Shown piece after piece: positions 1 to 64,000 of a stretch of DNA of 64,000 bases. Position 1 is the stretch's first letter; the number at the start of each line of letters is the position of its first letter. Location of the stretch: the NCBI RefSeq assembly GCF_022538055.1, contig NZ_JAKZAM010000006.1, positions 1-64,000 of the forward strand, given 5' to 3'. The translations under genes were made by a program, and so were the position numbers. Origin of the DNA: Cognataquiflexum nitidum (GTDB lineage: Bacteria; Bacteroidota; Bacteroidia; Cytophagales; Cyclobacteriaceae). The notes under the pieces were generated by a model that made no database searches, had not been told where the DNA came from, and saw nothing but the letters and a program-made list of their open reading frames with translations.

Positions 1-212
1 CGACGAGCTGAAAGATATAAAATAAAAAAGGATACTATTTCTAGTATCCTTGTAGTAGCGGGGATTGGACTCGAACCTGTGTCCGCCGCGGCGGATATGA
101 GCACGACGAGCTGAAAGATATAAAATAAAAAAGGATACTATTTCTAGTATCCTTGTAGTAGCGGGGATTGGACTCGAACCAATGTCCGCCGCGGCGGATA
201 TAAGCCGACGAA
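1..212 (-). repeat. Tandem broken copies of the tRNA-fMet 3' half with palindrome and terminator
   Basis: Two copies with a 103-bp period (unit starts at 1 and 104) resemble the 3' half of the intact initiator tRNA at 263-335. Read on the minus strand, copies at about 56-112 and 159-212 keep the end of the D arm, the anticodon loop region, the T-loop core GGTTCGAGTCC and an acceptor 3' strand. The variable loop and 3' anticodon stem are replaced by the palindrome TCCGCCGCGGCGGA (82-95 and 185-198). Each copy ends in a 10-bp GAAA-loop hairpin followed by T-rich DNA on the minus strand (28-51 and 131-154). Bases 1-9 look like the stub of another copy, so the array probably continues to the left. 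The 5' tRNA half is absent, so these are unlikely to be functional tRNAs. Confidence 0.75.
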
Positions 213-229
213 TACCGTTCGTTGTAAAA

Positions 230-257
230 CAAAAAAACCAAGCATTTCTGCTTGGTT
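230..257 (-). terminator. Rho-independent terminator of tRNA-fMet
   Basis: Read on the minus strand, a 9-bp stem (AACCAAGCA paired with TGCTTGGTT) with a GAAA tetraloop is followed by a run of seven or more T. It begins six bases after the tRNA 3' end at 263. Confidence 0.85.
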
Positions 258-262
258 CCGAG

Positions 263-335
<73 letters not shown>

Positions 336-424
336 ATATATGTTTTTCTTAGAGAAATCTATGTGAAAACAGCCTTTCGCCGTAATTGTGGTACAAAGGT
401 AAGGACATATTCTCTAAAATCAAG

Positions 425-432
425 TACCTTTG
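425..432 (+). promoter_or_regulatory. -7 promoter box of era-der
   Basis: TACCTTTG matches the Bacteroidota -7 consensus TAnnTTTG, about 20 nt upstream of the ATG at 451. A TTG inside this box opens a longer reading frame at 430, but a start codon inside the promoter is unlikely. This supports the ATG at 451. No good -33 TTG lies at the usual spacing. Confidence 0.7.
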
Positions 433-450
433 CAGAAAAAAATTATTGTC

Positions 451-1341
451 ATGACCGAAAACACACACAAAGCAGGCTTTGTAAACATCATTGGAAAACC
501 CAATGTCGGCAAATCCACGCTCATGAATGTGCTTATCGGTGAGCGACTTTCGATCATCTCTTCCAAGGCACAGACCACCCGTCACCGGATTATGGGACTC
601 ATCAATGACGAACACTATCAGATTGTATTTTCTGATACTCCCGGCATGCTGAAGCCCAAATACGAGCTTCACAAAAGCATGATGAGTTTTGTCCACATGT
701 CTTTGGAAGACGCAGATGTGATTCTTTTCGTAACCGATCTATATGAATCCGACGAGGAAATAGAAGACGTAATTGAAAAGATCAACCATTCCGGAGTTCC
801 TGTACTGCTTGTAATCAACAAGATTGACCTCTCCAAAGAGGGGCAACTTGAGGAAGTGACGGCGTATTGGACCCAAAGAATCAAAGCAGATACCGTGATC
901 CCGATTTCTGCCACCGAAAGTTTCAACACCGAGCGCATACTCCAAGAAATCCTAGACAGGCTTCCTTACCACGCACCCTTTTATGATAAGGATGAACTTA
1001 CCGACAAGCCGGAGCGTTTTTTTGCTTCCGAAATCATCCGTGAGAAAATCTTCATCAACTACAAAAAGGAAATTCCTTACAGCACAGAGGTGTCCATTGA
1101 GGATTTTTTCGAAGAAGAAAATATCATCCGCATCCGGGCCGTCATCTATGTAGAGCGTGACAGCCAAAAGGGAATCATCATCGGCGAGGGCGGCAAAGCC
1201 ATAAAAAGGATTGGAACTCAGGCGAGGCACGAAATGGAAAAATTCTTTGGCAAAAAAATCTTCCTAGAGACCTTTGTCAAGGTGGAAGATGACTGGAGAA
1301 AGGATAAAAATAAATTGAGAAAATTTGGTTACGACCAATAA
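451..1341 (+). CDS. era: GTPase Era
   Basis: A 296-residue GTPase that binds 16S rRNA near its 3' end and assists 30S ribosome assembly at the membrane-associated ribosome pool (family knowledge). The P-loop GKPNVGKS is at residues 15-22, followed by DTPG, NKID and SAT motifs in the usual order. The C-terminal KH domain carries the GxxG loop within GIIIGEGGKAIKRIG. Length is normal for Era. The start at 451 is chosen because the alternative TTG at 430 lies inside the promoter box. It is followed after 12 bp by der, so two ribosome-assembly GTPases appear to be co-transcribed. Confidence 0.97.
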   Translation: MTENTHKAGFVNIIGKPNVGKSTLMNVLIGERLSIISSKAQTTRHRIMGLINDEHYQIVFSDTPGMLKPKYELHKSMMSFVHMSLEDADVILFVTDLYESDEEIEDVIEKINHSGVPVLLVINKIDLSKEGQLEEVTAYWTQRIKADTVIPISATESFNTERILQEILDRLPYHAPFYDKDELTDKPERFFASEIIREKIFINYKKEIPYSTEVSIEDFFEEENIIRIRAVIYVERDSQKGIIIGEGGKAIKRIGTQARHEMEKFFGKKIFLETFVKVEDDWRKDKNKLRKFGYDQ

Positions 1342-1353
1342 GAAAATAACAAA

Positions 1354-2667
1354 ATGGCAAATATAGTAGCAATAGTTGGGCGGCCGAATGTAGGCAAATC
1401 TACCTTTTTCAACAGGTTGGTAGAGGAGAGAAAGGCCATTGAGGACAATCTCAGCGGGGTGACCCGTGACAGGCATTATGGCCACGCACAGTGGGGAGGC
1501 AAATTCTTTTCTGTCATTGATACAGGGGGATATGTGATCGGTTCGGATGATGTCTTCGAAGCTGAGATCAGAAAGCAGGTAAAGCTTGCCATCGAAGAAG
1601 CAAATGTCATTCTCTTTGTGGTGGACTGCCTGGATGGATTGACGGATTTGGATAAGGATTTTGCGGCGGAACTCCGTGCTTCCAAGAAGCCCATCTATAT
1701 CGTGGCCAACAAGGCTGACAGCCCGGAGAAGTCCATGTTGGCAGCAGAGTTTTACGGTTTGGGATTGGGAGACAATGACGTCTATCCCATTGCAGCAGTC
1801 AGCGGAAGCGGTACAGGAGACTTGTTGGATGAGGTGATCAAGCATTTTCCCGATGAAGGGGAAGAAGATCCTGATGCGGGCATACCCAAGATCGCCATTT
1901 TGGGAAGACCCAATGTGGGGAAATCCTCTTTCCTCAATGCCCTTTTGGGACAGGAAAGGTCCATCGTGACCGATGAAGCAGGAACTACGAGAGATGCCAT
2001 CCACACGAGGTACAAACTCTTTGGTCAGGACTTTATCATCACCGATACAGCCGGGATCCGGAAAAAAGCAAAGGTAAAGGAAGACATCGAGTTTTATTCG
2101 GTGATGCGCTCTTTGCGGACTTTGGAAGAATCCGATGTGCTGATTATCATCATTGATGCGACGAGAGGTTTGGAAGCGCAGGATGTGAACCTGATTTCTT
2201 TGGGAATCAAAAACAACAAAGGCATTGTCATCATGGTCAATAAATGGGATCTGATCGAAAAGGATCATAAAACCATGGACAAGATCAAAAAGGAGATGAT
2301 CGAAAAGTTGGGTGAAAACAAGTGGATCCCGATCATTTTCACTTCAGTGGAAGAAAAGCAGCGGATCATGCAGGCGATAGAATTGGCCGTGAAAGTCTAT
2401 GAAAACAAGACCAAGAAGGTGCCTACATCCAAACTGAATGACATCATGCTACCGGAAATTGATAAATATCCGCCACCGGCCTGGAAAGGAAAGTACATCA
2501 AGATCAAGTACATCACGCAGCTTCCTACCAAAAACCCGGTATTCGCATTCTTCTGTAACCTGCCTCAGTACATCAAAGATCCCTACAACAGGTATCTGGA
2601 AAACAGGATCCGTGAGAATTTTGATTTTGAGGGTGTTCCGATCAAGATTACTTATAAAAAGAAATAA
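1354..2667 (+). CDS. der: Ribosome-associated GTPase Der (EngA)
   Basis: A 437-residue double GTPase acting in 50S ribosomal subunit maturation. Two G domains are visible in tandem: GRPNVGKS at residues 9-16 and a second GRPNVGKSS near residue 184, each followed by DTxG (DTGG, then DTAG) and NKxD (NKAD, then NKWD). The C-terminal KH-like domain ends in a lysine-rich tail (VPIKITYKKK), as is typical. It lies 12 bp downstream of era in the same direction and very probably forms an operon with it. A separate promoter for the next gene lies immediately downstream. Confidence 0.97.
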   Translation: MANIVAIVGRPNVGKSTFFNRLVEERKAIEDNLSGVTRDRHYGHAQWGGKFFSVIDTGGYVIGSDDVFEAEIRKQVKLAIEEANVILFVVDCLDGLTDLDKDFAAELRASKKPIYIVANKADSPEKSMLAAEFYGLGLGDNDVYPIAAVSGSGTGDLLDEVIKHFPDEGEEDPDAGIPKIAILGRPNVGKSSFLNALLGQERSIVTDEAGTTRDAIHTRYKLFGQDFIITDTAGIRKKAKVKEDIEFYSVMRSLRTLEESDVLIIIIDATRGLEAQDVNLISLGIKNNKGIVIMVNKWDLIEKDHKTMDKIKKEMIEKLGENKWIPIIFTSVEEKQRIMQAIELAVKVYENKTKKVPTSKLNDIMLPEIDKYPPPAWKGKYIKIKYITQLPTKNPVFAFFCNLPQYIKDPYNRYLENRIRENFDFEGVPIKITYKKK

Positions 2668-2688
2668 AAATATATTTTGATGAATTGC

Positions 2689-2718
2689 TTGACAATCTGA
2701 TGAATGGTATTACCTTTG
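2689..2718 (+). promoter_or_regulatory. -33/-7 promoter of the acidic lipoprotein gene
   Basis: TTG at 2689-2691 and TACCTTTG at 2711-2718 are separated by 19 bp, which fits the Bacteroidota vegetative promoter closely. The ATG of the next gene is about 30 nt further on. Confidence 0.75.
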
Positions 2719-2749
2719 CGTGCTGATTTAAAAATCCAGACAAAAAATT

Positions 2750-2965
2750 ATGAAAAAGGTATTTGCAATGTTCGCTGTAGCAGGTTTGTTATTCACTGCA
2801 TCTTGCGGAAACAAAGAAGTTACAGAAGAAACTACTGAAGAAGTAGAAGTTGTCATCGAAGAGACTGAAGAGGCTGTTGAAGAGACAGTTGAAGAAGCTA
2901 CTGAAGAGGTACAAGGTGCAGTTGAAGGTGCTACTGAAGAAGTTAAAGAAGTTGTAGAAGGTTAA
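2750..2965 (+). CDS. Small Glu/Val-rich lipoprotein, function unknown
   Basis: This 71-residue product has a lipoprotein signal peptide: MKK, a hydrophobic core, then a lipobox ending in TASC with the lipidated Cys at residue 20. The mature part is almost entirely degenerate EEVTE/EAVEE repeats rich in Glu and Val, predicted to form a long amphipathic acidic helix. Similar low-complexity lipoproteins occur in Bacteroidota, but I recognise no family with a known function. It has its own well-formed promoter and a strong terminator, so it is a single-gene unit that is probably well expressed. An acidic periplasmic buffer or envelope spacer role would be a guess. Confidence 0.8.
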   Translation: MKKVFAMFAVAGLLFTASCGNKEVTEETTEEVEVVIEETEEAVEETVEEATEEVQGAVEGATEEVKEVVEG

Positions 2966-2983
2966 TTTCTTCTCACTCTCAAG

Positions 2984-3016
2984 AAAGTCCCGCAGAAATG
3001 TGGGACTTTTTTTTTG
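2984..3016 (+). terminator. Rho-independent terminator after the acidic lipoprotein gene
   Basis: Stem AAAGTCCC/GGGACTTT enclosing a short loop is followed by a run of nine or more T. It begins about 20 nt after the stop at 2965. Confidence 0.9.
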
Positions 3017-3036
3017 CATTGTCTTATATTCAACCC

Positions 3037-3663
3037 ATGGATCATGAGTTACGGTTTTTGGAAACTTTCAAAAAACATGTCCCGCTGCCTGCAGCGGAAT
3101 ATTGTTGGAATTTATGGAAGGAACTGCCATTCAATTTTTACATCACCCGGACGAGGCAGAGCAAATTGGGGGATTTCAGGTACCGCAGGGATCAAAAAAT
3201 CCAGACCATCACGATCAACCACGACCTTAACCCTTACCAGTTTTTGATTACCTATGTCCATGAGGTGGCACATTACCGGGCTTTTGAAAAATTTGGGCTG
3301 AGCATCAAGCCCCATGGATTGGAATGGAAAGCTACTTTCAGGGATTTGATGTCGCCGCTGCTGATCGATCAGGTTTTCCCAAAGGATATCTTGATTCCAC
3401 TCAAAAGGCATATCACAAATCCCAAGGCTAGTTCGGGAGCAGATCTTTTTTTGAGTAAATCCATCAAAAGGTATGATGAAAACAAAGCTTTTGACATTTC
3501 TTTGCTTGCTGACCTGACACCGGGGGCTCTTTTCGAATTGCAGGGAAGGGCTTTCAAGAAAGAAATGACCCGAAGAACCCGTGTACTCTGCCAAGAGGTA
3601 AATACAGGAAGGAAATTTTTGATTTCAGCCCATGCAGAGGTAAAAAAAATTGAGAAAGATTAA
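3037..3663 (+). CDS. SprT-like zinc metalloprotease domain protein
   Basis: A 208-residue SprT-like protein. The zinc-binding HExxH motif is HEVAH in the segment TYVHEVAHYRAF, and HG in the following KPHGLEW supplies the expected third ligand region (GxxWxxxF-like context). SprT/Spartan-type proteins are metalloproteases or predicted ones; the role in bacteria is poorly known. The ATG at 3037 is chosen because the upstream in-frame ATG at 2998 lies inside the preceding terminator. The gene converges with scpB and the two reading frames overlap by 4 bp at their stop codons (3660-3663). Confidence 0.85.
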   Translation: MDHELRFLETFKKHVPLPAAEYCWNLWKELPFNFYITRTRQSKLGDFRYRRDQKIQTITINHDLNPYQFLITYVHEVAHYRAFEKFGLSIKPHGLEWKATFRDLMSPLLIDQVFPKDILIPLKRHITNPKASSGADLFLSKSIKRYDENKAFDISLLADLTPGALFELQGRAFKKEMTRRTRVLCQEVNTGRKFLISAHAEVKKIEKD

Positions 3664-4220
3664 GCCTTCTCTTCCCCTATCTGATTTTCTTCCTGAGAAA
3701 AATCCTTTGGCTGAGGCAAATCAACCAATGAATTGATCCCAAAATATTCCATAAACTTTTCACTTGTTCCATACAGCAGAGGTCTACCGACACTATCAGA
3801 CTTTCCTTTGATGGTGATAAGTTCTTTCTCAAGCAGCTTTTGGATGGAATAATCACAATTCACCCCACGGATATGCTCGATTTCGGTCTTGGTCACCGGC
3901 TGCTTGTAAGCAATGATGGATAATGTTTCCAATTGGGCGGTAGACAGGCGTTTGTGGGATTGTTGCCTGAGAAGTATGGAAATGCTGGCCTGATAGGCCG
4001 GCTTGGTCAAAAACTGATAGCCCCCTGCTAGATTTTCCAAGGCAAAGGAAAAATCATCATGGCTATATTTTGATTGCAAGGAATCAATAGCCTCCAAAAT
4101 ATGGGCAAGGGGAACTTCAGATTCAAACATCTCCGTCAGACATTTTTGAATTTCTTCAATACCCAACGGAGATGGAGAACAGAAAATCAGTGCTTCTATA
4201 TGCTTTGGTAAAAAGTCCAA
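3660..4220 (-). CDS. scpB: Segregation and condensation protein ScpB
   Basis: A 186-residue ScpB, a partner of ScpA and SMC in the chromosome-condensing complex. Tandem winged-helix domains are recognisable from the conserved segments HIEALIFCSPSPL at the N-terminus and LSIIAYKQPVTKTEIEHIRG in the middle, with VGRPLLYGTSEKF near the end of the second wing. The only start consistent with this N-terminus is TTG at 4220-4218, because the codon directly before it is the TAA of the dksA-like gene in the same frame. The two genes therefore abut with zero spacing, which points to an operon and re-initiation. No scpA is in view. Confidence 0.93.
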   Translation of the reverse strand: MDFLPKHIEALIFCSPSPLGIEEIQKCLTEMFESEVPLAHILEAIDSLQSKYSHDDFSFALENLAGGYQFLTKPAYQASISILLRQQSHKRLSTAQLETLSIIAYKQPVTKTEIEHIRGVNCDYSIQKLLEKELITIKGKSDSVGRPLLYGTSEKFMEYFGINSLVDLPQPKDFSQEENQIGEEKA

Positions 4221-4604
4221 TTATTTTTTGGCAAGCTTAGCTTCTATCGAATGCATAGTATGTGGTACGGCTCTGAGACGTTCTTTGGAAATCAATTTTC
4301 CTGTATCTACACAAACGCCGTAAGTGCCATTTTTAATTCGGACAAGTGCATTTTCCAAATTGATGATGAATTTTTGTTGCCTAGCAGCAAGTTGACTCAT
4401 ACTTTCTCTTTCCAAAGTATCTGCACCGTCTTCAAGAAGTTTGGATGTAGACGCTGTAAAATCAGTTCCGCTGTCATTTTTTTTGCTCAAGGTTTCTTTT
4501 AGAATCAATAATTCTTCTCTGGCAACAGCGATCTTTTTCAAAATAATATCTTCAAACTCCTTTAATTCTTCGGGAGAATATGCGGTCTTTCCTTCTTGAT
4601 TCAT
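4221..4604 (-). CDS. DksA/TraR family RNA polymerase-binding protein
   Basis: A 127-residue DksA/TraR-type regulator that acts on RNA polymerase through its secondary channel (family knowledge). A coiled-coil N-terminal half (KEFEDIILKKIAVAREEL onward) is followed by the hallmark segment LVRIKNGTYGVCVDTGKLI. Of the four zinc-finger cysteines of classical DksA only one remains (Cys in YGVCVDTG); the second pair is replaced in SKERLRAVPHTMHSIEAK. This divergence is usual in Bacteroidota. The ATG at 4604 gives the normal N-terminus; an upstream in-frame extension to 4670 looks non-coding. It precedes scpB directly. Confidence 0.9.
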   Translation of the reverse strand: MNQEGKTAYSPEELKEFEDIILKKIAVAREELLILKETLSKKNDSGTDFTASTSKLLEDGADTLERESMSQLAARQQKFIINLENALVRIKNGTYGVCVDTGKLISKERLRAVPHTMHSIEAKLAKK

Positions 4605-4692
4605 AATTTTATTTTTTTGATGTTTTGTCCCAATCAGGGTTGGGTGCTTGAAAAGTTCCCTAAAATACACTTACCTGATTAAAATCAAAAAT

Positions 4693-4718
4693 TAAAAAAC
4701 CGTTGTCTAACGGTTTTT
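4693..4718. terminator. Bidirectional terminator hairpin
   Basis: A perfect 9-bp stem AAAACCGTT/AACGGTTTT with a GTCT loop is flanked by A-rich DNA on the left and T-rich DNA on the right. On the minus strand it follows the small ORF 4717-4872, whose TAA lies inside the hairpin's 5' arm. Confidence 0.8.
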
Positions 4719-4872
4719 ATTGGGTGAGGAGATTTCGCAATCTTTTTTCCAACAGCTTTTCATCTAAATACAGGCGGTATTTGATACTCAGGTAACGTTG
4801 GATAGATTTCAAACTTTTGCCTTTTAGGATAAAGTAAGTTTTCAATGTTTGGGATACGATATCGGGTTTCAT
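4717..4872 (-). CDS. Candidate 51-residue basic protein
   Basis: A short ORF read on the minus strand starts MKPDIVSQTLKTYFILKGKS and ends LLEKRLRNLLTQ. It is 51 residues, rich in Lys, Leu and Tyr, with no signal peptide or long hydrophobic stretch, and looks mostly helical. It lies about 60 bp downstream of the large LTD-domain gene on the same strand, and its TAA falls within the terminator stem, an arrangement common for real last genes. I recognise no family. The size is below the usual gene-calling threshold, so it could be missed by annotation. Codon content resembles its neighbours. Moderate confidence that it is translated. Confidence 0.5.
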   Translation of the reverse strand: MKPDIVSQTLKTYFILKGKSLKSIQRYLSIKYRLYLDEKLLEKRLRNLLTQ

Positions 4873-4931
4873 CTGAGGGGGTCTTTTTGGCTTCTCCTAA
4901 ATTACTGATTTTGTGGAATTAATCGCCATGG

Positions 4932-7900
4932 TTATTGAAATTTTGTGCCCACTACCACAGTTTTTTTGATTTGATTTATTTTCCCCTGAAGGTCAAAAAT
5001 TTCTACCCAAATGATATAAATGCCGGGTCTTACTTTTGAGCCGTTGGTATAGGTGCCATCCCAGAGATAAAAGCCTTCATTTCCCCAAACTGCATTTTGA
5101 CATAATTCGCGTATCAGGCTGCCGTCAATTCCAAAAATCCTGATTGTCGCCAAGTTACCCGCCTGATCAGATTTGTAGGCAATGGTGGTATAAGGCTGAG
5201 TCCCCGGAGCATCCGGCACAAAAACTTTGGGTTCGACTTCGATTCCTATTTGGTTATTTCCCTCAAAAACATTTGAATTTTGATAACCGGGCGTGGCAAA
5301 ACCTTCTGAGGAAGAGGCAGAATGCCAATTGTTTGGATTACCGATCGGTTGAAAAGGTGAAAGCCTCTCCAAAGAAATCCCTTTGGTTTCTTTCAAAAGC
5401 CTGTGGTGCATTTTGTCATTATAGCTGAGAATTTCAGAGATTGATTCATCAGGATTTAAGAATACCACATTTCCTGAGGAAATGGGATAACTTGGAAGAG
5501 AAGAGTATTCAATAAACCTTTCTTCCCGGCTTTTTGGATATTCCTGTTTGAGCTTTTCGGCATCTGTGGTAAATACCAAAAATGAATTGGGAACAAGGAT
5601 AAATTCCTCACTGAACAATACTCGCCTGTTTGCCACAAGATTGTCATTGTTTAGGTTGGCCAATTTCCAGTCCTTTAAACTGATGAATTTTTGGGAGGCA
5701 TTGTAGATTTCTACAAATTTTGGTGCACCTGTTCGGGGATTAAAAAGCACCTCATTCAGAACCACATCCCCTGATTGGGCAACGGATGGAACTACAAAAA
5801 ACACTTTTTGGTCTGAGTCAAATAGATTTCCGGTACAGTCCCTCAAGTTTGAGACTTTCGATTCATAATAAATTCCTTCTTGAATGGCTTGTTCAAATTG
5901 AACCACAAGTTCATTTGGATTATCACCGATCCTGATGTTTTTGATCGGAATTGAGGGCTGAAATTCTAAGGAAACCTGAGTTAAATTTTGAGAAAGAATT
6001 TTAGAAAATGACAAAACAACACTTGTCTCTCCAATAAGCCTTGACCTAATAAACTGTAGGGGCAACAAATCAGGTGTATCCTCATAAACTGAATTCTGCT
6101 TTCCGGGAGTTCCTCTTTTGGGATCTGCGGATGGCTTGAGGTTGGTAGCGATATTACAATCCAAAAACGGATTTACAATTTCAAGGCTATAGCCACCTTG
6201 TGCAAAAACACTCCCCCCAAAAGTGGCTGTCGTGTAAGCCAAGCTGTCGATGACCCGGTTTTCCGGATCCAGGATTTTTACCCGATCTCCAGAATTCAGT
6301 AATGTGGGCCAATTGGACAAGCCAAGTACTTGGCCGTAATTTGCAAATAATGGGGCAGCCGTCCTTGGCGTAAGGACAATGTATTTTTGGGGTTCCAAAA
6401 GGAAAGGGGGAATGGTGGTTTTCCTCTTGGAGTTGGCCAACTGCAATCCTCCCAAGTAGATGGATCGATCGCCGGGATTGAAAATTTCGACATATTCCAC
6501 ATTCGGCAGAACGTTTCCGGAGCGCGGCGCAGGCATGATTTCATTGATGACAATATCCTTAAACTTGAGTTTTGGTGGGGATAAAAACTGAAAGGGGAAA
6601 GATTGGTTGGTCAAAAAATTTCCCTTCAGGTCTGTAAGTCCCTCCACTTGGAGGATATACTCTTTCTCTGATTCAAAGACAAAATTCCATTCCAGAAGGA
6701 TTTGAGTTGCATTTTGTTGTAAAACCGCAGAACGGGGACTTTTAGCTAAGATCGAGAAATTGGAAAGGATGGAAGCAAAAACCAAATCCAAAGGCTCCGA
6801 AAACACAGCAATGATTTTATCCGATGCCAGAGGAATTACATTTACCAAAACAGGAGGCGTAATGTCCCAAACAAAATCCCTCGAAGAACCTGGAATGGGA
6901 TATCCTCTATCGGTTGTCCTAGGGGAAAGCTTCAAAGTATAGGTCAGACTTTCCTCAAAAGGCTCATTGCTTTTCAATTCGATTACTTCAGGTTTTGGGA
7001 AACTGATCTGAAAACCAAACTCAGGCTTTTCTTGAATTTCAACATTCAGGTCTCCTTGATTCAAGGGCACAAGATGTTCGATATGCAGGGTCCGGTTATC
7101 GACCACAGCAATCTCCTCCACAAAGTCATCGTAAAAGAAACTTCTAACGTCAGGATCAGAATGTGGGATTCCTCTACTGTTTTGAATGTTGGAAACAGCA
7201 ATTTGAAAATTCATATCTAAGGGCAAGTCTTCTGACAGGCGCAGCAGGACTTCAAATCCGTTTGGCAACAACTCCACATTGAGCGGATTTTTTCCATTGA
7301 TCAAAAAATTTGAGGTTTGGCTGACTGATGAAGCAAGGAAAAATTGGCCAAAACTCACCTTGATTTGGTCTGCACTTTCTACAAGGATATCACCAATTTG
7401 GATGCTTGGATTGTCCAATTCAAATTCTATCTCCTCGGTAATCCTCCCATTTTTATCCTGAATATTCTCCAATAGGATCGGGATTTTCAAACTTTCAATC
7501 ACCGTATTGGAATAAATCACAAAGGAGGAATCTGTATGGAACAAAACTTCTTCTATCGGAATTGAAGCCAAAGTGACTTGTTCTCTGACAAGGGACACTA
7601 TTTCCCTGTCCAAAATCACTCCCAAAGAATAGGGTGTCAAAAGCTTTGCACTTTTGATACTGATCGGATCAATCATCTGATCCCCATCAAAAATCCCAAA
7701 GTCATCCATAAAAAACCTTGCGGAAGAACCTGTCCCGGGCCCATTTTTGACTTCTATCCTGACTACAAGTTCGGCCATATCATGGAACCTCTCCGGAATT
7801 GGAATTTCAAAAAGTTGATACCCCTTATTCTGATTGGAAAAAGTTTGGACACTTCCTACAGCCGTAATGTTTTGAAAATCGTCTGACACCGCTTCAGCAA

Positions 7901-8267
7901 AAGAAATCTCTACTATCGCAGGCCTAGTTCCGGTTCCGTTTTGTTTTGATTTTGCAAAAAAGGCGATTTTTGGTTCAAACATTCCCACTGTTTCTGTCTT
8001 GAAAAAAATGATTCCATTAAAGGAACTGATGGGTTGCACGGCCAAAGCCTTGGAACCAAAGCGCCCTTCACCCGATGCCTGAAAAACCCTCGCAGCAGTA
8101 CTCCTTACTTCATTGGCAGACCAGTTCTGCAGAAATTCATCGGGGTGGCTGACAATATCAAAATTGGCTTCGAAATCCTGCACTTGGGAAAATACCAGTT
8201 GCGATCCGAACATTCCCCGAAAGAGAAAGGTTATAAATAAGACTTTGGCAAAAAACCGGGATTCCAT
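4932..8267 (-). CDS. Large secreted protein with two lamin-tail domains
   Basis: A 1111-residue exported protein. Residues 1-27 are a signal peptide ending VFSQ. Residues about 200-560 contain Ig-like segments of the bacterial SbsA-like kind (for example ITPPVLVNVIPLASDKIIAVFSEPL). Two lamin-tail domains follow: residues about 571-685 (DIVINEIMPAPRSG, VEYVEIFNPG) and 833-940 (DVVLNEVLFNPRTG, KFVEIYN). The C-terminus, about 1040-1105, is a FlgD-like Ig fold (GIDGSLIREL, YLWDGTYTNGSKVRPGIYIIW), often seen at the end of Bacteroidota surface proteins and T9SS cargo. LTDs bind or anchor extracellular material in some bacteria, but the function here is unknown. It may be co-transcribed with the 51-residue ORF. 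Confidence 0.88.
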   Translation of the reverse strand: MESRFFAKVLFITFLFRGMFGSQLVFSQVQDFEANFDIVSHPDEFLQNWSANEVRSTAARVFQASGEGRFGSKALAVQPISSFNGIIFFKTETVGMFEPKIAFFAKSKQNGTGTRPAIVEISFAEAVSDDFQNITAVGSVQTFSNQNKGYQLFEIPIPERFHDMAELVVRIEVKNGPGTGSSARFFMDDFGIFDGDQMIDPISIKSAKLLTPYSLGVILDREIVSLVREQVTLASIPIEEVLFHTDSSFVIYSNTVIESLKIPILLENIQDKNGRITEEIEFELDNPSIQIGDILVESADQIKVSFGQFFLASSVSQTSNFLINGKNPLNVELLPNGFEVLLRLSEDLPLDMNFQIAVSNIQNSRGIPHSDPDVRSFFYDDFVEEIAVVDNRTLHIEHLVPLNQGDLNVEIQEKPEFGFQISFPKPEVIELKSNEPFEESLTYTLKLSPRTTDRGYPIPGSSRDFVWDITPPVLVNVIPLASDKIIAVFSEPLDLVFASILSNFSILAKSPRSAVLQQNATQILLEWNFVFESEKEYILQVEGLTDLKGNFLTNQSFPFQFLSPPKLKFKDIVINEIMPAPRSGNVLPNVEYVEIFNPGDRSIYLGGLQLANSKRKTTIPPFLLEPQKYIVLTPRTAAPLFANYGQVLGLSNWPTLLNSGDRVKILDPENRVIDSLAYTTATFGGSVFAQGGYSLEIVNPFLDCNIATNLKPSADPKRGTPGKQNSVYEDTPDLLPLQFIRSRLIGETSVVLSFSKILSQNLTQVSLEFQPSIPIKNIRIGDNPNELVVQFEQAIQEGIYYESKVSNLRDCTGNLFDSDQKVFFVVPSVAQSGDVVLNEVLFNPRTGAPKFVEIYNASQKFISLKDWKLANLNNDNLVANRRVLFSEEFILVPNSFLVFTTDAEKLKQEYPKSREERFIEYSSLPSYPISSGNVVFLNPDESISEILSYNDKMHHRLLKETKGISLERLSPFQPIGNPNNWHSASSSEGFATPGYQNSNVFEGNNQIGIEVEPKVFVPDAPGTQPYTTIAYKSDQAGNLATIRIFGIDGSLIRELCQNAVWGNEGFYLWDGTYTNGSKVRPGIYIIWVEIFDLQGKINQIKKTVVVGTKFQ

Positions 8268-8414
8268 ATGACTAAAAATAAAGAACAGGTTTTTGTCAAT
8301 CCGATTTTAAACGTTTAAGTGAGATAAATTTCAAAACCAACAAAAAATAAGCTGAATTATTGAAAATAAAGCAATTATATGTCGACTTGCTATCATTATT
8401 GAGAATTCTTGACT

Positions 8415-8422
8415 TACCTTTG
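8415..8422 (+). promoter_or_regulatory. -7 promoter box of asd
   Basis: TACCTTTG matches the Bacteroidota -7 consensus, 34 nt upstream of the ATG at 8457. TTG triplets at 8387 and 8399 are candidate -33 elements, but neither is at ideal spacing. Confidence 0.65.
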
Positions 8423-8456
8423 CGGTTCAATTTTAAAAAAACAATCCAAAAACAAA

Positions 8457-9446
8457 ATGAAACTAGCCGTTGTAGGAGCTACCGGATTGGTAGGCTCAGA
8501 GATCCTCGAGGTGCTGGAAGAGCACCAATTTCCATTTGATGAATTACTCCTTGTTGCAAGCGAAAGGTCCGCAGGAAAAAAGATGACTTTCAAGGGTAAG
8601 GAATACACGGTAATTGGATTGAAACAGGCTGTTTCTGAGAAGCCGGACGTTGCGATCTTCTCGGCAGGTGGAAGTACTTCATTGGAATGGGCGCCGCAAT
8701 TCGCCAAAGTAGGGACGATCGTTATTGACAACTCCTCTGCTTGGAGAATGGACCCGAGCAAAAAACTTGTGGTTCCTGAAATCAACGCCAAAGACCTGAG
8801 AATTGACGACCGCATCATTGCCAATCCAAATTGCTCTACGATACAGATGGTGTTGGCCCTGAATCCATTGAGGTTGAAATATGGTATCAAAAGAATCGTG
8901 GTCTCCACCTACCAGTCTGTGACCGGAACAGGCAAGGCAGCTGTCGATCAGATGATGGCTGAGCGTGCGGGTGTTCCTGCACAAATGGTCTATCCCCATA
9001 AAATTGACCTGAATGTATTGCCTCATATCGATGTCTTCCAGCCAAATGGGTATACCAAGGAGGAGATGAAGATGATCAATGAGACCAAAAAAATCTTCAA
9101 CGACAACAGCATTCAAGTGACTGCCACCACAGTAAGAATTCCTACGATGGGCGGACATTCTGAGTCGGTAAATGTGGAATTCCATAAGGACTTTGATTTG
9201 GATGAGGTGAGGGCAATACTTTCCAACACACCCGGTGTCATCTTGCAGGACGATCCTGCCAACAACATCTATCCAATGCCCTTGACGGCACACAAGAGAG
9301 ATGAGGTATTTGTCGGCAGGTTGAGAAGAGATGAATCCCAAGCAAATACTCTGAACATGTGGATCGTGGCTGATAACCTTAGAAAAGGAGCAGCGACCAA
9401 TGCGGTGCAAATCGCAGAATACCTGATGGAACACAGCATGGCGTGA
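8457..9446 (+). CDS. asd: Aspartate-semialdehyde dehydrogenase
   Basis: A 329-residue enzyme that reduces aspartyl-4-phosphate to aspartate-4-semialdehyde with NADPH, at the branch point to lysine/diaminopimelate, methionine and threonine. The N-terminal NADP-binding loop is VGATGLVGSEIL. The catalytic cysteine sits in IANPNCSTIQMV, and the substrate-binding segment VSTYQSVTGTGKAA and the catalytic His region MGGHSESVNVEF follow in order. The start at 8457 is chosen over an upstream TTG in frame because it lies downstream of the promoter box and gives the canonical MKLAVVGATG N-terminus. Length is normal. It appears to be a single-gene unit. Confidence 0.96.
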   Translation: MKLAVVGATGLVGSEILEVLEEHQFPFDELLLVASERSAGKKMTFKGKEYTVIGLKQAVSEKPDVAIFSAGGSTSLEWAPQFAKVGTIVIDNSSAWRMDPSKKLVVPEINAKDLRIDDRIIANPNCSTIQMVLALNPLRLKYGIKRIVVSTYQSVTGTGKAAVDQMMAERAGVPAQMVYPHKIDLNVLPHIDVFQPNGYTKEEMKMINETKKIFNDNSIQVTATTVRIPTMGGHSESVNVEFHKDFDLDEVRAILSNTPGVILQDDPANNIYPMPLTAHKRDEVFVGRLRRDESQANTLNMWIVADNLRKGAATNAVQIAEYLMEHSMA

Positions 9447-9604
9447 GTGGGGGAAAAGACCGATGACCGATGACGGATGTGGATCGAACTAAAATCCAAA
9501 ATTCAATCTTAAATCGTGAATTTTCCCTATAATTCAGTTAAGCAAATAGGTAAATATGTCCGCAGCTTTTGAAGCCCGGATATATTCCACATTTTTGTCA
9601 GGTC

Positions 9605-10789
9605 ATGGCAATTTCAATTTATTCAGCAGCTTTAAAAAAATTTGTGCAGGACCACCAATCGGAGGATCCTGCACAATTGCTTTTTGCCTATTCGGGAAAA
9701 ACCGATTTTGACCTCAAAGCGGCTGTGCAGCAGATCCAATCCCGTCACAAAGCCAAACATAAACTCCCGACTTGGACAGCCAATCAAGATCTTCTCTTTC
9801 CCGTCAGTCTTTCAATGGAGCAGGCTTCTTCTGAGGAAACCGCCAGATTTAAATCTGCTCTGGTCAAAGGGAAAACAATGATTGACCTCACCGGAGGATT
9901 TGGCGTTGATACTTTTTTCCTTTCGGAAAACTTCCAAAAAGCCATTTATTGTGAGAGGAATGAGGAATTGGCAGCGATTGTCCGTCACAATTTTGACCTG
10001 CTCAAACCCAGTAAATTTGAAATTGCGGAAGGTGATTCATTGGCATACATTTCCAAATCAGATGAAATCTTTGACCTGACCTATGTCGATCCGGCAAGAA
10101 GAGGCGACCACAATCAGAAGCTGTACAAATTGGCGGATTGCGAGCCGGATATTGTCAGCAATTGGGGTTTGCTCCAATCGAGATCCAATGCCATATTGAT
10201 CAAAGCCTCCCCGATGCTGGACATCAAGCAGGCCTTGCATGAAATTCCGGAGATCCAGAAAGTATGGGTTATTTCTGTCAAAAATGAAGTCAAGGAAGTT
10301 TTGCTCCTTTGGGAAAAAGGGATATCAATTGGCGAAAGAATTATCCAAGCGGTCGATTTGCAGTCGGATGGTCCAAAGGGATTTTCCTTTACTTACGAAG
10401 AGGAAGAATCCAGCGAAAGTCTATTAGGTGAGGTGGGTAAATACCTGATAGAGCCTTATGCTTCAGTGTTGAAAGCCGGGGCATTCAGGAGTTTCGGAAA
10501 AAGGTTTGGACTGAAAAAACTCCATCCCAATTCCCATCTGTATGCCTGTGGGGACTTGACTCAGGGAATTCCCGGAAGAATATTCGAAGTCATCCAAGAA
10601 ATCAGAAACCCAAAAAAAGAGCTGAAGCAACTGTTCCCAACGGGAAAAGTCAATGTCATTACCAGAAATTACGCTTTATCTGCCGACGAACTCAAGAAAA
10701 AATATAAACTCCAAGACGGCGGAAAGGAATTCCTGATCGGGACAAAGGTGGGGGAAAAGTTTGGGTTGTTTTTTTGTAGGTTATTTTAA
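9605..10789 (+). CDS. Class I SAM-dependent methyltransferase with THUMP-like domain
   Basis: This is a 394-residue protein from the ATG at 9605 (an upstream in-frame start at 9569 adds an unlikely N-terminus). The SAM-binding motif I is MIDLTGGFGVDTFFL near residue 100, the acidic loop is YCERNEEL, and the post-I catalytic-type motif is TYVDPARRG near residue 170. The C-terminal part (RSFGKRFGLKKLHPNSHLYACG onward, under 20-residue segments) matches the THUMP-like domain seen in Bacteroidota homologues. Related proteins are annotated as RNA or rRNA methyltransferase-like, but the substrate is not established. It stands alone, 158 bp after asd. Confidence 0.8.
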   Translation: MAISIYSAALKKFVQDHQSEDPAQLLFAYSGKTDFDLKAAVQQIQSRHKAKHKLPTWTANQDLLFPVSLSMEQASSEETARFKSALVKGKTMIDLTGGFGVDTFFLSENFQKAIYCERNEELAAIVRHNFDLLKPSKFEIAEGDSLAYISKSDEIFDLTYVDPARRGDHNQKLYKLADCEPDIVSNWGLLQSRSNAILIKASPMLDIKQALHEIPEIQKVWVISVKNEVKEVLLLWEKGISIGERIIQAVDLQSDGPKGFSFTYEEEESSESLLGEVGKYLIEPYASVLKAGAFRSFGKRFGLKKLHPNSHLYACGDLTQGIPGRIFEVIQEIRNPKKELKQLFPTGKVNVITRNYALSADELKKKYKLQDGGKEFLIGTKVGEKFGLFFCRLF

Positions 10790-10849
10790 TCTTAAAACTG
10801 CATCAATTTTTCAACTACACTCACCACTTTAAACTGGAATTTAAATGTT

Positions 10850-11221
10850 GGTCCCGCAGACCACGCAGACTGACGCAGATGATTACGATAAAATGTCCCG
10901 AAAAAACAACTGACCTGTCCATCCCTTCTGCGAACATCCGCGAAATCAGCGGAAGAAAAGTATTCAAAAATTCCTGATTTGGTCCCGCAGACCACGCAGA
11001 CTGACGCAGATGATTACGATAAAGTGTCCCGAAAAAACAACTGACCTGTCAATCCCTTCTGCGAACATCCGCGAAATCAGCGGAAGAAAAGTATTCAAAA
11101 ATTCCTGATTTGGTCCCGCAGATCGCGCAGACTGACGCAGATGATTACGATAAAATGTCCCGAGAAACAACTGACCTGTCAATCCCTTCTGCGAACATCC
11201 GCGAAATCAGCGGGAGAAAAG
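10850..11221. repeat. Three tandem copies of a 131-bp intergenic repeat
   Basis: Copies start at 10850, 10981 and 11112, each opening with GGTCCCGCAGA and containing ACGCAGACTGACGCAGATGA, CTTCTGCGAACATCCGCGAA and ATCAGCGG. They are nearly identical, with single-base changes. The third copy stops just before the stop codon of the hydrolase gene at 11222. The CCGCAGA...GACGCAGAT and GCGAAATCAGCGG phrases are of a kind widely seen between genes in Bacteroidota. The short reading frames inside look spurious. Confidence 0.9.
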
Positions 11222-12490
11222 TTATTTGTAGCTGAACCTGAAAGGTGAAAGGTCCGGGGAATTTTCTTTTTTTCTTTTTAATTCCAATTGGTACAAATAT
11301 TCCCCAAGCTCAGCAAAAAACGGAAAACCAATGGAATCGTACTCATAGACATCGTCATTGAGGGTTTCGTCGGCATTGGTGTAAATGACAGCTGACACAA
11401 AAAACTCCGTTCCCGTCTCAAAATCCACAAAATAAGAACCGTCCAAAAGGAGCCCATAGGCATTTCCGGTTTTGTTGAAAATCCTGAAGCGCTCCGGAAT
11501 GGAGCTTTTGTCCGTTCCGAATTTGAAAAACTTAGAGTAGCTGTCGTAAAATTCTGGTAATTCATATTTAGGGTAATCACTTTCCAATGGCAACATGGAC
11601 ATGTATTTCAAGACAAATTCCCTGTCTGCTTCACTGATCTGAAACCTTTGCTCAGGAGAAAATTTTTGAGGGAAAATGATCCTTTGGACGACACCATGAA
11701 GGTCCGAAAGCGCAAACTTATTTTTGAAGGTAAAATCCATCGGCGTATTTACCAATTCACCATTGCTGTAGTAAGCCTTTCCGATGTTTGGATGGTTTGT
11801 GTTGGCGTAGATTTCTGAGGTTTCTCTTGAAGGTATTTCCATCAAAATATTCCCTACACTGTCCACAAAACGAATCGGGTTGAAATGTCTGTTTTCCCCT
11901 TCGCTCATCGGCATGCTAAGCCGGTGGTTGATGATTGTATTGTTCAGCCCTTTTTCCTTAAGCTTTGTATTGATATAATCTTGTCCCAAGAGTTCGTACA
12001 ACCTGTTATACGCATCATTGTCGCTGACAAGGAGGATTTTTTTGATGTATTGGGCGATGCTCGGCAGGTTATTTTCTGCCGAACTGTCAACCAAAGCGGG
12101 AAGCTGAGAAGGCCTGACCGAATCGGTAAGCATGATGGTATTTGCAGTAAGTCCGGCTATGTTTTGCCCTGCCAACCATTCCAAAGCCAATATCGCAACC
12201 GGAAGCTTGACTGTACTTGCGGGATAAAAATAAACCTGATCATCCAGACCCACATTGAAGTCCCTGAAAACAGGATTTCCCAAAGAATCCCGGTCAATCT
12301 GTGTGTACAGAATCTGTGCTTTGTAGGTCTCAGGTTGTTCCAAAACCTCCCTGAGAACAGGATAGCTTTCCGGGATATCCGCAAATGGAACAGGCTCTTT
12401 TTGGGAACAGGAAATCAACAGAATACCGATCAGGAAAAGCAAAACAGGTTTTTGTAACATGCGCATCAAATTTGACTTCAAGTAAGCCAT
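11222..12490 (-). CDS. Class A beta-lactamase-like serine hydrolase lipoprotein
   Basis: A 422-residue lipoprotein from the ATG at 12490 (a TTG six codons upstream is possible). The signal peptide ends at a lipobox in ILLISC. The penicillin-binding triad is complete: SxxK in PASTVK near residue 92, SDN in LLVSDNDAYN, and KTG in FNKTGNAYG. This is the class A beta-lactamase/PBP fold, but the protein is longer than true beta-lactamases and lacks an evident Omega-loop ExxLN signature. It may be an envelope peptidase or esterase rather than a resistance enzyme. The 3' end touches the 131-bp tandem repeats. The BioF-like gene upstream is 37 bp away on the same strand. Confidence 0.82.
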   Translation of the reverse strand: MAYLKSNLMRMLQKPVLLFLIGILLISCSQKEPVPFADIPESYPVLREVLEQPETYKAQILYTQIDRDSLGNPVFRDFNVGLDDQVYFYPASTVKLPVAILALEWLAGQNIAGLTANTIMLTDSVRPSQLPALVDSSAENNLPSIAQYIKKILLVSDNDAYNRLYELLGQDYINTKLKEKGLNNTIINHRLSMPMSEGENRHFNPIRFVDSVGNILMEIPSRETSEIYANTNHPNIGKAYYSNGELVNTPMDFTFKNKFALSDLHGVVQRIIFPQKFSPEQRFQISEADREFVLKYMSMLPLESDYPKYELPEFYDSYSKFFKFGTDKSSIPERFRIFNKTGNAYGLLLDGSYFVDFETGTEFFVSAVIYTNADETLNDDVYEYDSIGFPFFAELGEYLYQLELKRKKENSPDLSPFRFSYK

Positions 12491-12527
12491 ATTCCTTTTT
12501 TTACCCAAACAACAGGTTTAAAAATCT

Positions 12528-13592
12528 TCAGATAAGGCTTGTAATGGCCTTGTAGAGTAGCAGGATATCCGACTCTTCGTGACAGCCCGAAACCACAATC
12601 CTGTTTGCAAATGGATCAGTTGGCTTTGGGTAAGGAAAGGAGGAAACGATGATACCTGCCTCTTCAAGCTCGGTAACCCAATTTTGATCAGGAAAGGAGA
12701 AAACAGGAAAATCGCCGGATTGAAGGAATTCGGATTGTCCTCCCAATAAACTTTTGAACAGGCTGAGGTTGGATTTGGATTTTGCGCGCTGCGCTTCAAA
12801 AAGATGCTGTCCCTGAAGAAATGCCTGCAAAAATCCCGGCGTCGGTGGCGAGGAAGTACGGAAAATAGACATTTGGGAGATTCCTGAAATGGTTTTTTCA
12901 TCTGCCAAAATGATTCCGGCAGGAAGGGAAAGTCCTTTTCCCAAAGAACCAGATATGACTAAATTCACAGGAAGGTTTTTCCATTGGCTATACGTTCCAA
13001 AAATATCCTCACCCAAAATCCCTAAGGCATGGCTGTCGTCGATGAGTAAAGTATAATGGTGCCGTGATGGCAGTTCCCTTATCCAATCAAAATCATGGAC
13101 AGCAGGTTTTAGCGGATCAACGGCATTGGCCAAAATCAGGATCTTGGAGGTGGGAAGATTCTCGCAGGTTTCCTTGCAATAGCCGACCCAATAATCAAAA
13201 CTTGGATTGGGGAAGGGATGAAGCCCCTCTGCCAAAACCGCGGGATGCGTATCAGGAGCGATAAAAATCTGATAGGCATCTTTCTTTAAATAAGAGATGG
13301 CTGCAGTTCCGGCTAGATAGCCGCTGCTCCAAACCAGGGATTTTTCAGCCTTTGCCTTTTCTGCAAAAAAAACCTCAAACTGCTCGTAGACAGACAAACG
13401 AACATTATTGACCCGGCTGAGTCCATGGCTGATGCCGTACTTGGAGATTCCTTCGATGACCAGTTTTTCGAATGCTTCCACCCCTCCCATACCCAGATAG
13501 GCCGTTCCGCTAAAAAACAAAAACTCCCTGCCATCTTGGACGACGGTTCTTCCGATTTTGGAGTGGAGTCCAAAGGGTTTTTGGATGGTCAT
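12528..13592 (-). CDS. BioF-like PLP-dependent aminotransferase-fold enzyme
   Basis: A 354-residue fold-type I PLP enzyme of the alpha-oxoamine synthase group, which includes 8-amino-7-oxononanoate synthase. The PLP lysine is K219 in SGSLGKGLSLPAG, and the cofactor-binding Asp lies in LLIDDSHALGILG. The N-terminal region (FLFFSGTAYLGMGG, YGISHGLSRVNNVRLSVYE) has the BioF/KBL shape, although the usual GSGGSR loop is replaced by GISHGLSR. No other biotin gene is nearby and the protein is shorter than typical BioF, so it may act in another acyl-CoA/amino-acid condensation. It is probably transcribed with the downstream hydrolase. Confidence 0.8.
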   Translation of the reverse strand: MTIQKPFGLHSKIGRTVVQDGREFLFFSGTAYLGMGGVEAFEKLVIEGISKYGISHGLSRVNNVRLSVYEQFEVFFAEKAKAEKSLVWSSGYLAGTAAISYLKKDAYQIFIAPDTHPAVLAEGLHPFPNPSFDYWVGYCKETCENLPTSKILILANAVDPLKPAVHDFDWIRELPSRHHYTLLIDDSHALGILGEDIFGTYSQWKNLPVNLVISGSLGKGLSLPAGIILADEKTISGISQMSIFRTSSPPTPGFLQAFLQGQHLFEAQRAKSKSNLSLFKSLLGGQSEFLQSGDFPVFSFPDQNWVTELEEAGIIVSSFPYPKPTDPFANRIVVSGCHEESDILLLYKAITSLI

Positions 13593-13735
13593 GAGCTTGG
13601 GATATTTGGATTTGGGCCGAAGGTTGAAAATCTGACAAGCTGTAAATTAATTAAAGATGAGATATTTTTCACTTTAACTAGCTCAAAGAAAGAATCCCAA
13701 TTTAGCAAAATGACTGAGTTAGGGTATTTTTGGAT

Positions 13736-14161
13736 TTAATCCCTCATCCCAAATTGATCTATGACCTGTTTCCCATTTTTTGTCAGAGGGAAACTTAATT
13801 CTTTCCAAGCTGTTCCTTCGATGCCTGTTAAGGTAATTCCGTCCTTGGTTCTGGTGATTGTAAATAAATAATCAGCGAGTTTGGGATCTTTATAAGTTGA
13901 TACTTTCTCTAATTGTGTCATCCCATATTCATCAATTGCTTGCGGTTTGTTGTTAGCAAGATTAAAGCTTAAATCAATCCAGGCACTTCCTTCAGAGCTT
14001 TTCATTTTAAGCTCATTATCAGTTTTTTCAATTGTAATTTTGAAATCTTTGAGGTCTGATAAACTCTGATCCTGCGCATTTGATGAAAAGCCTAAAGTAA
14101 ATAAGAATGAAGCTATCAGGGACTTTGTATATATGCTTTTGAATTTTGGTTGAATTCTCAT
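13736..14161 (-). CDS. Small secreted protein with an internal duplication
   Basis: A 141-residue protein from the ATG at 14161. The frame extends upstream to 14254, but that part lacks a signal-peptide shape. The signal peptide (KSLIASFLFTLGFSSNAQ) indicates export. The mature protein consists of two similar halves: EGSAWIDLSFNLANNKPQAI followed by DEYGM, and EGTAWKELSFPLTKNGKQVI followed by DQFGM. The repeat unit is about 60 residues, probably a small beta-structure. I do not recognise a named family. It stands alone, divergent from the lipoprotein-Wzi pair to the right. Confidence 0.78.
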   Translation of the reverse strand: MRIQPKFKSIYTKSLIASFLFTLGFSSNAQDQSLSDLKDFKITIEKTDNELKMKSSEGSAWIDLSFNLANNKPQAIDEYGMTQLEKVSTYKDPKLADYLFTITRTKDGITLTGIEGTAWKELSFPLTKNGKQVIDQFGMRD

Positions 14162-14603
14162 TTTTCTTATTTTTTGATGACTGAATTTCGTTTTATTTTT
14201 TTTACGAACACATAATTCGGTTTGTTTCAAGAGAAAATTTAATGTCCGGTTCAATATTGGCAGTGATATAATTCACCGTAACCGAGGCTTCTCTTTACTC
14301 TAAACTTAAAACTATTTTTTCAAATACCCAATTCTCCAAATGGGGAAATTTTAATTGTTATCTAAATCAAAAAGAAACTTTTGCAGGTAACCACAGGGTG
14401 AATACTTCCGGGTGAGTTTTTGTTCTGACATTTGGGTTGGTTGGCTTTCAAGGCTAGGTTTATTTCTACAAATTTTGCTTTAAGTTCAGTCAAAATGAGC
14501 CCTTTTAGCTTCTTATTCCATCAAAAATTCATTTATTTGTAATCCGATTGTCACCTGTAAGTTCCACTATACAGTGGTTTTGCAAAAAATACTCTTCAAT
14601 TGT
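14162..14603. other. 442-bp intergenic region, mostly featureless
   Basis: This lies between the start codons of divergent genes and must hold both promoters, but I find no exact TAnnTTTG box on either strand. There is no hairpin with a T-run and no convincing short gene. A weak upstream extension of the secreted-protein frame covers 14162-14254. Confidence 0.5.
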
Positions 14604-15281
14604 ATGCTTCCCAAGATTAAACTGTCTTTTCTCTTTTTTTTCATGCTTTTGATTATTTCGCTTGGGCTCGGTTCCTGTCAGCAAGATACTGTCTGTGACT
14701 GTGCGGGAGTGGATGAGGTTTATTCCAATGATTTTTCAAAATCCGACCTTAGCAATATAGAAAATGGCAGGCTGTTGGTATTTCAAAGGGATACACTGCT
14801 TGGCAATTACAACAATGAGGAAGTTTCCCTGACTCTTCAGCAATTGCCGAAGCACAACATTGTCCGGGTGACAGTGGAGCTTTGGGTTCACGATTCCTGG
14901 GACGGCAATCCGGATAATGCTATTGGTGGGCCTGATTTTTGGTATATGAAAGTAGAGGGAGAGGAAGTGATGCGGACGACTTTTTCTAATACGCCCTGCG
15001 AATCGACATTTTGTCCAAGGCAGTCTTATCCTCACGATTATTTCAGACAGAATTTTCCAAAAACCGGAGCTATCCGAACCAACATTCCCGGGCTTTGTCA
15101 CCTTGCAAACCAGCCCAACAATACGACTGTGTACAGAATTACAAAATTGGTAAAGCATGCGGACCAAAAAGTGAGGATTACTTTGGGAGACCAACTCCTC
15201 CAAACCAACAGCCCAAACCCAAAATGTGACGAAAGCTGGTCCGTAGGCAAAATTGAAGTAGCAACCTTGTTTGTAATGTAA
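14604..15281 (+). CDS. Lipoprotein of unknown function
   Basis: A 225-residue lipoprotein. The ATG at 14604 is preferred to a GTG at 14574. The signal peptide ends at LGLGSC with Cys about residue 25. The mature protein contains several cysteines (CDCAG, NTPCESTFCPRQ, CHLANQ, PKCDESW), suggesting disulfides, and mixed beta segments such as HNIVRVTVELWVHDSWDGN that resemble a carbohydrate-binding or jelly-roll-like beta sandwich. No family is recognised with certainty. It ends 4 bp before the Wzi-like gene and is surely co-transcribed with it, so a cell-surface polysaccharide or envelope role is plausible. Confidence 0.8.
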   Translation: MLPKIKLSFLFFFMLLIISLGLGSCQQDTVCDCAGVDEVYSNDFSKSDLSNIENGRLLVFQRDTLLGNYNNEEVSLTLQQLPKHNIVRVTVELWVHDSWDGNPDNAIGGPDFWYMKVEGEEVMRTTFSNTPCESTFCPRQSYPHDYFRQNFPKTGAIRTNIPGLCHLANQPNNTTVYRITKLVKHADQKVRITLGDQLLQTNSPNPKCDESWSVGKIEVATLFVM

Positions 15282-15285
15282 TCGG

Positions 15286-16992
15286 ATGAAGACAAGTATG
15301 ATAGCATCTTTCAGATTTGGGTTGGTTCTTTTCCATTTACTTCTATTTGCAAGGGTATCTTTTTCCCAATCGGTGGCGGTGGGCACGCCGGTACACGAGG
15401 AATATATGCGAAGGATGCAGCTTGAAGGCAAATTGAATGACAAAAGCAGTTTTTTGATCAGGCCAATCCTTCCTGTTCATGTTTTTGACCGGGAGGTGGG
15501 TTTTGACCTTGACAGCACATTTATTGATATGGATACCTCTCCATTCTATGGATTTATTGGAAAGAAGAAAAAGCTAAAGTTTCTCATGATGCCTGTTACC
15601 AACAGGTTTCAATATACTTCCAACTATGCATTTGGATTGAATGATGGGCCGATGATTCCTAACAGGGGCATACAGAATATCTTCAGTCTCGGAACATATC
15701 TGGAATATGGAAAATTCAGCATTCAGCTTCAGCCCGAATTCCTGCTTGCCCAAAACAAAGATTACCTTGGATTTCCTATAGAGCATCAGTCTACGATTCT
15801 ATATTACTATGAATACATGAATAGGATTGATATGCCGGAGCGTTTTGGGACCGAACCCTTAAATAGTATTCTACCCGGACAATCCAGTTTTAGGTTCAAC
15901 CACAAAGGAATGTCTCTTGGTATTTCGACTGAAAACCTGTGGTGGGGACCGGGCAAAAGGAACTCATTGCTCATGAGCAATAATGCACCCGGGTTTTTAC
16001 ATTTTACCTTCAATACCCAAAAGCCTATAAAGACCAAAATCGGACATTTTGAGGGGCAGTTAATTTCCGGTTTTCTAAAAAGCACCAGTTACCCGTCTCC
16101 TCATTCAGATTATGTTTTCCAACAAAATGCTGTTTTAGTTCCAAAAAGGCAAAACGGGGACAGGTATATTTCTGGGTTGATTTTAACTTACCAGCCCAAG
16201 TGGTTGCCGGGTTTGTCCCTAGGTTATGGTTCAATAAACCATATGTACAGGGCGGATATGGAGACTTTTGCTGATTATCTACCTGTCTTCAACGGTGAAA
16301 AAGGATTTTTTGAAGTGCATAATCCTACCAGAGACCGAAGGCAGCAATTTAGCTCAGGTTTTTTCAGATGGCTGAGTTCAGAAGGCCATTTTGAGTTTTA
16401 TGGGGAATACGGAACCAATGGAAATAGTATCAGGGCTGCAGATTTTTTAATCACTCCTGAGAGAAACAGGGCCTTTACATTAGGTTTTTCAACTTTGATC
16501 CCATTAAGAAGAGACAGGCAGTTTATTCAGATCAGTTCGGAAATGACCCAATCAGGTCAGACGATCAGGGAAAGTATCCGAAACCTTGACACATGGTATA
16601 TTCATAACCATGTGAGGCATGGTTATACCCATCAGGGTCAGGTTTTGGGTATAGGATATGGTCCTGCGGCCAACGTCAATTGGGCAGAATTAGCTTGGGT
16701 AAGGGATTTTAGCAAAATCGCTTTTCACATGGAACGAATAGTCTACAACAATGACTTTTATAATTTCAGGTTTGAGGCTTCCAAAGATTGGAGAAGCAAA
16801 TATGTGGACCTTGTGCCGTCTCTTGTTACAGAGTGGAGATTTGGAAATCTCCTTGCCCATGGCAATTTTCAATATGTCAATACCTGGAATTATAAATGGT
16901 ACCTTGAAAATCAACCCGACATTTATTTTGTGCCCGGTCTTGATAGAGGAAATCTAGTCCTCAACATTGGACTTACCTATATCCTAAAATAA
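15286..16992 (+). CDS. Capsule assembly Wzi-like outer membrane protein
   Basis: A 568-residue outer membrane protein with a signal peptide ending in VSFSQS. The rest is typical of a large beta barrel: alternating aromatic strands, Gly/Asn turns, and a C-terminal strand NLVLNIGLTYILK. The central segment MSLGISTENLWWGPGKRNSL matches the conserved core of Bacteroidota Wzi-family proteins. In E. coli, Wzi anchors group 1 capsule at the cell surface as an 18-strand barrel; whether this homologue does so is inference. It follows the lipoprotein gene after 4 bp and is followed by a hairpin shared with the convergent hydrolase gene. Confidence 0.82.
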   Translation: MKTSMIASFRFGLVLFHLLLFARVSFSQSVAVGTPVHEEYMRRMQLEGKLNDKSSFLIRPILPVHVFDREVGFDLDSTFIDMDTSPFYGFIGKKKKLKFLMMPVTNRFQYTSNYAFGLNDGPMIPNRGIQNIFSLGTYLEYGKFSIQLQPEFLLAQNKDYLGFPIEHQSTILYYYEYMNRIDMPERFGTEPLNSILPGQSSFRFNHKGMSLGISTENLWWGPGKRNSLLMSNNAPGFLHFTFNTQKPIKTKIGHFEGQLISGFLKSTSYPSPHSDYVFQQNAVLVPKRQNGDRYISGLILTYQPKWLPGLSLGYGSINHMYRADMETFADYLPVFNGEKGFFEVHNPTRDRRQQFSSGFFRWLSSEGHFEFYGEYGTNGNSIRAADFLITPERNRAFTLGFSTLIPLRRDRQFIQISSEMTQSGQTIRESIRNLDTWYIHNHVRHGYTHQGQVLGIGYGPAANVNWAELAWVRDFSKIAFHMERIVYNNDFYNFRFEASKDWRSKYVDLVPSLVTEWRFGNLLAHGNFQYVNTWNYKWYLENQPDIYFVPGLDRGNLVLNIGLTYILK

Positions 16993-16995
16993 AAA

Positions 16996-17015
16996 GAGGC
17001 TTTATAAAAAGCCTC
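16996..17015. terminator. Shared terminator hairpin between convergent genes
   Basis: A perfect 8-bp stem GAGGCTTT/AAAGCCTC with an ATAA loop. The minus strand continues into a T-rich run, so it mainly serves the hydrolase gene at 17043, and it may also stop transcription from the Wzi-like gene. Confidence 0.75.
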
Positions 17016-17042
17016 CTTTCAAGTTGCAAACCGTTTTACTTT

Positions 17043-18359
17043 TTATTTTTTGGTAAGCACAAAATTTCCGGCACCTTGCTTCAGGGTCATCTCGTTGGAC
17101 TCCGGATTGAATTCCAAGGTCAGTCCAGCAGGGGTAAATATAAAAACATTCTCTTCTTTATACTCTAATGAGAATTTGGGTTGGCCTGTAGCCTGTCCGA
17201 TCAGCGTTGTATTTTCTTTGGTAATGGTCACTTCCAAAGGAAAAGAAGGGCTTCCATACACACCTAGATATGGATCCAAATCTTCTGACTTGAGGGTATT
17301 GGCGGAGAAGGTCGGAATGGCATATTCTTTCCCAAAATACGCACTCAAAACCGCAATGGCAGCTTGGTTTGGGTCATAGCTGGATCCGTTGACAGCCATG
17401 GCAAAGGCAAGTTTTTGTTCCGGAAAATAACTCAGCATGGATTTGAATTCGTCAATACCGCCTGTATGTCCAAACGACATCTTATCATAGAATGGTATTG
17501 CAAACATTCCCCTGCCAAAATTATCTTTCAACTCCATCATCAAAGCAAGACTTGTGGAAGAAATAATTTCCCCTGCAAAAAGGCCTTCAATAAATTTTGT
17601 AAGATCTTCTGTAGTGGAGACAATAGCTCCTGCACCCAAAGGAATTGACATGTCTGTCTCTGTTTCTTTCTCCCATTTCCCTACAAATTTGTAAGAATAG
17701 GATTCCTGAGACGCTATGGCAGTCCTTTGTCCCACATAAGTATCGTCGAGCTGTAAGGGCCCAGTGATGTGTTTTTTGAGAAGATCCGGATAAGGCTGCC
17801 TGTAAATGTCTTCCAATATCCAAGTCAGCAGGACATAATTGGAGTTGCTGTAATCGGCTTTGGAGTCAGGTTCAAAGTCGCTTCCTCCTTCTTTTATGAT
17901 ATCATAAAGTCCCTTTCTGGACTTATTCTGTGTATTCCAAGTCAAGTAATCAGGTCTTGAAGTAATGCTTTGGATACCACTTCTATGGTTCAATAAATGG
18001 CTGATGCTGATGTTGGAGGCATTTTCTATTTCCGGAAAGAACTTGTCAATTTTTTGGTCAAGGCTGATTTTACCTTCTTCCGTAGCTTTCATTATCAAAG
18101 CTGAGGTAAACATCTTCGTGATAGATCCAACCCGGTATTTTGTAGCAGAAGTGGCAGGGACATTGGCCGCGACATCAGCAAAACCAAAGGCTTTTTGATA
18201 GACTACTTTGCCCTCATGGGAGAGGGTGACGGAGCCCATCATTTTCTGATTGTCAGCCAAAGTTTGAAAATATTGGTCGAGCTTGGCTTTATCGAAGTTT
18301 TGGGCAAGCAGACTTTGAAATAAAAGGAGAGCAATTATGGTTGATAATAATTTTGCCAT
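17043..18359 (-). CDS. Class C beta-lactamase-fold serine hydrolase
   Basis: A 438-residue secreted protein with signal peptide residues 1-19 (QSLLAQ). The class C beta-lactamase/DD-peptidase/esterase fold is shown by SITK (S79-K82), the tyrosine motif YSNSN near residue 170, and HTGG (FGHTGGIDEF) in place of KTG. The C-terminal third is a small beta domain, common in esterase-like members. Such proteins in Bacteroidota are usually peptidases or esterases and seldom resistance enzymes. Terminator-like hairpins on both sides suggest a single-gene unit. Confidence 0.87.
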   Translation of the reverse strand: MAKLLSTIIALLLFQSLLAQNFDKAKLDQYFQTLADNQKMMGSVTLSHEGKVVYQKAFGFADVAANVPATSATKYRVGSITKMFTSALIMKATEEGKISLDQKIDKFFPEIENASNISISHLLNHRSGIQSITSRPDYLTWNTQNKSRKGLYDIIKEGGSDFEPDSKADYSNSNYVLLTWILEDIYRQPYPDLLKKHITGPLQLDDTYVGQRTAIASQESYSYKFVGKWEKETETDMSIPLGAGAIVSTTEDLTKFIEGLFAGEIISSTSLALMMELKDNFGRGMFAIPFYDKMSFGHTGGIDEFKSMLSYFPEQKLAFAMAVNGSSYDPNQAAIAVLSAYFGKEYAIPTFSANTLKSEDLDPYLGVYGSPSFPLEVTITKENTTLIGQATGQPKFSLEYKEENVFIFTPAGLTLEFNPESNEMTLKQGAGNFVLTKK

Positions 18360-18427
18360 GATGACTTATCTTTTGATATAAATGGTTCTTTTAAGACCTT
18401 AAGTTACTTGAAGAAATCCAATTAAAC

Positions 18428-18463
18428 CCAAAAACCCCATACCAAATCGGTACAGGGTTTGGG
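18428..18463 (-). terminator. Probable terminator of the TonB-type receptor gene
   Basis: An imperfect hairpin pairs CCCAAAAACCC with GGGTTTGGG around a smaller ATACC/GGTAC stem, 6 bp after the receptor's stop codon. The T-run is weak. Confidence 0.5.
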
Positions 18464-18468
18464 ATTGT

Positions 18469-20904
18469 TTAATTATCCAACCTGTTTCTTTCTTCTGTGC
18501 TGCCGCTTCTGTTGGAGATTTTGAAATTCTCTCCTTTGGCAAACTTATACCTCAAGGTAAATCTTACACCCTGATTGCTTCTATATTGCTGGAATTTGGT
18601 GTCAATATTATCAAATGCCACTGCGGCATTGATGACCTGAGTTCGGAAAAGATCCGTTCCGTTGACCGTGATACTTAGCTTGTCTTTCATCAGGTTTTTT
18701 GAAATTCCTGCATCTACCCATCCAAATCCCTTGATGGCAGCTTGGCCATATTGGGAAGGGCCGATATACATGGCCATCAACTCTCCCCTAAATCCCGCAG
18801 GCAAGTTGAAGGTATGCTGCGTCCTGAGGGTCAGGGAAGTTTGCGAAACATCTAGCAATGCATCTCCGATCATGGATTTCCAGCGGGCATTGTTTACCTG
18901 TACCATGTTGCTGGTATTCCACCATTTCCTGATTTCTACCGGAATCATTGCCCTGAAATTCCAGTTTTGGGATTTATCCAGATTGGCTGTGTAGGTGGTT
19001 GTGGTTCTTGTTTCCTCATCCTGAGTGAATATTTGTTGGAACACATCTGTGGTCAAAGAATATCCCAAAGTAAATTGGTACTGGCCTTTGACGACATGGT
19101 TCATTTCGAGGTTGTTAGAGTATTGTGGTCTGAGGTGAGGATTTCCCTGCTCGGTAGTCAGGGGATCGATATAGAAGACGAAAGGATTGAGCAAGCGGTA
19201 ATTTGGTCTATTGATCCTTCTGTTGGCATTGTAGATGATTTGGTAATTTTTGCTTACTTCTTGCTGTACAAATAGACTTGGGAATAGGTCTAAGTAGTTT
19301 TGCTTATCTACTCTTTCCAAGGTTACTGAGTTTCCGGTGATGTCGGAATATTCTGTTCTCAAACCTACCTGATAGCTCACTTTCTCAGAAAATTTGCTTT
19401 TGTAAGTGGCATAGGCAGCGAGGACATTTTCTTCATAAATGAATTTGTTGGAATTGGGATCCTGTTCAAAAGGCTCTTCTTCAACTGCTTTGCTGAGGTC
19501 GAGGTCATTATCTGATTTGACCCAACTCCCTTTGAGCCCTGTTTCCAAAACCCTCCCTTTGCCAAGGGGTCTGGTAAAATCAACTTTTGCGGTGAAGATG
19601 TTATAATCCATCTCATTGAGCGTAAAGATATAGTCTCTGGCAGCCGTTGGCTCATTGTCATTGATCCATCTATTGTTTGAAAGCAAAGAACTGGAATTGG
19701 ATATCATTTTGGTATAATCCACGTCGGTGGTAAATTTTGTCCCAAGTGTATCTAAAAGACCCACATAATGGAAGTTTCCGAAAATCCTTTTGTTATTGCT
19801 TTCACCGTCATTGTTTGACCTTAGAAAGAAGAGGTCTTCTGTTCCAGGATTGTTGATTTCGGTATATGACTTGCCATCATTTTCACCATTGTAATCAGAA
19901 GCCTGTATATTGATGCCCACGCTGTGTTTGTCATTGATCTCATAATCTGTCCCACCGTTGAAAAAGAGGCTTTTGTTGATTGTAGTAATTTGACTGCTTT
20001 GGTCAAAGTTTGAGATTCCTTCTTCCAACCGGAAGTTTCTATTGATACTGATATCGTTTAAGAAATTGAATTCATTGTAATTTAAGTTGGCCGTATTGGT
20101 CCATTTTCCTTTTTTCACATTCAATGCGATTCCTGCATTGGGTCCGAAAATACCATTGTACATGCCACCGGTCTGAATATTCCCAAAGATGCCATCTAGG
20201 TTATTTTTTTTCAACCTGATATTGATCAGCCCGGCAGTACCCTCGGCATCAAATTTTGAAGTAGGGTTATTGATGATTTCTATACTTTTGATATTGTCAG
20301 CCGGCATGGACCGGAGGAAGTTGGCAAGGTCATTAGCAGACATATAGGTCTGACGGTCATTGATCATGACAGTCACACCCGGACGCCCGTTGAGGTTGAT
20401 ATTGTCATTTTCATCGACATACACACCGGGAGATCTTCCGATTACATCTAGGGCGGTATTTCCATCTGCCATAACAGTGCCTTCGACATTGATGGTGGTC
20501 TTGTCCGCTTCGACAATGATGTCGGGTCTAGTGGACCTTACAGTGACTTCTTCAAGGTTTCCTGCTTCTTCCGTTAAGGCGATTGCTCCGAATTCTTTGT
20601 TGGTTCCCACCTTGATTTCAAATTCTTCTGATTTGAAAGTTTCAAAACCTATGGAAGATACCACAAGCTGTACTTTTCCGGATCTAGCCGTTTCAATGAG
20701 AAATTCACCTGAGTCGCCTGTCACGGCTCCTGTGATCAAGGTCCCTGTCTGCGCTTCCACAAGTGCAACATTGACAAATGGAAGTGATTCTCCTTTTTGA
20801 CCCTTAACCTGTCCGGTTATGAGGGCGACATCTTTTGCTGCAAGGTTGCTTAATCCCAAAAAGAAGAAAAAGAAGACTGTAAAAATCTGAATTGAAATTT
20901 TCAT
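18469..20904 (-). CDS. TonB-dependent receptor family outer membrane protein
   Basis: An 811-residue outer membrane protein. The signal peptide ends near LAAKD. Residues about 25-105 form a carboxypeptidase-regulatory-like beta-sandwich (ALITGQVKGQKGESLPFVNV), and residues about 115-230 a plug domain (EEVTVRSTRPDIIVEADKTT, GVTVMINDRQTYMSANDLAN). The rest is a beta barrel of the Bacteroidota OMP type (NRRINRPNYRLLNPFVFYID). The barrel and plug order fit TonB-dependent receptors that lack a SusD partner. No transport substrate is evident from the context, since no SusD-like gene or regulator is adjacent. The C-terminus ends in a short polar tail instead of a terminal aromatic. Confidence 0.88.
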   Translation of the reverse strand: MKISIQIFTVFFFFFLGLSNLAAKDVALITGQVKGQKGESLPFVNVALVEAQTGTLITGAVTGDSGEFLIETARSGKVQLVVSSIGFETFKSEEFEIKVGTNKEFGAIALTEEAGNLEEVTVRSTRPDIIVEADKTTINVEGTVMADGNTALDVIGRSPGVYVDENDNINLNGRPGVTVMINDRQTYMSANDLANFLRSMPADNIKSIEIINNPTSKFDAEGTAGLINIRLKKNNLDGIFGNIQTGGMYNGIFGPNAGIALNVKKGKWTNTANLNYNEFNFLNDISINRNFRLEEGISNFDQSSQITTINKSLFFNGGTDYEINDKHSVGINIQASDYNGENDGKSYTEINNPGTEDLFFLRSNNDGESNNKRIFGNFHYVGLLDTLGTKFTTDVDYTKMISNSSSLLSNNRWINDNEPTAARDYIFTLNEMDYNIFTAKVDFTRPLGKGRVLETGLKGSWVKSDNDLDLSKAVEEEPFEQDPNSNKFIYEENVLAAYATYKSKFSEKVSYQVGLRTEYSDITGNSVTLERVDKQNYLDLFPSLFVQQEVSKNYQIIYNANRRINRPNYRLLNPFVFYIDPLTTEQGNPHLRPQYSNNLEMNHVVKGQYQFTLGYSLTTDVFQQIFTQDEETRTTTTYTANLDKSQNWNFRAMIPVEIRKWWNTSNMVQVNNARWKSMIGDALLDVSQTSLTLRTQHTFNLPAGFRGELMAMYIGPSQYGQAAIKGFGWVDAGISKNLMKDKLSITVNGTDLFRTQVINAAVAFDNIDTKFQQYRSNQGVRFTLRYKFAKGENFKISNRSGSTEERNRLDN

Positions 20905-21071
20905 TGTAATTGGTTGGTTTAGTTTTCTTATGCTGTACCAACCTTATTGAAAAATGAATGCCAATAACCAGAAAAAACATTAATACACTGATTTTCAATT
21001 AGTTAAAATATATCTACAATGCCATACCTGTACAGTACCGTACACAAAGATCGTTCGATAGGAGTACAAAA

Positions 21072-21101
21072 AAAGCCTTGGAAGGTTAGTTCCAAGGCTT
21101 T
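21072..21101 (-). terminator. Rho-independent terminator of superoxide dismutase gene
   Basis: A 12-bp stem AAAGCCTTGGAA/TTCCAAGGCTTT with a 6-nt loop is followed on the minus strand by seven T. It starts about 20 bp after the sod stop codon. Confidence 0.9.
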
Positions 21102-21122
21102 ATTTTTATTTGGACTTTATCA

Positions 21123-21728
21123 TTATTTTGCCGCAGCGTATCTTTTTGCCACTTCCTCCCAGTTGATTACATTCCAGAAAGCAGCTACATAGTCAGGTCT
21201 TCTGTTTTGATAATTCAGGTAATAGGCATGTTCCCATACATCAAGACCAAGGATTGGGGTTCCAGGGCATTCGGTCACATCCATCAATGGATTGTCCTGA
21301 TTTGGAGATGAACATACACAAAGTTCCTTTTTGGTATCCACACAAAGCCAAGCCCATCCTGAACCAAAACGGGTCGCGGCAGCTTTGGCAAACTCTTCTT
21401 TGAATTTGTCAAAAGAGCCGAATTTTGCGTCGATGGCAGCACCGATTTCTCCTGAAGGATTTCCTCCACCATTAGGTTTCATGATGGTCCAAAACAGGCT
21501 GTGGTTATAATGTCCCCCCCCGTTATTTCTAACAGCAGCATTACTACCTGCTACTTTCATCAATTCTTCGATGCTCTTGTTTTCCAGGTCAGTTCCTGTA
21601 ATAGCATTGTTAAGGTTAGTAACGTAAGCATTGTGGTGCTTACCATGGTGGATTTCCATGGTTTTGGTGTCGACATGCGGCTCAAGCGCATTGAAATCAT
21701 AAGGAAGTTTTGGAAGTTCAAAAGCCAT
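21123..21728 (-). CDS. Superoxide dismutase (Mn/Fe family)
   Basis: A 201-residue enzyme converting superoxide to hydrogen peroxide and oxygen. Metal ligands are seen in [12 protein letters not shown] (His), [11 protein letters not shown] (His) and [15 protein letters not shown] (Asp and His). Gly-rich GGGHYNH without the Gln of iron enzymes, together with Gln in [10 protein letters not shown], is the pattern of Mn-type or cambialistic enzymes. There is no signal peptide, so it is cytoplasmic. Length is normal. It has its own strong terminator; no adjacent gene is obviously co-transcribed. Confidence 0.95.
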
Positions 21729-21833
21729 TATTATAAAGGTTTATGGTTAAACATAAATTGTGAAATTCAATAGTCTCGTACCTAGGATCAACCAAATTGG
21801 ATTTAAAAAGGTTCTAAAAAGCCTTAAAATCGG

Positions 21834-22277
21834 TCAATTTCTTAATTTTTTGAAGAATTTATCTAAAAGTTCCTTGGATTCTTCTGCCATAAGTCCATTT
21901 GTCACCTTTGTTTTGGGATGCAAAAGGTCTTCAGTTAATCTTGAAAATCCTCTTTTTGGGTCGGAAGCTCCATAATGAAGCTCACCTAACTGTGCCCAAA
22001 AACAAGCTCCTGCACACATGGCACAAGGCTCGAGGGTTACATACATTTTGCATTCTGTCAGGTATTTTGCACCCAAGGCGTTTGCGGCGGCAGTGATTGC
22101 CAGGATTTCTGCATGGGCAGTCACATCGGTGAGTTTTTCGGTTTGGTTATAGGCTTTGGCAATAATTTTATTTCTGCACACAATGATGGCCCCTACGGGA
22201 ATTTCGCCATCCTCAAAAGCAAGTTTGGCGAGTTTCATTGCTTCATTCATAAAGTATGCATCTGTATATAGTTCCAT
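21834..22277 (-). CDS. tadA: tRNA adenosine deaminase TadA-type nucleoside deaminase
   Basis: A 147-residue zinc-dependent deaminase. The catalytic motif is HAEILAI (His ligand, Glu proton shuttle) and the two cysteine ligands lie in LEPCAMCAGAC. The region FWAQLGELHYGASDPKRG is close to TadA, which makes inosine at position 34 of tRNA-Arg. Guanine deaminases share the same fold, but the PCxMCxGA context and length favour TadA. It appears to be a single gene; a minus-strand TATTTTTG box (22292-22299) 15 nt upstream may be its promoter, though it overlaps a terminator T-run. Confidence 0.88.
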   Translation of the reverse strand: MELYTDAYFMNEAMKLAKLAFEDGEIPVGAIIVCRNKIIAKAYNQTEKLTDVTAHAEILAITAAANALGAKYLTECKMYVTLEPCAMCAGACFWAQLGELHYGASDPKRGFSRLTEDLLHPKTKVTNGLMAEESKELLDKFFKKLRN

Positions 22278-22301
22278 TTTTATGCTTTATTCAAAAATAA
22301 A

Positions 22302-22335
22302 AATGGCGTAGATTTATTTCAAAACCTACGCCATT
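22302..22335 (-). terminator. Rho-independent terminator of the PiT-like gene
   Basis: A 10-bp stem AATGGCGTAG/CTACGCCATT with a 14-nt loop is followed on the minus strand by TTTTTATTTTTG. It lies 20 bp after the stop of the gene at 22355. Confidence 0.85.
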
Positions 22336-22354
22336 ACTTTGCTATTTGAATTAT

Positions 22355-23485
22355 TTACCTGAAGTAATCAAATACCTCATTTCTTACTCCTTCATTGATG
22401 ATCAATGCCATGACCAAAGATACAAGCAAGCCTATACCTGCTTTGGTGAGGTCTTTTCTGGTCAGGTACAAGGCCTGCATGATATTTAATTTTCTTTTTT
22501 CAAGTTTTTTGGATTTTGCCAAAGCGATGGCTATTTCCCTTCCACCCAATAAACCGATGAAAACCCAGGTTGTACTCATTGGGATATTGTTGGCCATTTT
22601 GAAATAGAATAAGATAATCGCATAAACCAAGTCAACTAAAGTAGCAGCTCTTACATCAGTTACCCTGGTTTTTTCATTGACCACTGACTGAATCCTGTCT
22701 CCTTTCATATAGAACAAAAATCCCAAGCCAATGAAAATAAAACCGGCAAAAGCGATGAATTCCCAGACATTCAAACTCCTTGGAAGAAAAACTGCAATAT
22801 TGGCGGCATCCTGCATGATCCAAACTCCCCAAAGAATACCCGAGGTGATCCACTGTAGGACGGACCAATATGGTTTGGGTTTTCCTTTAAGGTATGTCTC
22901 TACAAATTTTTCAAGAATAAACCATACCGCAATTGCCAAGGTAAATGCAAGCAAGTAACCGATAAAAGACTTCTTCGTCACGTCTACGATTGTTCCTGCT
23001 TTATAGGTAAAGACATTCAATAACAAGAACGTGGTAGAAACGGGCATCCTCAATCTAGTCATGACCAAAAGTACGATCGGTGCCGCAAGTTGGAGGAATA
23101 CAAAACTTTCCGGGGCTTTTTCCAATCCCGGTACCATTAATCTCTGGTAGCTGACGTCACCGTTATAAGTAAACCAGCTGTAAGTGACCACAGCCAAAAA
23201 AATCAACCCCATAAATAACCAAAGCCAGTACCACTTTCGATTCTGGTTGGAAGCAATGAATGTTCCGATAGTCTGAATGCTGTCATTGGCAATCGCAGAA
23301 TAGGCCGCCAAGATAAACCCAAACCACATGGCCCAATATGTATAAGGAGAAATGACTCCTGCTATGGAAATTAATATACAAATTGTGACTAAAAATGTTC
23401 TTTCTTTCTTTGTAAAATCAAAAAGTGAATAGGCTGCTTTGGACAGGGCATCCTGATTTATATTTTGGTCTTTAAGCTTAGCCAT
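22355..23485 (-). CDS. Polytopic membrane protein, probably PiT-related transporter
   Basis: A 376-residue protein with about nine or ten hydrophobic segments. Features recall inorganic phosphate (PiT) transporters: NDSIQTIGTFIASNQN near the N-terminus resembles the duplicated GANDxxNxxGT motif, WIMQDAANIAVFLPR resembles its second copy, and PVSTTFLLLNV and PMSTTWVFIGLLGG resemble the P(V/I)STTH segments. The matches are degenerate and the length is shorter than typical PiT. It is divergent from a sodium/phosphate symporter gene, which supports phosphate or another oxyanion. A good promoter lies 30 nt upstream and a strong terminator downstream, so it is a single-gene unit. Confidence 0.65.
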   Translation of the reverse strand: MAKLKDQNINQDALSKAAYSLFDFTKKERTFLVTICILISIAGVISPYTYWAMWFGFILAAYSAIANDSIQTIGTFIASNQNRKWYWLWLFMGLIFLAVVTYSWFTYNGDVSYQRLMVPGLEKAPESFVFLQLAAPIVLLVMTRLRMPVSTTFLLLNVFTYKAGTIVDVTKKSFIGYLLAFTLAIAVWFILEKFVETYLKGKPKPYWSVLQWITSGILWGVWIMQDAANIAVFLPRSLNVWEFIAFAGFIFIGLGFLFYMKGDRIQSVVNEKTRVTDVRAATLVDLVYAIILFYFKMANNIPMSTTWVFIGLLGGREIAIALAKSKKLEKRKLNIMQALYLTRKDLTKAGIGLLVSLVMALIINEGVRNEVFDYFR

Positions 23486-23516
23486 GTTGGATATGGGTGA
23501 AAGATTTTTTCCGCTG

Positions 23517-23545
23517 CAAATTTAAAGAAGTTTATTTGGTGTCAA
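23517..23545 (-). promoter_or_regulatory. Promoter of the PiT-like gene
   Basis: Read on the minus strand, TTG (23545-23543) and TAAATTTG (23524-23517) are 18 bp apart, a good match to the Bacteroidota -33/-7 consensus, about 30 nt before the ATG at 23485. Confidence 0.65.
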
Positions 23546-23785
23546 TATTAACAAATTGTTAAGCAAGGCTACACTTTAAAGTCATATATTTGCTTTATAT
23601 TTTTAAAAATGGCCATGTTTCAGACTCAAATTACTTGATATAGGTCAAAAGAACAAAAAGGGCTACATTTTTTTGTATGGGTGAAGATTTGATTCCAAAA
23701 AATTTATTGTTAACAAAATATTCATCCTAAAAGCCGTTTTATTAATTTGCTTTACTTTTATTTTGCACCTAAATTAAAGGGAATT

Positions 23786-23804
23786 AACCCCTTAATGAGG
23801 GGTT
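23786..23804 (+). promoter_or_regulatory. Leader hairpin just before the Na/Pi symporter start
   Basis: A perfect 7-bp stem AACCCCT/AGGGGTT with a TAATG loop ends 8 nt before the ATG at 23813 and is followed by TTATATAA. A near -7 box (TATTTTG, about 23760-23766) upstream would put it within the 5' leader. It could limit translation initiation or act as a weak attenuator. Confidence 0.5.
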
Positions 23805-23812
23805 TTATATAA

Positions 23813-24988
23813 ATGACCGAACTCAGAGAAGCTAATCAAAAGTCCAACAAAGGATTGATAGTATTTCAAATGCTGTTGGCATTTGTTCTTTTTATGTTTT
23901 CTATTGATTTGCTGACCATGTCCATGGTCAAGTTAAACAATAACTTGGCCGAGGAACTTTTTCAGGCCACCAATAACCCATTTGTAGGACTTTTTGTAGG
24001 ATTATTGATTACTGCATTGGTGCAGAGCAGTTCCATGGTCACATCCATGATTGTAGCGGTAGTGGCCTCAGGAAACCTGACTTTGATGCAGGCTGTCCCA
24101 TTGGTCATGGGTGCAAATGTCGGGACTACCTTGACAAGTACCTTAGTGGCCTTCTCCTACATTATGAAAAAAGGGGAATTCAAGAGAGCACTTACTGCCG
24201 GTGTGGCACATGATATTTTCAATATACTTACTGTAATGATTCTATTTCCTTTGGAAATTTATCTTGGTTTTTTGAGTCGGTCAGCCTCATTTTTGACCAA
24301 TACATTTTTTGATGCTAATACGGAGTTTACAGGTGAATATACTTACAATGTGTTGTTTACCCGTCCATTAACGACCTGGCTGGTAGATTTCCTCAACAGT
24401 CCCATCATTGGTTTGATACTTTCTATTTTGCTTGTTTTCTTCTCCATAAAATTCTTGTCTGACACGGTATTTAGAACTTTTATTTCTACCAATTTTGAAA
24501 AAGTAAGCCGACAGATGTTCAAATTGCCCTATGTTTCTTTTATGTATGGGTTATTTTTCACTGCTGCGGTCCAATCAAGTACTGTTACGACTTCTTTGAT
24601 CGTGCCTGCAGTAGCCAATAGGAAAGTTTCTCTTTCCAAAGTTTTTCCATTTATTATTGGGGCTAACCTTGGTACCACCATTACAGCCGTCATTGCTTCT
24701 ATTTACAAGACTGAAGCAGCTATCAGCATCGCCATTGTACATATTCTGTTTAATTTCTTCGGGGCTTTGGTATTTTTGCCTTTTCCGGGACTCAGAAACA
24801 TTCCTGTCAAGCTGGCCACATTTCTGGGGGATCAATCTATAAAAAGAAAATTTGTTGGTGTTGCTTATATCCTGCTGACCTTTTTTATCATTCCTTTTAT
24901 TCTGATCTACTTCAATCAGGATGACAGTAGGGCCGGTAAAGATCAAGAATCAAATGTACCCCCCAAAACAGAACGTTATGTGGAGTAA
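23813..24988 (+). CDS. Na/Pi cotransporter family protein
   Basis: A 391-residue inner membrane protein with eight or more hydrophobic segments. The duplicated QSS motif that defines sodium/phosphate type II cotransporters is clear: LVQSSSMVTSMIVAVV with MGANVGTTLTS in the first half, and AVQSSTVTTSLIVPAV with IIGANLGTTITA in the second. It imports phosphate with sodium in characterised homologues. It lacks the C-terminal PhoU-like domain found in longer bacterial members. It faces the PiT-like gene head to head across a 327-bp region containing promoters for both. Confidence 0.9.
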   Translation: MTELREANQKSNKGLIVFQMLLAFVLFMFSIDLLTMSMVKLNNNLAEELFQATNNPFVGLFVGLLITALVQSSSMVTSMIVAVVASGNLTLMQAVPLVMGANVGTTLTSTLVAFSYIMKKGEFKRALTAGVAHDIFNILTVMILFPLEIYLGFLSRSASFLTNTFFDANTEFTGEYTYNVLFTRPLTTWLVDFLNSPIIGLILSILLVFFSIKFLSDTVFRTFISTNFEKVSRQMFKLPYVSFMYGLFFTAAVQSSTVTTSLIVPAVANRKVSLSKVFPFIIGANLGTTITAVIASIYKTEAAISIAIVHILFNFFGALVFLPFPGLRNIPVKLATFLGDQSIKRKFVGVAYILLTFFIIPFILIYFNQDDSRAGKDQESNVPPKTERYVE

Positions 24989-25001
24989 ATTCATATAAAA
25001 A

Positions 25002-25664
25002 TTATTCCCTTGCTGATTGGACTATCTGTACACCGGAACTAGTTCCTAGCCTATCTGCACCGGCCCTTATCAGCCCCATTGCCTGTTCAAATGTTTTTAT
25101 TCCCCCACTTGCTTTGATACCCACGGTACTTGGAAGGTTTTCCCGCATCAATTTGATGTGTTCTTCCTTGGCTCCTTCCGGAGCAAATCCTGTGGAGGTC
25201 TTTACATAATCGACTCCAGCATCTGCGCAGATTTGACAAGCCTGAATGATCTCAGAATGGCTGAGGTAAGCAGTTTCTAAGATAACTTTTAGTATTCTAT
25301 CTTGGTCATGGCAGACCTGCGAAAGCTTCGCCAGCTCTATCTTTGGCCAGTTCATTCCAGCCTTGAAAGCCGAAAGAGACCAAACAACATCTATCTCATC
25401 TGCCCCCATTTTGATGAGTTGTTCTGTTTCGAATATTTTTGTCTCGGTGAGGTTATACCCTAAAGGAAAACCCACGACAGAAACCAATTGAATGTCTGCA
25501 TCACCAATTTCCCTTTTGGCTTTTTTCACCCAAAAAGGAGGAACGCACACGCCCACAAATCCAAATTCTTTTGCCTCTTGGATGAGTTTCTCAATATCTG
25601 CATCTACTGTTTGGGCTTTTAAAACAGTTTGTTCAATGTATTTTTCTATTTTAATAAGGCTCAT
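25002..25664 (-). CDS. deoC: Deoxyribose-phosphate aldolase
   Basis: A 220-residue class I aldolase that cleaves 2-deoxyribose-5-phosphate to glyceraldehyde-3-phosphate and acetaldehyde in deoxynucleoside catabolism. The Schiff-base lysine is K155 in VDYVKTSTGF. The DeoC signatures FVGVCVPPFWVK, VVGFPLGYN, GADEIDVVW and VGIKASGGIKT appear in order. It starts 4 bp after the stop of the saccharopine-dehydrogenase-like gene on the same strand, so the two are probably one operon, although no metabolic link between them is obvious. No phosphopentomutase or nucleoside phosphorylase is nearby. Confidence 0.95.
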   Translation of the reverse strand: MSLIKIEKYIEQTVLKAQTVDADIEKLIQEAKEFGFVGVCVPPFWVKKAKREIGDADIQLVSVVGFPLGYNLTETKIFETEQLIKMGADEIDVVWSLSAFKAGMNWPKIELAKLSQVCHDQDRILKVILETAYLSHSEIIQACQICADAGVDYVKTSTGFAPEGAKEEHIKLMRENLPSTVGIKASGGIKTFEQAMGLIRAGADRLGTSSGVQIVQSARE

Positions 25665-25668
25665 TTGG

Positions 25669-26880
25669 TTACTCTTGAGGTGTATTTATATATTGTTTCA
25701 AAAAAATAAATTCTATTGTCAGGTCACCTTCTTTTGCAATGGTCGCTTGATCCAAAATCCTGGATTGACCTTTCAATAATTCTGGAATTAAATGTTGCAT
25801 CAACTGTTTGCCAAAATCTTCGGAGGCGTTTCTTGGGAGTTCTGTCGGCAGATTGTCTATGGCCATGACGGATATGCTCGTCTGTTTACCAAATGCAGGT
25901 AAAACCTCAAAAGTATCCCTGTCTATATCGTAAATGGGATCAAGAATTGAGCTTGGTTTTAGTGTGGTCGGTATCGACCCATTGATATCACAGGTGATAT
26001 CTGCTACCACTGAGATGCTGAATTCCTCAGAGCGGATATCTTCCATTTCAAATAATTTTGGTGCCCGGGGATCCCAATAGGAAGCTGCCATTAGGATATC
26101 ACTTACTTCAGCAAATTTTAGAAAATGGCTCTCATATTTGTCCGGGGAAGAATAAAATTCCTGTCTTTCATATCCTCCATCAGTTTTTCTCCTATAATAT
26201 TCCTCTGTGGAAAGTACGGAGAAAACCGGCTCATCAAAATAATGCTGCAACAATTCTTTGGCTCCTACCTGCCTGATGCCAACAAGTTGTAATATTTCCA
26301 CGACCCCTTTACCCACTCTGCCTGTTCCGGTTACCACTATTTTGATAGGAGGCAATTGAACTTTGCCTAGTTCCTGCTGGAGCTCTTCTTTGTCAAAGCA
26401 ATCCATAGCCCTTTTTAAATCAAAAAGTCCAGACTTTTTGCCATATGCCCACAGTCCGTTGTATGCGCCTACAATCCCTGCCCAATGGCCAAAAGCCACC
26501 GTACGGTTTCCATTTTCATCCTTTAAGACTTCATAATCCATCAGGGTAATGTTTTTTTCCAATACAGTCTGAAGCAACTTCCTGTTATGGACCTGCTCTT
26601 TGATGGTATGGGAAAAGAAAATATACGTTTTATCAGAAATCAATTGGGCGACAGGTACTTCTTTGACCCCCATCAGCAAATCACAAAATGAAATGTCACC
26701 AACCACTTCGATGCCTTCCTGTATATATTCTTCGTCAGAAAAACACCTGAAGGGACTGGATTCGACATAAAAGGAAAGGGTATCTTTGTACAATTCAGAT
26801 AAATGTGACAGTTGTTTGGGGGTAAAAGGAACCCTCCTGTCAGTTGGAACTTTGCCTTCTTTGATTAAGCCTATCTTCAT
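25669..26880 (-). CDS. Saccharopine dehydrogenase/alanine dehydrogenase-like oxidoreductase
   Basis: A 403-residue NAD(P)-dependent enzyme of the alanine dehydrogenase/LYS1 superfamily. The N-terminal half starts MKIGLIKEGKVPTDRRVPFT, as in this family, and contains HTIKEQVHNRKLL. The Rossmann loop is VVTGTGRVGKGVVEIL. The C-terminal segment VMAIDNLPTELPRNASEDFG is characteristic of lysine-forming saccharopine dehydrogenases and their relatives. The family acts in lysine catabolism or synthesis; the actual substrate in Bacteroidota is not established. It is followed after 4 bp by deoC. There is no signal peptide. Confidence 0.85.
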   Translation of the reverse strand: MKIGLIKEGKVPTDRRVPFTPKQLSHLSELYKDTLSFYVESSPFRCFSDEEYIQEGIEVVGDISFCDLLMGVKEVPVAQLISDKTYIFFSHTIKEQVHNRKLLQTVLEKNITLMDYEVLKDENGNRTVAFGHWAGIVGAYNGLWAYGKKSGLFDLKRAMDCFDKEELQQELGKVQLPPIKIVVTGTGRVGKGVVEILQLVGIRQVGAKELLQHYFDEPVFSVLSTEEYYRRKTDGGYERQEFYSSPDKYESHFLKFAEVSDILMAASYWDPRAPKLFEMEDIRSEEFSISVVADITCDINGSIPTTLKPSSILDPIYDIDRDTFEVLPAFGKQTSISVMAIDNLPTELPRNASEDFGKQLMQHLIPELLKGQSRILDQATIAKEGDLTIEFIFLKQYINTPQE

Positions 26881-27025
26881 GAAATCGGGATAATTATGTG
26901 CTAAAGTTTATTTTTTTTGACAGATCAGGGTTTCTTCATAAGGAAGGGACAATTCTCCACACCTCAACCGGAAGAACTTTCTTTTTGTCAATAGAAATGG
27001 GATATTCGTAAAAAAAGTCGATGTC

Positions 27026-27622
27026 ATGCCTTATCTGATTTTGGTTATCCTTTGGGTTTTGTTTTATTACCAGCATTCTCTGCTTGCAAGCCTGAATATA
27101 AAAAGAAAAATCAAAGGATGGATGGGAGGCCATTACATATGGTACCGTTTGCTGTATACCATTTTTTCTACAGTATTCATTTTTGGCATTTTGGTCTACA
27201 GTTCATCATTGGATCAGTATGATATCTTGGTCAAAACCCCTACTTCCACCTACTTGGGCTATATGCTTGCGAGTTTTGGCACCATCATCATTGTAAAATC
27301 ATTCAAATCCTTTAGCAAGAAAAAATTTATTGGCCTGGAACCCCATGATGATTTGATATATCGGGAGGAATTTGTCCAAGCCGGCCTTCATTCCTACATG
27401 CGGCATCCCATTTATTCGGGTACGATATTGATATTTTTGGGGTTTTTCTTTTTTGAGCCTACCATCAGCTCAATCGTCCATTTGGCCATGTTGTTTGTTT
27501 ACCTTCCGTTTGGGATTTACTTTGAAGAAAAGAAACTTATAGAAATATACGGCTCCAAGTACGTCCAATACAAAAAGGAGGTCGCATCCCTAATTCCTAT
27601 TTTAAAGAAGAAAGTGCATTAA
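27026..27622 (+). CDS. Membrane methyltransferase of the isoprenylcysteine/PEMT type
   Basis: A 198-residue protein with about five hydrophobic segments. The conserved SAM-binding signature of the ICMT/phospholipid methyltransferase family is present in the C-terminal half: YMRHPIYSGTILIFLG, then FEEKKLIEIYGSKYVQYKKE. Bacterial members methylate various small or lipid substrates and most are uncharacterised; the NnrU-like group is another possibility. The start at 27026 is one of two close ATGs. It stands alone, convergent with the ATP synthase operon, sharing a hairpin with it. Confidence 0.8.
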   Translation: MPYLILVILWVLFYYQHSLLASLNIKRKIKGWMGGHYIWYRLLYTIFSTVFIFGILVYSSSLDQYDILVKTPTSTYLGYMLASFGTIIIVKSFKSFSKKKFIGLEPHDDLIYREEFVQAGLHSYMRHPIYSGTILIFLGFFFFEPTISSIVHLAMLFVYLPFGIYFEEKKLIEIYGSKYVQYKKEVASLIPILKKKVH

Positions 27623-27628
27623 ACAAAA

Positions 27629-27648
27629 AAGCCACCTTCAGGTGGCTT
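27629..27648. terminator. Terminator at the end of the ATP synthase operon
   Basis: A perfect 9-bp stem AAGCCACCT/AGGTGGCTT with a 2-nt loop is followed on the minus strand by TTTTTTG. It serves atpG and, less clearly, the convergent methyltransferase gene. Confidence 0.85.
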
Positions 27649-27674
27649 AAATAGGGTATTATTGCTAGCTATTT

Positions 27675-28553
27675 TTAACTTCCTTCAAGGGCATTTGCTC
27701 CAGCCACGATTTCGAGAATCTCGTTTGTGATGGCAGCCTGACGATTCCTGTTGTACATCAACTTCAATTCTTTGAGCAATTCATTGGCATTTTCAGTTGC
27801 TTTGTCCATGGAAGTCATCCTTGCGCCATGCTCCGAAGCATTGCTGTCCAAAACAGCCTTATAAAACTGTGTTTTCAAAGCCGTAGGAACCAAGTCCCGA
27901 ATGACATATTCTTTGGAAGGTTCAAGGATATAATCAGTAGATGCTGTTTTTCCCTTGGAGGTAAGGTCTTTTACTCCTCCCATCGGAAGGAACTGCTCCA
28001 CGGTGATGTCTTGGGTAGCCACGTTTCTGAAATGGTTATATACCAATACAACTCTATCAAATTGCTTTGAAAGAAAACCATTCATGGCATATTCTGCTAT
28101 AACCCTTACTTCATCGTACTTCACATCGGAAAATACCTCGTAAAAATCGGTTTTGGCGTTATAGTTTCTCCTGGTGAAAAACTCGAAAGCCTTTTTTCCT
28201 AGAGGAAGGATGGTCACATTTTTACCTTTGTACTCTTTTTCAACGAGGCTTACGGTTGCCTTCATGATGTTGGAGTTAAAGGCACCGCACAATCCTTTGT
28301 CAGAGGTCATAGACACAACAAGCACATTTTGAACAGCTCTTTGCTCAGCAAAAGCAATTTCAAGTTCACCGCCCATGGCAGACACTACTTCGTCGAGGAT
28401 CGAGGTCAGTTTTTGGGAGTATGGACGCATTTTGATGATCCTGTCCTGTGCCCTTCTCAGCTTTGCCGCCGCGACCATTTTCATGGCTTTGGTGATTTGC
28501 TGGGTGGAGCTTACCGAGGTGATCCTTTGCTTTACTTCCTTAAGGTTGGCCAT
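27675..28553 (-). CDS. atpG: ATP synthase gamma subunit
   Basis: A 292-residue central-stalk subunit of F1. The N-terminal helix MANLKEVKQRITSVSSTQQI and TKAMKMVAAAKLRRAQ, and the C-terminal helix MTSMDKATENANELLKELKL with YNRNRQAAITNEILEIVAGA, form the coiled coil that rotates in the alpha3beta3 ring. The Rossmann-like middle part includes SMTSDKGLCGAFNSN. It is the last gene of the operon, 76 bp downstream of atpA and followed by a strong terminator. Length is typical. Confidence 0.97.
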   Translation of the reverse strand: MANLKEVKQRITSVSSTQQITKAMKMVAAAKLRRAQDRIIKMRPYSQKLTSILDEVVSAMGGELEIAFAEQRAVQNVLVVSMTSDKGLCGAFNSNIMKATVSLVEKEYKGKNVTILPLGKKAFEFFTRRNYNAKTDFYEVFSDVKYDEVRVIAEYAMNGFLSKQFDRVVLVYNHFRNVATQDITVEQFLPMGGVKDLTSKGKTASTDYILEPSKEYVIRDLVPTALKTQFYKAVLDSNASEHGARMTSMDKATENANELLKELKLMYNRNRQAAITNEILEIVAGANALEGS

Positions 28554-28587
28554 ATTATTCTTTTATCAGAAAAGAAACTTTAAAGAA

Positions 28588-28612
28588 CCAAGAAGGCAGC
28601 TGCGCTCTTGGT
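28588..28612 (-). other. Intercistronic hairpin between atpA and atpG
   Basis: A 7-bp stem ACCAAGA/TCTTGGT encloses a GC-rich 11-nt loop in the 76-bp gap. There is no strong T-run, so it looks like a stabilising or processing structure and not a terminator. Confidence 0.45.
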
Positions 28613-28629
28613 CCTTATTGTTGATTCAA

Positions 28630-30210
28630 TTATAGTTTAGCGAATTTCGCAGAAAGGTCCTTTGCAGCACGCTCAAGGATTTTTCCGGCTGCATCGATGT
28701 CATTTTTAAGGATGAGTTCCAATGCCTCAGGATGGCTGCTCTTCAACAAGTTGTAGAATTCTTTCTCAAACTGTCTTGCGTTTTCCGGCGCAATACTATC
28801 CATGAAACCTTTAGTAGAAACATAAATGATCGCCACCTGAAGCTCCACAGGTACAGGAGCATATTGAGGTTGCTTCAGGATTTCCTGATTTCTTCTACCT
28901 CTTTCGATGGTTCTTTTGGTACTCGCATCTAGGTCAGAACCAAATTTGGAGAAAGCTTCCAATTCACGAAATTGAGCTTGGTCAAGCTTCAATGTCCCGG
29001 CTACTTTCTTCATGGATTTGATCTGTGCGTTACCACCCACACGGGATACCGAGATACCTACGTTGATAGCAGGACGGATACCGGAGTTGAAAAGGTTGGA
29101 CTCCAAGAAGATCTGACCGTCAGTGATAGAGATCACGTTGGTAGGGATATAGGCAGAAACGTCTCCTGCCTGGGTTTCAATGATAGGAAGTGCTGTCAAA
29201 GAACCGCCACCCTTCACCAAATGCTTGATGGATTCAGGAAGGTCATTCATCTGACTTGCAATCTTATCCGAGTTGTTGATTTTTGCTGCTCTTTCGAGAA
29301 GTCTTGAGTGAAGGTAAAATACGTCGCCCGGATATGCTTCACGCCCCGGAGGTCTTCTAAGAAGCAAAGAAACTTCCCTATAAGCTACTGCTTGCTTGGA
29401 CAAATCATCATAAATAATCAATGCAGGACGACCTGTATCTCGGATAAACTCACCGATACATGCGCCTGTAAACGGAGCAAAGAACTGCATAGGCGCAGGA
29501 TCAGAAGCAGCCGCAGATACTACTACCGAGTAGGGAAGTGCACCGCCTTTTTCCAAAGCAGAAACAATACCTGCCACTGTAGAGGCCTTCTGTCCGATGG
29601 CCACGTAGATACAAAATACCGGTTCTCCTTTTTCGTAATATTCCCTTTGGTTTAGGATTGTATCAATGGCCACAGCGGTCTTACCAGTCTGACGGTCACC
29701 GATGATCAACTCACGCTGACCTCTTCCGATAGGAATCATGGAGTCAATAGCCTTGATACCTGTCTGAAGCGGTTCGTTTACAGGCTGACGGTAGATAACA
29801 CCCGGCGCTTTACGCTCCAAAGGCATTTCATAAAGGTCTCCCGTCAATGGACCTTTGCCATCGATAGGATTACCCAAAGTATCTACTACACGGCCCAACA
29901 TGCCATCACCGACTTTGATAGAGGCAATCTTTTTAGTTCTCTTGACATTGTCACCTTCTTTGACAAGTTTGGAATCACCGAAAAGTACAGCACCGACATT
30001 GTCTTCCTCTAGGTTGAGGACCATTGCCTTAAGACCGTTGTCAAATTCCAATAATTCACCGGCCTGAGCTTTGGTTAGTCCATAGATTCGGGCTACCCCA
30101 TCACCTACTTGGAGGACGGTTCCCACTTCTTCAAGTTCAGTATCAGTCTTGGCGTTTGAGAGTTGCTCTCTCAAAATAGCCGAAACTTCATCAGGTCTTA
30201 TTTGTGCCAT
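28630..30210 (-). CDS. atpA: ATP synthase alpha subunit
   Basis: A 526-residue non-catalytic nucleotide-binding subunit of F1. The Walker A loop GDRQTGKT is at residues 171-178, the Walker B region [11 protein letters not shown] follows, and the alpha signature [20 protein letters not shown] is present. The N-terminal DELSEED-like region binds delta at the top of F1. It lies 31 bp downstream of atpH and upstream of atpG. The partner beta subunit gene (atpD) is not in this operon and not in the window. Confidence 0.98.
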
Positions 30211-30241
30211 TATATTTTTATTAAAATGTTTTCTTTGATTT

Positions 30242-30802
30242 TTAGTATAGTTTCACGAAATACCGTTGGGCAAATTTCATTCTAGCTTTTCTCAGCTTAC
30301 CGCTAAGTGAGTCATCCCATAGCTTGTCATTGACTTTGAGAACAAATCCACCGATAAGGCTTTTGTCAATTTTTTCGACGAGTTCAATTTTCTGAAGACC
30401 GGAAATTTCCTTTACTATTTCAATGATTTCTTTTCTCAAGTCTTCAGTCAAAGGCAGAGTAACCGTTACTTCGGCTACCTGTATCCCATTGTATTCATTG
30501 TATTGCTTCTGAAATTCTTGCGCTGTTGTAATCAGGACATTTGACCTGTTCTTTCTGGTGACAAGGTCAAAGAAGCTCATGGTGATGTGGTGGGCACCTT
30601 TGCCCAACAGACCTTTAAGAATATTGAATTTTTTGTCATAGGTGACAATGGGACTGTTCAATGCCAGCCCAAGTTCTCTATTCTGCTCTGCAATGGAAAG
30701 CAATCCTTTCATGTCTCCCATTACTGCCTCAAGCGCATTTTTCTCGACCGAAAGTTCGAGAAGGGATTTGGCATATCGGGAGGCAACTCTTATGTTTGAC
30801 AT
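30242..30802 (-). CDS. atpH: ATP synthase delta subunit
   Basis: A 186-residue peripheral-stalk subunit joining F1 to the b subunits. The N-terminal domain begins [18 protein letters not shown], and the C-terminal part has the expected [16 protein letters not shown] and [20 protein letters not shown] segments. It begins 1 bp after atpF ends and precedes atpA by 31 bp. Confidence 0.96.
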
Positions 30803-30803
30803 A

Positions 30804-31298
30804 TTAGTTTAACTTAATGTCCTTAACCAATTCTTCCACAAGTTTTTGTTGGGCTGCATCCTCTGCGAAATTTCTCTTGAGGAGTTTTTCAGCAACAGCA
30901 AGAGAAAGAATCCCAACCTGTACTTTGATATCTTCTATAGCCGCTGACTTTTCTGTTTCGATCGTGGCTTTTGCATTCTCAATCATTTTTGCACCTTCAA
31001 GTTGGGCCTTTTCTTTTGCCTCCTCTATCATTTGCTTGGCAGCTTCCGATGCCTTGAGAAGCATGGTATCTCTCTCAATTTTGGCTTCGTGGATGATTCT
31101 CTCATTTTCAGCCTTTAGGTTAGCCATTTCATTTCTTGCTATTTCAGCAGACTTTAGGGCATCATCTATGATTTTTTCTCTCTCATCCAATGCAGCAAGT
31201 ATGGGCTTCCATGCAAATTTTGTGAGAAGAAATAATACGATCAAAAACCCAAGTGCCGACCAGAATACCAATCCCAATCCAGGTGTAATAAGTCCCAT
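30804..31298 (-). CDS. atpF: ATP synthase b subunit
   Basis: A 164-residue subunit with one N-terminal membrane helix (LGLVFWSALGFLIVLFLLTK) followed by a long charged, Ala-rich coiled coil. It forms the peripheral stalk that holds F1 still. The helix is followed by FAWKPILAALDEREKIIDDA, a conserved b-subunit segment. It lies 1 bp before atpH on the coding strand and about 86 bp after atpE, with a strong hairpin in that gap. Confidence 0.96.
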   Translation of the reverse strand: MGLITPGLGLVFWSALGFLIVLFLLTKFAWKPILAALDEREKIIDDALKSAEIARNEMANLKAENERIIHEAKIERDTMLLKASEAAKQMIEEAKEKAQLEGAKMIENAKATIETEKSAAIEDIKVQVGILSLAVAEKLLKRNFAEDAAQQKLVEELVKDIKLN

Positions 31299-31348
31299 AT
31301 TGATTTATTTTATATGAATAACAGTGCTTGTTCAATTAATCAAAAGGA

Positions 31349-31373
31349 AGGGATTGGCCTAGCGCCAATCCCT
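31349..31373 (-). other. Strong hairpin between atpE and atpF
   Basis: A perfect 10-bp stem AGGGATTGGC/GCCAATCCCT with a 5-nt loop follows atpE by about 12 nt. On the operon strand the sequence after it is TCCTTTTG, so termination would be partial. The plus strand has a longer T-run. It could stabilise the 3' end of atpE mRNA and thereby raise c-subunit yield. Confidence 0.65.
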
Positions 31374-31384
31374 CTTCTTTTTTT

Positions 31385-31639
31385 TTAGAAAGTGTACTCT
31401 CCCAAAGCAATAAGTAGACAAACTACCACCGCAAACAGGGAAACCACCTCAATAAGAGCAGCGATGATCAACATGGCAGTCTGGATTTTTCCAGCTGCTT
31501 CAGGCTGACGGGCAATGCCCTCCATAGCTTGTCCACCGATTCTACCGATACCTAGACCTGCGCCTATCGCAACAATTCCAGCACCGATACCAGCACCCAT
31601 CAGTGCAAATCCGGCAGTTAATAAGATTGAAGTTAACAT
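31385..31639 (-). CDS. atpE: ATP synthase c subunit
   Basis: An 84-residue hairpin of two membrane helices that forms the rotor ring. The polar loop is GIARQPE. The ion-binding carboxylate is Glu64 in LIIAALIEVVSLFAVV. The residues after it (VV) differ from the EST-type pattern of sodium-binding rings, which suggests proton coupling (inference from the family). The first helix is Gly-rich (GAGIGAGIVAIGAGLGIG). It lies between atpB and a strong intercistronic hairpin. Confidence 0.96.
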   Translation of the reverse strand: MLTSILLTAGFALMGAGIGAGIVAIGAGLGIGRIGGQAMEGIARQPEAAGKIQTAMLIIAALIEVVSLFAVVVCLLIALGEYTF

Positions 31640-31677
31640 ACGTGTTTGATTTATAAATTGAACAAAGTAATTACTGA

Positions 31678-32703
31678 TTAATGATGATCTTCCTCTGCAA
31701 CCGCCGTACCTACATACATAGCAGTAAACAGGGTAAATACATAGGCCTGAATGGTTGCAACCAAGATTTCAATAAAATTGATAAATACAAGCATAACTGT
31801 ACTTGCCACTCCGACTGCAAGGGATTCAAAGACAAATATCAAGGCAATGAAACTCAAGATAACGATGTGTCCTGCTGTGATCGCCACAAAAAGACGGACA
31901 ACAAGAGAGGCAGGCTTAGTTAAGATACCAAATATCTCTACAGGTACTATTATTGGCAGTAGCAATACCGGTACTCCCGGAGGCATAAATATATGCTTCC
32001 AATACCCTTTGTTGCCGTTGAAAACTGTCAAAATCAAAGTGAAAACACCCAGAGTCAAAGTGAAAGCAATATTTCCTGTCAGGTTACCTGCTTCGGGAAA
32101 CAAACCTACGAGGTTACCCACCCAGATAAAAAAGAAAAGTGTCAATAAATACGGAGTAAATCTTCTGTAATGCTTGTGACCGATCTGAGTCAATGCGATT
32201 TCATCTCTGACAAATATGACAATGGGTTCTATGAAAGACGCAATTCCTTTAGGTGCAGTACCAGGCAGCCTTTTGTAATGATTTGCAGTAGAAATCATCA
32301 AGTAGAGCAGTATCGCAATAATGATGAACATCATCATTACATTTTTGGTAATCGAAAAGTCATAAAATGTCCTTAACTCATCAAGAGCATGTAGGTCATA
32401 ATTTTCATCTATATAATACCCACCGACACCGTAATCTTTTCCGAATTTGTGGGTTTCATGGTTCTGAAAATCCGAGGATAAAAAGAACTCCAATCCCTGG
32501 TCAGGAGAATAAATTATTACCGGTAAAGGGAGCGTTACATGTGTATGGCCAATAGTAGCAAAATGCCACTCGTAATTGTCCATGACGTGAGGAATAAGAA
32601 ATCCAGTCTTGCTCTCACCGTCTCCGGCTGCTTGAACAGAATTTGAAAAACCTAGCCAAAATATTGACAATAAAATACTTAGGCAAAGAAATTTACGGAC
32701 CAT
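31678..32703 (-). CDS. atpB: ATP synthase a subunit
   Basis: A 341-residue membrane stator subunit from the ATG at 32703 (a TTG one codon upstream is less likely). A signal-peptide-like N-terminus ending in VQAAG and a periplasmic segment of about 110 residues (including FGKDYGVGGYYIDENYDLHA) precede the membrane domain, a Bacteroidota feature. The essential arginine lies in SLVVRLFVAITAGHIVILSF. The C-terminus is EEDHH. It is preceded by two small membrane-protein genes of the same operon and followed by atpE. Confidence 0.95.
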   Translation of the reverse strand: MVRKFLCLSILLSIFWLGFSNSVQAAGDGESKTGFLIPHVMDNYEWHFATIGHTHVTLPLPVIIYSPDQGLEFFLSSDFQNHETHKFGKDYGVGGYYIDENYDLHALDELRTFYDFSITKNVMMMFIIIAILLYLMISTANHYKRLPGTAPKGIASFIEPIVIFVRDEIALTQIGHKHYRRFTPYLLTLFFFIWVGNLVGLFPEAGNLTGNIAFTLTLGVFTLILTVFNGNKGYWKHIFMPPGVPVLLLPIIVPVEIFGILTKPASLVVRLFVAITAGHIVILSFIALIFVFESLAVGVASTVMLVFINFIEILVATIQAYVFTLFTAMYVGTAVAEEDHH

Positions 32704-32721
32704 CAAATGATTTTTTAATAC

Positions 32722-33108
32722 CTACTTCGAATTTGGGCGCAAATTAGCTAGAAGCATGTAGATATCAAACAATAAGTAAAAGAAATAAATGATAAAGAAA
32801 TTGACCACAAACAGAATTAAATTCTCAACCCTGAGGAACAACATGATCGCAACGAAACCGGTACTTGCCAAAAACCGAATACCTATTGCTCCCAACAAGA
32901 TATTGACAGAATTTTCTTTGCTGATCTCTAAGAGATAATGGGTAAACATTCCGGTAAGCCAAGTCAATAAAACAAAAAACGAAAGAATCGTCCAAAGACT
33001 TTCATGAACCCATTCAGGTTTGATATATTCCTGAAGGAGGTAAAATACGCCCCCAATTAGGAGTGAAAAAAGAAGCAGCTTGACTGTTAGAATTTTGATG
33101 GCCTTCAT
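32722..33108 (-). CDS. Small membrane protein in the atp operon
   Basis: A 128-residue protein with four hydrophobic segments (LLLFSLLIGGVFYLL; LWTILSFFVLLTWLTGMF; FLASTGFVAIMLFL; LILFVVNFFIIYFFYLL). It sits between the AtpZ-like gene and atpB, in the place and size class of AtpI-type proteins, which help c-ring assembly or ion supply in other bacteria. Sequence alone does not prove AtpI homology. Spacing is 18 bp to atpB and 24 bp to the AtpZ-like gene. Confidence 0.8.
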   Translation of the reverse strand: MKAIKILTVKLLLFSLLIGGVFYLLQEYIKPEWVHESLWTILSFFVLLTWLTGMFTHYLLEISKENSVNILLGAIGIRFLASTGFVAIMLFLRVENLILFVVNFFIIYFFYLLFDIYMLLANLRPNSK

Positions 33109-33132
33109 AGAAACCGATTTGAGCCCGCAAAG

Positions 33133-33393
33133 CTAATTATTTTTGCGGTTTCCTTCGGATTTATCATCGTTTTTGAGATTGACATACAGGTGGTAAAAAG
33201 AAACCACAACTGATAGTAAGCAAAAAAGTAAAATCCAGACAGGAAACTTCATCTCACTTTTTTGCTGAAGGTACCATCCAAACCATGTCCCGGCCCCGAT
33301 AAAAACAAAAAGCTGAAAAGAAAGACCGATATATTTTAAATATAAGGGCGGGTCAGATGGACTGTAACTGTTTTTGGGGCGTGTCTTCGGCAT
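33133..33393 (-). CDS. AtpZ/AtpI family protein
   Basis: An 86-residue protein with two membrane helices from the ATG at 33393; an ATG at 33411 is also possible. The segment YLKYIGLSFQLFVFIGAGTWFGWYL and then FPVWILLFCLLSVVVSFYHL is the AtpZ/AtpI pattern, with a polar residue in each helix; related proteins may carry Mg or Ca or help assemble the c-ring. Its start overlaps the 3' end of the bactofilin gene by 41 bp, so translation is probably coupled. Confidence 0.82.
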   Translation of the reverse strand: MPKTRPKNSYSPSDPPLYLKYIGLSFQLFVFIGAGTWFGWYLQQKSEMKFPVWILLFCLLSVVVSFYHLYVNLKNDDKSEGNRKNN

Positions 33394-33781
33394 CAGTGTT
33401 TTTGGATACAACCATTCCTTTGGCTACCATCTGACATTTGCCATTGAAAACAGCACCGTTTTCAACAATCAGTTTTTGTGTGGTGATGTTGCCCATAATG
33501 ACAGCCGTCTTTGTAAGATAAAGCGTGCCTGAACAAAAAACTTCCCCATCTATTTTTCCGGAGATTTCTGCTTCAGGCGCAGTGATATTTCCTTTGATCA
33601 AAGCAGAATCCCCTACCACGATTTTGGTTTTTGATTCAACCAATCCTTCAAGTTGACCCTCTATACGGATATTTCCGGCTGCGGTAATGTCTCCGGTAAT
33701 TTTGGTTTCCCTGGATATGACATTTGTAGAACTGACCATGTCTGCTACCGATTTTTTTTCTTCTGTCTTGTTGTTGAACAT
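33353..33781 (-). CDS. Bactofilin (polymer-forming cytoskeletal protein)
   Basis: A 142-residue bactofilin. The central DUF583 beta-helix of short repeats is clear (VISRETKITGDITAAGNIRI, EGQLEGLVESKTKIVVGDSA, LIKGNITAPEAEISGKIDGE), with flexible ends. Bactofilins polymerise without nucleotide and often place peptidoglycan enzymes at the membrane. Here the gene directly follows an M23 peptidase gene (2 bp gap), a pairing known from other bacteria. The downstream AtpZ gene overlaps its 3' end, linking the pair to the ATP synthase operon. Confidence 0.92.
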   Translation of the reverse strand: MFNNKTEEKKSVADMVSSTNVISRETKITGDITAAGNIRIEGQLEGLVESKTKIVVGDSALIKGNITAPEAEISGKIDGEVFCSGTLYLTKTAVIMGNITTQKLIVENGAVFNGKCQMVAKGMVVSKNTDAEDTPQKQLQSI

Positions 33782-33783
33782 AG

Positions 33784-34656
33784 CTAATCAAAAGTAATAA
33801 ATTCCTGAGGATTAAGGGGTGAACCTTTGTACCATAATTCGAAATGAAGGTGCTGCCCTGTGGTAAGTTCTCCTGTATTTCCGATGATGGAGATGATTTC
33901 CCCGGCACGGACAATGTCCCCAACTTTTTTCAAAATTACCGAATTATGTTTATAAATTGAAATCAATTCATTCGAATGTTGGACGCTGAGAATGTATCCG
34001 GTATCTAGTGTCCAAGAAGCCAAAATGACTGTTCCATCTGCAATGGCCTTGACCGGTTCGTTTTCTTTGGCCACAATATCCACTCCAAAGTGGTCATCTT
34101 GGGGATCAAATACAGCTGTCAATACGCCTTTGATAGGAGTAAAGAAAAAAGTCTCCGCAAAAGAATTGCCTGAAATCTCTAAGGGACTTGAGCTTTCCAT
34201 GGGCGCGCTTTTGAATTCATCAAGGATACTCAGCGTAGCATCACTTGGTCTGAAATCAGCCGGCTTTGAAATGCCCGAATTGGGCATGGCTGCAGCGGAT
34301 TCCTCCAAATCCGCGGTATCAATCCCACCGTCTCCGCTGATAATCCCTTGGATATTGGCAAGATAGGCATCTTTTTGACTGACTGCCACAGACAAGGAAT
34401 CCACAATATCTGATAACATCAAGATCTTGGCGGTGTTTTCGGTCTCCATATATACCGGGTCAAACCATTGTCTCAGGATCGTTCTTGTCAAAACAAGGGA
34501 AATAAAAAAAATCATGGACAGGGAAAGGACACCTACGATGATTATCCGGGAAAATGACACATTAAAAGATCCCAAAACAGAAAAATCCTGTTTTTTCCTG
34601 ATGACGATGAGGTATTTTTCAGTCAGCCAGTTTCTTATTTTCGTTCTTAAACTCAA
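33784..34656 (-). CDS. M23 family metallopeptidase
   Basis: A 290-residue membrane-anchored peptidoglycan endopeptidase. A hydrophobic segment (IIIVGVLSLSMIFFISLVL, about residues 38-57) is followed by a linker and the LytM domain. The zinc motifs are intact: H189-D193 in DDHFGVD and H269-x-H271 in TGQHLHFELW. The only suitable start is TTG at 34656; the next in-frame Met is inside the membrane segment. It is the first gene of a run that continues through bactofilin, AtpZ and atpBEFHAG. In other species M23-bactofilin pairs shape the cell, which is inferred here. Confidence 0.9.
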   Translation of the reverse strand: MSLRTKIRNWLTEKYLIVIRKKQDFSVLGSFNVSFSRIIIVGVLSLSMIFFISLVLTRTILRQWFDPVYMETENTAKILMLSDIVDSLSVAVSQKDAYLANIQGIISGDGGIDTADLEESAAAMPNSGISKPADFRPSDATLSILDEFKSAPMESSSPLEISGNSFAETFFFTPIKGVLTAVFDPQDDHFGVDIVAKENEPVKAIADGTVILASWTLDTGYILSVQHSNELISIYKHNSVILKKVGDIVRAGEIISIIGNTGELTTGQHLHFELWYKGSPLNPQEFITFD

Positions 34657-34763
34657 TCTTGTATCTTTTGTATGAAAGCTGTAAAAATATAATATTATTC
34701 CGAAGCGTTTATTAATTTACACCAATTCAAGTAATTTCGACGTTCTAAGCCTTTGGCTCACTC

Positions 34764-37391
34764 ATGAATAGAATCGTATTTCTTCTCTTCTTTCTTTTTT
34801 CCATAGGACTGCTGTCGTGTTCTTCCGAGAGGAATACCTTCACCAACAGGTTGTTTCATAATACAACGGCGCGATACAACGCCTATTATTATGCTGATAC
34901 CAAAATCAGTGAACTTGAAGCCGGTATCGCCAAAAACCACAGGGAGGATTTCAGTCAGGTACTTCCGGTATTTTATACCATTGACAGTACATTTATAGAT
35001 TCCAATAAAGAATTGCTCGGTGAAGTGAGGTCCTTTGCTTCCAAGGCTGTCGATTGGCACAGGATTTCCAAATGGGTAGGTCCAAGTTATTTCCTGATCG
35101 GAATGGCGGATTATTACGAAGCCAAATTTGACGATGCTTCCAATACATTCAAATACCTCAATGTCAACGGTAAGAAAAAAGACATCCGCCACCGGAGCCT
35201 GATCCAGCTGATGCGCTTGTTTACTGACCTCGAAAACTTTGACGATGCGGCATATGTGATTGATTTTCTTTCCAAAGAATCAGGGATCAGTTCGGAAAAC
35301 AAATTTTTGCTCTACAAAACCTTGGCCTATTATTACCACAATAGGGGTGAACTGAACGGTAAAATCGGTGCTTTGGACAAGTCACTCGGCTATACCAAAG
35401 ACAAAAAAGAAAAATCTCGGATCAATTTTATTCTCGGACAGCTTTACCAAAGGGAAGGAATCGACGCTTTGGCCTATGATTATTACATGAAATCCGTCAA
35501 GGGGAATCCCCCCTATGAGAGGGCTTTCTTTGCACAGCTGTATGCACAGCAAGTAGCCGAGCTGAATCAAACCAAAGACATAGACAAAGTCAGAAATTAC
35601 TTTGATGGACTCTACAAAGACAGCAAAAACAAAGACCTGAAAGACGTCATCCTTTTCGAAAAAGCAAATTTTGAACTCAAGCAGGGAGACATCGAAGCCG
35701 CAGAGAGCCTTTTGATCAGGGCAGCCAAAGAGGAAAGCCAAAACCCAATCCAAAAAGGCTATATCTACGAAAAACTTGCCATGGTCAATTTTGACAAAAA
35801 AAATGATTTCAGGGCAGCAAAGTTTTACCTCGACAGTGCTTTGGTCAATTTCCGCCCTACAGATCCCCTTTTTCAGAACATTACCGCCAGAAAGGAAATC
35901 TTAGACAAATACGTTTTTCATTATGATATTGTCACCAAAAATGACAGCCTTCTGTTACTTGCTGACCTGAGTTTGGAAGCCCAAACACTGATCGCGGAAA
36001 ATTTTATCAAACAGGAAGAGGAACGACTCCTCAGGGAAGCAGCCGCAAAAGATGTGCAAAAACCTTCCAGTATTTTCGACAACCTGTTGGCCTTTGGAGG
36101 CAGGGGAGGCAGTGGAGAATCTTTCTATTTTAATAATTCTGTTGCCATTCAGCAAGGTTCTATTGATTTCAACAGGAATTGGGGTAACAGGCCACTACAG
36201 GACAATTGGAGGAGAACAAGCCAAAACTTCCAGACCTCCTCTACCCGTCCTGCAGAGGTGACCACCACGTCGGATACAACTTCCGCAGGAGAAAATCCCA
36301 TATTGTCAGGAATTCCGACCACCGAAGAGCTGCTTTCAAAAATCCCAAGCAATCCCGATCAGATCAGTGAAATGAAAGTGGAATTGGAACGCTCGTACTT
36401 TGAGTTGGGTAAGATTTTGTTTTTTGACTTCAAAAATCCTGTAATCAGCATTGAAAATCTAGAAAGTCTGATCACGAAGTATCCCAATACCATCAAAAAA
36501 CCCGAGGCATATTATATCCTTTACTTGGCAAACAAAGAAACAGGAGGCAATACTGACATTTTTGCGCAGCGGCTCAACAGGGAGTTCCCGGATTCACCGT
36601 TTACCATGTCAGTCAATAATCCCGACCAGGCTTCCGGCAATGTGGCTTTCCTCGAAACTTCCCGAAACTACAAGCGGGCCTATGAATTGTATCACACAGG
36701 CCAATACGCAGATGCAAAGTCATTGATAAGGTCTACACTCGAATCTCATCCCCTGACAGCCAATACTGACAGACTGCTCCTTTTGGACATCATGGTCACC
36801 GGCAAGACAGAAGATATATCAAGGTATCAAGAGAGGCTGGAAAACTATATCCAGACCACCGAGGACGAAGGACTCGCAGAAATGGCAAGAAATATGCTTG
36901 GTGCATTTAAGGTGGATGAAGAACAAACCGAAGCGGAAGTTTCCGAAGAAAGCGAAACTGAAGTGCAGGAAGAAGCCCTCGCCGATGAAGGACCTGAAGA
37001 AGAGGAAGCAGAAGCCGAGTCACCTTACAAAAATAATCCTAACCAAACCCATATATTTGTAATCGTCTTGGGTGCTGATAAATCAGGGGAATCCAAAAAC
37101 CTCCTTGCTGATTTGGAAGGTTTTCACAATGAAAACTTCAAAGGATCAAGACTGCGGACCGGAAACATGAACCTGAGTAGGGAAAATACGATTTTCATTG
37201 TCAGTCCATTTATCTCCGCCCAAAAAGGAATCGAATACAGAGAAAAATTCATGGAAGGATTTAACAATGCATCCATGACCGATGAAGACAAAGCCAATTG
37301 TTTCCTGATTTCGATAGAAAATTTCCAAGAACTTAACAAAAGGAAAAATCTGGACGAATACCGGGATTTCTACACCAACACCTATTACTGA
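34764..37391 (+). CDS. Type IX secretion system lipoprotein PorW/SprE
   Basis: An 875-residue lipoprotein (lipobox LLSCSS, Cys about residue 19) whose start SERNTFTNRLFHNTTARYNA matches PorW/SprE proteins, required for T9SS function and gliding in Bacteroidota. Most of the protein is tetratricopeptide-like helical repeats (for example NFILGQLYQREGIDALAYDY, KGYIYEKLAMVNFDKKNDFR). There are low-complexity stretches: a Thr/Ser region near residues 490-515 and a very acidic one near 725-755 (TEAEVSEESETEVQEEALAD). The C-terminal domain (THIFVIVLGADKSGES onward) is folded. T9SS genes are usually scattered, and no other is adjacent. It is divergent from the M23 gene. Confidence 0.9.
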   Translation: MNRIVFLLFFLFSIGLLSCSSERNTFTNRLFHNTTARYNAYYYADTKISELEAGIAKNHREDFSQVLPVFYTIDSTFIDSNKELLGEVRSFASKAVDWHRISKWVGPSYFLIGMADYYEAKFDDASNTFKYLNVNGKKKDIRHRSLIQLMRLFTDLENFDDAAYVIDFLSKESGISSENKFLLYKTLAYYYHNRGELNGKIGALDKSLGYTKDKKEKSRINFILGQLYQREGIDALAYDYYMKSVKGNPPYERAFFAQLYAQQVAELNQTKDIDKVRNYFDGLYKDSKNKDLKDVILFEKANFELKQGDIEAAESLLIRAAKEESQNPIQKGYIYEKLAMVNFDKKNDFRAAKFYLDSALVNFRPTDPLFQNITARKEILDKYVFHYDIVTKNDSLLLLADLSLEAQTLIAENFIKQEEERLLREAAAKDVQKPSSIFDNLLAFGGRGGSGESFYFNNSVAIQQGSIDFNRNWGNRPLQDNWRRTSQNFQTSSTRPAEVTTTSDTTSAGENPILSGIPTTEELLSKIPSNPDQISEMKVELERSYFELGKILFFDFKNPVISIENLESLITKYPNTIKKPEAYYILYLANKETGGNTDIFAQRLNREFPDSPFTMSVNNPDQASGNVAFLETSRNYKRAYELYHTGQYADAKSLIRSTLESHPLTANTDRLLLLDIMVTGKTEDISRYQERLENYIQTTEDEGLAEMARNMLGAFKVDEEQTEAEVSEESETEVQEEALADEGPEEEEAEAESPYKNNPNQTHIFVIVLGADKSGESKNLLADLEGFHNENFKGSRLRTGNMNLSRENTIFIVSPFISAQKGIEYREKFMEGFNNASMTDEDKANCFLISIENFQELNKRKNLDEYRDFYTNTYY

Positions 37392-37397
37392 TTATGT

Positions 37398-37545
37398 TTA
37401 TCCACAATGATTCCGGTAATTTAATTACCAAATATAGAATATGGCTGGGAACCGGGATGTCCCGTTCATCCGTCTTCGGTCTTCCGTCCCATTTGTAGAA
37501 TAACAAAGGATTACCGGCAAAATAGCATATATCCACAATAATCAA
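37398..37545 (-). repeat. Dispersed intergenic repeat, copy 1
   Basis: Read on the minus strand, this contains TTGTGGATA, TTGCCGGTAA and GGGACGGAAGACCGAAGACG, in the same order as the plus-strand DNA at about 48198-48320. The element begins and ends with TTATCCACA/ATATCCACA and has an inner inverted repeat TTCCGGTAAT/ATTACCGG. It fills most of the gap between porW and the PBP gene. Confidence 0.6.
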
Positions 37546-37571
37546 TCGCAGTACCAAATACCTGAACATAG

Positions 37572-39848
37572 ATGACCCAAAAAATAATTAAATATATCTG
37601 GATGGTTTTTGCAGCGGGACTCTTGGGTTTCGTTTTGTTTGTCTGGGCAGTAAGCGGTAACTTCCTCGGACTTTTCGGAGAATTGCCCGATTTCAAAGAA
37701 CTTGAAAATCCCCAAAGTGAACTTGCCTCCGAATTGTATTCCTCGGATGGGGTATTGCTCGGCAACTATTTCAGGGAAAACAGAAGCCCCGTAAGCTACA
37801 ATGAACTGTCCACCAATCTGGTCAACGCACTCATTGCCACTGAAGACGTAAGGTTTGAGGACCACTCGGGAATCGACTTCCAGAGTATGGCCAGGGTATT
37901 GTTCAAGTCCATCATCCTGAGGCAAGGCGCAGGGGGGGGAAGCACACTCAGCCAACAGACTGCCAAAAACCTCTTCAAAACCAGAAATCTTGAATCCCAA
38001 GGGATATTGAGCAGGATTCCCGGGCTGAGGATGCTCATCATCAAAACCAAAGAATGGATCGTAGCGGCCAAGCTGGAAAAGTCATATACCAAAGAAGAAA
38101 TCCTCACCTTGTACCTCAACACTTCTGAGTTTGGCAGCAATGCCTACGGAATCAAAACCGCGGCAAAAACTTTCTTCAACAAAGAACCCATAGACCTCAA
38201 TATCCAGGAATCAGCCACATTGGTGGGACTTTTCAAAGCACCTTCCTTTTATAGCCCTGTCTTCAACCCTGACAATTCCCTGAGAAGAAGGAATACTGTG
38301 CTGGGACAGATGGAAAAGTATAATTACCTCACAGAGGCTGAATATGATTCCATTTCCCAGATTCCGATTGAGTTGGATTATCGGGTCGGCAACCAAAACC
38401 AAGGTTTGGCCACCTACTTCAGGGAAGTAATCAAAGCTGACCTGATCAAATGGACCAAGGAAAACCTCAAATCAGACGGCACTCCTTATGATTTGTTTGG
38501 TGACGGTCTGAGAATCTACACCACCATTGACAGCCGCATGCAGCGGTATGCCGAAGAATCTGTCGATGAACACATGCGCGAGTTGCAGAAGAAGTTTGAA
38601 AAGGAAATGGGTACCCGCGCACCATGGATCGACAGCAACGGAAAGGTCATCCCCGGTTTCCTAGAGACTGCCGTCAAGCGGACTGATGCTTATCGAAATT
38701 TGGAAAAAAGGTACGGTTCGGGTGCTGATTCCATCGATATCAAACTGAATGAGAAAAAGAAAATGAGGATATTCTCCTGGGAAAAAGGAGAAATCGATAC
38801 CCTGATGAGTACTATGGATTCCATGAGTCATTACAAAAAACACCTGCAGACCGGCTTTGTCTCCATGGATCCGCATACCGGACATATCAAGGCTTGGGTG
38901 GGTGGTATCAACCATAAATACTTCAAGTTTGACCATGTCAAGCAAAGCAAAAGACAGCCTGGCTCAACTTTTAAGGCCTTTGTCTATGCTGCAGCCATCG
39001 AAAACGGCTACAGCCCTTGCTACACGGTCATCGATCAACCTGTAGAAATCAATACACCGGGACAGCCTACATGGAGTCCAAACAATGCCGATGGAAAATT
39101 CTCCTACGAAAAGATGACAATCCGTCTGGCGATGGCCCAGTCCATCAACTCGGTTACGGCCTTTATGATGAAGAAACTCGGACCAAAAGTCGTCGTCGAA
39201 ACCGCCCACCGTCTTGGTATCACTTCAGACCTCGAAGAAGTCCCCGCGCTTTCTTTAGGTACTTCTGATGTATCGGTGTATGAAATGGTCGGCGCTATGG
39301 GCACTTTTGTCAACAAGGGAGAGCATATTACTCCATTCTACATTGACAGGATTGAGGACAAAAACGGCAATTTATTGCAGCAATTTACCCCTAAGAAAAA
39401 ACCTGCCATGAGCGAGGAGCATGCTTACCTGATGGTGTACATGCTTAGAGGCGGATTTGAAGAATCAAGGGGAACTTCCCAAGGAGTATCCTGGACCCTG
39501 AGAGATGAGGGGAATGAATTGGCCGGGAAAACGGGTACCACGCAAAATGCCTCAGATGGCTGGTACATCGGGATGAGCAAAGACCTTGTGTCAGGAGCTT
39601 GGGTCGGTGGGGATGATAGGGCGATCCACTTCAGAAGTTGGGTCAGTGGTCAGGGCGGTCAGACAGCGAGACCGATTTGGGTCAAGTACATGTCAAAAGT
39701 CTATGCCGATCCAACCTTAGAATATACCAAAGGCCCATTCCCAAGACCGGAAAGACCGCTGAGCATCGAGATCGATTGTGACAAATACGAATTGGAAAAC
39801 AGCCGTTTCACGGATTTTGATTACGATCAGAAGAAGAATGATTTTTAG
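37572..39848 (+). CDS. Class A penicillin-binding protein (PBP1A family)
   Basis: A 758-residue bifunctional peptidoglycan synthase. One N-terminal membrane helix (about 10-28) is followed by a GT51 glycosyltransferase domain with its catalytic Glu in IATEDVRFEDHSGID and the motif GGGSTLSQQTAKNLF. The transpeptidase domain has SxxK (PGSTFK), SxN (SIN in AQSINSVTAFM) and KTG (AGKTGTTQ). An OB-like insert lies between. Length and order match PBP1A-type enzymes. It follows porW after a 180-bp repeat-filled gap, and uvrC lies 300 bp downstream. Confidence 0.95.
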   Translation: MTQKIIKYIWMVFAAGLLGFVLFVWAVSGNFLGLFGELPDFKELENPQSELASELYSSDGVLLGNYFRENRSPVSYNELSTNLVNALIATEDVRFEDHSGIDFQSMARVLFKSIILRQGAGGGSTLSQQTAKNLFKTRNLESQGILSRIPGLRMLIIKTKEWIVAAKLEKSYTKEEILTLYLNTSEFGSNAYGIKTAAKTFFNKEPIDLNIQESATLVGLFKAPSFYSPVFNPDNSLRRRNTVLGQMEKYNYLTEAEYDSISQIPIELDYRVGNQNQGLATYFREVIKADLIKWTKENLKSDGTPYDLFGDGLRIYTTIDSRMQRYAEESVDEHMRELQKKFEKEMGTRAPWIDSNGKVIPGFLETAVKRTDAYRNLEKRYGSGADSIDIKLNEKKKMRIFSWEKGEIDTLMSTMDSMSHYKKHLQTGFVSMDPHTGHIKAWVGGINHKYFKFDHVKQSKRQPGSTFKAFVYAAAIENGYSPCYTVIDQPVEINTPGQPTWSPNNADGKFSYEKMTIRLAMAQSINSVTAFMMKKLGPKVVVETAHRLGITSDLEEVPALSLGTSDVSVYEMVGAMGTFVNKGEHITPFYIDRIEDKNGNLLQQFTPKKKPAMSEEHAYLMVYMLRGGFEESRGTSQGVSWTLRDEGNELAGKTGTTQNASDGWYIGMSKDLVSGAWVGGDDRAIHFRSWVSGQGGQTARPIWVKYMSKVYADPTLEYTKGPFPRPERPLSIEIDCDKYELENSRFTDFDYDQKKNDF

Positions 39849-40085
39849 TCCATGGTTGATAGTCCATAGTCCATGGTTGAAAGTCGACAGACCACAGTCG
39901 ACAGTCCATAGCCGCGGCAATTGAACTTCAATCCGAGTTTGATTTGGTTGGGGCTGTAAGAGGGAAGAAACATGCTGTTTTTTTCTTTTTCCAATTTCAT
40001 GCTTACTCACCTCACCATAGAATGGATAAGTTGAAAATCAGTTCATGACACTATGGACTATGGTCTGTCAACTATTGTCTCTTAG
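39849..40085. repeat. About 230-bp element with degenerate terminal inverted repeats
   Basis: The left end holds GTTGATAGTCCATAGTCC and the right end (40035-40077) CTATGGACTATGGTCTGTCA, which is close to its reverse complement. The left end also has several direct copies of AGTCCATGG/AGTCCATAG and GTCGACAG. The interior has no open reading frame of note. It could be a decayed non-autonomous element or a recombination-prone repeat cluster. Confidence 0.6.
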
Positions 40086-40112
40086 AGAAAAACCATTTCT
40101 AGAAAATAAATT

Positions 40113-40138
40113 CAGCCTTTCACAGGGCTGTTTTTTTT
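40113..40138 (+). terminator. Terminator hairpin overlapping the uvrC promoter
   Basis: A CAGCC/GGCTG stem with an 8-nt loop is followed by eight T (40131-40138). It would end transcription from the PBP side. Its last T is also the first base of the uvrC -7 box. Confidence 0.65.
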
Positions 40139-40145
40139 ATATTTG
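40138..40145 (+). promoter_or_regulatory. -7 promoter box of uvrC
   Basis: TATATTTG matches TAnnTTTG exactly and ends only 5 nt before the ATG at 40151, so the uvrC mRNA would have little or no 5' leader. Confidence 0.65.
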
Positions 40146-40150
40146 CACCC

Positions 40151-41989
40151 ATGCAGGCATCCTCCTACCTCGTTGAAGACTACCATTCCCTTCCGGATCT
40201 GCCGGGAGTGTACAAGTATTTCAATGCCGAAAATGAACTGATTTATGTAGGCAAGGCCAAGAGCCTGAAGAAAAGAGTGGCTAGCTATTTTGTCAAAACC
40301 CTCGGCATCAATTACAAAACCAAAAGGATGGTGAAGGAGATCCGAAAGATCGAAATCACCATCGTGGACACAGAGTTTGATGCCCTGCTGCTGGAAAATA
40401 ACCTGATCAAAAAGATCCAGCCCAAGTACAACATCATGCTCAAGGATGACAAGACCTATCCTTACCTCCTGCTGACCAATGAGCCTTTTCCCCGCTTATT
40501 TCCCACCCGGAGAATGATCCCCGGAAGGGGAACGTACTTCGGGCCTTTTGCCAGTGTCAAAGGGATGAACAATGTTCTCGAACTGATCCGCAGCATCTTT
40601 ACCATCCGCACCTGCCGCCTCGACCTGAGTCCGCACAAGATCAAAGAAAAGAAGTACAAGGTCTGTCTCGAGTACCATATCGGCAATTGCCTTGGGCCCT
40701 GCGAAGGACTGCAGGTGGAATCCGATTACATGAAGGAGGTCGAGCAGGCCAAGCATATCCTCAAGGGAAATCTGGGCGTGCCCAAAATCCACTTCAAAAA
40801 GAAAATGCAGGAGGCTGCGGAAAGTTTGGCTTTTGAAAGGGCACACTATTTCAAAAACAAACTCGAACTCCTCGAAAAATACCAAGCCAAGTCCATGGTC
40901 GCCAATCCCGCCATCCACGACCTCGACGTCTTTGGGATAGAGTCGGATGAGAAATCTGCCTATGTCAACTTCCTCAAAATCAAAAACGGCGCCGTCATCC
41001 TCACCAAAACCGTCGAGCTCAAAAAGAAACTGGATGAAACGGACGGAGAACTGCTTCTGACGGCCATCATCCGCCTTAGGGACCAATTCAACTCCGAGTC
41101 ACTGGAAATTATCGCCAATATTCCCCTGGAAGAGGAATTTGAAGGACTGAACTTTGCCGTCCCAAAAATCGGGGACAAAAAGAAACTCGTAGAACTCTCC
41201 CTCAAAAACGCCAAGTACTATAAAAAGGAAAAGCTTTTGGCTTCAGGTGAAGTGCAGGACAAAAAAAACCGCGTGCTCCGGCAGCTGCAATCGGACCTTT
41301 CTCTCAAGGAACTCCCGGTCACGATCGAGTGCTTTGACAACTCCAATATCCAAGGTACAAATCCCGTGGCAAGTATGGTCTGCTTTATCAACGGCAAGCC
41401 CGCCAACAAAGAATACCGACACTTCCATATCAAGACCGTCACCGGTGCCAATGACTTTGCGAGTATGAAGGAGGTCGTGGGCAGAAGGTATGAACGGATC
41501 CTCGAGGAGGCAAAACCACTTCCCAACCTGATCGTGGTTGATGGGGGAAAGGGCCAACTTTCTTCCGCCGTGGAAGCGCTGAAGGAACTCGGCATCTATG
41601 GTCAGGTACCGATCATCGGCATCGCCAAAAGGCTGGAGGAAATCTACTTTCCCGATGACAACTACCCGCTGCATATCGACAAAAAATCCGAATCCCTGCG
41701 TCTGATCCAAAAGATCCGGGACGAAGCACACCGCTTTGCGATCACCTTTCACCGTCAGGTCCGCAGCAAAAACGCCTTCAACACCAAGCTGACCGACATC
41801 GAGGGCATCGGCGAGAACACCGCCAACAAACTACTGAAGCACTTCCGCTCCTTCAAAAAAATCCAGGAAGCCGATATCGAAGCCCTTGCCGAAGTGGTCG
41901 GCAAAGACAAAGCCGAGAGGGTTTATTTGGCGGTGAGGCCGGAGGGGGGTCAGGATGAGGGGGAGTCAAGCTCCATAGGTGACAGATAG
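40151..41989 (+). CDS. uvrC: Excinuclease ABC subunit C
   Basis: A 612-residue nucleotide excision repair nuclease making the 3' and 5' incisions with UvrB. The GIY-YIG domain lies near residues 14-92 (LPGVYKYFNAENELIYVGKA). A UVR motif follows near 205-240, then a UvrC-specific RNase H-like domain (IECFDNSNIQGTNPVASMVC, LIVVDGGKGQLSSA) and C-terminal helix-hairpin-helix repeats (LTDIEGIGENTANKLLKHF). The last residues after AVRPEGG are species-specific. The start is supported by the N-terminal length. The 3' end is 76 bp from the convergent helicase gene. Confidence 0.97.
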   Translation: MQASSYLVEDYHSLPDLPGVYKYFNAENELIYVGKAKSLKKRVASYFVKTLGINYKTKRMVKEIRKIEITIVDTEFDALLLENNLIKKIQPKYNIMLKDDKTYPYLLLTNEPFPRLFPTRRMIPGRGTYFGPFASVKGMNNVLELIRSIFTIRTCRLDLSPHKIKEKKYKVCLEYHIGNCLGPCEGLQVESDYMKEVEQAKHILKGNLGVPKIHFKKKMQEAAESLAFERAHYFKNKLELLEKYQAKSMVANPAIHDLDVFGIESDEKSAYVNFLKIKNGAVILTKTVELKKKLDETDGELLLTAIIRLRDQFNSESLEIIANIPLEEEFEGLNFAVPKIGDKKKLVELSLKNAKYYKKEKLLASGEVQDKKNRVLRQLQSDLSLKELPVTIECFDNSNIQGTNPVASMVCFINGKPANKEYRHFHIKTVTGANDFASMKEVVGRRYERILEEAKPLPNLIVVDGGKGQLSSAVEALKELGIYGQVPIIGIAKRLEEIYFPDDNYPLHIDKKSESLRLIQKIRDEAHRFAITFHRQVRSKNAFNTKLTDIEGIGENTANKLLKHFRSFKKIQEADIEALAEVVGKDKAERVYLAVRPEGGQDEGESSSIGDR

Positions 41990-42065
41990 TTATTTAGTTT
42001 TCTTCGATTAACGCATCAACTTGGATTTTTAAGGAGCTAATGTGTATAGCTTAAACGATTTGGCG

Positions 42066-45000
42066 TTAGTTTTTAACTTCGATGATTTCTACAAAATTGT
42101 CAAGATCACCAATTTTTACAATGTCACCTGTGCAGTGTCCGAGTATAGATGACGCTAAAGGTGATTTTAAACTTATTTTTTGAAAGCCATCAGAAAATTC
42201 ATTCTTACCAGCAAACTCTACGATAAGTACTCTAATATCATTGCCATTATTCAAATACTTCACAGTGACTTTACTTCCTAATTTAATTTGATCAATAATG
42301 AGCTTTAACTGAGATTTTCCATTCTTTTCAATGGATTTAATTATCGAAATTTCTTTATCCACATCTAAAAAATTTGTTTCGGCAACGTAACTTTCAACCA
42401 TTCCAACATTGTCGGTAAATGCAAATGAAGTTTTTGAACGGTCAATTAGATTATGGTCATTTCTTGATTCAACACTCCTTATAAACTCAATTAGCCGTTT
42501 TGTTTCTCTTTGCGGATTTCTCCACCAATTCGTACTCCAAATTCTATGGAATACAAAACCATGGCTTTCTAAAATTTTTTGTCTATGAATGTCGTGAAGG
42601 TATGCTTCTCTACTAGAATGATATTTAGCCCCATCACATTCAATTGCAATTTTTGGTACTCCTGCAAGTTTAGGGTCATAAACAATATCAATTCGGAATT
42701 CAGAAACTTTCATTTGAGGAATTAACTTTGATTCATCTACTTCATCAATTAAACGCTGATAAACTTCTTCTTCAAAAGGTGACTCTAACTCTCCAAGACT
42801 TCTCGGATTGAAAGTGCTGTTTATGGTTGAGTTCTCGCTAAGAGCAGTTAAAATTCCTATTCTAGAATCATCATTTCCTTCGCTTATGGCTTTGCTGTAG
42901 GCTAAATATGCGTAGAAAACTGCTCGTTTGTTATTAGAACCTTCAGTTATCAGTGATTCTTTATAATTCATAAATGCTGTTTCTGGAACGGATGAACATA
43001 CATAAACTTTATACTTAGCTCTTGTGATAATTACATTTAGAAGTTTGTATCCTTTTGAATGATTAATCGGGCCAAAACGCTGTGCAAATTTGCCGTCTTT
43101 TCCTGGTCCATATGTTGTTGACAGAATAATTACATCTCGTTCATCCCCTTGAATATTTTCTAAGTTCTTGATGAACATTCCATTTTCTTCCAACTCCTGA
43201 ATTTTAGTGTTGAACGCTTCAAACTTTGAGAACTTTTGCCTCTCTAGGATTTTGCTTTTTATATGATTCCGTTGGGCAATATTAAAAGTAGCAATTCCGA
43301 CGGTTGGATATTTTCCATTTGGAAGTCGATTTAAATTATTATCAAGAATTGATAAAACCATTTCAGCTTCTGCATCATTAATGTGGTCAGAGAAGGTTCC
43401 ATTTACTTGAATATACTTTATTGGTGTATAATCAAATGTATTTGGCAGTGGTTTAAGTCTTTGATTGTAAAATGCGTAATTTGAAAAATCTATAAGGAAG
43501 GGATGTCTTGACCTGTAATGAAAATCAAGGTGTCTTTTCTCAAAATTAAGTTCTGTGCCAAAGTCTAAAAGGGATTCACAAGACAAAAGGATATTATCTT
43601 TATCCACAAAAATTTCATCTTCATCTTCAATATCGTCTTCGTCTTCAATGGTGCCGTCAAAAACTTTACTAAAATAATTTGAAGGAGGCATTTGATGTTC
43701 ATCACCTGCAATTATTTTCTGCTTTCCTTTCAATATTGCAGGCAGGTTATCTTCCAAACGAAGCTGACTAGCTTCGTCAAACATTACAATGTCAAAATAC
43801 CCATTCATCCCTTGAAATAGGTTACTTGCTACATCAGGGGAAGTAAGAATTATTGGAAAAAATGTTGTAAACAATTCTGGGTCAAATTGAACTATTTGAC
43901 GTAAAGAAAGGCGTTTGAACCGGTTGCTACTACGCTTATTATATAAATTTTCAACTGAGAGATTTGTATTTCGTAGCTCAAATTTTCTTGATGTCTGAAT
44001 TTGCCTAGAGAACCAAAATTCCCTAATAAATTTTAATTGCTCTTTCTCTAAACCACCCAAAGTTCCATTTAGCTCTATGTGATCAAAGTCATTTGTGGGC
44101 AAATCAATATTTGCTGAATTAAGGAGTAATGAATTTAAATAATTTACTAGAAAAGCCTTTCGCCAATCTTTTTTACCCTTTAATTCATTAATGATAAGTT
44201 TATTTTCAGAAGTGAGACTATTGTAAAATTGAAACCACTTGAAATCAATCAGAAATCTTTCGGTATCTTTAAAATATTTTTTTGATTCTGCTATCAAAGA
44301 ATCAATCTCTATCAAGACTTGTGTATATTTTCTAGAATTGATGGTAACATTAGAAAGATTATCAGAATTAATCTCAACTTTTAGATTGGTGACTGCTTTT
44401 AATAATTTTGGAAACCATATTTTTTGCCACCAATTTTTATTATGAATTAGATCTTTTATTCTAGTGTAATCATTTTCATATTTTTTAAATTTGTCAGAAA
44501 TTACTTTTTCAAGTTGGTATGGATTTTCTCCCTGAAATTTAGAAGTATTTATAAATGGAATAAAATTTATACTTTGAAAATCCTTAAATAAAATTTGAGC
44601 CCTCCCGACCAATTCCATAAAATCCGTCAATTCTTGAGAATTAAACTTGAATTGTGATTTATTAATTTTTATTGTGTGGTCTTCCCCAAATCCATTAAGT
44701 TCAGCTAATAGAATTCCCACAATGGCTGACCAAGACTTTTCACCTAATAACTTTTCACCTAATTTTTTATGCTTTCCATTTATCGACTCAATTAGGGTTT
44801 TTGCTTTATTGACAAGATTGTCAAGAGAATCCTTTGAATATGTGTAAGTGTAGCTTCTATAAGATGAGTTGTCAACTCTGTCTCTAACCGAATCAACGAC
44901 GGTTTTGCGATCTTTAACTATGTCTCGAATTAATACACATTGGTAGTTTAGATTCTTTTCAATGAGTGCATTATGTAAAACTTCCAAGGCTGTCCTTTTT

Positions 45001-46037
45001 TCGCAAACTACAATGGTCTTTCTTTGATTCTCTAGCGCGTTGATAAGGATTGCTGATAATGTTTGACTTTTGCCTGTGCCCGGAGGACCTTGAATAAGAA
45101 TATTTCTTTTTGTTTGCAAAGAATGTAAAATACCTTGTTGGGATGGATCTGTTTCTACCGAAGAAATTGGTTGAAAAGTGTGATTTTCTAGATCGCGAAG
45201 ATCAAAAATTAGATCTTCCAAATTCATCAAATTAGAATAATCGTTTATAATATTTTGTTTTTGGACTTCAAAAATTGAAAACAAGCCACCAAAATCGATA
45301 ACTGCATTGGTGGAATTAATTGGAAGCTCATCGTAATGTTTTTTTTCGCCGATTGAAACAATTTTTCCAAGTTTTAGGCTATAATCTTCTTTAATGTTAG
45401 AAGGAACGTAAGTATTAATTTCTTTTATAAGCTTTACACAGATTTCAAGTAATTCATCCTTAGAGATCAGCCCATCATCAAGCATTTCACTTGGAATCTG
45501 CTTTATTTCCAAATTTGAATCCGATTGTAAATGATTGATTAAAACTTCATTCAAATAAATCGGGTCGTCTTCATTTCTGTTAATTTCCCAAGTATTGAAT
45601 TCTTTGGTTCTTTTAATTCTTAATGACCAAATTAGAATTGGAGCGACTGTGAGTTTGTTGTCTGATTGGTCTCGTCTAACAAGAATTGGAAAACCGAATC
45701 CGAAGGTGTTGATTCCTTTTTCTGATTCAATAGCCTCTGTCTGATTAATTAAATTTTCAAAGGATTTTGTGATCCTAACTAATTGCGTTTGATCATCTTC
45801 AAATAGAGTGTTTAAGTCAGGAACATTTCCCTTCCAACTAATCCTGAATTTTAATGGCTGTTCGGAAAGTAATCTTTCTATGAAACTGTTGGGAAGATTC
45901 TTATCAATATGAGATAGTCTGGTTAAGTCAAACTTGTATCTTGAATTTGCAGGTATTGCATTTAGATGAACCCCTCTTCGATTACCTATTTTTAGTCTCT
46001 TTTGAAGTTCATTTAATAATTTATCTGTAAGTTCCAT
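42066..46037 (-). CDS. SF1 helicase-nuclease fused to a GreA/GreB-type C-terminal domain
   Basis: A 1323-residue protein. Residues 1-300 resemble an N-terminal region without a firm family name. The UPF1/SF1 helicase core has GPPGTGKS at 317-324, MFDEAS at 752-757, GDEHQMPPS at 778-786, HYRSRHP near 840, IQGDERDVIILS near 963-974 and NVIITRAK at 1001-1008. A PD-(D/E)XK endonuclease of the MTES_1575/Vsr-like group covers about 1080-1185: ESPFEEEVYQRL, FRIDIVYD, IAIECDGAKYH and HRIWSTNWWRNP. The last 75 residues (VTVKYL, ISLKSPLASSILGHCTGDIV) match the C-terminal FKBP-like domain of GreA/GreB, which binds RNA polymerase. Large helicase-nuclease proteins are common phage-defence candidates; that role here is inference. 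The gene is A+T-rich. Confidence 0.88.
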   Translation of the reverse strand: MELTDKLLNELQKRLKIGNRRGVHLNAIPANSRYKFDLTRLSHIDKNLPNSFIERLLSEQPLKFRISWKGNVPDLNTLFEDDQTQLVRITKSFENLINQTEAIESEKGINTFGFGFPILVRRDQSDNKLTVAPILIWSLRIKRTKEFNTWEINRNEDDPIYLNEVLINHLQSDSNLEIKQIPSEMLDDGLISKDELLEICVKLIKEINTYVPSNIKEDYSLKLGKIVSIGEKKHYDELPINSTNAVIDFGGLFSIFEVQKQNIINDYSNLMNLEDLIFDLRDLENHTFQPISSVETDPSQQGILHSLQTKRNILIQGPPGTGKSQTLSAILINALENQRKTIVVCEKRTALEVLHNALIEKNLNYQCVLIRDIVKDRKTVVDSVRDRVDNSSYRSYTYTYSKDSLDNLVNKAKTLIESINGKHKKLGEKLLGEKSWSAIVGILLAELNGFGEDHTIKINKSQFKFNSQELTDFMELVGRAQILFKDFQSINFIPFINTSKFQGENPYQLEKVISDKFKKYENDYTRIKDLIHNKNWWQKIWFPKLLKAVTNLKVEINSDNLSNVTINSRKYTQVLIEIDSLIAESKKYFKDTERFLIDFKWFQFYNSLTSENKLIINELKGKKDWRKAFLVNYLNSLLLNSANIDLPTNDFDHIELNGTLGGLEKEQLKFIREFWFSRQIQTSRKFELRNTNLSVENLYNKRSSNRFKRLSLRQIVQFDPELFTTFFPIILTSPDVASNLFQGMNGYFDIVMFDEASQLRLEDNLPAILKGKQKIIAGDEHQMPPSNYFSKVFDGTIEDEDDIEDEDEIFVDKDNILLSCESLLDFGTELNFEKRHLDFHYRSRHPFLIDFSNYAFYNQRLKPLPNTFDYTPIKYIQVNGTFSDHINDAEAEMVLSILDNNLNRLPNGKYPTVGIATFNIAQRNHIKSKILERQKFSKFEAFNTKIQELEENGMFIKNLENIQGDERDVIILSTTYGPGKDGKFAQRFGPINHSKGYKLLNVIITRAKYKVYVCSSVPETAFMNYKESLITEGSNNKRAVFYAYLAYSKAISEGNDDSRIGILTALSENSTINSTFNPRSLGELESPFEEEVYQRLIDEVDESKLIPQMKVSEFRIDIVYDPKLAGVPKIAIECDGAKYHSSREAYLHDIHRQKILESHGFVFHRIWSTNWWRNPQRETKRLIEFIRSVESRNDHNLIDRSKTSFAFTDNVGMVESYVAETNFLDVDKEISIIKSIEKNGKSQLKLIIDQIKLGSKVTVKYLNNGNDIRVLIVEFAGKNEFSDGFQKISLKSPLASSILGHCTGDIVKIGDLDNFVEIIEVKN

Positions 46038-46137
46038 TTTACTTATTTAATGTGTTTTTAAAAATTCAAGTATTTTCAGGTTTTTAAAACTGTGATATTA
46101 CTTATTTTTTAGTTAAATTGTTTGAATACTGACCTTG

Positions 46138-46167
46138 CAAAGCTTACCCTCATAACGCACTACCCAA
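46138..46167 (-). promoter_or_regulatory. Possible promoter of the helicase-nuclease gene
   Basis: Read on the minus strand, TTG (46167-46165) and TAAGCTTTG (46146-46138) are 18 bp apart; the second box has one extra base compared with TAnnTTTG. It overlaps the 3' end of the 161-residue gene and lies about 100 nt before the helicase ATG. Confidence 0.35.
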
Positions 46168-46645
46168 TAAAATCCGATCGATCCTTTTTTGGATCAAATT
46201 GGATTTCTAAATCTGAACCATTCCAAATGGCTTCGGCACTTTCAAGGCGAAAAGTATCTCCTTGGTTCCAAGTAGATCCGACATAATCTTCAATCAAGTC
46301 TTTGATAAAAACCCTTTCTCCAACTTGGATGTCTTTAGGAATCAGATAAGCCGCAAAGGGTGATTTGAAACTGTAGGGATAATACCATGTCCAGTCAATG
46401 ACAGTGTCAAATTCTCTGGTATCCTCCATAACCATATCGCCGCGATAATCTCCCAACACTTCAATTTCCCCTGTTTCTTTGTATTGAACGACTTTATACT
46501 TTGTGCTTATATCCTCAGACGGGATCACTTTTTTTATCAATGGTTTAAATCCATTTTTCACAGCCTGATTGATGCTTTTTTCATCCCTTACAGTTTCAAT
46601 GATCCGAAGTTTTGGTGTAGTTTTATTTCTGTCCGAATGAGCCAT
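46160..46645 (-). CDS. Uncharacterised 161-residue protein of the helicase cassette
   Basis: A soluble 161-residue protein with no signal peptide. The N-terminal 40 residues are charged (MAHSDRNKTTPKLRIIETVR). The rest appears beta-rich, with YKVVQYKETGEIEVLGDYRG, the aromatic cluster DWTWYYPYSFKSPFAAYLIP, and IQVGERVFIKDLIEDYVGST, the last of which resembles a beta-barrel loop. I do not recognise a family. It overlaps the 3' end of the four-cysteine gene by 23 bp, so translation is likely coupled. The helicase gene starts 122 bp further on the same strand. Confidence 0.75.
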   Translation of the reverse strand: MAHSDRNKTTPKLRIIETVRDEKSINQAVKNGFKPLIKKVIPSEDISTKYKVVQYKETGEIEVLGDYRGDMVMEDTREFDTVIDWTWYYPYSFKSPFAAYLIPKDIQVGERVFIKDLIEDYVGSTWNQGDTFRLESAEAIWNGSDLEIQFDPKKDRSDFIG

Positions 46646-46901
46646 TTGAGGTAAGTTTTACATTGTCTTGATTTAAATCGATTTTTAAACAAACCTCAGG
46701 ATTTTGTTTGACCATCTTTAGGAGTTCTGAATCCCCAAGGTGTTCTGTATTGATGATAAAATGGTCACAATTTGAACATTTCCTTCTATTGGAGTCGGTT
46801 CCTTCTAGTGCCGCCCAATTCATTTTATAAGGGCAATACAATTGCTTGATAAATTCTCCCTGATCTGTAAAAACATCTTTGGTTATTGGGTCAAATTTCA
46901 T
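46623..46901 (-). CDS. Small four-cysteine zinc-ribbon-like protein
   Basis: A 92-residue protein with cysteines at 23, 42, 45 and 71, in CPYKMNWAAL, RRKCSNCDHFI and NPEVCLKIDL. The pattern CxxxW, then RxCxxC, then a second region with VCL is close to a small bacterial family (C...W..L...RhC..C...V.dl....) usually of unknown function. It could bind one zinc ion or an iron-sulfur cluster. It has no signal peptide. A perfect inverted repeat lies 41 nt upstream. It is the first gene of the run of three that ends with the helicase-nuclease. Confidence 0.75.
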   Translation of the reverse strand: MKFDPITKDVFTDQGEFIKQLYCPYKMNWAALEGTDSNRRKCSNCDHFIINTEHLGDSELLKMVKQNPEVCLKIDLNQDNVKLTSNGSFGQK

Positions 46902-46941
46902 TTGTCATTAATCCTTGGGCTGAAAAAAAGATGGATTATCA

Positions 46942-46962
46942 AAAAGTGTAGGTGACACTTTT
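46942..46962. promoter_or_regulatory. Perfect inverted repeat upstream of the cassette
   Basis: AAAAGTGT and ACACTTTT are separated by AGGTG (21 bp in all), 41 bp before the ATG at 46901. The symmetry suits a dimeric helix-turn-helix operator. It could also be a weak terminator, but the T-run is short. Confidence 0.5.
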
Positions 46963-47170
46963 CAATTACCTAAACTTACTCCCTTTTAGTTACAAATCCA
47001 ATCCGCCCATCAGACGAATTTTTTGATTTGAGGCCTAATAATTTATTCAGAAGTGAAAAAGTGATCCATCAGTAACTTTGAAAAAGGACCTATGTAGCAA
47101 AAATGAATGCCCGCTCTAAAAAAAAGACTTTTTATGTATTAAAATTGAATTCACCTGAATTGAAAAAGAA
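46963..47170. other. Gene-free A+T-rich stretch left of the repeat region
   Basis: No coding potential, known promoter box or strong hairpin is visible in this A+T-rich stretch. It separates the putative operator from the 145-bp dispersed repeat. Confidence 0.5.
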
Positions 47171-47315
47171 TATGGGTATCCGCAATTTTGCATGTTGTGC
47201 TTGATGAGACTTTCCTTGATGCGGGTACTTGTCCACGGACGACGGGTCTACTGTACACCGAACAGTTAACTGTTCTACAAATCTAATTTGTTTGGCTATG
47301 TGCAATAAAGCGGAC
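47171..47315 (+). repeat. 145-bp dispersed repeat, copy A
   Basis: This aligns with 48851-48995 in the same orientation, roughly two-thirds identical by eye. Both share ACTTGTCCACGGACGAC, TTTGTTTGGCTA and TCGCAAT/CCGCAAT. This copy also contains a GAACAGTTAACTGTTC palindrome. No reading frame is conserved between the copies. Confidence 0.7.
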
Positions 47316-47352
47316 ACACAAAATTCAAAATCTATTCAGGTGTAATAAAAAA

Positions 47353-47377
47353 GACTCTTAAGAAATATAAAAAGAGT
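47353..47377 (-). terminator. Terminator of the SDR gene
   Basis: Read on the minus strand, ACTCTT pairs with AAGAGT across a 12-nt A+T-rich loop and is followed by CTTTTTTATT, about 20 nt after the SDR stop at 47395. Confidence 0.65.
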
Positions 47378-47394
47378 ACTGATAGATTTTTATT

Positions 47395-48156
47395 CTACTG
47401 AACATTGATACCGCCATCGATCACCTGTGTCGTACCTGTGATAAACTGACTGTCATCGCTTGCCAAAAACAAGACGAGTTTGGCAATCTCGATGGGCTTG
47501 GCATACCGGCCAAGTGGGATGGTCAGCTCGAGTTGCTTCTTGACCGCATCACCCTGACCCGGAGAAAATCCTTCTTCGAGCGAGCGCATCATGCGGTTGT
47601 CGACCGGGGAAGGATGCACACTGTTGACACGGATTTTTCTAGGGGCAGCCTCCACCGAAGTCGCCCGCATGATGCCTACGCCGGCATGCTTGCTGATGAT
47701 GTAGGCACTGACATTGGGACTGCCAAGCAATCCTGCCACAGAGGAGGTGATGATGATGCTGCCGCCGTCATTCATATGGGGCAAGACGTATTTATTTCCC
47801 AACCATACACCCCGCACGTTGACGGCAATGACTTTGTCAAACATTTCTTCCGGGTAGTCCACGATCGGTTTGACCGTTCCCTCAATTCCTGCATTGTTAA
47901 AAAAGACATCGATTTTCCCAAAGGCTTTTACTGCTGTGTCCACGTACCTTTGGACATCCGCAGATTTGCTCACATCCGCCACACAATACTGCACGGCTTT
48001 TCCTCCCAAATCAGTCATGGCCTTTTTGAGAGGCTCTTCCTCCAAATCTACCAACAGGACTTTTGCGCCTTCTTCTAAAAATAGCTTGGCTGTGGTCATG
48101 CCGATACTGCCTGCACCACCGGTAATGATGGCAACCTTGTTCTCTAATTTTTTCAT
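47395..48156 (-). CDS. SDR family oxidoreductase
   Basis: A 253-residue classical short-chain dehydrogenase. The NAD(P)-binding motif is TGGAGSIG at residues 12-19, NNAG follows, and the catalytic Ser and YxxxK occur in ITSSVAGLLG and SAYIISKHAG. The C-terminal part (PLGRYAKPIEIAKLVLFLAS, FITGTTQVIDGGINV) is typical. VDLEEEP has an acidic residue after the second strand, which favours NAD over NADP. The substrate is not evident. The gene lies between repeat copies and is followed by a terminator, so it is a single-gene unit. Confidence 0.9.
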   Translation of the reverse strand: MKKLENKVAIITGGAGSIGMTTAKLFLEEGAKVLLVDLEEEPLKKAMTDLGGKAVQYCVADVSKSADVQRYVDTAVKAFGKIDVFFNNAGIEGTVKPIVDYPEEMFDKVIAVNVRGVWLGNKYVLPHMNDGGSIIITSSVAGLLGSPNVSAYIISKHAGVGIMRATSVEAAPRKIRVNSVHPSPVDNRMMRSLEEGFSPGQGDAVKKQLELTIPLGRYAKPIEIAKLVLFLASDDSQFITGTTQVIDGGINVQ

Positions 48157-48197
48157 GTCAAATTGCTTTAATTAAAATCAATATGTTTTTGTGTTTA

Positions 48198-48320
48198 TTA
48201 TTATGTGGATAGACTCTTCTTTGCCGGTAACCCTATTTTCTTTTTCATTGGGGACGGAAGACGGAAGACGCAAGTCGGAAGACCCCCGCCTGCCGTCGGG
48301 CAGGGATGTACCGGGTATTT
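48198..48320 (+). repeat. Dispersed intergenic repeat, copy 2
   Basis: Plus-strand ATGTGGATAG, TTTGCCGGTAA and GGGGACGGAAGACGGAAGAC correspond to the minus strand of 37398-37545. The similarity fades after about 48320, where a GC-rich palindrome-like segment (CCTGCCGTCGGGCAGG) intervenes. Confidence 0.6.
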
Positions 48321-48425
48321 CAGTCCGCAGGCAAGAATTTATATGGATATCAGATCTACTGCCATAATTGCGTACATATATTATCTAATATTTAGATCCT
48401 GATTGCTGCCGGAGATTTGTCAGTT

Positions 48426-48830
48426 TTATTGATTGGATTCCTTTTCTTTCATCTTTTTCATCATTTCCATCATTTCCTTGTTTTTCATCATGGACTTGCA
48501 CATGTCTGACATCATGGTGGTGTCTTCTTTGGCGGTTTCCATCATTACTGACATCATGCGTTTTGACATTTCAGGATTTTCTTTCATCATTTTCTTCATC
48601 ATACTTTTGTCTTCCATCATGATATTCATTCTTTCATGCATCAGCATTTTGCCATGGTCACCGGACATGATGGCCTGCATCATTTCTTTTGACATATCAT
48701 GGTCGCTGGCTATGTTGTTCATAATCTCCATCCTGGAATCTGATTCAGAAAGAACCTGCTTCGGAGACTGACATGAAGCAAACAGCGCGGTGAGGGCAAT
48801 AAGCCCAACAAATTTTTGTAGTGTTTTCAT
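48426..48830 (-). CDS. Methionine-rich lipoprotein
   Basis: A 134-residue lipoprotein (lipobox LFASC, Cys20). About 31 of the 134 residues are methionine, mostly as MM pairs in helical MxxxMM patterns (EDKSMMKKMMKENPEMSKRM). Met-rich periplasmic proteins often bind copper(I) or silver(I), and methionine clusters can also quench oxidants; both are inference here. The mature part has one extra Cys (DMCKSMMK) and two His. It is about 2 kb from the cysteine-rich copper-storage-like gene. No regulator or copper ATPase is adjacent. Confidence 0.8.
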   Translation of the reverse strand: MKTLQKFVGLIALTALFASCQSPKQVLSESDSRMEIMNNIASDHDMSKEMMQAIMSGDHGKMLMHERMNIMMEDKSMMKKMMKENPEMSKRMMSVMMETAKEDTTMMSDMCKSMMKNKEMMEMMKKMKEKESNQ

Positions 48831-48850
48831 AGTTTTAGTGTTTAGTTTTT

Positions 48851-48995
48851 TATGAGTATTCGCAATGTTGCACTTTGGGCTTGAGGTGACTTTATCGAAT
48901 TTGGATACTTGTCCACGGACGACAGTCCACTGTCCACGGAACCGCTAATCGTTCCCCAATCATTATTTGTTTGGCTACAGGCAAAGTAGCGTTTA
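48851..48995 (+). repeat. 145-bp dispersed repeat, copy B
   Basis: This is the second copy of the element at 47171-47315, in the same orientation, lying upstream of the Met-rich lipoprotein gene. It has ACTTGTCCACGGACGACAGT and TTTGTTTGGCTA in common with copy A. Further right, 49080-49115 holds CGGTCTTCCGACTTCGGTCT, related to the GGAAGAC phrases of the other repeat family. Confidence 0.7.
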
Positions 48996-49167
48996 CATAT
49001 GTTGTATTTATGTTAGCAATGATGCCAGTGAAAACTTTAATTCAAAGTAATTCAATGATGGAGACTGACATGTCCGGTACATCGGTCTTCCGACTTCGGT
49101 CTTCCGTCACGCGTGAAGTAGATAATTCCATTACTGGCCCGGAAGTGCATATCTATTCTTTTATGTG

Positions 49168-50550
49168 TTAAAAAGGATCGTTGAGCTCACTTACACGGAT
49201 AAGCTTCTTATTGACAAATTCATGGATTCCCAGCTCGGAGAGTTCACGGCCAAATCCCGAACGCTTGGTTCCGCCAAAAGGAAGGTCAGCCTGCGTCCAG
49301 GTAGGATGGTTGATAAATACCATTCCGACATCGATCTGATCGGCAATCCTTTTACCACGCTTGATGTCTTGGGTAAAAACGGATGCCCCCAAACCAAAAT
49401 CAGAATCGTTGGCAAGGGCTATGGCTGCCTTTTCGTCTTTCACCACATAGAAGGAAGCCACCGGGCCAAATAATTCTTCATGATAGGCCACAATGCCCGG
49501 TTTCAGGTCGGTGAGAATCGTTGGTTCCATAAAGGCACCTTCACGGTCTGCGCGTTTTCCTCCCAATAAGATTGTAGCGCCTTGTTCAACAGAGCGTTTT
49601 ACCTGATCAGCTACCTGAACTGCTCCTTCTTCACTGCTCAAAGGGCCCAATTCTGTGTCGGGATCCATTGGGTCACCTACTTTCATTTTTGAGAGCGCGT
49701 CCTTGAATTTTTGGAGAAATGTGTCTGCAATTGCTTCCACTGCGATGAAACGCTTGGAGGCAACACAACATTGACCGTTGTTATTCATCCTGCCGACAAC
49801 TGCCCATTCGACGGTTTTATCCATATCGGCATCTTCCAGGATAATAAAGACATCGTTTCCGCCAAGCTCCAAGACCACCTTTTTCAGATATTTCCCGGCT
49901 TCCATGGCAATACTTGCGCCTGCCTCTTCACTTCCCGTCAGGGAAACTCCCTTGATTCTTTTGTCGGAAACAAGTGCAGATGCACGCTTGCCTGAAATAA
50001 AGAGATTGGTGTACAGTCCCTCAGGCGCTTCTGCTTCTGCAAAAAGTTCTTCCAGGGCAGCGGCACATTGTGGCACGATGGAGGCGTGCTTGAGCAAAAT
50101 GGAATTACCGACCATGATATTGGGAGCGACAAAGCGGGCTACCTGATAGAATGGAAAATTCCAAGGCATCACGCCTAACAAAACCCCAATAGGACTGCTG
50201 TGTACTATGGCCGTTCCATATTCAGGATCGAGAATTTTATCTTCCAAAAAAGCTTCTCCATGATTCGCGTAATAATCAAAAATATCCGCACTCAGGTCGA
50301 TTTCACCCTCCGCCTGCGCTAGGAGTTTGCCCATTTCTAGGGTGATGGTTCGGGCGAGTTCTGATTTTTTGACGCGCATCAATGTTGCAACTTTATGCAG
50401 TAAATCAGCCCGGTGCCGGTAACCGGTTTCTTTCCAGTTGGTGTAAGCTTCCTGTGCTTTGGCTACTTTACCTTCCACTGCCGTCTCCGTCATTTCTTTG
50501 AATGACTTTAATGTCTTATTTGTAAAAGGATTGGTTGTTTGAATGGCCAT
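49168..50550 (-). CDS. NAD(P)-dependent aldehyde dehydrogenase, probably succinate-semialdehyde type
   Basis: A 460-residue aldehyde dehydrogenase. The catalytic Glu lies in KKVVLELGGNDVFIIL and the catalytic Cys in NNNGQCCVASKRF (the first of the two Cys in QCC by alignment). The cofactor-binding segment GVMPWNFPFYQVARFVAPNI is present, along with the C-terminal PFGGTKRSGFGRELSELG. Length and the N-terminus (MAIQTTNPFTNKTL) fit the Sad/YneI group, which oxidises succinate semialdehyde. The substrate was not confirmed. The SDR is 1 kb away, separated by repeats and the Met-rich gene. Confidence 0.88.
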   Translation of the reverse strand: MAIQTTNPFTNKTLKSFKEMTETAVEGKVAKAQEAYTNWKETGYRHRADLLHKVATLMRVKKSELARTITLEMGKLLAQAEGEIDLSADIFDYYANHGEAFLEDKILDPEYGTAIVHSSPIGVLLGVMPWNFPFYQVARFVAPNIMVGNSILLKHASIVPQCAAALEELFAEAEAPEGLYTNLFISGKRASALVSDKRIKGVSLTGSEEAGASIAMEAGKYLKKVVLELGGNDVFIILEDADMDKTVEWAVVGRMNNNGQCCVASKRFIAVEAIADTFLQKFKDALSKMKVGDPMDPDTELGPLSSEEGAVQVADQVKRSVEQGATILLGGKRADREGAFMEPTILTDLKPGIVAYHEELFGPVASFYVVKDEKAAIALANDSDFGLGASVFTQDIKRGKRIADQIDVGMVFINHPTWTQADLPFGGTKRSGFGRELSELGIHEFVNKKLIRVSELNDPF

Positions 50551-50795
50551 ATTGGTTTGTCTTTAATTTAATCGGATAAGGATCTCTTCCCTACCTGTGT
50601 CGAAAGCATTTCCGAGAGCATACTTCCATTCCAAAATCCGAAATAGAGGAATCAAAAATGGCAGTAGACCTAGAGGAAGGCTTTGATGAAGATGTGTCTC
50701 CCCAGCACAAAGTGTTAGACTAGGGTTGGCATTTGTTGGATTGTTAGCTCAAAAAATTGCCTTGAGAAATATGGGTAATTGCCGTATTTCGAAGT
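50551..50795. other. Gene-free stretch between the ALDH and Csp-like genes
   Basis: No coding sequence of convincing quality is present. Short frames on either strand lack a plausible start or composition. No promoter box of the TAnnTTTG type is found. Confidence 0.5.
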
Positions 50796-50847
50796 AATCA
50801 AGCCAAGGAAGGACAGCATAGGTAATCCTCCCTTTCCTGGCTTGATT
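50796..50847 (-). other. Long inverted repeat directly after the Csp-like gene
   Basis: A perfect 10-bp outer stem AATCAAGCCA/TGGCTTGATT encloses a partial AGGAAGG/CCTTTCC extension, 4 bp after the stop codon on the minus strand. There is no clear T-run, so this looks like an mRNA-stabilising hairpin or a decayed terminator. Confidence 0.55.
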
Positions 50848-50851
50848 GGGA

Positions 50852-51178
50852 TCAGGCTTTTGCAGAATCCATTTGTTCACAGATCTCCGCACATTTTTTG
50901 CAGGCCTCTGCACACTCTTTACAAGTGGCATGATGTGCGGCATGTTTTTCACATTCTGCAGCACAGGCCCTGCAGATTTCTGCACACAAGGCGTGGAGTC
51001 CCGACCCGTAAGCAGATCCCCTTGCATCAAACCTTGCACATATTGCGCATATGTCAGCACAGTCCCGGCATAATGAAATACAATTCAGGTTGCTTTCTTT
51101 GATGCAATCGGTGACACACTTTTCGCAGGACACCATACAGGCCAAGCAAGCGTCAATACAACTTTTCAAGTTTTCCAT
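50852..51178 (-). CDS. Four-helix cysteine-rich copper-storage-like protein (Csp/DUF326)
   Basis: A 108-residue cytoplasmic protein with about 20 cysteines spaced as CxxxC and CxxC along four helices (CIDACLACMVSCEKCVTDC, then CISLCRDCADICAIC, then CAEICRACAAEC, then CKECAEACKKCAEIC). This is the pattern of copper storage proteins (Csp), which hold many Cu(I) ions in a four-helix bundle. The lack of a signal peptide puts it with the cytosolic Csp3 group. It lies between repeats and near a Met-rich lipoprotein. A long hairpin follows the stop codon. Copper binding is inferred from the family. Confidence 0.88.
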   Translation of the reverse strand: MENLKSCIDACLACMVSCEKCVTDCIKESNLNCISLCRDCADICAICARFDARGSAYGSGLHALCAEICRACAAECEKHAAHHATCKECAEACKKCAEICEQMDSAKA

Positions 51179-51290
51179 TTTGTTATGGTTTAAAAGATGA
51201 AAGAATTATTACAATCTTAAAGGTGACCATCTTTGAAGCGGTAAGCATTGCGGATATTAAACAACATGTTATGTATATCCCACATTTTGC

Positions 51291-51905
51291 CGTGAGGTAT
51301 TTTTTTCCGCATAGGAAAAGAAGGTTTCGCAATGGGGTGCAAAGGATTTTGAACATCCCTGTTTTTGGCGGAAACCTCAATTCACAATTTGCATGGTTTC
51401 GGCCAAAAACCGGAATCGTCTTTTTTGTCTTTGTCCCCGAGTTGCGTTCCTTACTCGGGGTTATTTTTATTTGATCCCTTCAGGATCATTTCTCGCGCCG
51501 ATGATAGTGCCTCTCAAACCATTATTCATTCAGCATTTAATTCTTAATTTTCTCCCAGTCTCTGCGTGAGGTTTATTTTTTTCCGCATAGGAAAAGAAGG
51601 TTTCGCAATGGGGTGCAAAGGATTTTGAACATCCCTGTTTTTGTCGGAAACCTCAATTCACAATTTGCATGGTTTCGGCCAAAAACCGGAATCGTCTTTT
51701 TTGTCTTTGTCCCCGAGTTGCGTTCCTTACTCGGGGTTATTTTTATTTGATCCCTTCAGGATCATTTCTCGCGCCGATGATAGTGCATCTCAAACCATTA
51801 TTCATTCAGCATTTTTTAATTCTTAATTTTCTCCCAGTCTCTGCGCGAGGTATATTTCTTACCGCGGAAAAGAAGGTTTCGCAATGGGACGCAAAGGGAG
51901 AAGTT
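51291..51905. repeat. Tandem repeat, 2.2 copies of about 276 bp
   Basis: Copies start at about 51291 and 51565, with a partial third at 51844-51905. Each holds CCGCATAGGAAAAGAAGG, GGTTTCGCAATGGGGTGCAA and the phrase CCCCGAGTTGCGTTCCTTAC followed by TCGGGGTTA. The copies are almost identical over about 270 bp. Reading frames inside (for example the MxETSIHNLHGFGQKPESSF type) appear in both copies, but look like by-products of the repeat. The CCGAGTTGCGTTCC phrase recurs between genes in many Bacteroidota. Confidence 0.9.
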
Positions 51906-51964
51906 TATCCCTTCAGACATATCTTATCACAGGAGCTCACGGGCAAAGAAATCTCAGCGTTTTT

Positions 51965-52080
51965 GTTTTTTCTTGGTAAAAGCCCTGAAAGGGCGGGATA
52001 CCAAAGGGATGGGTGCAGCCCATCCATAGGAGTGTCTGGATTTTAGGTAGCCCTGAAGGGATAGCAGGGTCCAAGCGGGA
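51965..52080. repeat. Additional intergenic repeat-like element
   Basis: Phrases AAAGCCCTGAAAGGGCGGG, CAAAGGGATGGGTGCAGCCC and TAGCCCTGAAGGGATAGCAG are internally repetitive, with short inverted arms such as GGGTGCAGCCC. They match the style of widespread Bacteroidota intergenic repeats. It is not part of the 276-bp array. Confidence 0.6.
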
Positions 52081-52085
52081 GAAAT

Positions 52086-52122
52086 AAAAAATCCCTATAA
52101 GATCGCTCTCACAGGGATTTTT
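52086..52122 (-). terminator. Terminator of the PEP carboxykinase gene
   Basis: AAAAATCCCT pairs with AGGGATTTTT across a loop of 17 nt. The minus strand then continues TTTTTATTTC. It lies about 140 nt after the stop at 52261. Confidence 0.7.
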
Positions 52123-52260
52123 CAATTTAAAAGGATCTTGATATTCCCTTTGTTTCCAGTTGGTTCAAAAACCAATTTTTACATCAATTGAGGGATAAAT
52201 ATCTATAAATATCCAATATCAATGAATATCAATTTTTATACATTAAAAATTTTCATTGGC

Positions 52261-54093
52261 TTAATGATCTCCTCTCTCAGACGCAAGGTCTACTTTCTCA
52301 GGTGATCTCCAAAGTGCCGACAGCAACAATTCCCTCATAAAGAAAAACTCTTTCGGGACTTTGTCATAGGCTTTTTCAAAGAGCTCACTGTGACCCAGCA
52401 ATTCGGTTTTCCAAGGTTCAGGCTCAATCATCATGATCTTGTCAAAATCCTCTTTGCTGAAATCATGCATGCCTTCCCAGTCCATGTCCTTGTACCTAGG
52501 TCTCCAGCCAATCGGACATTCGACAGCTGAAATCCTTCCTTTGCAGCGACCAATGATCCATTTAAGGACACGCATGTTGTCACCGAATCCCGGCCAGATA
52601 AAGTTGCCTTCCTCGTCTTTTCTAAACCAGTTGACACCAAAGATCCTTGGGGCGTTTTGCAGGTCCCTGCCAAACTGTAGCCAGTGGTTGAAATAGTCTC
52701 CCATGTGGTAGCCCATAAATGGCAGCATCGCAAATGGATCTCTTCTGACCTTTCCTACTTCGCCAAAAGCTGCCGCAGTAGTCTCTGAACCCATTGTCGC
52801 AGCCATATAGACACCAAAATTCCAGTTGAAAGCCTGGTATACCAAAGGCACTGTAGTGCTCCTTCTTCCTCCAAAAACGAATGCTGTGATGGGTACTCCC
52901 TCAGCATTATTCCACTCCGGATCTATTGCAGGATTTTGGTTTGCAGGAGCAGTAAACCTTGAATTGGGATGCGCTGCAGGTTTTCCGCTTGCTTTGTCAT
53001 AGGGTTTGCCGTGCCAATCAGTGAGACCTTCGGGCACTTCCTTTGTCATGCCTTCCCACCATACATCTCCGTCAGCGGTAACAGCGACATTTGTAAAAAT
53101 CGTGTTTGCCCTGATGCTTTCCATGGCATTGGGGTTGGTCTTGTAGTTGGTGCCCGGAGCCACGCCAAAGTATCCTGCTTCGGGATTGATGGCGTGAAGC
53201 CTTCCATTTTCTCCTTTGTGAACCCATGCAATGTCATCTCCGATGGTAGTTATGCGCCATCCTTCCATTTCTTTTGGAGGGATCATCATCGCAAAGTTGG
53301 TCTTGCCGCAAGCGCTTGGAAACGCTGCTGCGATATAGCTTTTTTCCTTTTGAGGACTTTCAACTCCTAGGATCAGCATGTGCTCGGCGAGCCATCCTTC
53401 TTCCCTTCCCATGGTGGAGGCAATTCTAAGTGCAAAACATTTCTTACCCAAAAGGGCATTTCCGCCATAGCCGCTGCCATAAGAAATGATCAGCCTCTCT
53501 TCAGGGAAATGGGAAATGTATTTGACAGCAGGATTGCAGGGCCACTTGACATCTTTCTTTCCGGGCTCCAAAGGCGCCCCAAGGGTATGAATACACTTTA
53601 CAAAGTCTTCATCGATGTATTTTAAGATCGGAGCTCCCATCCTTGTCATGATTCTCATGTTGACGACTACGTATTCGCTATCCGTAATCTGAACACCGTA
53701 TCTAGAAAGGTGCGAACCCACGGGTCCCATACAAAAAGGAATAACATACATCGTCCTGCCTTTCATACTTCCTGCAGTAAGACCATTCAAAATCTCCTTC
53801 ATTTCCGAGGGATTCATCCAGTTATTGGTCGGTCCGGCATCTTCTTTTCTTCTGCTACAGATAAAAGTCTTGTCTTCAACCCTTGCCACATCGCTTGGAT
53901 CCGAAAAACAAGCAAAACTATTGGGTCTCTTCTCAGGATTGAGTTTGATGAAGGTCCCTTTATCGACCATTTTTTGGCAAAGTGTATCATACTCCTGTTC
54001 AGAACCATCACACCAATGGACATTATCAGGTCCGAAGTGGCTTATCATGGAATCCACCCAGTCCTTTAATTCAGTTTTGATTTGTGTCAGCAT
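52261..54093 (-). CDS. pckG: Phosphoenolpyruvate carboxykinase (GTP)
   Basis: A 610-residue GTP-dependent PEPCK converting oxaloacetate to phosphoenolpyruvate in gluconeogenesis. The P-loop is in [15 protein letters not shown]. The GTP-type hallmarks [33 protein letters not shown] and [20 protein letters not shown] are present in order. Length is typical. There is no signal peptide. The gene is followed by an inverted-repeat terminator, has a 352-bp region upstream, and is a single-gene unit. An A+T-rich stretch upstream may hold its promoter, but no exact box was found. Confidence 0.96.
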
Positions 54094-54445
54094 AGTTTCT
54101 TGATTTTAGCAGATTGTTTTTTAAAGTTAAAATTTGGGTTTAAAAGTTAATTGTAAGTTTTTTTGCTGTAAAAACACAGGCATCCATTCCAAAAAGCCTA
54201 TTTCTTTCTTTATTCAGAATTTTATATTTTTTGATTAAATTTTACCTGATTTTCACAACCCTAAATTATTCATTTCTGGACGAAAAATAGCCTAATGTGC
54301 GGTGATTAAAATTTTACCAAAATATGATTGGTGTCATTTTCAGGTAATTATGAAATCCCTCATCTGAGATTACACACTTGATGTTGAGCCGATTTTTTGT
54401 CGGTAATTTTATTTCTTCTCAAAAATAACTTCAACCCAAAATAGT
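54094..54445. other. 352-bp divergent intergenic region
   Basis: A+T-rich DNA between pckG and the membrane-protein gene. I find no exact -7 box on either strand, no gene, and no hairpin with a T-run. Confidence 0.5.
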
Positions 54446-55516
54446 ATGGGTAAATTTTCATTTGTTTTGACCTTGGTATTCTACCTATGCCTGTTGTATT
54501 TGAATTATCCAAAGCCGAATATGGTAGGCGACCATGCCATGGGATATGGATTGGGGTTGGCTTTATCCGGTTTGGGAATTTTCTTGGGGAGCATTGGATT
54601 GTTTTTCTACCTGTCCAAACTTGGGGTCTTTGGTATGTTGACTACGGATCCATTTTGGAAAAATTTTTTGGCGGTAATACTCTGCGCCGCATTTGTATTT
54701 GCTGTGTTTTTTTCAGCCGCGCTAAAATGGGACAATATCACCGAGGCAGTGAGTTTTTCCCCTTGGCTAGCCAACATGAATTCCCTGATTTGGTTTCCTT
54801 TGTTGATTTTTATTCCCTCGTTTCTGGTGCATTTTTTGGGAAAAGAGCCAAGTTTTACACCGGTCAGGATCTTTTTCCCCATAGGATTTATGTTCAGTCT
54901 TGTCTTTACGATCGGCCTGTTGATGGATTGGCTTGTCTACCAGAGTAAGCAGCAAAAAGAAATGATTTCCCAAATCCTGACGCAAGACAAAGAACAACAT
55001 GAAACTTACATGAGTGAAATTGAGGGTTTGGATTCTACCCAAAGTATCCTCGGGATTTTACCGCTCACCGGAAAGTACCATGATGCGGAAGTCAGGGAGG
55101 CAGCAGTGGCCAAAATCAAATCAAGGCCTCATTGGGAAAGTGAATTGATCGGGATTCTGGTATCTGAATACAATTACCATTATGCCTATGATTTTTTGGA
55201 TGGAAATAATGTGGACCATCCAAGGTTATTTATCGAGCCGGTCCGCCTCAGTATCCTGCAGATGGCTACAGCTACAGATATCAGGGCTATCATTCCCAAT
55301 GCGGACAACCTTCAGGAATGGGCGTTTGACCATTTTGGGATTGAAAGGTTACTCCGTGTAGTTGATGGCCAACTTGCGGGACAGGGTATGGATTTTTATC
55401 CTGCGATCCTCGAAGTCCGAAAAGCCTTGGACACCACACCTCCGGAGCAATACAAAGGGATAAAGTATTCGGTTATTCCTACTTTGGATAACTGGATAAA
55501 GAAGAATGCGAGATGA
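54446..55516 (+). CDS. Membrane protein of unknown function with a soluble C-terminal half
   Basis: This 356-residue protein has about five membrane helices in its first 175 residues (VLTLVFYLCLLYL; GLGLALSGLGIFLGSIGLFF; NFLAVILCAAFVFAVFFSAA; SLIWFPLLIFIPSFLVHFLG; FFPIGFMFSLVFTIGLLMDW). The soluble C-terminal half (about 180-356) is helical (ILPLTGKYHDAEVREAAVAK, LFIEPVRLSILQMATATDIR) and may be cytoplasmic. I do not recognise a family. It is a single gene divergent from pckG. Confidence 0.8.
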   Translation: MGKFSFVLTLVFYLCLLYLNYPKPNMVGDHAMGYGLGLALSGLGIFLGSIGLFFYLSKLGVFGMLTTDPFWKNFLAVILCAAFVFAVFFSAALKWDNITEAVSFSPWLANMNSLIWFPLLIFIPSFLVHFLGKEPSFTPVRIFFPIGFMFSLVFTIGLLMDWLVYQSKQQKEMISQILTQDKEQHETYMSEIEGLDSTQSILGILPLTGKYHDAEVREAAVAKIKSRPHWESELIGILVSEYNYHYAYDFLDGNNVDHPRLFIEPVRLSILQMATATDIRAIIPNADNLQEWAFDHFGIERLLRVVDGQLAGQGMDFYPAILEVRKALDTTPPEQYKGIKYSVIPTLDNWIKKNAR

Positions 55517-55674
55517 AGAACAATCAAAATAAACTAGGACAACCATGGCGCTTAAAGCAAATAAAGGGGCTTGTGACCAAAACAATATCAATCAATATCC
55601 AATATCAATAAATATCTGTTTACAAATGAAATGATGGATAAGGCCGGATTAGCATACAAATATATGCTCCTAAG

Positions 55675-56841
55675 CTAATAATCCCGGAAACCAAAAACCC
55701 CCAAATCAATCCTTGGCTTCTTCCCGAGGATTTTATCAGCAATGCCTTCTCCGAGTCCGGCGGAGTGTTTGAACCCATGACCGCTGCAGGCAGAAGCCAC
55801 CAAAACCTCGGGGAAATCAGGCAATTCATCCACTACAAAATACGAATCGGAGGTGACGGTATAGATGCAGACTTTGGATTGGACCACCTTTTTTTCGATG
55901 TGGTAAAACCGGTTGGCAATTTTATTTTGGATAAAATCTTCACATTCGGCTGCTGAAACATCCCTCAAAATCGTGTCGGGATGGTTTCTTTCTACAAATG
56001 ATTCCGAGGCGACTTTGATCGTAGCGCCATCCAAAGAAGGAAAACCATAGATAAAATCTTCCGGACCCGAATCATAGCCCCACATGAATATGGGGGTTTT
56101 TCCCAGTTCAAATGCTTTTCCTTTTTTGGGAATCCAATGCAAGATCTGTCTGCAGATTTTGAATTGGGTTTTGACAAAGGAAGGCAGGAAATCCTTGACC
56201 CAAGGACCGGCGCTGATCACAGCCTGACCCGCCTCGAATGTCCCTTGGTTGGTTTGGATCTGCACACCTCCACCCGACACAGGCGAGATCCCCAATACTT
56301 TTGTATGGGTTTTGATCACGGCGCCGTTTTGTCCTGCAAGTTGGAGTTGGGTCGAAATCGCCAACTCCGGTCGGAGAAATCCTGCACTCGGCTCGAAATA
56401 GACTTTGCCACTTTCTTCCAGATTGAATTCTGAAAACCGCTTTCGGAGTTCTTGGGCATCAAAAACCTCATAGGGAATATTTCCTTCATCGGCGAATTTC
56501 ACTGTCCTTTCGAAAAACCCTTCCGAACCATGCTTCGCCCAACTTTGTATTCCAGAGTCAAAAAGCAAACCGCCTGTGGTCGTCATGATGGTAGTCCCGG
56601 TTTGGGATTCCAACTCCCGCCAGATTTCGTGGGATCTCTTGACAATGGGTACAAAATCCATTCCTTCGCCGACCGCAAGTCGGGTAATCCTGGTTTCCCC
56701 ATGGGAAGAACCCATGGTATGTGGAGGGGAGAATTGGTCGATACCAAGAATCCTTTTTCCAGACTTGCTCAGTTGCCAAAGGGTCGATGAGCCCAATGCG
56801 CCAAGGCCGATCACTGCCACATCATATGTATTTCTTTCCAT
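55675..56841 (-). CDS. Sarcosine/N-methyltryptophan oxidase-like flavoprotein
   Basis: A 388-residue FAD-dependent amine oxidase. The dinucleotide-binding motif GLGALGSSTLWQLSKSG is at residues 12-28. The FAD/substrate segment GSSHGETRITRL matches the SoxA/SolA family, and Cys in KVCIYTVTSDSYFVVDELP fits the cysteine that binds FAD covalently in SolA and monomeric sarcosine oxidase. The C-terminus has CSGHGFKHSAGLGEGIADKIL. It oxidises N-methyl amino acids with oxygen in relatives. It begins 17 bp after the amidase gene ends, and the two are probably co-transcribed. Confidence 0.88.
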   Translation of the reverse strand: MERNTYDVAVIGLGALGSSTLWQLSKSGKRILGIDQFSPPHTMGSSHGETRITRLAVGEGMDFVPIVKRSHEIWRELESQTGTTIMTTTGGLLFDSGIQSWAKHGSEGFFERTVKFADEGNIPYEVFDAQELRKRFSEFNLEESGKVYFEPSAGFLRPELAISTQLQLAGQNGAVIKTHTKVLGISPVSGGGVQIQTNQGTFEAGQAVISAGPWVKDFLPSFVKTQFKICRQILHWIPKKGKAFELGKTPIFMWGYDSGPEDFIYGFPSLDGATIKVASESFVERNHPDTILRDVSAAECEDFIQNKIANRFYHIEKKVVQSKVCIYTVTSDSYFVVDELPDFPEVLVASACSGHGFKHSAGLGEGIADKILGKKPRIDLGVFGFRDY

Positions 56842-56858
56842 GAGGATAGGATGGATTT

Positions 56859-58535
56859 TTATTTGTCAAAAAAGGGAGGTCTCTTTTTCTGCCATTCAGT
56901 TTTTTCCTGATAAGCTTTGCCCAGCATGACCAGCTTCTCTTCGTCAAAAAGATTGGCGAGAAAAGTAATGGAGGTTGGGCTTCCGTTTTCAGCAAAACCG
57001 TTTGGCATGCAAAGAGCAGGATGTCCAGTCAGGTTGGTGATCTGAAGTTGGTTTCCAGCAAATGAAGGAGTCACGATCACATCATATTCCTGAAACAAGA
57101 CGTGCATCTCTTCGATCAAAATGGTTCGGTACCTGTTGGCCTGAATGTATTCGACCGCTGGGATAAACCTCGCTGCACGGAAGAGATTTGGCCAGGCATT
57201 GCGGTGTTGGGCGACCAGTTGGTCATCGAGATTCAATCTCGTCAAGTCATCAAAAGCTGCGGCGCCTTCTACATAGAGTGAAATCAGCATACTGCTCGGG
57301 TCTACAGAAGTTTTGAGTTCGACAGGATGGAGTTCCAATCCCATCGCCCTCAGGTCTTCCAATACTTTTTGGTCTTTGTCTATATTTGGCCTGTCACCTT
57401 CGAAGAAAGGAGCAAAATAACCGATCTTAAGGTCTTTGATCGATTTTTTGGTGTTGTATTGGAATGCAGCAGCGATGGTGCTTTTGTCTTTGGGGTCAAA
57501 TCCATTAATGACAGAGAGCACGATACCGTTGTCCAAAGCTGACCTGGAAATTGGCCCGATCTTGTCCATACTCCAACTCAGCGCCATGGCACCGTGTCGG
57601 CTCACCCTTCCAAATGTAGGTCTCAGTCCTGTCACTCCGTTTCTTGTGGAAGGCGAGACAATGCTTCCTAGTGTTTCTGTTCCAATGGCAAAAGGCACTA
57701 ATCCCGCACTCACAGCAGAGGCCGATCCTGCCGATGAACCGCTAGAACCTTGCTTCATATTCCAGGGATTTTTAGTCACACCTCCGTACCATACATCTCC
57801 CATGGCCAATGCGCCCAAGGTAAATTTACCCACCAAGACTGCGCCTGCTTCATTGAGTTTTTCTACTACTGTGGCCGTCTCATCGATCGTCTGATCTTTG
57901 TAAGGCATGGCGCCCCAAGTGGTCTTGGTGCCTTTCACAGCCAACAAATCCTTGATACCATAGGGAATACCATGCAGCGGACCGCGGTAGATTCCTTTTG
58001 CAAGCTCTGCATCCATGGCTTTGGCTTTTTGCATGGCCTCAGTTTCCATCAAGGTGATGAGGCACTGAAGTGTATCCGAATAAGTTTTGATCCTGTCGAG
58101 GTAGATTCTGGTCAATATTTCCGAGCTCAGCTTTTTGCTTTTGATCAAAGAAGAAAGTTCAGCAACAGAAAGAAAGGCGATGTCGGATTCTTTTTTGGGT
58201 AAATTGACAGGTGCAGGTATTCCCCAATCACTTTTTTCCTGAATCTGGTTTGGTACAAAACCATGTGGCAGGGGATTGAAACCAATGGCCGGAGCAACTG
58301 AATTTGTGATGGGTTGCTTGCGCATGGTCTCGTAGCTTGTCCTATAATTGGTCAGGTTGCGGTTCATACTGTCCCTCTCGGCGGGAGAAAATTCCAGTCC
58401 GATCAAGATTTCGGCATTGGCAATATTTTCCGGATTGATGTCCGCCATCATTTTGCCGCCTACAAACCCAGCAGACAAAAGAAGTATTCCTCCAACAATT
58501 AATCCAATCTGTTTCCTATTTATGGTTCTCTTCAT
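56859..58535 (-). CDS. Amidase signature enzyme, membrane-anchored or secreted
   Basis: A 558-residue amidase with an N-terminal hydrophobic segment (IGLIVGGILLLSAGFVGGKM). The amidase Ser-cisSer-Lys triad is visible: Lys in IPYGIKDLLAVKGTKT, cis-Ser in QGSSGSSAGSASAVSAG, and nucleophile Ser in GTETLGSIVSPS. The general form resembles GatA-like hydrolases acting on amides. It is not GatA of the tRNA amidotransferase, because of the N-terminal extension and lack of gatB/C context. It precedes the SolA-like gene by 17 bp, so a linked pathway for an N-acyl or N-methyl amino compound is plausible. Confidence 0.88.
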   Translation of the reverse strand: MKRTINRKQIGLIVGGILLLSAGFVGGKMMADINPENIANAEILIGLEFSPAERDSMNRNLTNYRTSYETMRKQPITNSVAPAIGFNPLPHGFVPNQIQEKSDWGIPAPVNLPKKESDIAFLSVAELSSLIKSKKLSSEILTRIYLDRIKTYSDTLQCLITLMETEAMQKAKAMDAELAKGIYRGPLHGIPYGIKDLLAVKGTKTTWGAMPYKDQTIDETATVVEKLNEAGAVLVGKFTLGALAMGDVWYGGVTKNPWNMKQGSSGSSAGSASAVSAGLVPFAIGTETLGSIVSPSTRNGVTGLRPTFGRVSRHGAMALSWSMDKIGPISRSALDNGIVLSVINGFDPKDKSTIAAAFQYNTKKSIKDLKIGYFAPFFEGDRPNIDKDQKVLEDLRAMGLELHPVELKTSVDPSSMLISLYVEGAAAFDDLTRLNLDDQLVAQHRNAWPNLFRAARFIPAVEYIQANRYRTILIEEMHVLFQEYDVIVTPSFAGNQLQITNLTGHPALCMPNGFAENGSPTSITFLANLFDEEKLVMLGKAYQEKTEWQKKRPPFFDK

Positions 58536-58608
58536 GTAGATTTACGTTTGCTAAAAACCTATTGGGATAAGTAAATGTTATTTTCGAGGAATATAGCCAA
58601 TTTAGATT

Positions 58609-59046
58609 ATGGACAAAAACAGCATTACACCAAGTTTTCCAATGCCCCTGCGCGGCCTGTTATTGCTTACAGGGATGTACACCTTTGCTTGGTCGGCTTT
58701 CTTCCGATATTTTGGAGAAGACTTTTTGAAATGGCTGTCTATGAATCCTGATTACCTTGCTGAGTCCAATACCAACGTCTTCGGGATTTTCGGGATGATC
58801 TTGGGATTTCTGATTTTTATGAGTGCCTTTTATCCGATCAGTTGGCAGTATTTAATTTTGGCCGGGATCGTCGGGCATCTGTCACTTCTTGTTTGGATTT
58901 TCATCGCTTTTATTCCTGATTTGGGATGGAACAAAAGGACTGTGTTCCAAATCGGTTTCAATCAAATTATCTGGGTGATTTTGCTTGTTGTCGTATTTTT
59001 ACGTTCCGTCAAGGTAAAAAAATATATCCAAACACTTGATAGTTAA
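58609..59046 (+). CDS. Small four-helix membrane protein of unknown function
   Basis: A 145-residue protein with four hydrophobic segments (LRGLLLLTGMYTFAWSAFF; NVFGIFGMILGFLIFMSAFY; YLILAGIVGHLSLLVWIFIA; QIIWVILLVVVFLRSVKV). It ends in a short charged tail. It has no signal peptide and no recognisable motif. It is divergent from the amidase gene and 135 bp upstream of the Tat-exported sugar-isomerase-like gene. A metabolic tie between these three is possible but not shown. Confidence 0.8.
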   Translation: MDKNSITPSFPMPLRGLLLLTGMYTFAWSAFFRYFGEDFLKWLSMNPDYLAESNTNVFGIFGMILGFLIFMSAFYPISWQYLILAGIVGHLSLLVWIFIAFIPDLGWNKRTVFQIGFNQIIWVILLVVVFLRSVKVKKYIQTLDS

Positions 59047-59181
59047 ATCCCATATTTGGTAGCCTTCAATCACAACCTAAACTCAAAAAATATCCCAGCC
59101 AATATCGTTGGTGGTACCATTGCACCCTGAAATTATGGGTGGACTTCGATTTCAAATCTTTATTTCAACAACCCTAAACCC

Positions 59182-60150
59182 ATGAACAGAAGAAATTTTA
59201 TCCAAAAAAGTGCCGTTGCGGTAGCCGCAGGAAGTTTGATGCCCCATTTGGCCATTGCCGATGACATGCAAAAAGTCGATTCCTTAGGCGTCGCCTTATT
59301 TACTGTGCCAAGAGCCCTTTCGTCGGATTTTGAAGGAACGCTAAAAGTAATCTCCGAAATTGGCTACAAAGAGTTGGAGTTTTTTGGGCCCTACACATTT
59401 TCGGATGAAGCCACCAAGGAAGGTTGGAAAATGGCAGCCAATGCATTGGGTTTTTCAGGAAGTGGGTATTTCGGGAAAACAGCAAAAGAGGTCAAGGAAA
59501 TTTTAAACAGGTATGGACTTTCTGCCCCAAGCATCCATGTGGATTTACCGACTTTGAGAAACAACATGGAAGGTGTCGCTGAAGCAGCACATGTGGTCGG
59601 GCACAAATATGTGGGCATCGCCATGATTCCGGATGACATGAGGAAAAGCCTAGACGACTACAAAAAAACCGCTGAGATCTTCAATCAGGTCGGGGAATCT
59701 GCCAAGAAAAACGGCTTGACTTTCTTCTATCATAACCATGGCTATGGCCACAAAGCCGTAGAAGGTATGGTTCCTTTCCAGATGATCCTAGACAATACGG
59801 ATGCTGATCTGGTCAAAATGCAGATGGATGTTTTTTGGTTTACCGCAGCGGGCATTGACCCCATCAAATACCTCAAAGAAAACCCAAAAAGGTTCCCTTT
59901 ACTTCATGTGAAAGACATGCGTGAAAAAAAGACTTTCCCGGGCGATGGCGGAAATATGGGAGAATGGATGGGATTATTCCCTTACCTGGCTGATGCAGGC
60001 GATGGGGTTTTGGACTTGTCGGGGATACTTTGCGAGGCAAAAAAATCAGGGGCCAAGCATTTTCTTTTAGAAAAAGACCTGACTCCTGACCATGTAAATG
60101 CGCTTCAAAAAAGCTTTGATTACCTCTCTGCTTTGAATCTGAAGTGCTGA
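59182..60150 (+). CDS. Sugar phosphate isomerase/epimerase-like TIM-barrel protein (Tat-exported)
   Basis: A 322-residue protein of the xylose isomerase-like/AP-endonuclease-2 TIM-barrel family. The N-terminus MNRRNFIQKSAVAVAAGSLM has the Tat-like twin-arginine and hydrophobic pattern of exported proteins, often Bacteroidota sugar-active enzymes. The barrel contains KELEFFGPYTFSD, APSIHVDLPTL, FFYHNHGYGHK, MQMDVFWFTAAGID and FPLLHVKDMREKK, where the His, Glu and Asp residues would bind a divalent metal. The reaction is unknown. It follows a membrane-protein gene on the same strand after 135 bp. Confidence 0.87.
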   Translation: MNRRNFIQKSAVAVAAGSLMPHLAIADDMQKVDSLGVALFTVPRALSSDFEGTLKVISEIGYKELEFFGPYTFSDEATKEGWKMAANALGFSGSGYFGKTAKEVKEILNRYGLSAPSIHVDLPTLRNNMEGVAEAAHVVGHKYVGIAMIPDDMRKSLDDYKKTAEIFNQVGESAKKNGLTFFYHNHGYGHKAVEGMVPFQMILDNTDADLVKMQMDVFWFTAAGIDPIKYLKENPKRFPLLHVKDMREKKTFPGDGGNMGEWMGLFPYLADAGDGVLDLSGILCEAKKSGAKHFLLEKDLTPDHVNALQKSFDYLSALNLKC

Positions 60151-60155
60151 TAATC

Positions 60156-60476
60156 TTAAAGAAGGATAATCAAAAGGATGATAATAAGGATCAAAGCCCC
60201 CGTGGAAATGTAAAGACCTGTTCCACGGAGGGCTCTGGCTTCTTTTTCAAGACCTTTCAATTCTTCTTTAACAGCGGCTTTCTCAGCTTTTTCTAAAGAA
60301 GAAAGTTCCATTTCTTTAATTTCAAGAACCCGGGCTTCGATTTCCTCAAGTTTTACCTGCTCTTCGACAGTCAAAACTTTTGCTTCTTTTTTGCTTTTGC
60401 CTTCAGCAAGAGTAGGGGTGGTGGAAAATAGGAGCATGGCTGCTGCCGTAGTCATCAAAAGATTCGATTTTTTCAT
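60156..60476 (-). CDS. Small exported coiled-coil membrane protein
   Basis: A 106-residue protein with a signal peptide-like N-terminus (LLMTTAAAMLLFSTTPTLAE), then a charged helical region of EEQVKLEEIEARVLEIKE and KAAVKEELKGLEKEAR type, and a C-terminal membrane segment LYISTGALILIIILLIILL with nothing after it. Such proteins are common in Bacteroidota and often lack an assigned function. It is 5 bp from the convergent isomerase-like gene and 20 bp after fumC on the same strand, so it may be the tail of a fumC transcript. Confidence 0.78.
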   Translation of the reverse strand: MKKSNLLMTTAAAMLLFSTTPTLAEGKSKKEAKVLTVEEQVKLEEIEARVLEIKEMELSSLEKAEKAAVKEELKGLEKEARALRGTGLYISTGALILIIILLIILL

Positions 60477-60496
60477 ATAGTCTAAAATTAATGTGG

Positions 60497-61897
60497 TTAT
60501 TTAAGACTGCCTATCATGTCTTCTGGCTTGACCCATTCGTCAAACTGTTCGTTTGTCAACAGACCCAATGCCAAAGCTGCTTCTCTTAGACTTGTCCCTT
60601 CTTTGTGTGCTTTCTTGGCAATGGCAGCAGCATTTTCATAGCCAATATAAGGATTTAATGCTGTAACCAACATCAGGGAATTCTCCAAATGTCTTTTTAT
60701 AAATGCTGTATTTGGTTCGATTCCGATGGCGCAGTTTTCATTGAAGGACACACAGGCATCCCCTATCAAACGGGCTGACTGCAGGAAGTTGGCAATCATC
60801 ATCGGTTTGAAGACATTCAGTTCAAAATGTCCGTTGGATCCGCCGATAGAAATAGCCACGTCGTTGCCCATGACCTGTGCTGCCACCATGGTCATGGCTT
60901 CCACTTGGGTAGGATTGACTTTGCCCGGCATGATGGAAGAACCCGGCTCATTTTCAGGGATCAGGATTTCACCAATACCTGATCTTGGTCCTGAAGAAAG
61001 CATCCGGATGTCATTGGCGATTTTCATCAGACTTACTGCCAATTGCTTCAAGGCGCCGTGTGTTTCGACAATGCCGTCATGGGCTGCAAGTGCTTCAAAT
61101 TTGTTGGGGGCAGTGACCATAGGCTGACCTGAGAATTGGGCGATTTTGGCAGCCACCAATTCAGAATAACCTGCAGGGGTATTCAATCCGGTGCCTACTG
61201 CAGTTCCTCCAAGGGCAAGTTCAGACAAGTGGGACAAAGTATTTCTCAAGGCCTTGAGTCCATGATCGAGTTGGGCGACATAGCCAGAAAACTCCTGTCC
61301 CAAAGTAAGTGGCGTGGCATCCATAAAGTGGGTCCTTCCTATCTTTACCACACCCATAAACTCCTCTGATTTGGACTTCAGTGTATTTCTGAGTAATTCC
61401 ACACCGGGGATGGTTGTTTCCACTACCATCTTGTAGGCCGCAATGTGCATGGCGGTAGGGAAAGTATCGTTAGAAGACTGTGATTTGTTCACATCATCAT
61501 TGGGGTGGATTTTCTTTTTGACATCTTCCAATGAGCCTCCCAAAAGCACGTGTGCCCTGTAGGCGATTACTTCGTTGGCATTCATGTTGGATTGGGTTCC
61601 CGAGCCTGTCTGCCAGATCACAAGTGGAAACTGATCGTCATGCTGTCCTGTCAATATCTCATCGCAGACCTTGGCTATGATGTCGGCTTTGTCCTGAGTC
61701 ATGACACCGAGCTCGGCATTGGTGATGGCAGCGGATTTTTTGAGGATGGCAAATGCCCTGATGATTTCTATAGGCATCCTATTTTTTTCACCGCCGATTT
61801 TGAAATTGTTGATGGATCTTTGGGTCTGTGCTCCCCAATATTTGTCAGCAGGAACCTCTACAGGCCCCATGGTATCTTTTTCTATCCTGATGCTCAT
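60497..61897 (-). CDS. fumC: Class II fumarate hydratase
   Basis: A 466-residue fumarase C interconverting fumarate and malate in the TCA cycle. The fumarase/aspartase signature [18 protein letters not shown] is intact. Other conserved parts include [59 protein letters not shown] and [18 protein letters not shown]. Length is normal and there is no signal peptide, so it is cytoplasmic. It is the oxygen-stable class, with no iron-sulfur cluster. A short gap separates it from the small coiled-coil gene downstream. Confidence 0.97.
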
Positions 61898-61972
61898 ATT
61901 TTTGATACTTTGGTTATTTTTTGATGCGCTAAATTACTACCTGATCGGAAGAATACATAAGGATAAGGGGAA

Positions 61973-62458
61973 TTAATCCACCACTTTGATGTTGAGGATT
62001 TCATGAAATATTTCTTTCGAAAGGCTTATTTTTCTTTTGAAATAGTTCCAGGCAAAGTAGTAATTGCCCACGCAGGCAAGAAGACATAAAAGCGCATAAA
62101 TTGGCTTTTGTGAAACAAAACCAAAAAACATGGCCAAGGCCAAGGTGACTACCGTCCAAAATCCAAGAAAAAATGCTGAGCTTGGAAAAAGTCTATACTG
62201 AAGAAAAAGAATGCATCCTTTTGGAGTGGATTCGATTTTGCCCAAAATCAGTGGCAAAAAGCTATCGGGCTTATCGACTACCAAGGAAAGTCTGAATGCG
62301 TCTTTGCCTAGTTTACCGTTAAACTTACACCCCTTTTGGAGTCTTTCTTCATAATCCAAAAAGTTGACGTCCCTTGTCACCATGGATAGCCTCTCTTCCA
62401 CTTCTTTTTTGGAAAAAGAAGAAACAAGCACTTCACTATGGTTGGGAAATGGATTCAT
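61973..62458 (-). CDS. Membrane protein of unknown function
   Basis: A 161-residue protein. Residues 1-95 are polar, including KKEVEERLSMVTRDVNFLDY and FRLSLVVDKPDSFLPLILGK. They precede two hydrophobic segments (FFLGFWTVVTLALAMFFGFV and IYALLCLLACVGNYYFAWNY) and a short soluble tail. No family is recognised. The gene begins 92 bp after ridA ends and lies upstream of fumC on the same strand, with terminators between it and ridA. Confidence 0.75.
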   Translation of the reverse strand: MNPFPNHSEVLVSSFSKKEVEERLSMVTRDVNFLDYEERLQKGCKFNGKLGKDAFRLSLVVDKPDSFLPLILGKIESTPKGCILFLQYRLFPSSAFFLGFWTVVTLALAMFFGFVSQKPIYALLCLLACVGNYYFAWNYFKRKISLSKEIFHEILNIKVVD

Positions 62459-62478
62459 GGGATCCTAACTCTAGTCAA

Positions 62479-62504
62479 TAAAAAAAGTTGTGGAGCAAAC
62501 CACA
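62479..62504 (-). terminator. Terminator of ridA
   Basis: Read on the minus strand, TGTGG pairs with CCACA across a 6-nt loop and is followed by CTTTTTTTATT. It begins about 45 nt after the ridA stop at 62550. Confidence 0.75.
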
Positions 62505-62549
62505 GCCTGCAAACAAGGCAAAGGTTTTATCCCTAACCGAGAGACTTCA

Positions 62550-62930
62550 TTATTTCACAGCAATGCAGGAAATTTCCACATTGACATTCTTCGGAAGTTT
62601 GCTGACTTCTACGGTTTCCCTTGCGGGAGGATTGGTTTTGAAATACTGTCCGTATGCTTCGTTGATAGTCACAAACTGACCCATGTCCCTGATAAATATG
62701 GTGCATTTGACCACATCGGCAAAGGTAAAACCTCCGGCTCTCAGCACCGCGTCGATGTTTTTCATGACAGCGTGGGTTTCCTCGGTAATATTTTCATTGA
62801 TCAACTCTCCGGTGACAGGATCCAAGGCAATCTGACCTGACAGATAAAGCGTATTTCCGGATTTGACAGCTTGGCTATATGGCCCGATAGGCGCAGGGGC
62901 ATCACTTGAAAAGATGATTTCTTTGGACAT
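62550..62930 (-). CDS. ridA: RidA family reactive intermediate deaminase
   Basis: A 126-residue RidA/YjgF protein from the ATG at 62930, which gives MSKEIIFSSDAPAPIGPYSQ. RidA hydrolyses toxic 2-aminoacrylate and other enamines made by PLP enzymes. The catalytic Arg context VVKCTIFIRDMGQFVTINEA and the motif YFKTNPPARETVEVSKLPKN are typical. An upstream in-frame start at 62951 adds seven unlikely residues. It is followed by a terminator. The kynureninase gene diverges from it to the right. Confidence 0.94.
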   Translation of the reverse strand: MSKEIIFSSDAPAPIGPYSQAVKSGNTLYLSGQIALDPVTGELINENITEETHAVMKNIDAVLRAGGFTFADVVKCTIFIRDMGQFVTINEAYGQYFKTNPPARETVEVSKLPKNVNVEISCIAVK

Positions 62931-63091
62931 GGGATATCTATTTTTGTGCAAAATACAGATTCAGAAACAACCGCCGAAATCAAATCGGTTTTTTTCAAAA
63001 CGGAAACATGGTAATTTTGATGATGAAGACAAACCTATTGCCTTGGTGGTGGTTTAGTCTTTGCCAACACCCTTCTTTCTTTTACTAAAAA

Positions 63092-64000
63092 ATGAAAAAT
63101 ACAGAATACCGATTTTCAGAAGAATTTGCCAGAGAAATGGATGAAAAGGATCCTTTAGGAGGATTTCGGTCGAGATTTTATTTTCCCAAAGTGGATGGAA
63201 GGGAGGCAATTTACTTTTGTGGCAATTCCCTTGGGCTACAACCCAAAACCACAAAAGAATACATCCAAAAGGAGTTGGATAATTGGGCCAATCTGGCAGT
63301 AGATGGGCATTTTCATGGGGAAGATGCCTGGTATCATGTCCGCAAAAAATCAAAACCAGCTTTGGCTGAGATTGTCGGTGCACATGAACATGAGGTCGTG
63401 GCGATGAATAACCTGAGTTCTAACCTTCATTTTTTGATGGTGTCCTTTTACCAGCCTACCAAAGAGCGCTTTAAGATCATCACTGAAGCGGGTGCTTTTC
63501 CCTCCGACATGTACATGCTAGAGACGCAGGTCAAGTTTCATGGCTTGGATGCTGATCAGACCATCATCGAATTGAAGCCAAGGGAGGGAGAATATACGCT
63601 GAGAACTGAAGACATCCTTAAAACCATATCAGAAAATCAGGGCCAACTTGCCTTGGTCATGATGGGAGGTTTGCAATATTATACCGGGCAGGTGTTTGAC
63701 ATGGAGGCAATCACTGCTGCCGGTCATGCTGCAGGTGCAAAAGTGGGATTTGACCTAGCCCATGCTGCAGGAAATGTTCCCCTTCAGCTGCATGATTGGA
63801 GCGTGGATTTTGCCACCTGGTGCAGTTACAAATACATGAATTCAGGACCTGGCAATATCTCTGGTATTTTTGTACATGAGCGACATGCCGAAAGTCCTGA
63901 CTTGCCAAGATTTGCAGGTTGGTGGGGCCATGATGAGGGAGAGCGGTTTAAGATGGAGAAGGGTTTTAAGCCGATGTTTGGCGCTGATGGTTGGCAATTG
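63092..64000 (+). CDS. kynU: Kynureninase (incomplete at the right edge)
   Basis: A partial PLP-dependent enzyme, 303 codons in view with no stop, continuing beyond the window. It hydrolyses kynurenine to anthranilate and alanine in tryptophan breakdown. Visible features include IYFCGNSLGLQPKTT near the N-terminus, FHGEDAWYHV, VAMNNLSSNLHFLM, the Asp-containing GFDLAHAAGNVPL, and the PLP lysine K247 in TWCSYKYMNSGPGN. The first ATG at 63092 gives a normal N-terminus. RidA lies divergently upstream, which is in keeping with enamine-generating PLP chemistry. Confidence 0.95.
   Translation, partial: MKNTEYRFSEEFAREMDEKDPLGGFRSRFYFPKVDGREAIYFCGNSLGLQPKTTKEYIQKELDNWANLAVDGHFHGEDAWYHVRKKSKPALAEIVGAHEHEVVAMNNLSSNLHFLMVSFYQPTKERFKIITEAGAFPSDMYMLETQVKFHGLDADQTIIELKPREGEYTLRTEDILKTISENQGQLALVMMGGLQYYTGQVFDMEAITAAGHAAGAKVGFDLAHAAGNVPLQLHDWSVDFATWCSYKYMNSGPGNISGIFVHERHAESPDLPRFAGWWGHDEGERFKMEKGFKPMFGADGWQL

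Follow-up and report, generated by a model that had tools for sequence, protein, structure and literature searches.

The closest described relatives of the protein analysed here are the helicase-nucleases Hhe and ProA, both anti-phage proteins, and PDC-S37, a PADLOC phage-defence candidate, with which it shares a helicase and nuclease core. Hhe itself presumably carries a DUF3320 C-terminal region, and we know of no account of how Hhe-type single-gene helicase-nucleases find their targets. Two other groups bear on its C-terminus: the TPR-GreA/B-C-PIN conflict systems, from a 2021 paper that we take to be that of Kaur et al., and HelD, which to our knowledge has no nuclease. In the available text of PMC8195603 (2021), the TPR-GreA/B-C-PIN systems are predicted to act on RNA polymerase (RNAP) hijacked for viral DNA transcription. 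HelD, a helicase-like NTPase, reaches into the RNAP secondary channel with a Gre-like arm, and the globular domain of GreB binds with high affinity to the beta-prime rim helices (both from the accessible part of PMC7749165). MTES_1575 of Microbacterium testaceum, which gave its name to the Pfam nuclease family, likewise joins an SF1 helicase to a Vsr-type REase; it also has two wHTH (overlapping DUF3320), HEPN and transglutaminase domains, and the wHTH tails of relatives are of the DNA-binding type (PMC3710099, in the portion available).

The window (the whole stretch of 64,000 nucleotides analysed) encodes a protein of 1,323 aa in one uninterrupted ORF on the minus strand (42066..46037), as are all its domains. 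The N-terminal region had a DUF4011 match (45528..45779, residues 87–170; Pfam 27.3 bits, cut-off 22.2, E 4.1e-6), which was absent from the first-pass annotation. The SF1 helicase follows in two parts, AAA_11 (43683..45146, residues 298–785; Pfam E 7.1e-14) and AAA_12 (42996..43541, residues 833–1014; Pfam E 1e-13), and then comes a MTES_1575 Vsr-like nuclease (42480..42776, residues 1088–1186; Pfam E 3.5e-28, 97.9 bits, cut-off 38.2). A variable linker (42309..42479, residues 1187–1243), mostly of low pLDDT and with one short helix, leads to a GreA/GreB C-terminal (FKBP-like) domain (42069..42308, residues 1244–1323). In the whole protein GreA_GreB (PF01272) matched residues 1249–1321 (Pfam E 1.1e-8, 35.4 bits, cut-off 26.9), and it was the sole family matched by the last 90 residues alone (1.3e-10). 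The first-pass annotation had proposed an SF1 helicase, a MTES_1575-like nuclease and a GreA/GreB-type domain in one protein. This composition is confirmed, with DUF4011 and both profiles it wanted checked (MTES_1575 and GreA_GreB) above their Pfam cut-offs, with significant GreA/GreB similarity at the C-terminus and with domain boundaries that were correct to ~20 residues.

The motifs are intact. Walker A (GPPGTGKS, residues 317–324) and Walker B (DEASQ) were both present, the ECDG motif of the nuclease is at residues 1133–1136, and the nuclease residues D1117 and E1133-C-D1135-G were invariant in alignments A2 and A3 (ten rows each). A chance match or frame artefact is ruled out by the single ORF, the conserved tail and purifying selection. 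In a six-frame search of the genome, PF01272 was above cut-off at three sites: two frames of 159 and 232 aa, and the C-terminus of the window protein. A promoter and terminator scan found signals no commoner than in shuffled sequence.

Its profile matches place the protein among the DUF4011/MTES_1575 helicase-nucleases (Hhe, ProA, PDC-S37). PADLOC gave E 4.3e-136 for PDC-S37 (graded by E only; three matching stretches, the best covering 856–1353 of 1550) and 2.2e-78 for Hhe. The NCBIfam models matched with 5e-103 and 345.8 bits for Hhe (NF042953; curated cut-off 2000) and 4.4e-131 and 438.8 bits for ProA (NF058533; curated cut-off 1500), and full Hhe or ProA membership is ruled out by these scores below the curated cut-offs. 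The Hhe features DUF4011, SF1 helicase and MTES_1575 nuclease were all there, the family being read from the protein's own matches. The models are 1,550–1,911 long, whereas the window protein is shorter, and it ends in a GreA/B-C domain where many DUF4011/MTES_1575 relatives have DUF3320. DUF3320, TPR and PIN were all absent from the 25 Pfam families shown of the 29 matching at E ≤ 1.

The TPR-GreA/B-C-PIN systems likewise have GreA/B-C in a predicted counter-invader protein (PMC8195603, available text), but here an SF1 helicase and a Vsr-like nuclease serve as effector, and the Gre domain comes last. Because the passages on helicases in the available text of PMC8195603 do not mention a helicase-nuclease bearing GreA/B-C, the helicase-nuclease-Gre architecture may be undescribed in the literature. 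No mention of GreA was found in the accessible text of PMC7159879. The first-pass annotation went further and knew of no described system with this logic, which does not hold: the logic has precedent in the predicted RNAP-associated TPR-GreA/B-C-PIN systems (PMC8195603), and in HelD (PMC7749165), both as far as their text was available. HelD also combines a helicase-like motor with a Gre-like element engaging the secondary channel, but it inserts an N-terminal coiled coil, while the window protein has a globular C-domain only, at the other end (PMC7749165, same part). When we looked for a HelD-type N-terminal arm, the N-terminal region matched DUF4011, and the Gre element is C-terminal.

The C-terminal FKBP-like domain is common to GreA, GreB, Gfh1, Rnk and the window protein. 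Compared with GreA/GreB, the latter is fused to a helicase-nuclease and lacks a recognised N-terminal coiled coil with its acidic tip; no Gre coiled coil was recognised in the linker. Transcript cleavage is therefore not expected. For the two best greA models the match started no earlier than position 78 or 85 and scored 31.4 and 32.2 bits (curated scores 139 and 145).

An AlphaFold2 model of residues 1060–1323 (nuclease, linker and Gre part) had a mean pLDDT of 76–89 per ten-residue block in the Gre part. The first fourteen Foldseek PDB matches were GreA, GreB, Gfh1 or Rnk-type entries. With VIA-align, the modelled tail superposed on E. coli GreA (1grj) with Z 12.0 over 71 residues, and the modelled MTES part on the nuclease domain of I-Bth0305I (3r3p) with Z 12.4 over 96 residues. 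Against the tail, VIA-align also listed trigger factor, SlyD and FKBPs at Z 6.6–7.6, and a stretch of HelD at 6.7. For the model of residues 1–300, Foldseek found nothing in the PDB at E ≤ 0.001.

The position that follows the nuclease is a slot whose content is swapped among relatives. Among the best 80 of 304 relatives from the contig scan, at least L084, L094 and L125 being partial or split frames, it was occupied by DUF3320 in 31/80, by a Gre domain in 7/80 and by WGR in 4/80. Within the window's own clade the tail was kept in nine of ten rows, so that the domain is not missing from all close relatives; its absence from all of them is what the first-pass annotation had considered fatal to its reading. 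The exception was L075, which ends before the Gre domain; since it lost the tail while the remaining frame stayed open, the tail is not indispensable. The Gre part was under purifying selection in all seven pairs compared (dN/dS 0.04–0.18). One single Gre clade was rejected (AU p 1.67e-5), in a test on a quick tree with L184 and L075 left out and the hypothesis set after the tree had been viewed, and a single inherited fusion was rejected with it. The tree was built from 94 loci minus L084 and L125, which gave no usable match; L184 and L217 were long branches of unsure placement.

When whole proteins were scanned with Pfam, four of the ten Gre-tailed proteins (window, L152, L184, L215) passed the GreA_GreB cut-off. 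L183 (25.6 bits), L217 (22.5) and L219 (25.8) were below it, and L072, L081 and L218 had no Gre match at E ≤ 0.001. All 13 tails of alignment A5 matched at E ≤ 0.01, which is not a census, because they were chosen for carrying the tail. The conserved tail loop is SPLA. Its P and a later GD were present in at least 90% of the 13 tails, and SP was replaced by RP in L152 and L173, by AP in L183 and by SL in L072. Searched against PDB sequences, the tail profile had GreA, Gfh1, a GreA/GreB entry and Rnk as its top matches, with no FKBP among the 10 sequences at E ≤ 1. Two serine-protease entries were also among these 10 (E 0.31 and 0.53).

In the class scan, a Gre match in a frame of >1,000 aa was found in at least 6 of 395 genomes, its own included; five were helicase-nucleases and one was sacsin-like. 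PF01272 searched over 395 phylum genomes gave, among the matches listed, frames of ≤319 aa only. In one genome (L219) the Gre tail is carried by a sacsin/TmtA-like ATPase adjoining a SNF2/DrmD-like helicase. In the four other species of the genus that were covered, the sole match was to frames of 1,315–1,341 aa at residues 664–1054, not an orthologue. Of 59 relatives, 48 had a match, which in most of them came from a helicase paralogue whose frames are mainly 1,310–1,460 aa long. The window's Gre tail had no match on plasmids at E 1e-3, no relative was confirmed in viral contigs searched with P0001 alone, and P0001 matched two phage records, both partial.

The gene lies in a variable interval (41990..47394, strandless) between uvrC (40151–41989, plus strand) and an SDR gene (47395–48156, minus strand). 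In two of four sister species the interval after uvrC held restriction-modification (RM) genes: HsdR, an AAA_13 protein and a MNT/HepT pair in G003, and an M.Eco57I-like methylase with a NgoFVII-like PLD nuclease in G004. In G002 it held a DUF4357 protein. The interpretation in the first-pass annotation is supported in part. Type I RM genes adjoin two Gre-tailed genes: in L152 the gene's stop codon and the hsdM start overlap, with hsdS and hsdR next in line, and in L173 the gene adjoins a GmrSD gene and hsd-like frames. By the ORF lists, no defence genes were recognised beside six others (L073, L074, L077, L081, L216, L217), one L074 neighbour ORF having no match in the family scan; the annotated neighbours of L183 include no named defence gene. 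L066 had AbiJ, DUF4276 and AAA_21 ~5.5 kb off on both sides, L076 had Mrr and SNF2-PLD, and L078 had AAA_21, DUF4276 and SEFIR/TIR. In Pseudomonas, according to the available part of PMC10250203, a DUF4011 gene flanks one of the defence hotspots. Together, the genomic location and the neighbours of some relatives suggest a role in defence.

The upstream ORF (46160–46645) was rejected as a system partner, with a best tblastn E of 0.67 in loci L064–L155. It had matches in 4/148 family genomes, its own included, and in L170 and L171 its homologue pairs with a small cysteine-containing ORF, with no helicase in the parts listed.

The reading we prefer, to which we give about an even chance, is a defence effector encoded by one gene and directed at phages or other mobile elements, with a Gre C-domain in the adaptor slot and predicted to be recruited by RNAP. 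Going by family and fold, the tail would dock where the beta-prime rim helices border the opening of the secondary channel and so place the helicase-nuclease beside the transcription complex on invading DNA. The helicase motor might then load on the exposed bubble or R-loop, after which the Vsr-like domain would cut the DNA; that DNA is what the nuclease cuts, and where its specificity for invaders comes from, are both inferred. Weighing against this reading are the missing Gre coiled coil, the other binding roles of FKBP-like folds, clear RM genes in just two of the four sister-species intervals, the Gre-tailed loci beside which no defence gene was recognised, the six of ten Gre-tailed proteins that fail the GreA_GreB cut-off, and the loss of the tail in L075. 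The tail could instead be a repurposed FKBP-like module with no grip on RNAP, binding something else, be it a phage protein, a chaperone client or a second copy of itself, and regulating the nuclease. A fold common to FKBP, SlyD and trigger factor, a slot that accepts unrelated modules, and the loop SP not kept in L152, L173, L183 and L072 would fit such a module, but the profile, with Gre-type proteins first and FKBP missing, and the loop P and later GD kept across the tails, make it rather unlikely.

Defence systems commonly keep toxic effectors restrained, and a Gre domain that parks the idle protein on host RNAP, freeing or activating the nuclease once a phage takes over, modifies or displaces the polymerase, would have the same anatomy as targeted recruitment, a tether being compatible with either. 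WGR is of a DNA-binding type, and the DNA-binding tails of relatives (wHTH, WGR) fit targeting better than restraint, so we consider such a guard improbable. It is more doubtful still that the protein is a cellular factor for transcription-coupled repair or the clearing of R-loops or stalled RNAP, an analogue of HelD or Mfd with no part in defence. The helicase-like NTPase and Gre-like arm of HelD, its structural similarity to the tail model and the helicase paralogue behind most matches in relatives speak for it; the patchy distribution, variable interval, neighbours in RM operons and retained nuclease domain speak against it.

With the defence effector as the preferred reading, GreA/B-C may tentatively be seen as a swappable tether to transcription that prokaryotic immunity uses generally, joined repeatedly to different defence engines. 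These engines would possibly comprise helicase-nucleases of several lineages (window clade, L218, L152/L173, L183, L184 and L217 carry the tail), the sacsin/TmtA-like ATPase and the TPR-PIN proteins (the last from the available text of PMC8195603). A slot taking wHTH, WGR or a Gre domain of RNAP-binding type predicts that the recognition cue depends on the tail. The version with the 80-residue Gre domain would be an immune enzyme that cuts DNA and is directed by transcription. If true, GreA/B-C would steer nucleases to actively transcribed invading DNA, and transcription itself would thus be the recognition cue.

The open reading frame reported in the first-pass annotation is real: an uninterrupted 1,323-aa frame at 42066-46037, minus strand. 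Five Pfam domains scored over their curated cut-offs: DUF4011 (residues 87-170), AAA_11 (298-785), AAA_12 (833-1014), MTES_1575 (1088-1186) and GreA_GreB (1249-1321). The GreA_GreB match had an E-value of 1.1e-8 with the whole protein and 1.3e-10 with the last 90 residues alone. In a six-frame search of its own genome, PF01272 matched the C-terminus of this protein and otherwise only two short frames, of 159 and 232 aa. The GPPGTGKS and DEASQ helicase motifs are intact, and the nuclease residues D1117 and E1133-C-D1135-G are invariant across a ten-row alignment. The core places the protein with the Hhe, ProA and PDC-S37 helicase-nucleases, listed in the libraries as anti-phage or candidate proteins. 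Most orthologues are about 1,460 aa long, with a helicase insert ~140 residues longer than here (about 44388-44450, residues about 530-550); this insert is also partly absent in the Gre-tailed relative L066.

In the AlphaFold2 model of residues 1060-1323 (mean pLDDT 67, pTM 0.47), a linker of low confidence separates two parts modelled with fair confidence. The top fourteen Foldseek PDB matches were all GreA, GreB, Gfh1, a GreA/Gfh1 chimera or Rnk-type. In VIA-align, the modelled tail matched E. coli GreA 1grj (Z 12.0, rmsd 2.7, 71 residues) and the nuclease part the domain of the homing endonuclease I-Bth0305I (Z 12.4, rmsd 3.1, 96 residues). A profile of 13 fused tails, searched against PDB sequences, also had GreA 1grj on top (E 2.3e-4), followed by Gfh1, a GreA/GreB entry and Rnk.

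Among the best 80 of 304 relatives, the last 150 residues (best frame per locus, E<=0.01) matched DUF3320 in 31 cases, GreA_GreB in seven and WGR in four; WGR-like ends were read in L126, L138, L144 and L145, the scan itself having counted its four members without naming loci. Outside the clade of the window protein, Gre tails were found on two viral-collection contigs (L152 and its relative L173, 77% identical), on plasmids of Rhizobium leguminosarum (L183) and Microvirga (L184), and in L217 and L218 of the class sample. With whole proteins, GreA_GreB scored over the cut-off of 26.9 bits in L152 (27.5) and L184 (31.9), under it in L183 (25.6) and L217 (22.5), and was absent from the Pfam listing for L218 and for the orthologues L072 and L081. 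The last 96 residues of L218 gave 20.1 bits. Several single tails being sub-threshold in Pfam, their assignment as Gre rests on the alignment and the fused-tail profile (E 8.9e-21 for L217, 3.7e-9 for L218). L087, the sister row of L218, is without a Gre tail.

A quick tree built from the helicase-nuclease core (93 rows) requires five changes of the Gre label, at least four of them forced by starred branches. The enlarged tree (96 rows, with L215-L218 added and L184 removed) requires six changes, five of them forced; on both trees, changes can be gains or losses. A single group of all Gre rows was rejected (AU p 1.67e-5, 12 rows vs 79), in a test that excluded L184 and L075 and whose constraint was set after the first tree had been seen. 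L075, a close relative of the window protein, ends ahead of the Gre domain, showing that the tail can be lost.

Gre-tailed orthologues were found in G029, a genome of the same family (63% identical), across several Bacteroidota families in L072, L073, L074, L076, L077, L078 and L081, and in L215 and L216 from the class sample (frames of 1,463 and 1,462 aa). No genome but that of the window protein, among 390 sampled from the order, gave a match running through the Gre part. The four other sampled species of the genus matched only in frames of 1,315-1,341 aa, which belong to a helicase paralogue type. The distribution of the gene is therefore patchy. The paralogue, about 1,340 aa long (L067 5046-9047, minus strand; G000:C10), has a C-terminus resembling a degenerate nuclease domain, without a Gre domain, and PF01272 did not match its own-genome copy in the six-frame search. 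Most of the 48 relatives, from 59, with a match to the window protein had this type. By Nei-Gojobori, dN/dS was 0.04-0.18 for the Gre part, indicating purifying selection in 7/7 pairs compared, and 0.06-0.47 for the linker in seven pairs; the ratios are rough, since dS of the Gre part exceeded 1 in five of the seven.

In the window, the interval from uvrC to an SDR gene holds the helicase-nuclease gene and an unrelated pair of small ORFs. This pair, a 161-aa protein (46160-46645, minus strand) and a small cysteine-containing ORF just upstream, recurs in L170 and L171, with the helicase absent from the parts read there. The interval is variable, with clear restriction-modification genes in two of the four other sampled species of the genus. 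After uvrC, G003 had an MNT/HepT pair, an HsdR with EcoR124_C, an AAA_13 protein and, by sequence, a possible HsdS (9 kb read, without reaching the SDR gene); G004 an M.Eco57I-like methylase and an NgoFVII-like PLD nuclease; G002 a DUF4357 protein (interval roughly 1.6 kb); and G001, among other genes, an ORF that is MNT-like by sequence only.

Elsewhere, genes within about 6 kb of the Gre-tailed gene included AbiJ, DUF4276 and AAA_21 (L066), Mrr and an SNF2-PLD protein (L076), AAA_21, DUF4276 and SEFIR/TIR (L078), and DUF2130 (L072). The AAA_21 and DUF4276 genes form a pair (L066 563-2336, L078 2891-4804) near the Gre-tailed gene in different Bacteroidota. In L152 the Gre-tailed gene runs with its stop codon into the start of hsdM, and hsdS and hsdR come next; in L173 GmrSD and hsd-like frames come after it, the latter called by likeness to L152 only. 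The adjoining ORF was a KAP-type NTPase in L218 and HEPN_Apea-like in L215, below cut-off (21.9 vs 24.4 bits). No defence genes were recognised in the ORF lists beside L073, L074, L077, L081, L216 and L217, or named among the annotated neighbours of L183.

L219 encodes a 1,250-aa sacsin/TmtA-like frame with a GreA/B-C tail (7428-11177, minus strand; TmtA E 2.9e-51, GreA_GreB 25.8 bits, below cut-off, fused-tail profile E 1.2e-8). It overlaps a second frame, which encodes an SNF2 protein of 962 aa (11153-14038, minus strand; DrmD match 9e-107). Here the Gre tail is attached to a different defence engine, a case resting on one genome, as the last 400 residues of the sacsin/TmtA-like frame were matched in only one of 21 surrounding genomes, its own.

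The MTES_1575 REase, with a wHTH overlapping DUF3320, was described in 2013 (PMC3710099). The first-pass annotation had held that no system with this logic was described, which does not stand, because a 2021 study (PMC8195603) described conflict systems that combine GreA/B-C with TPR and PIN, and predicted that they act on RNAP transcribing viral DNA. A helicase-nuclease with a GreA/B-C tail was not found in the literature searched, whose coverage left out most subscription journals, supplements and figures.

According to PMC7749165, the globular domain of GreB binds the beta-prime rim helices with high affinity. The tail corresponds to the RNAP-holding part of Gre factors and may itself contact RNAP; the acidic coiled coil is missing, which makes transcript cleavage unlikely. 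In the likeliest reading, the tail would recruit the helicase-nuclease to transcription complexes formed on invading DNA; there, a transcription bubble or R-loop could serve as loading site and the Vsr-like domain would cut. Invading transcription may be told from that of the host by stalled or phage-modified RNAP, or through a guard mode, with the nuclease restrained by RNAP.
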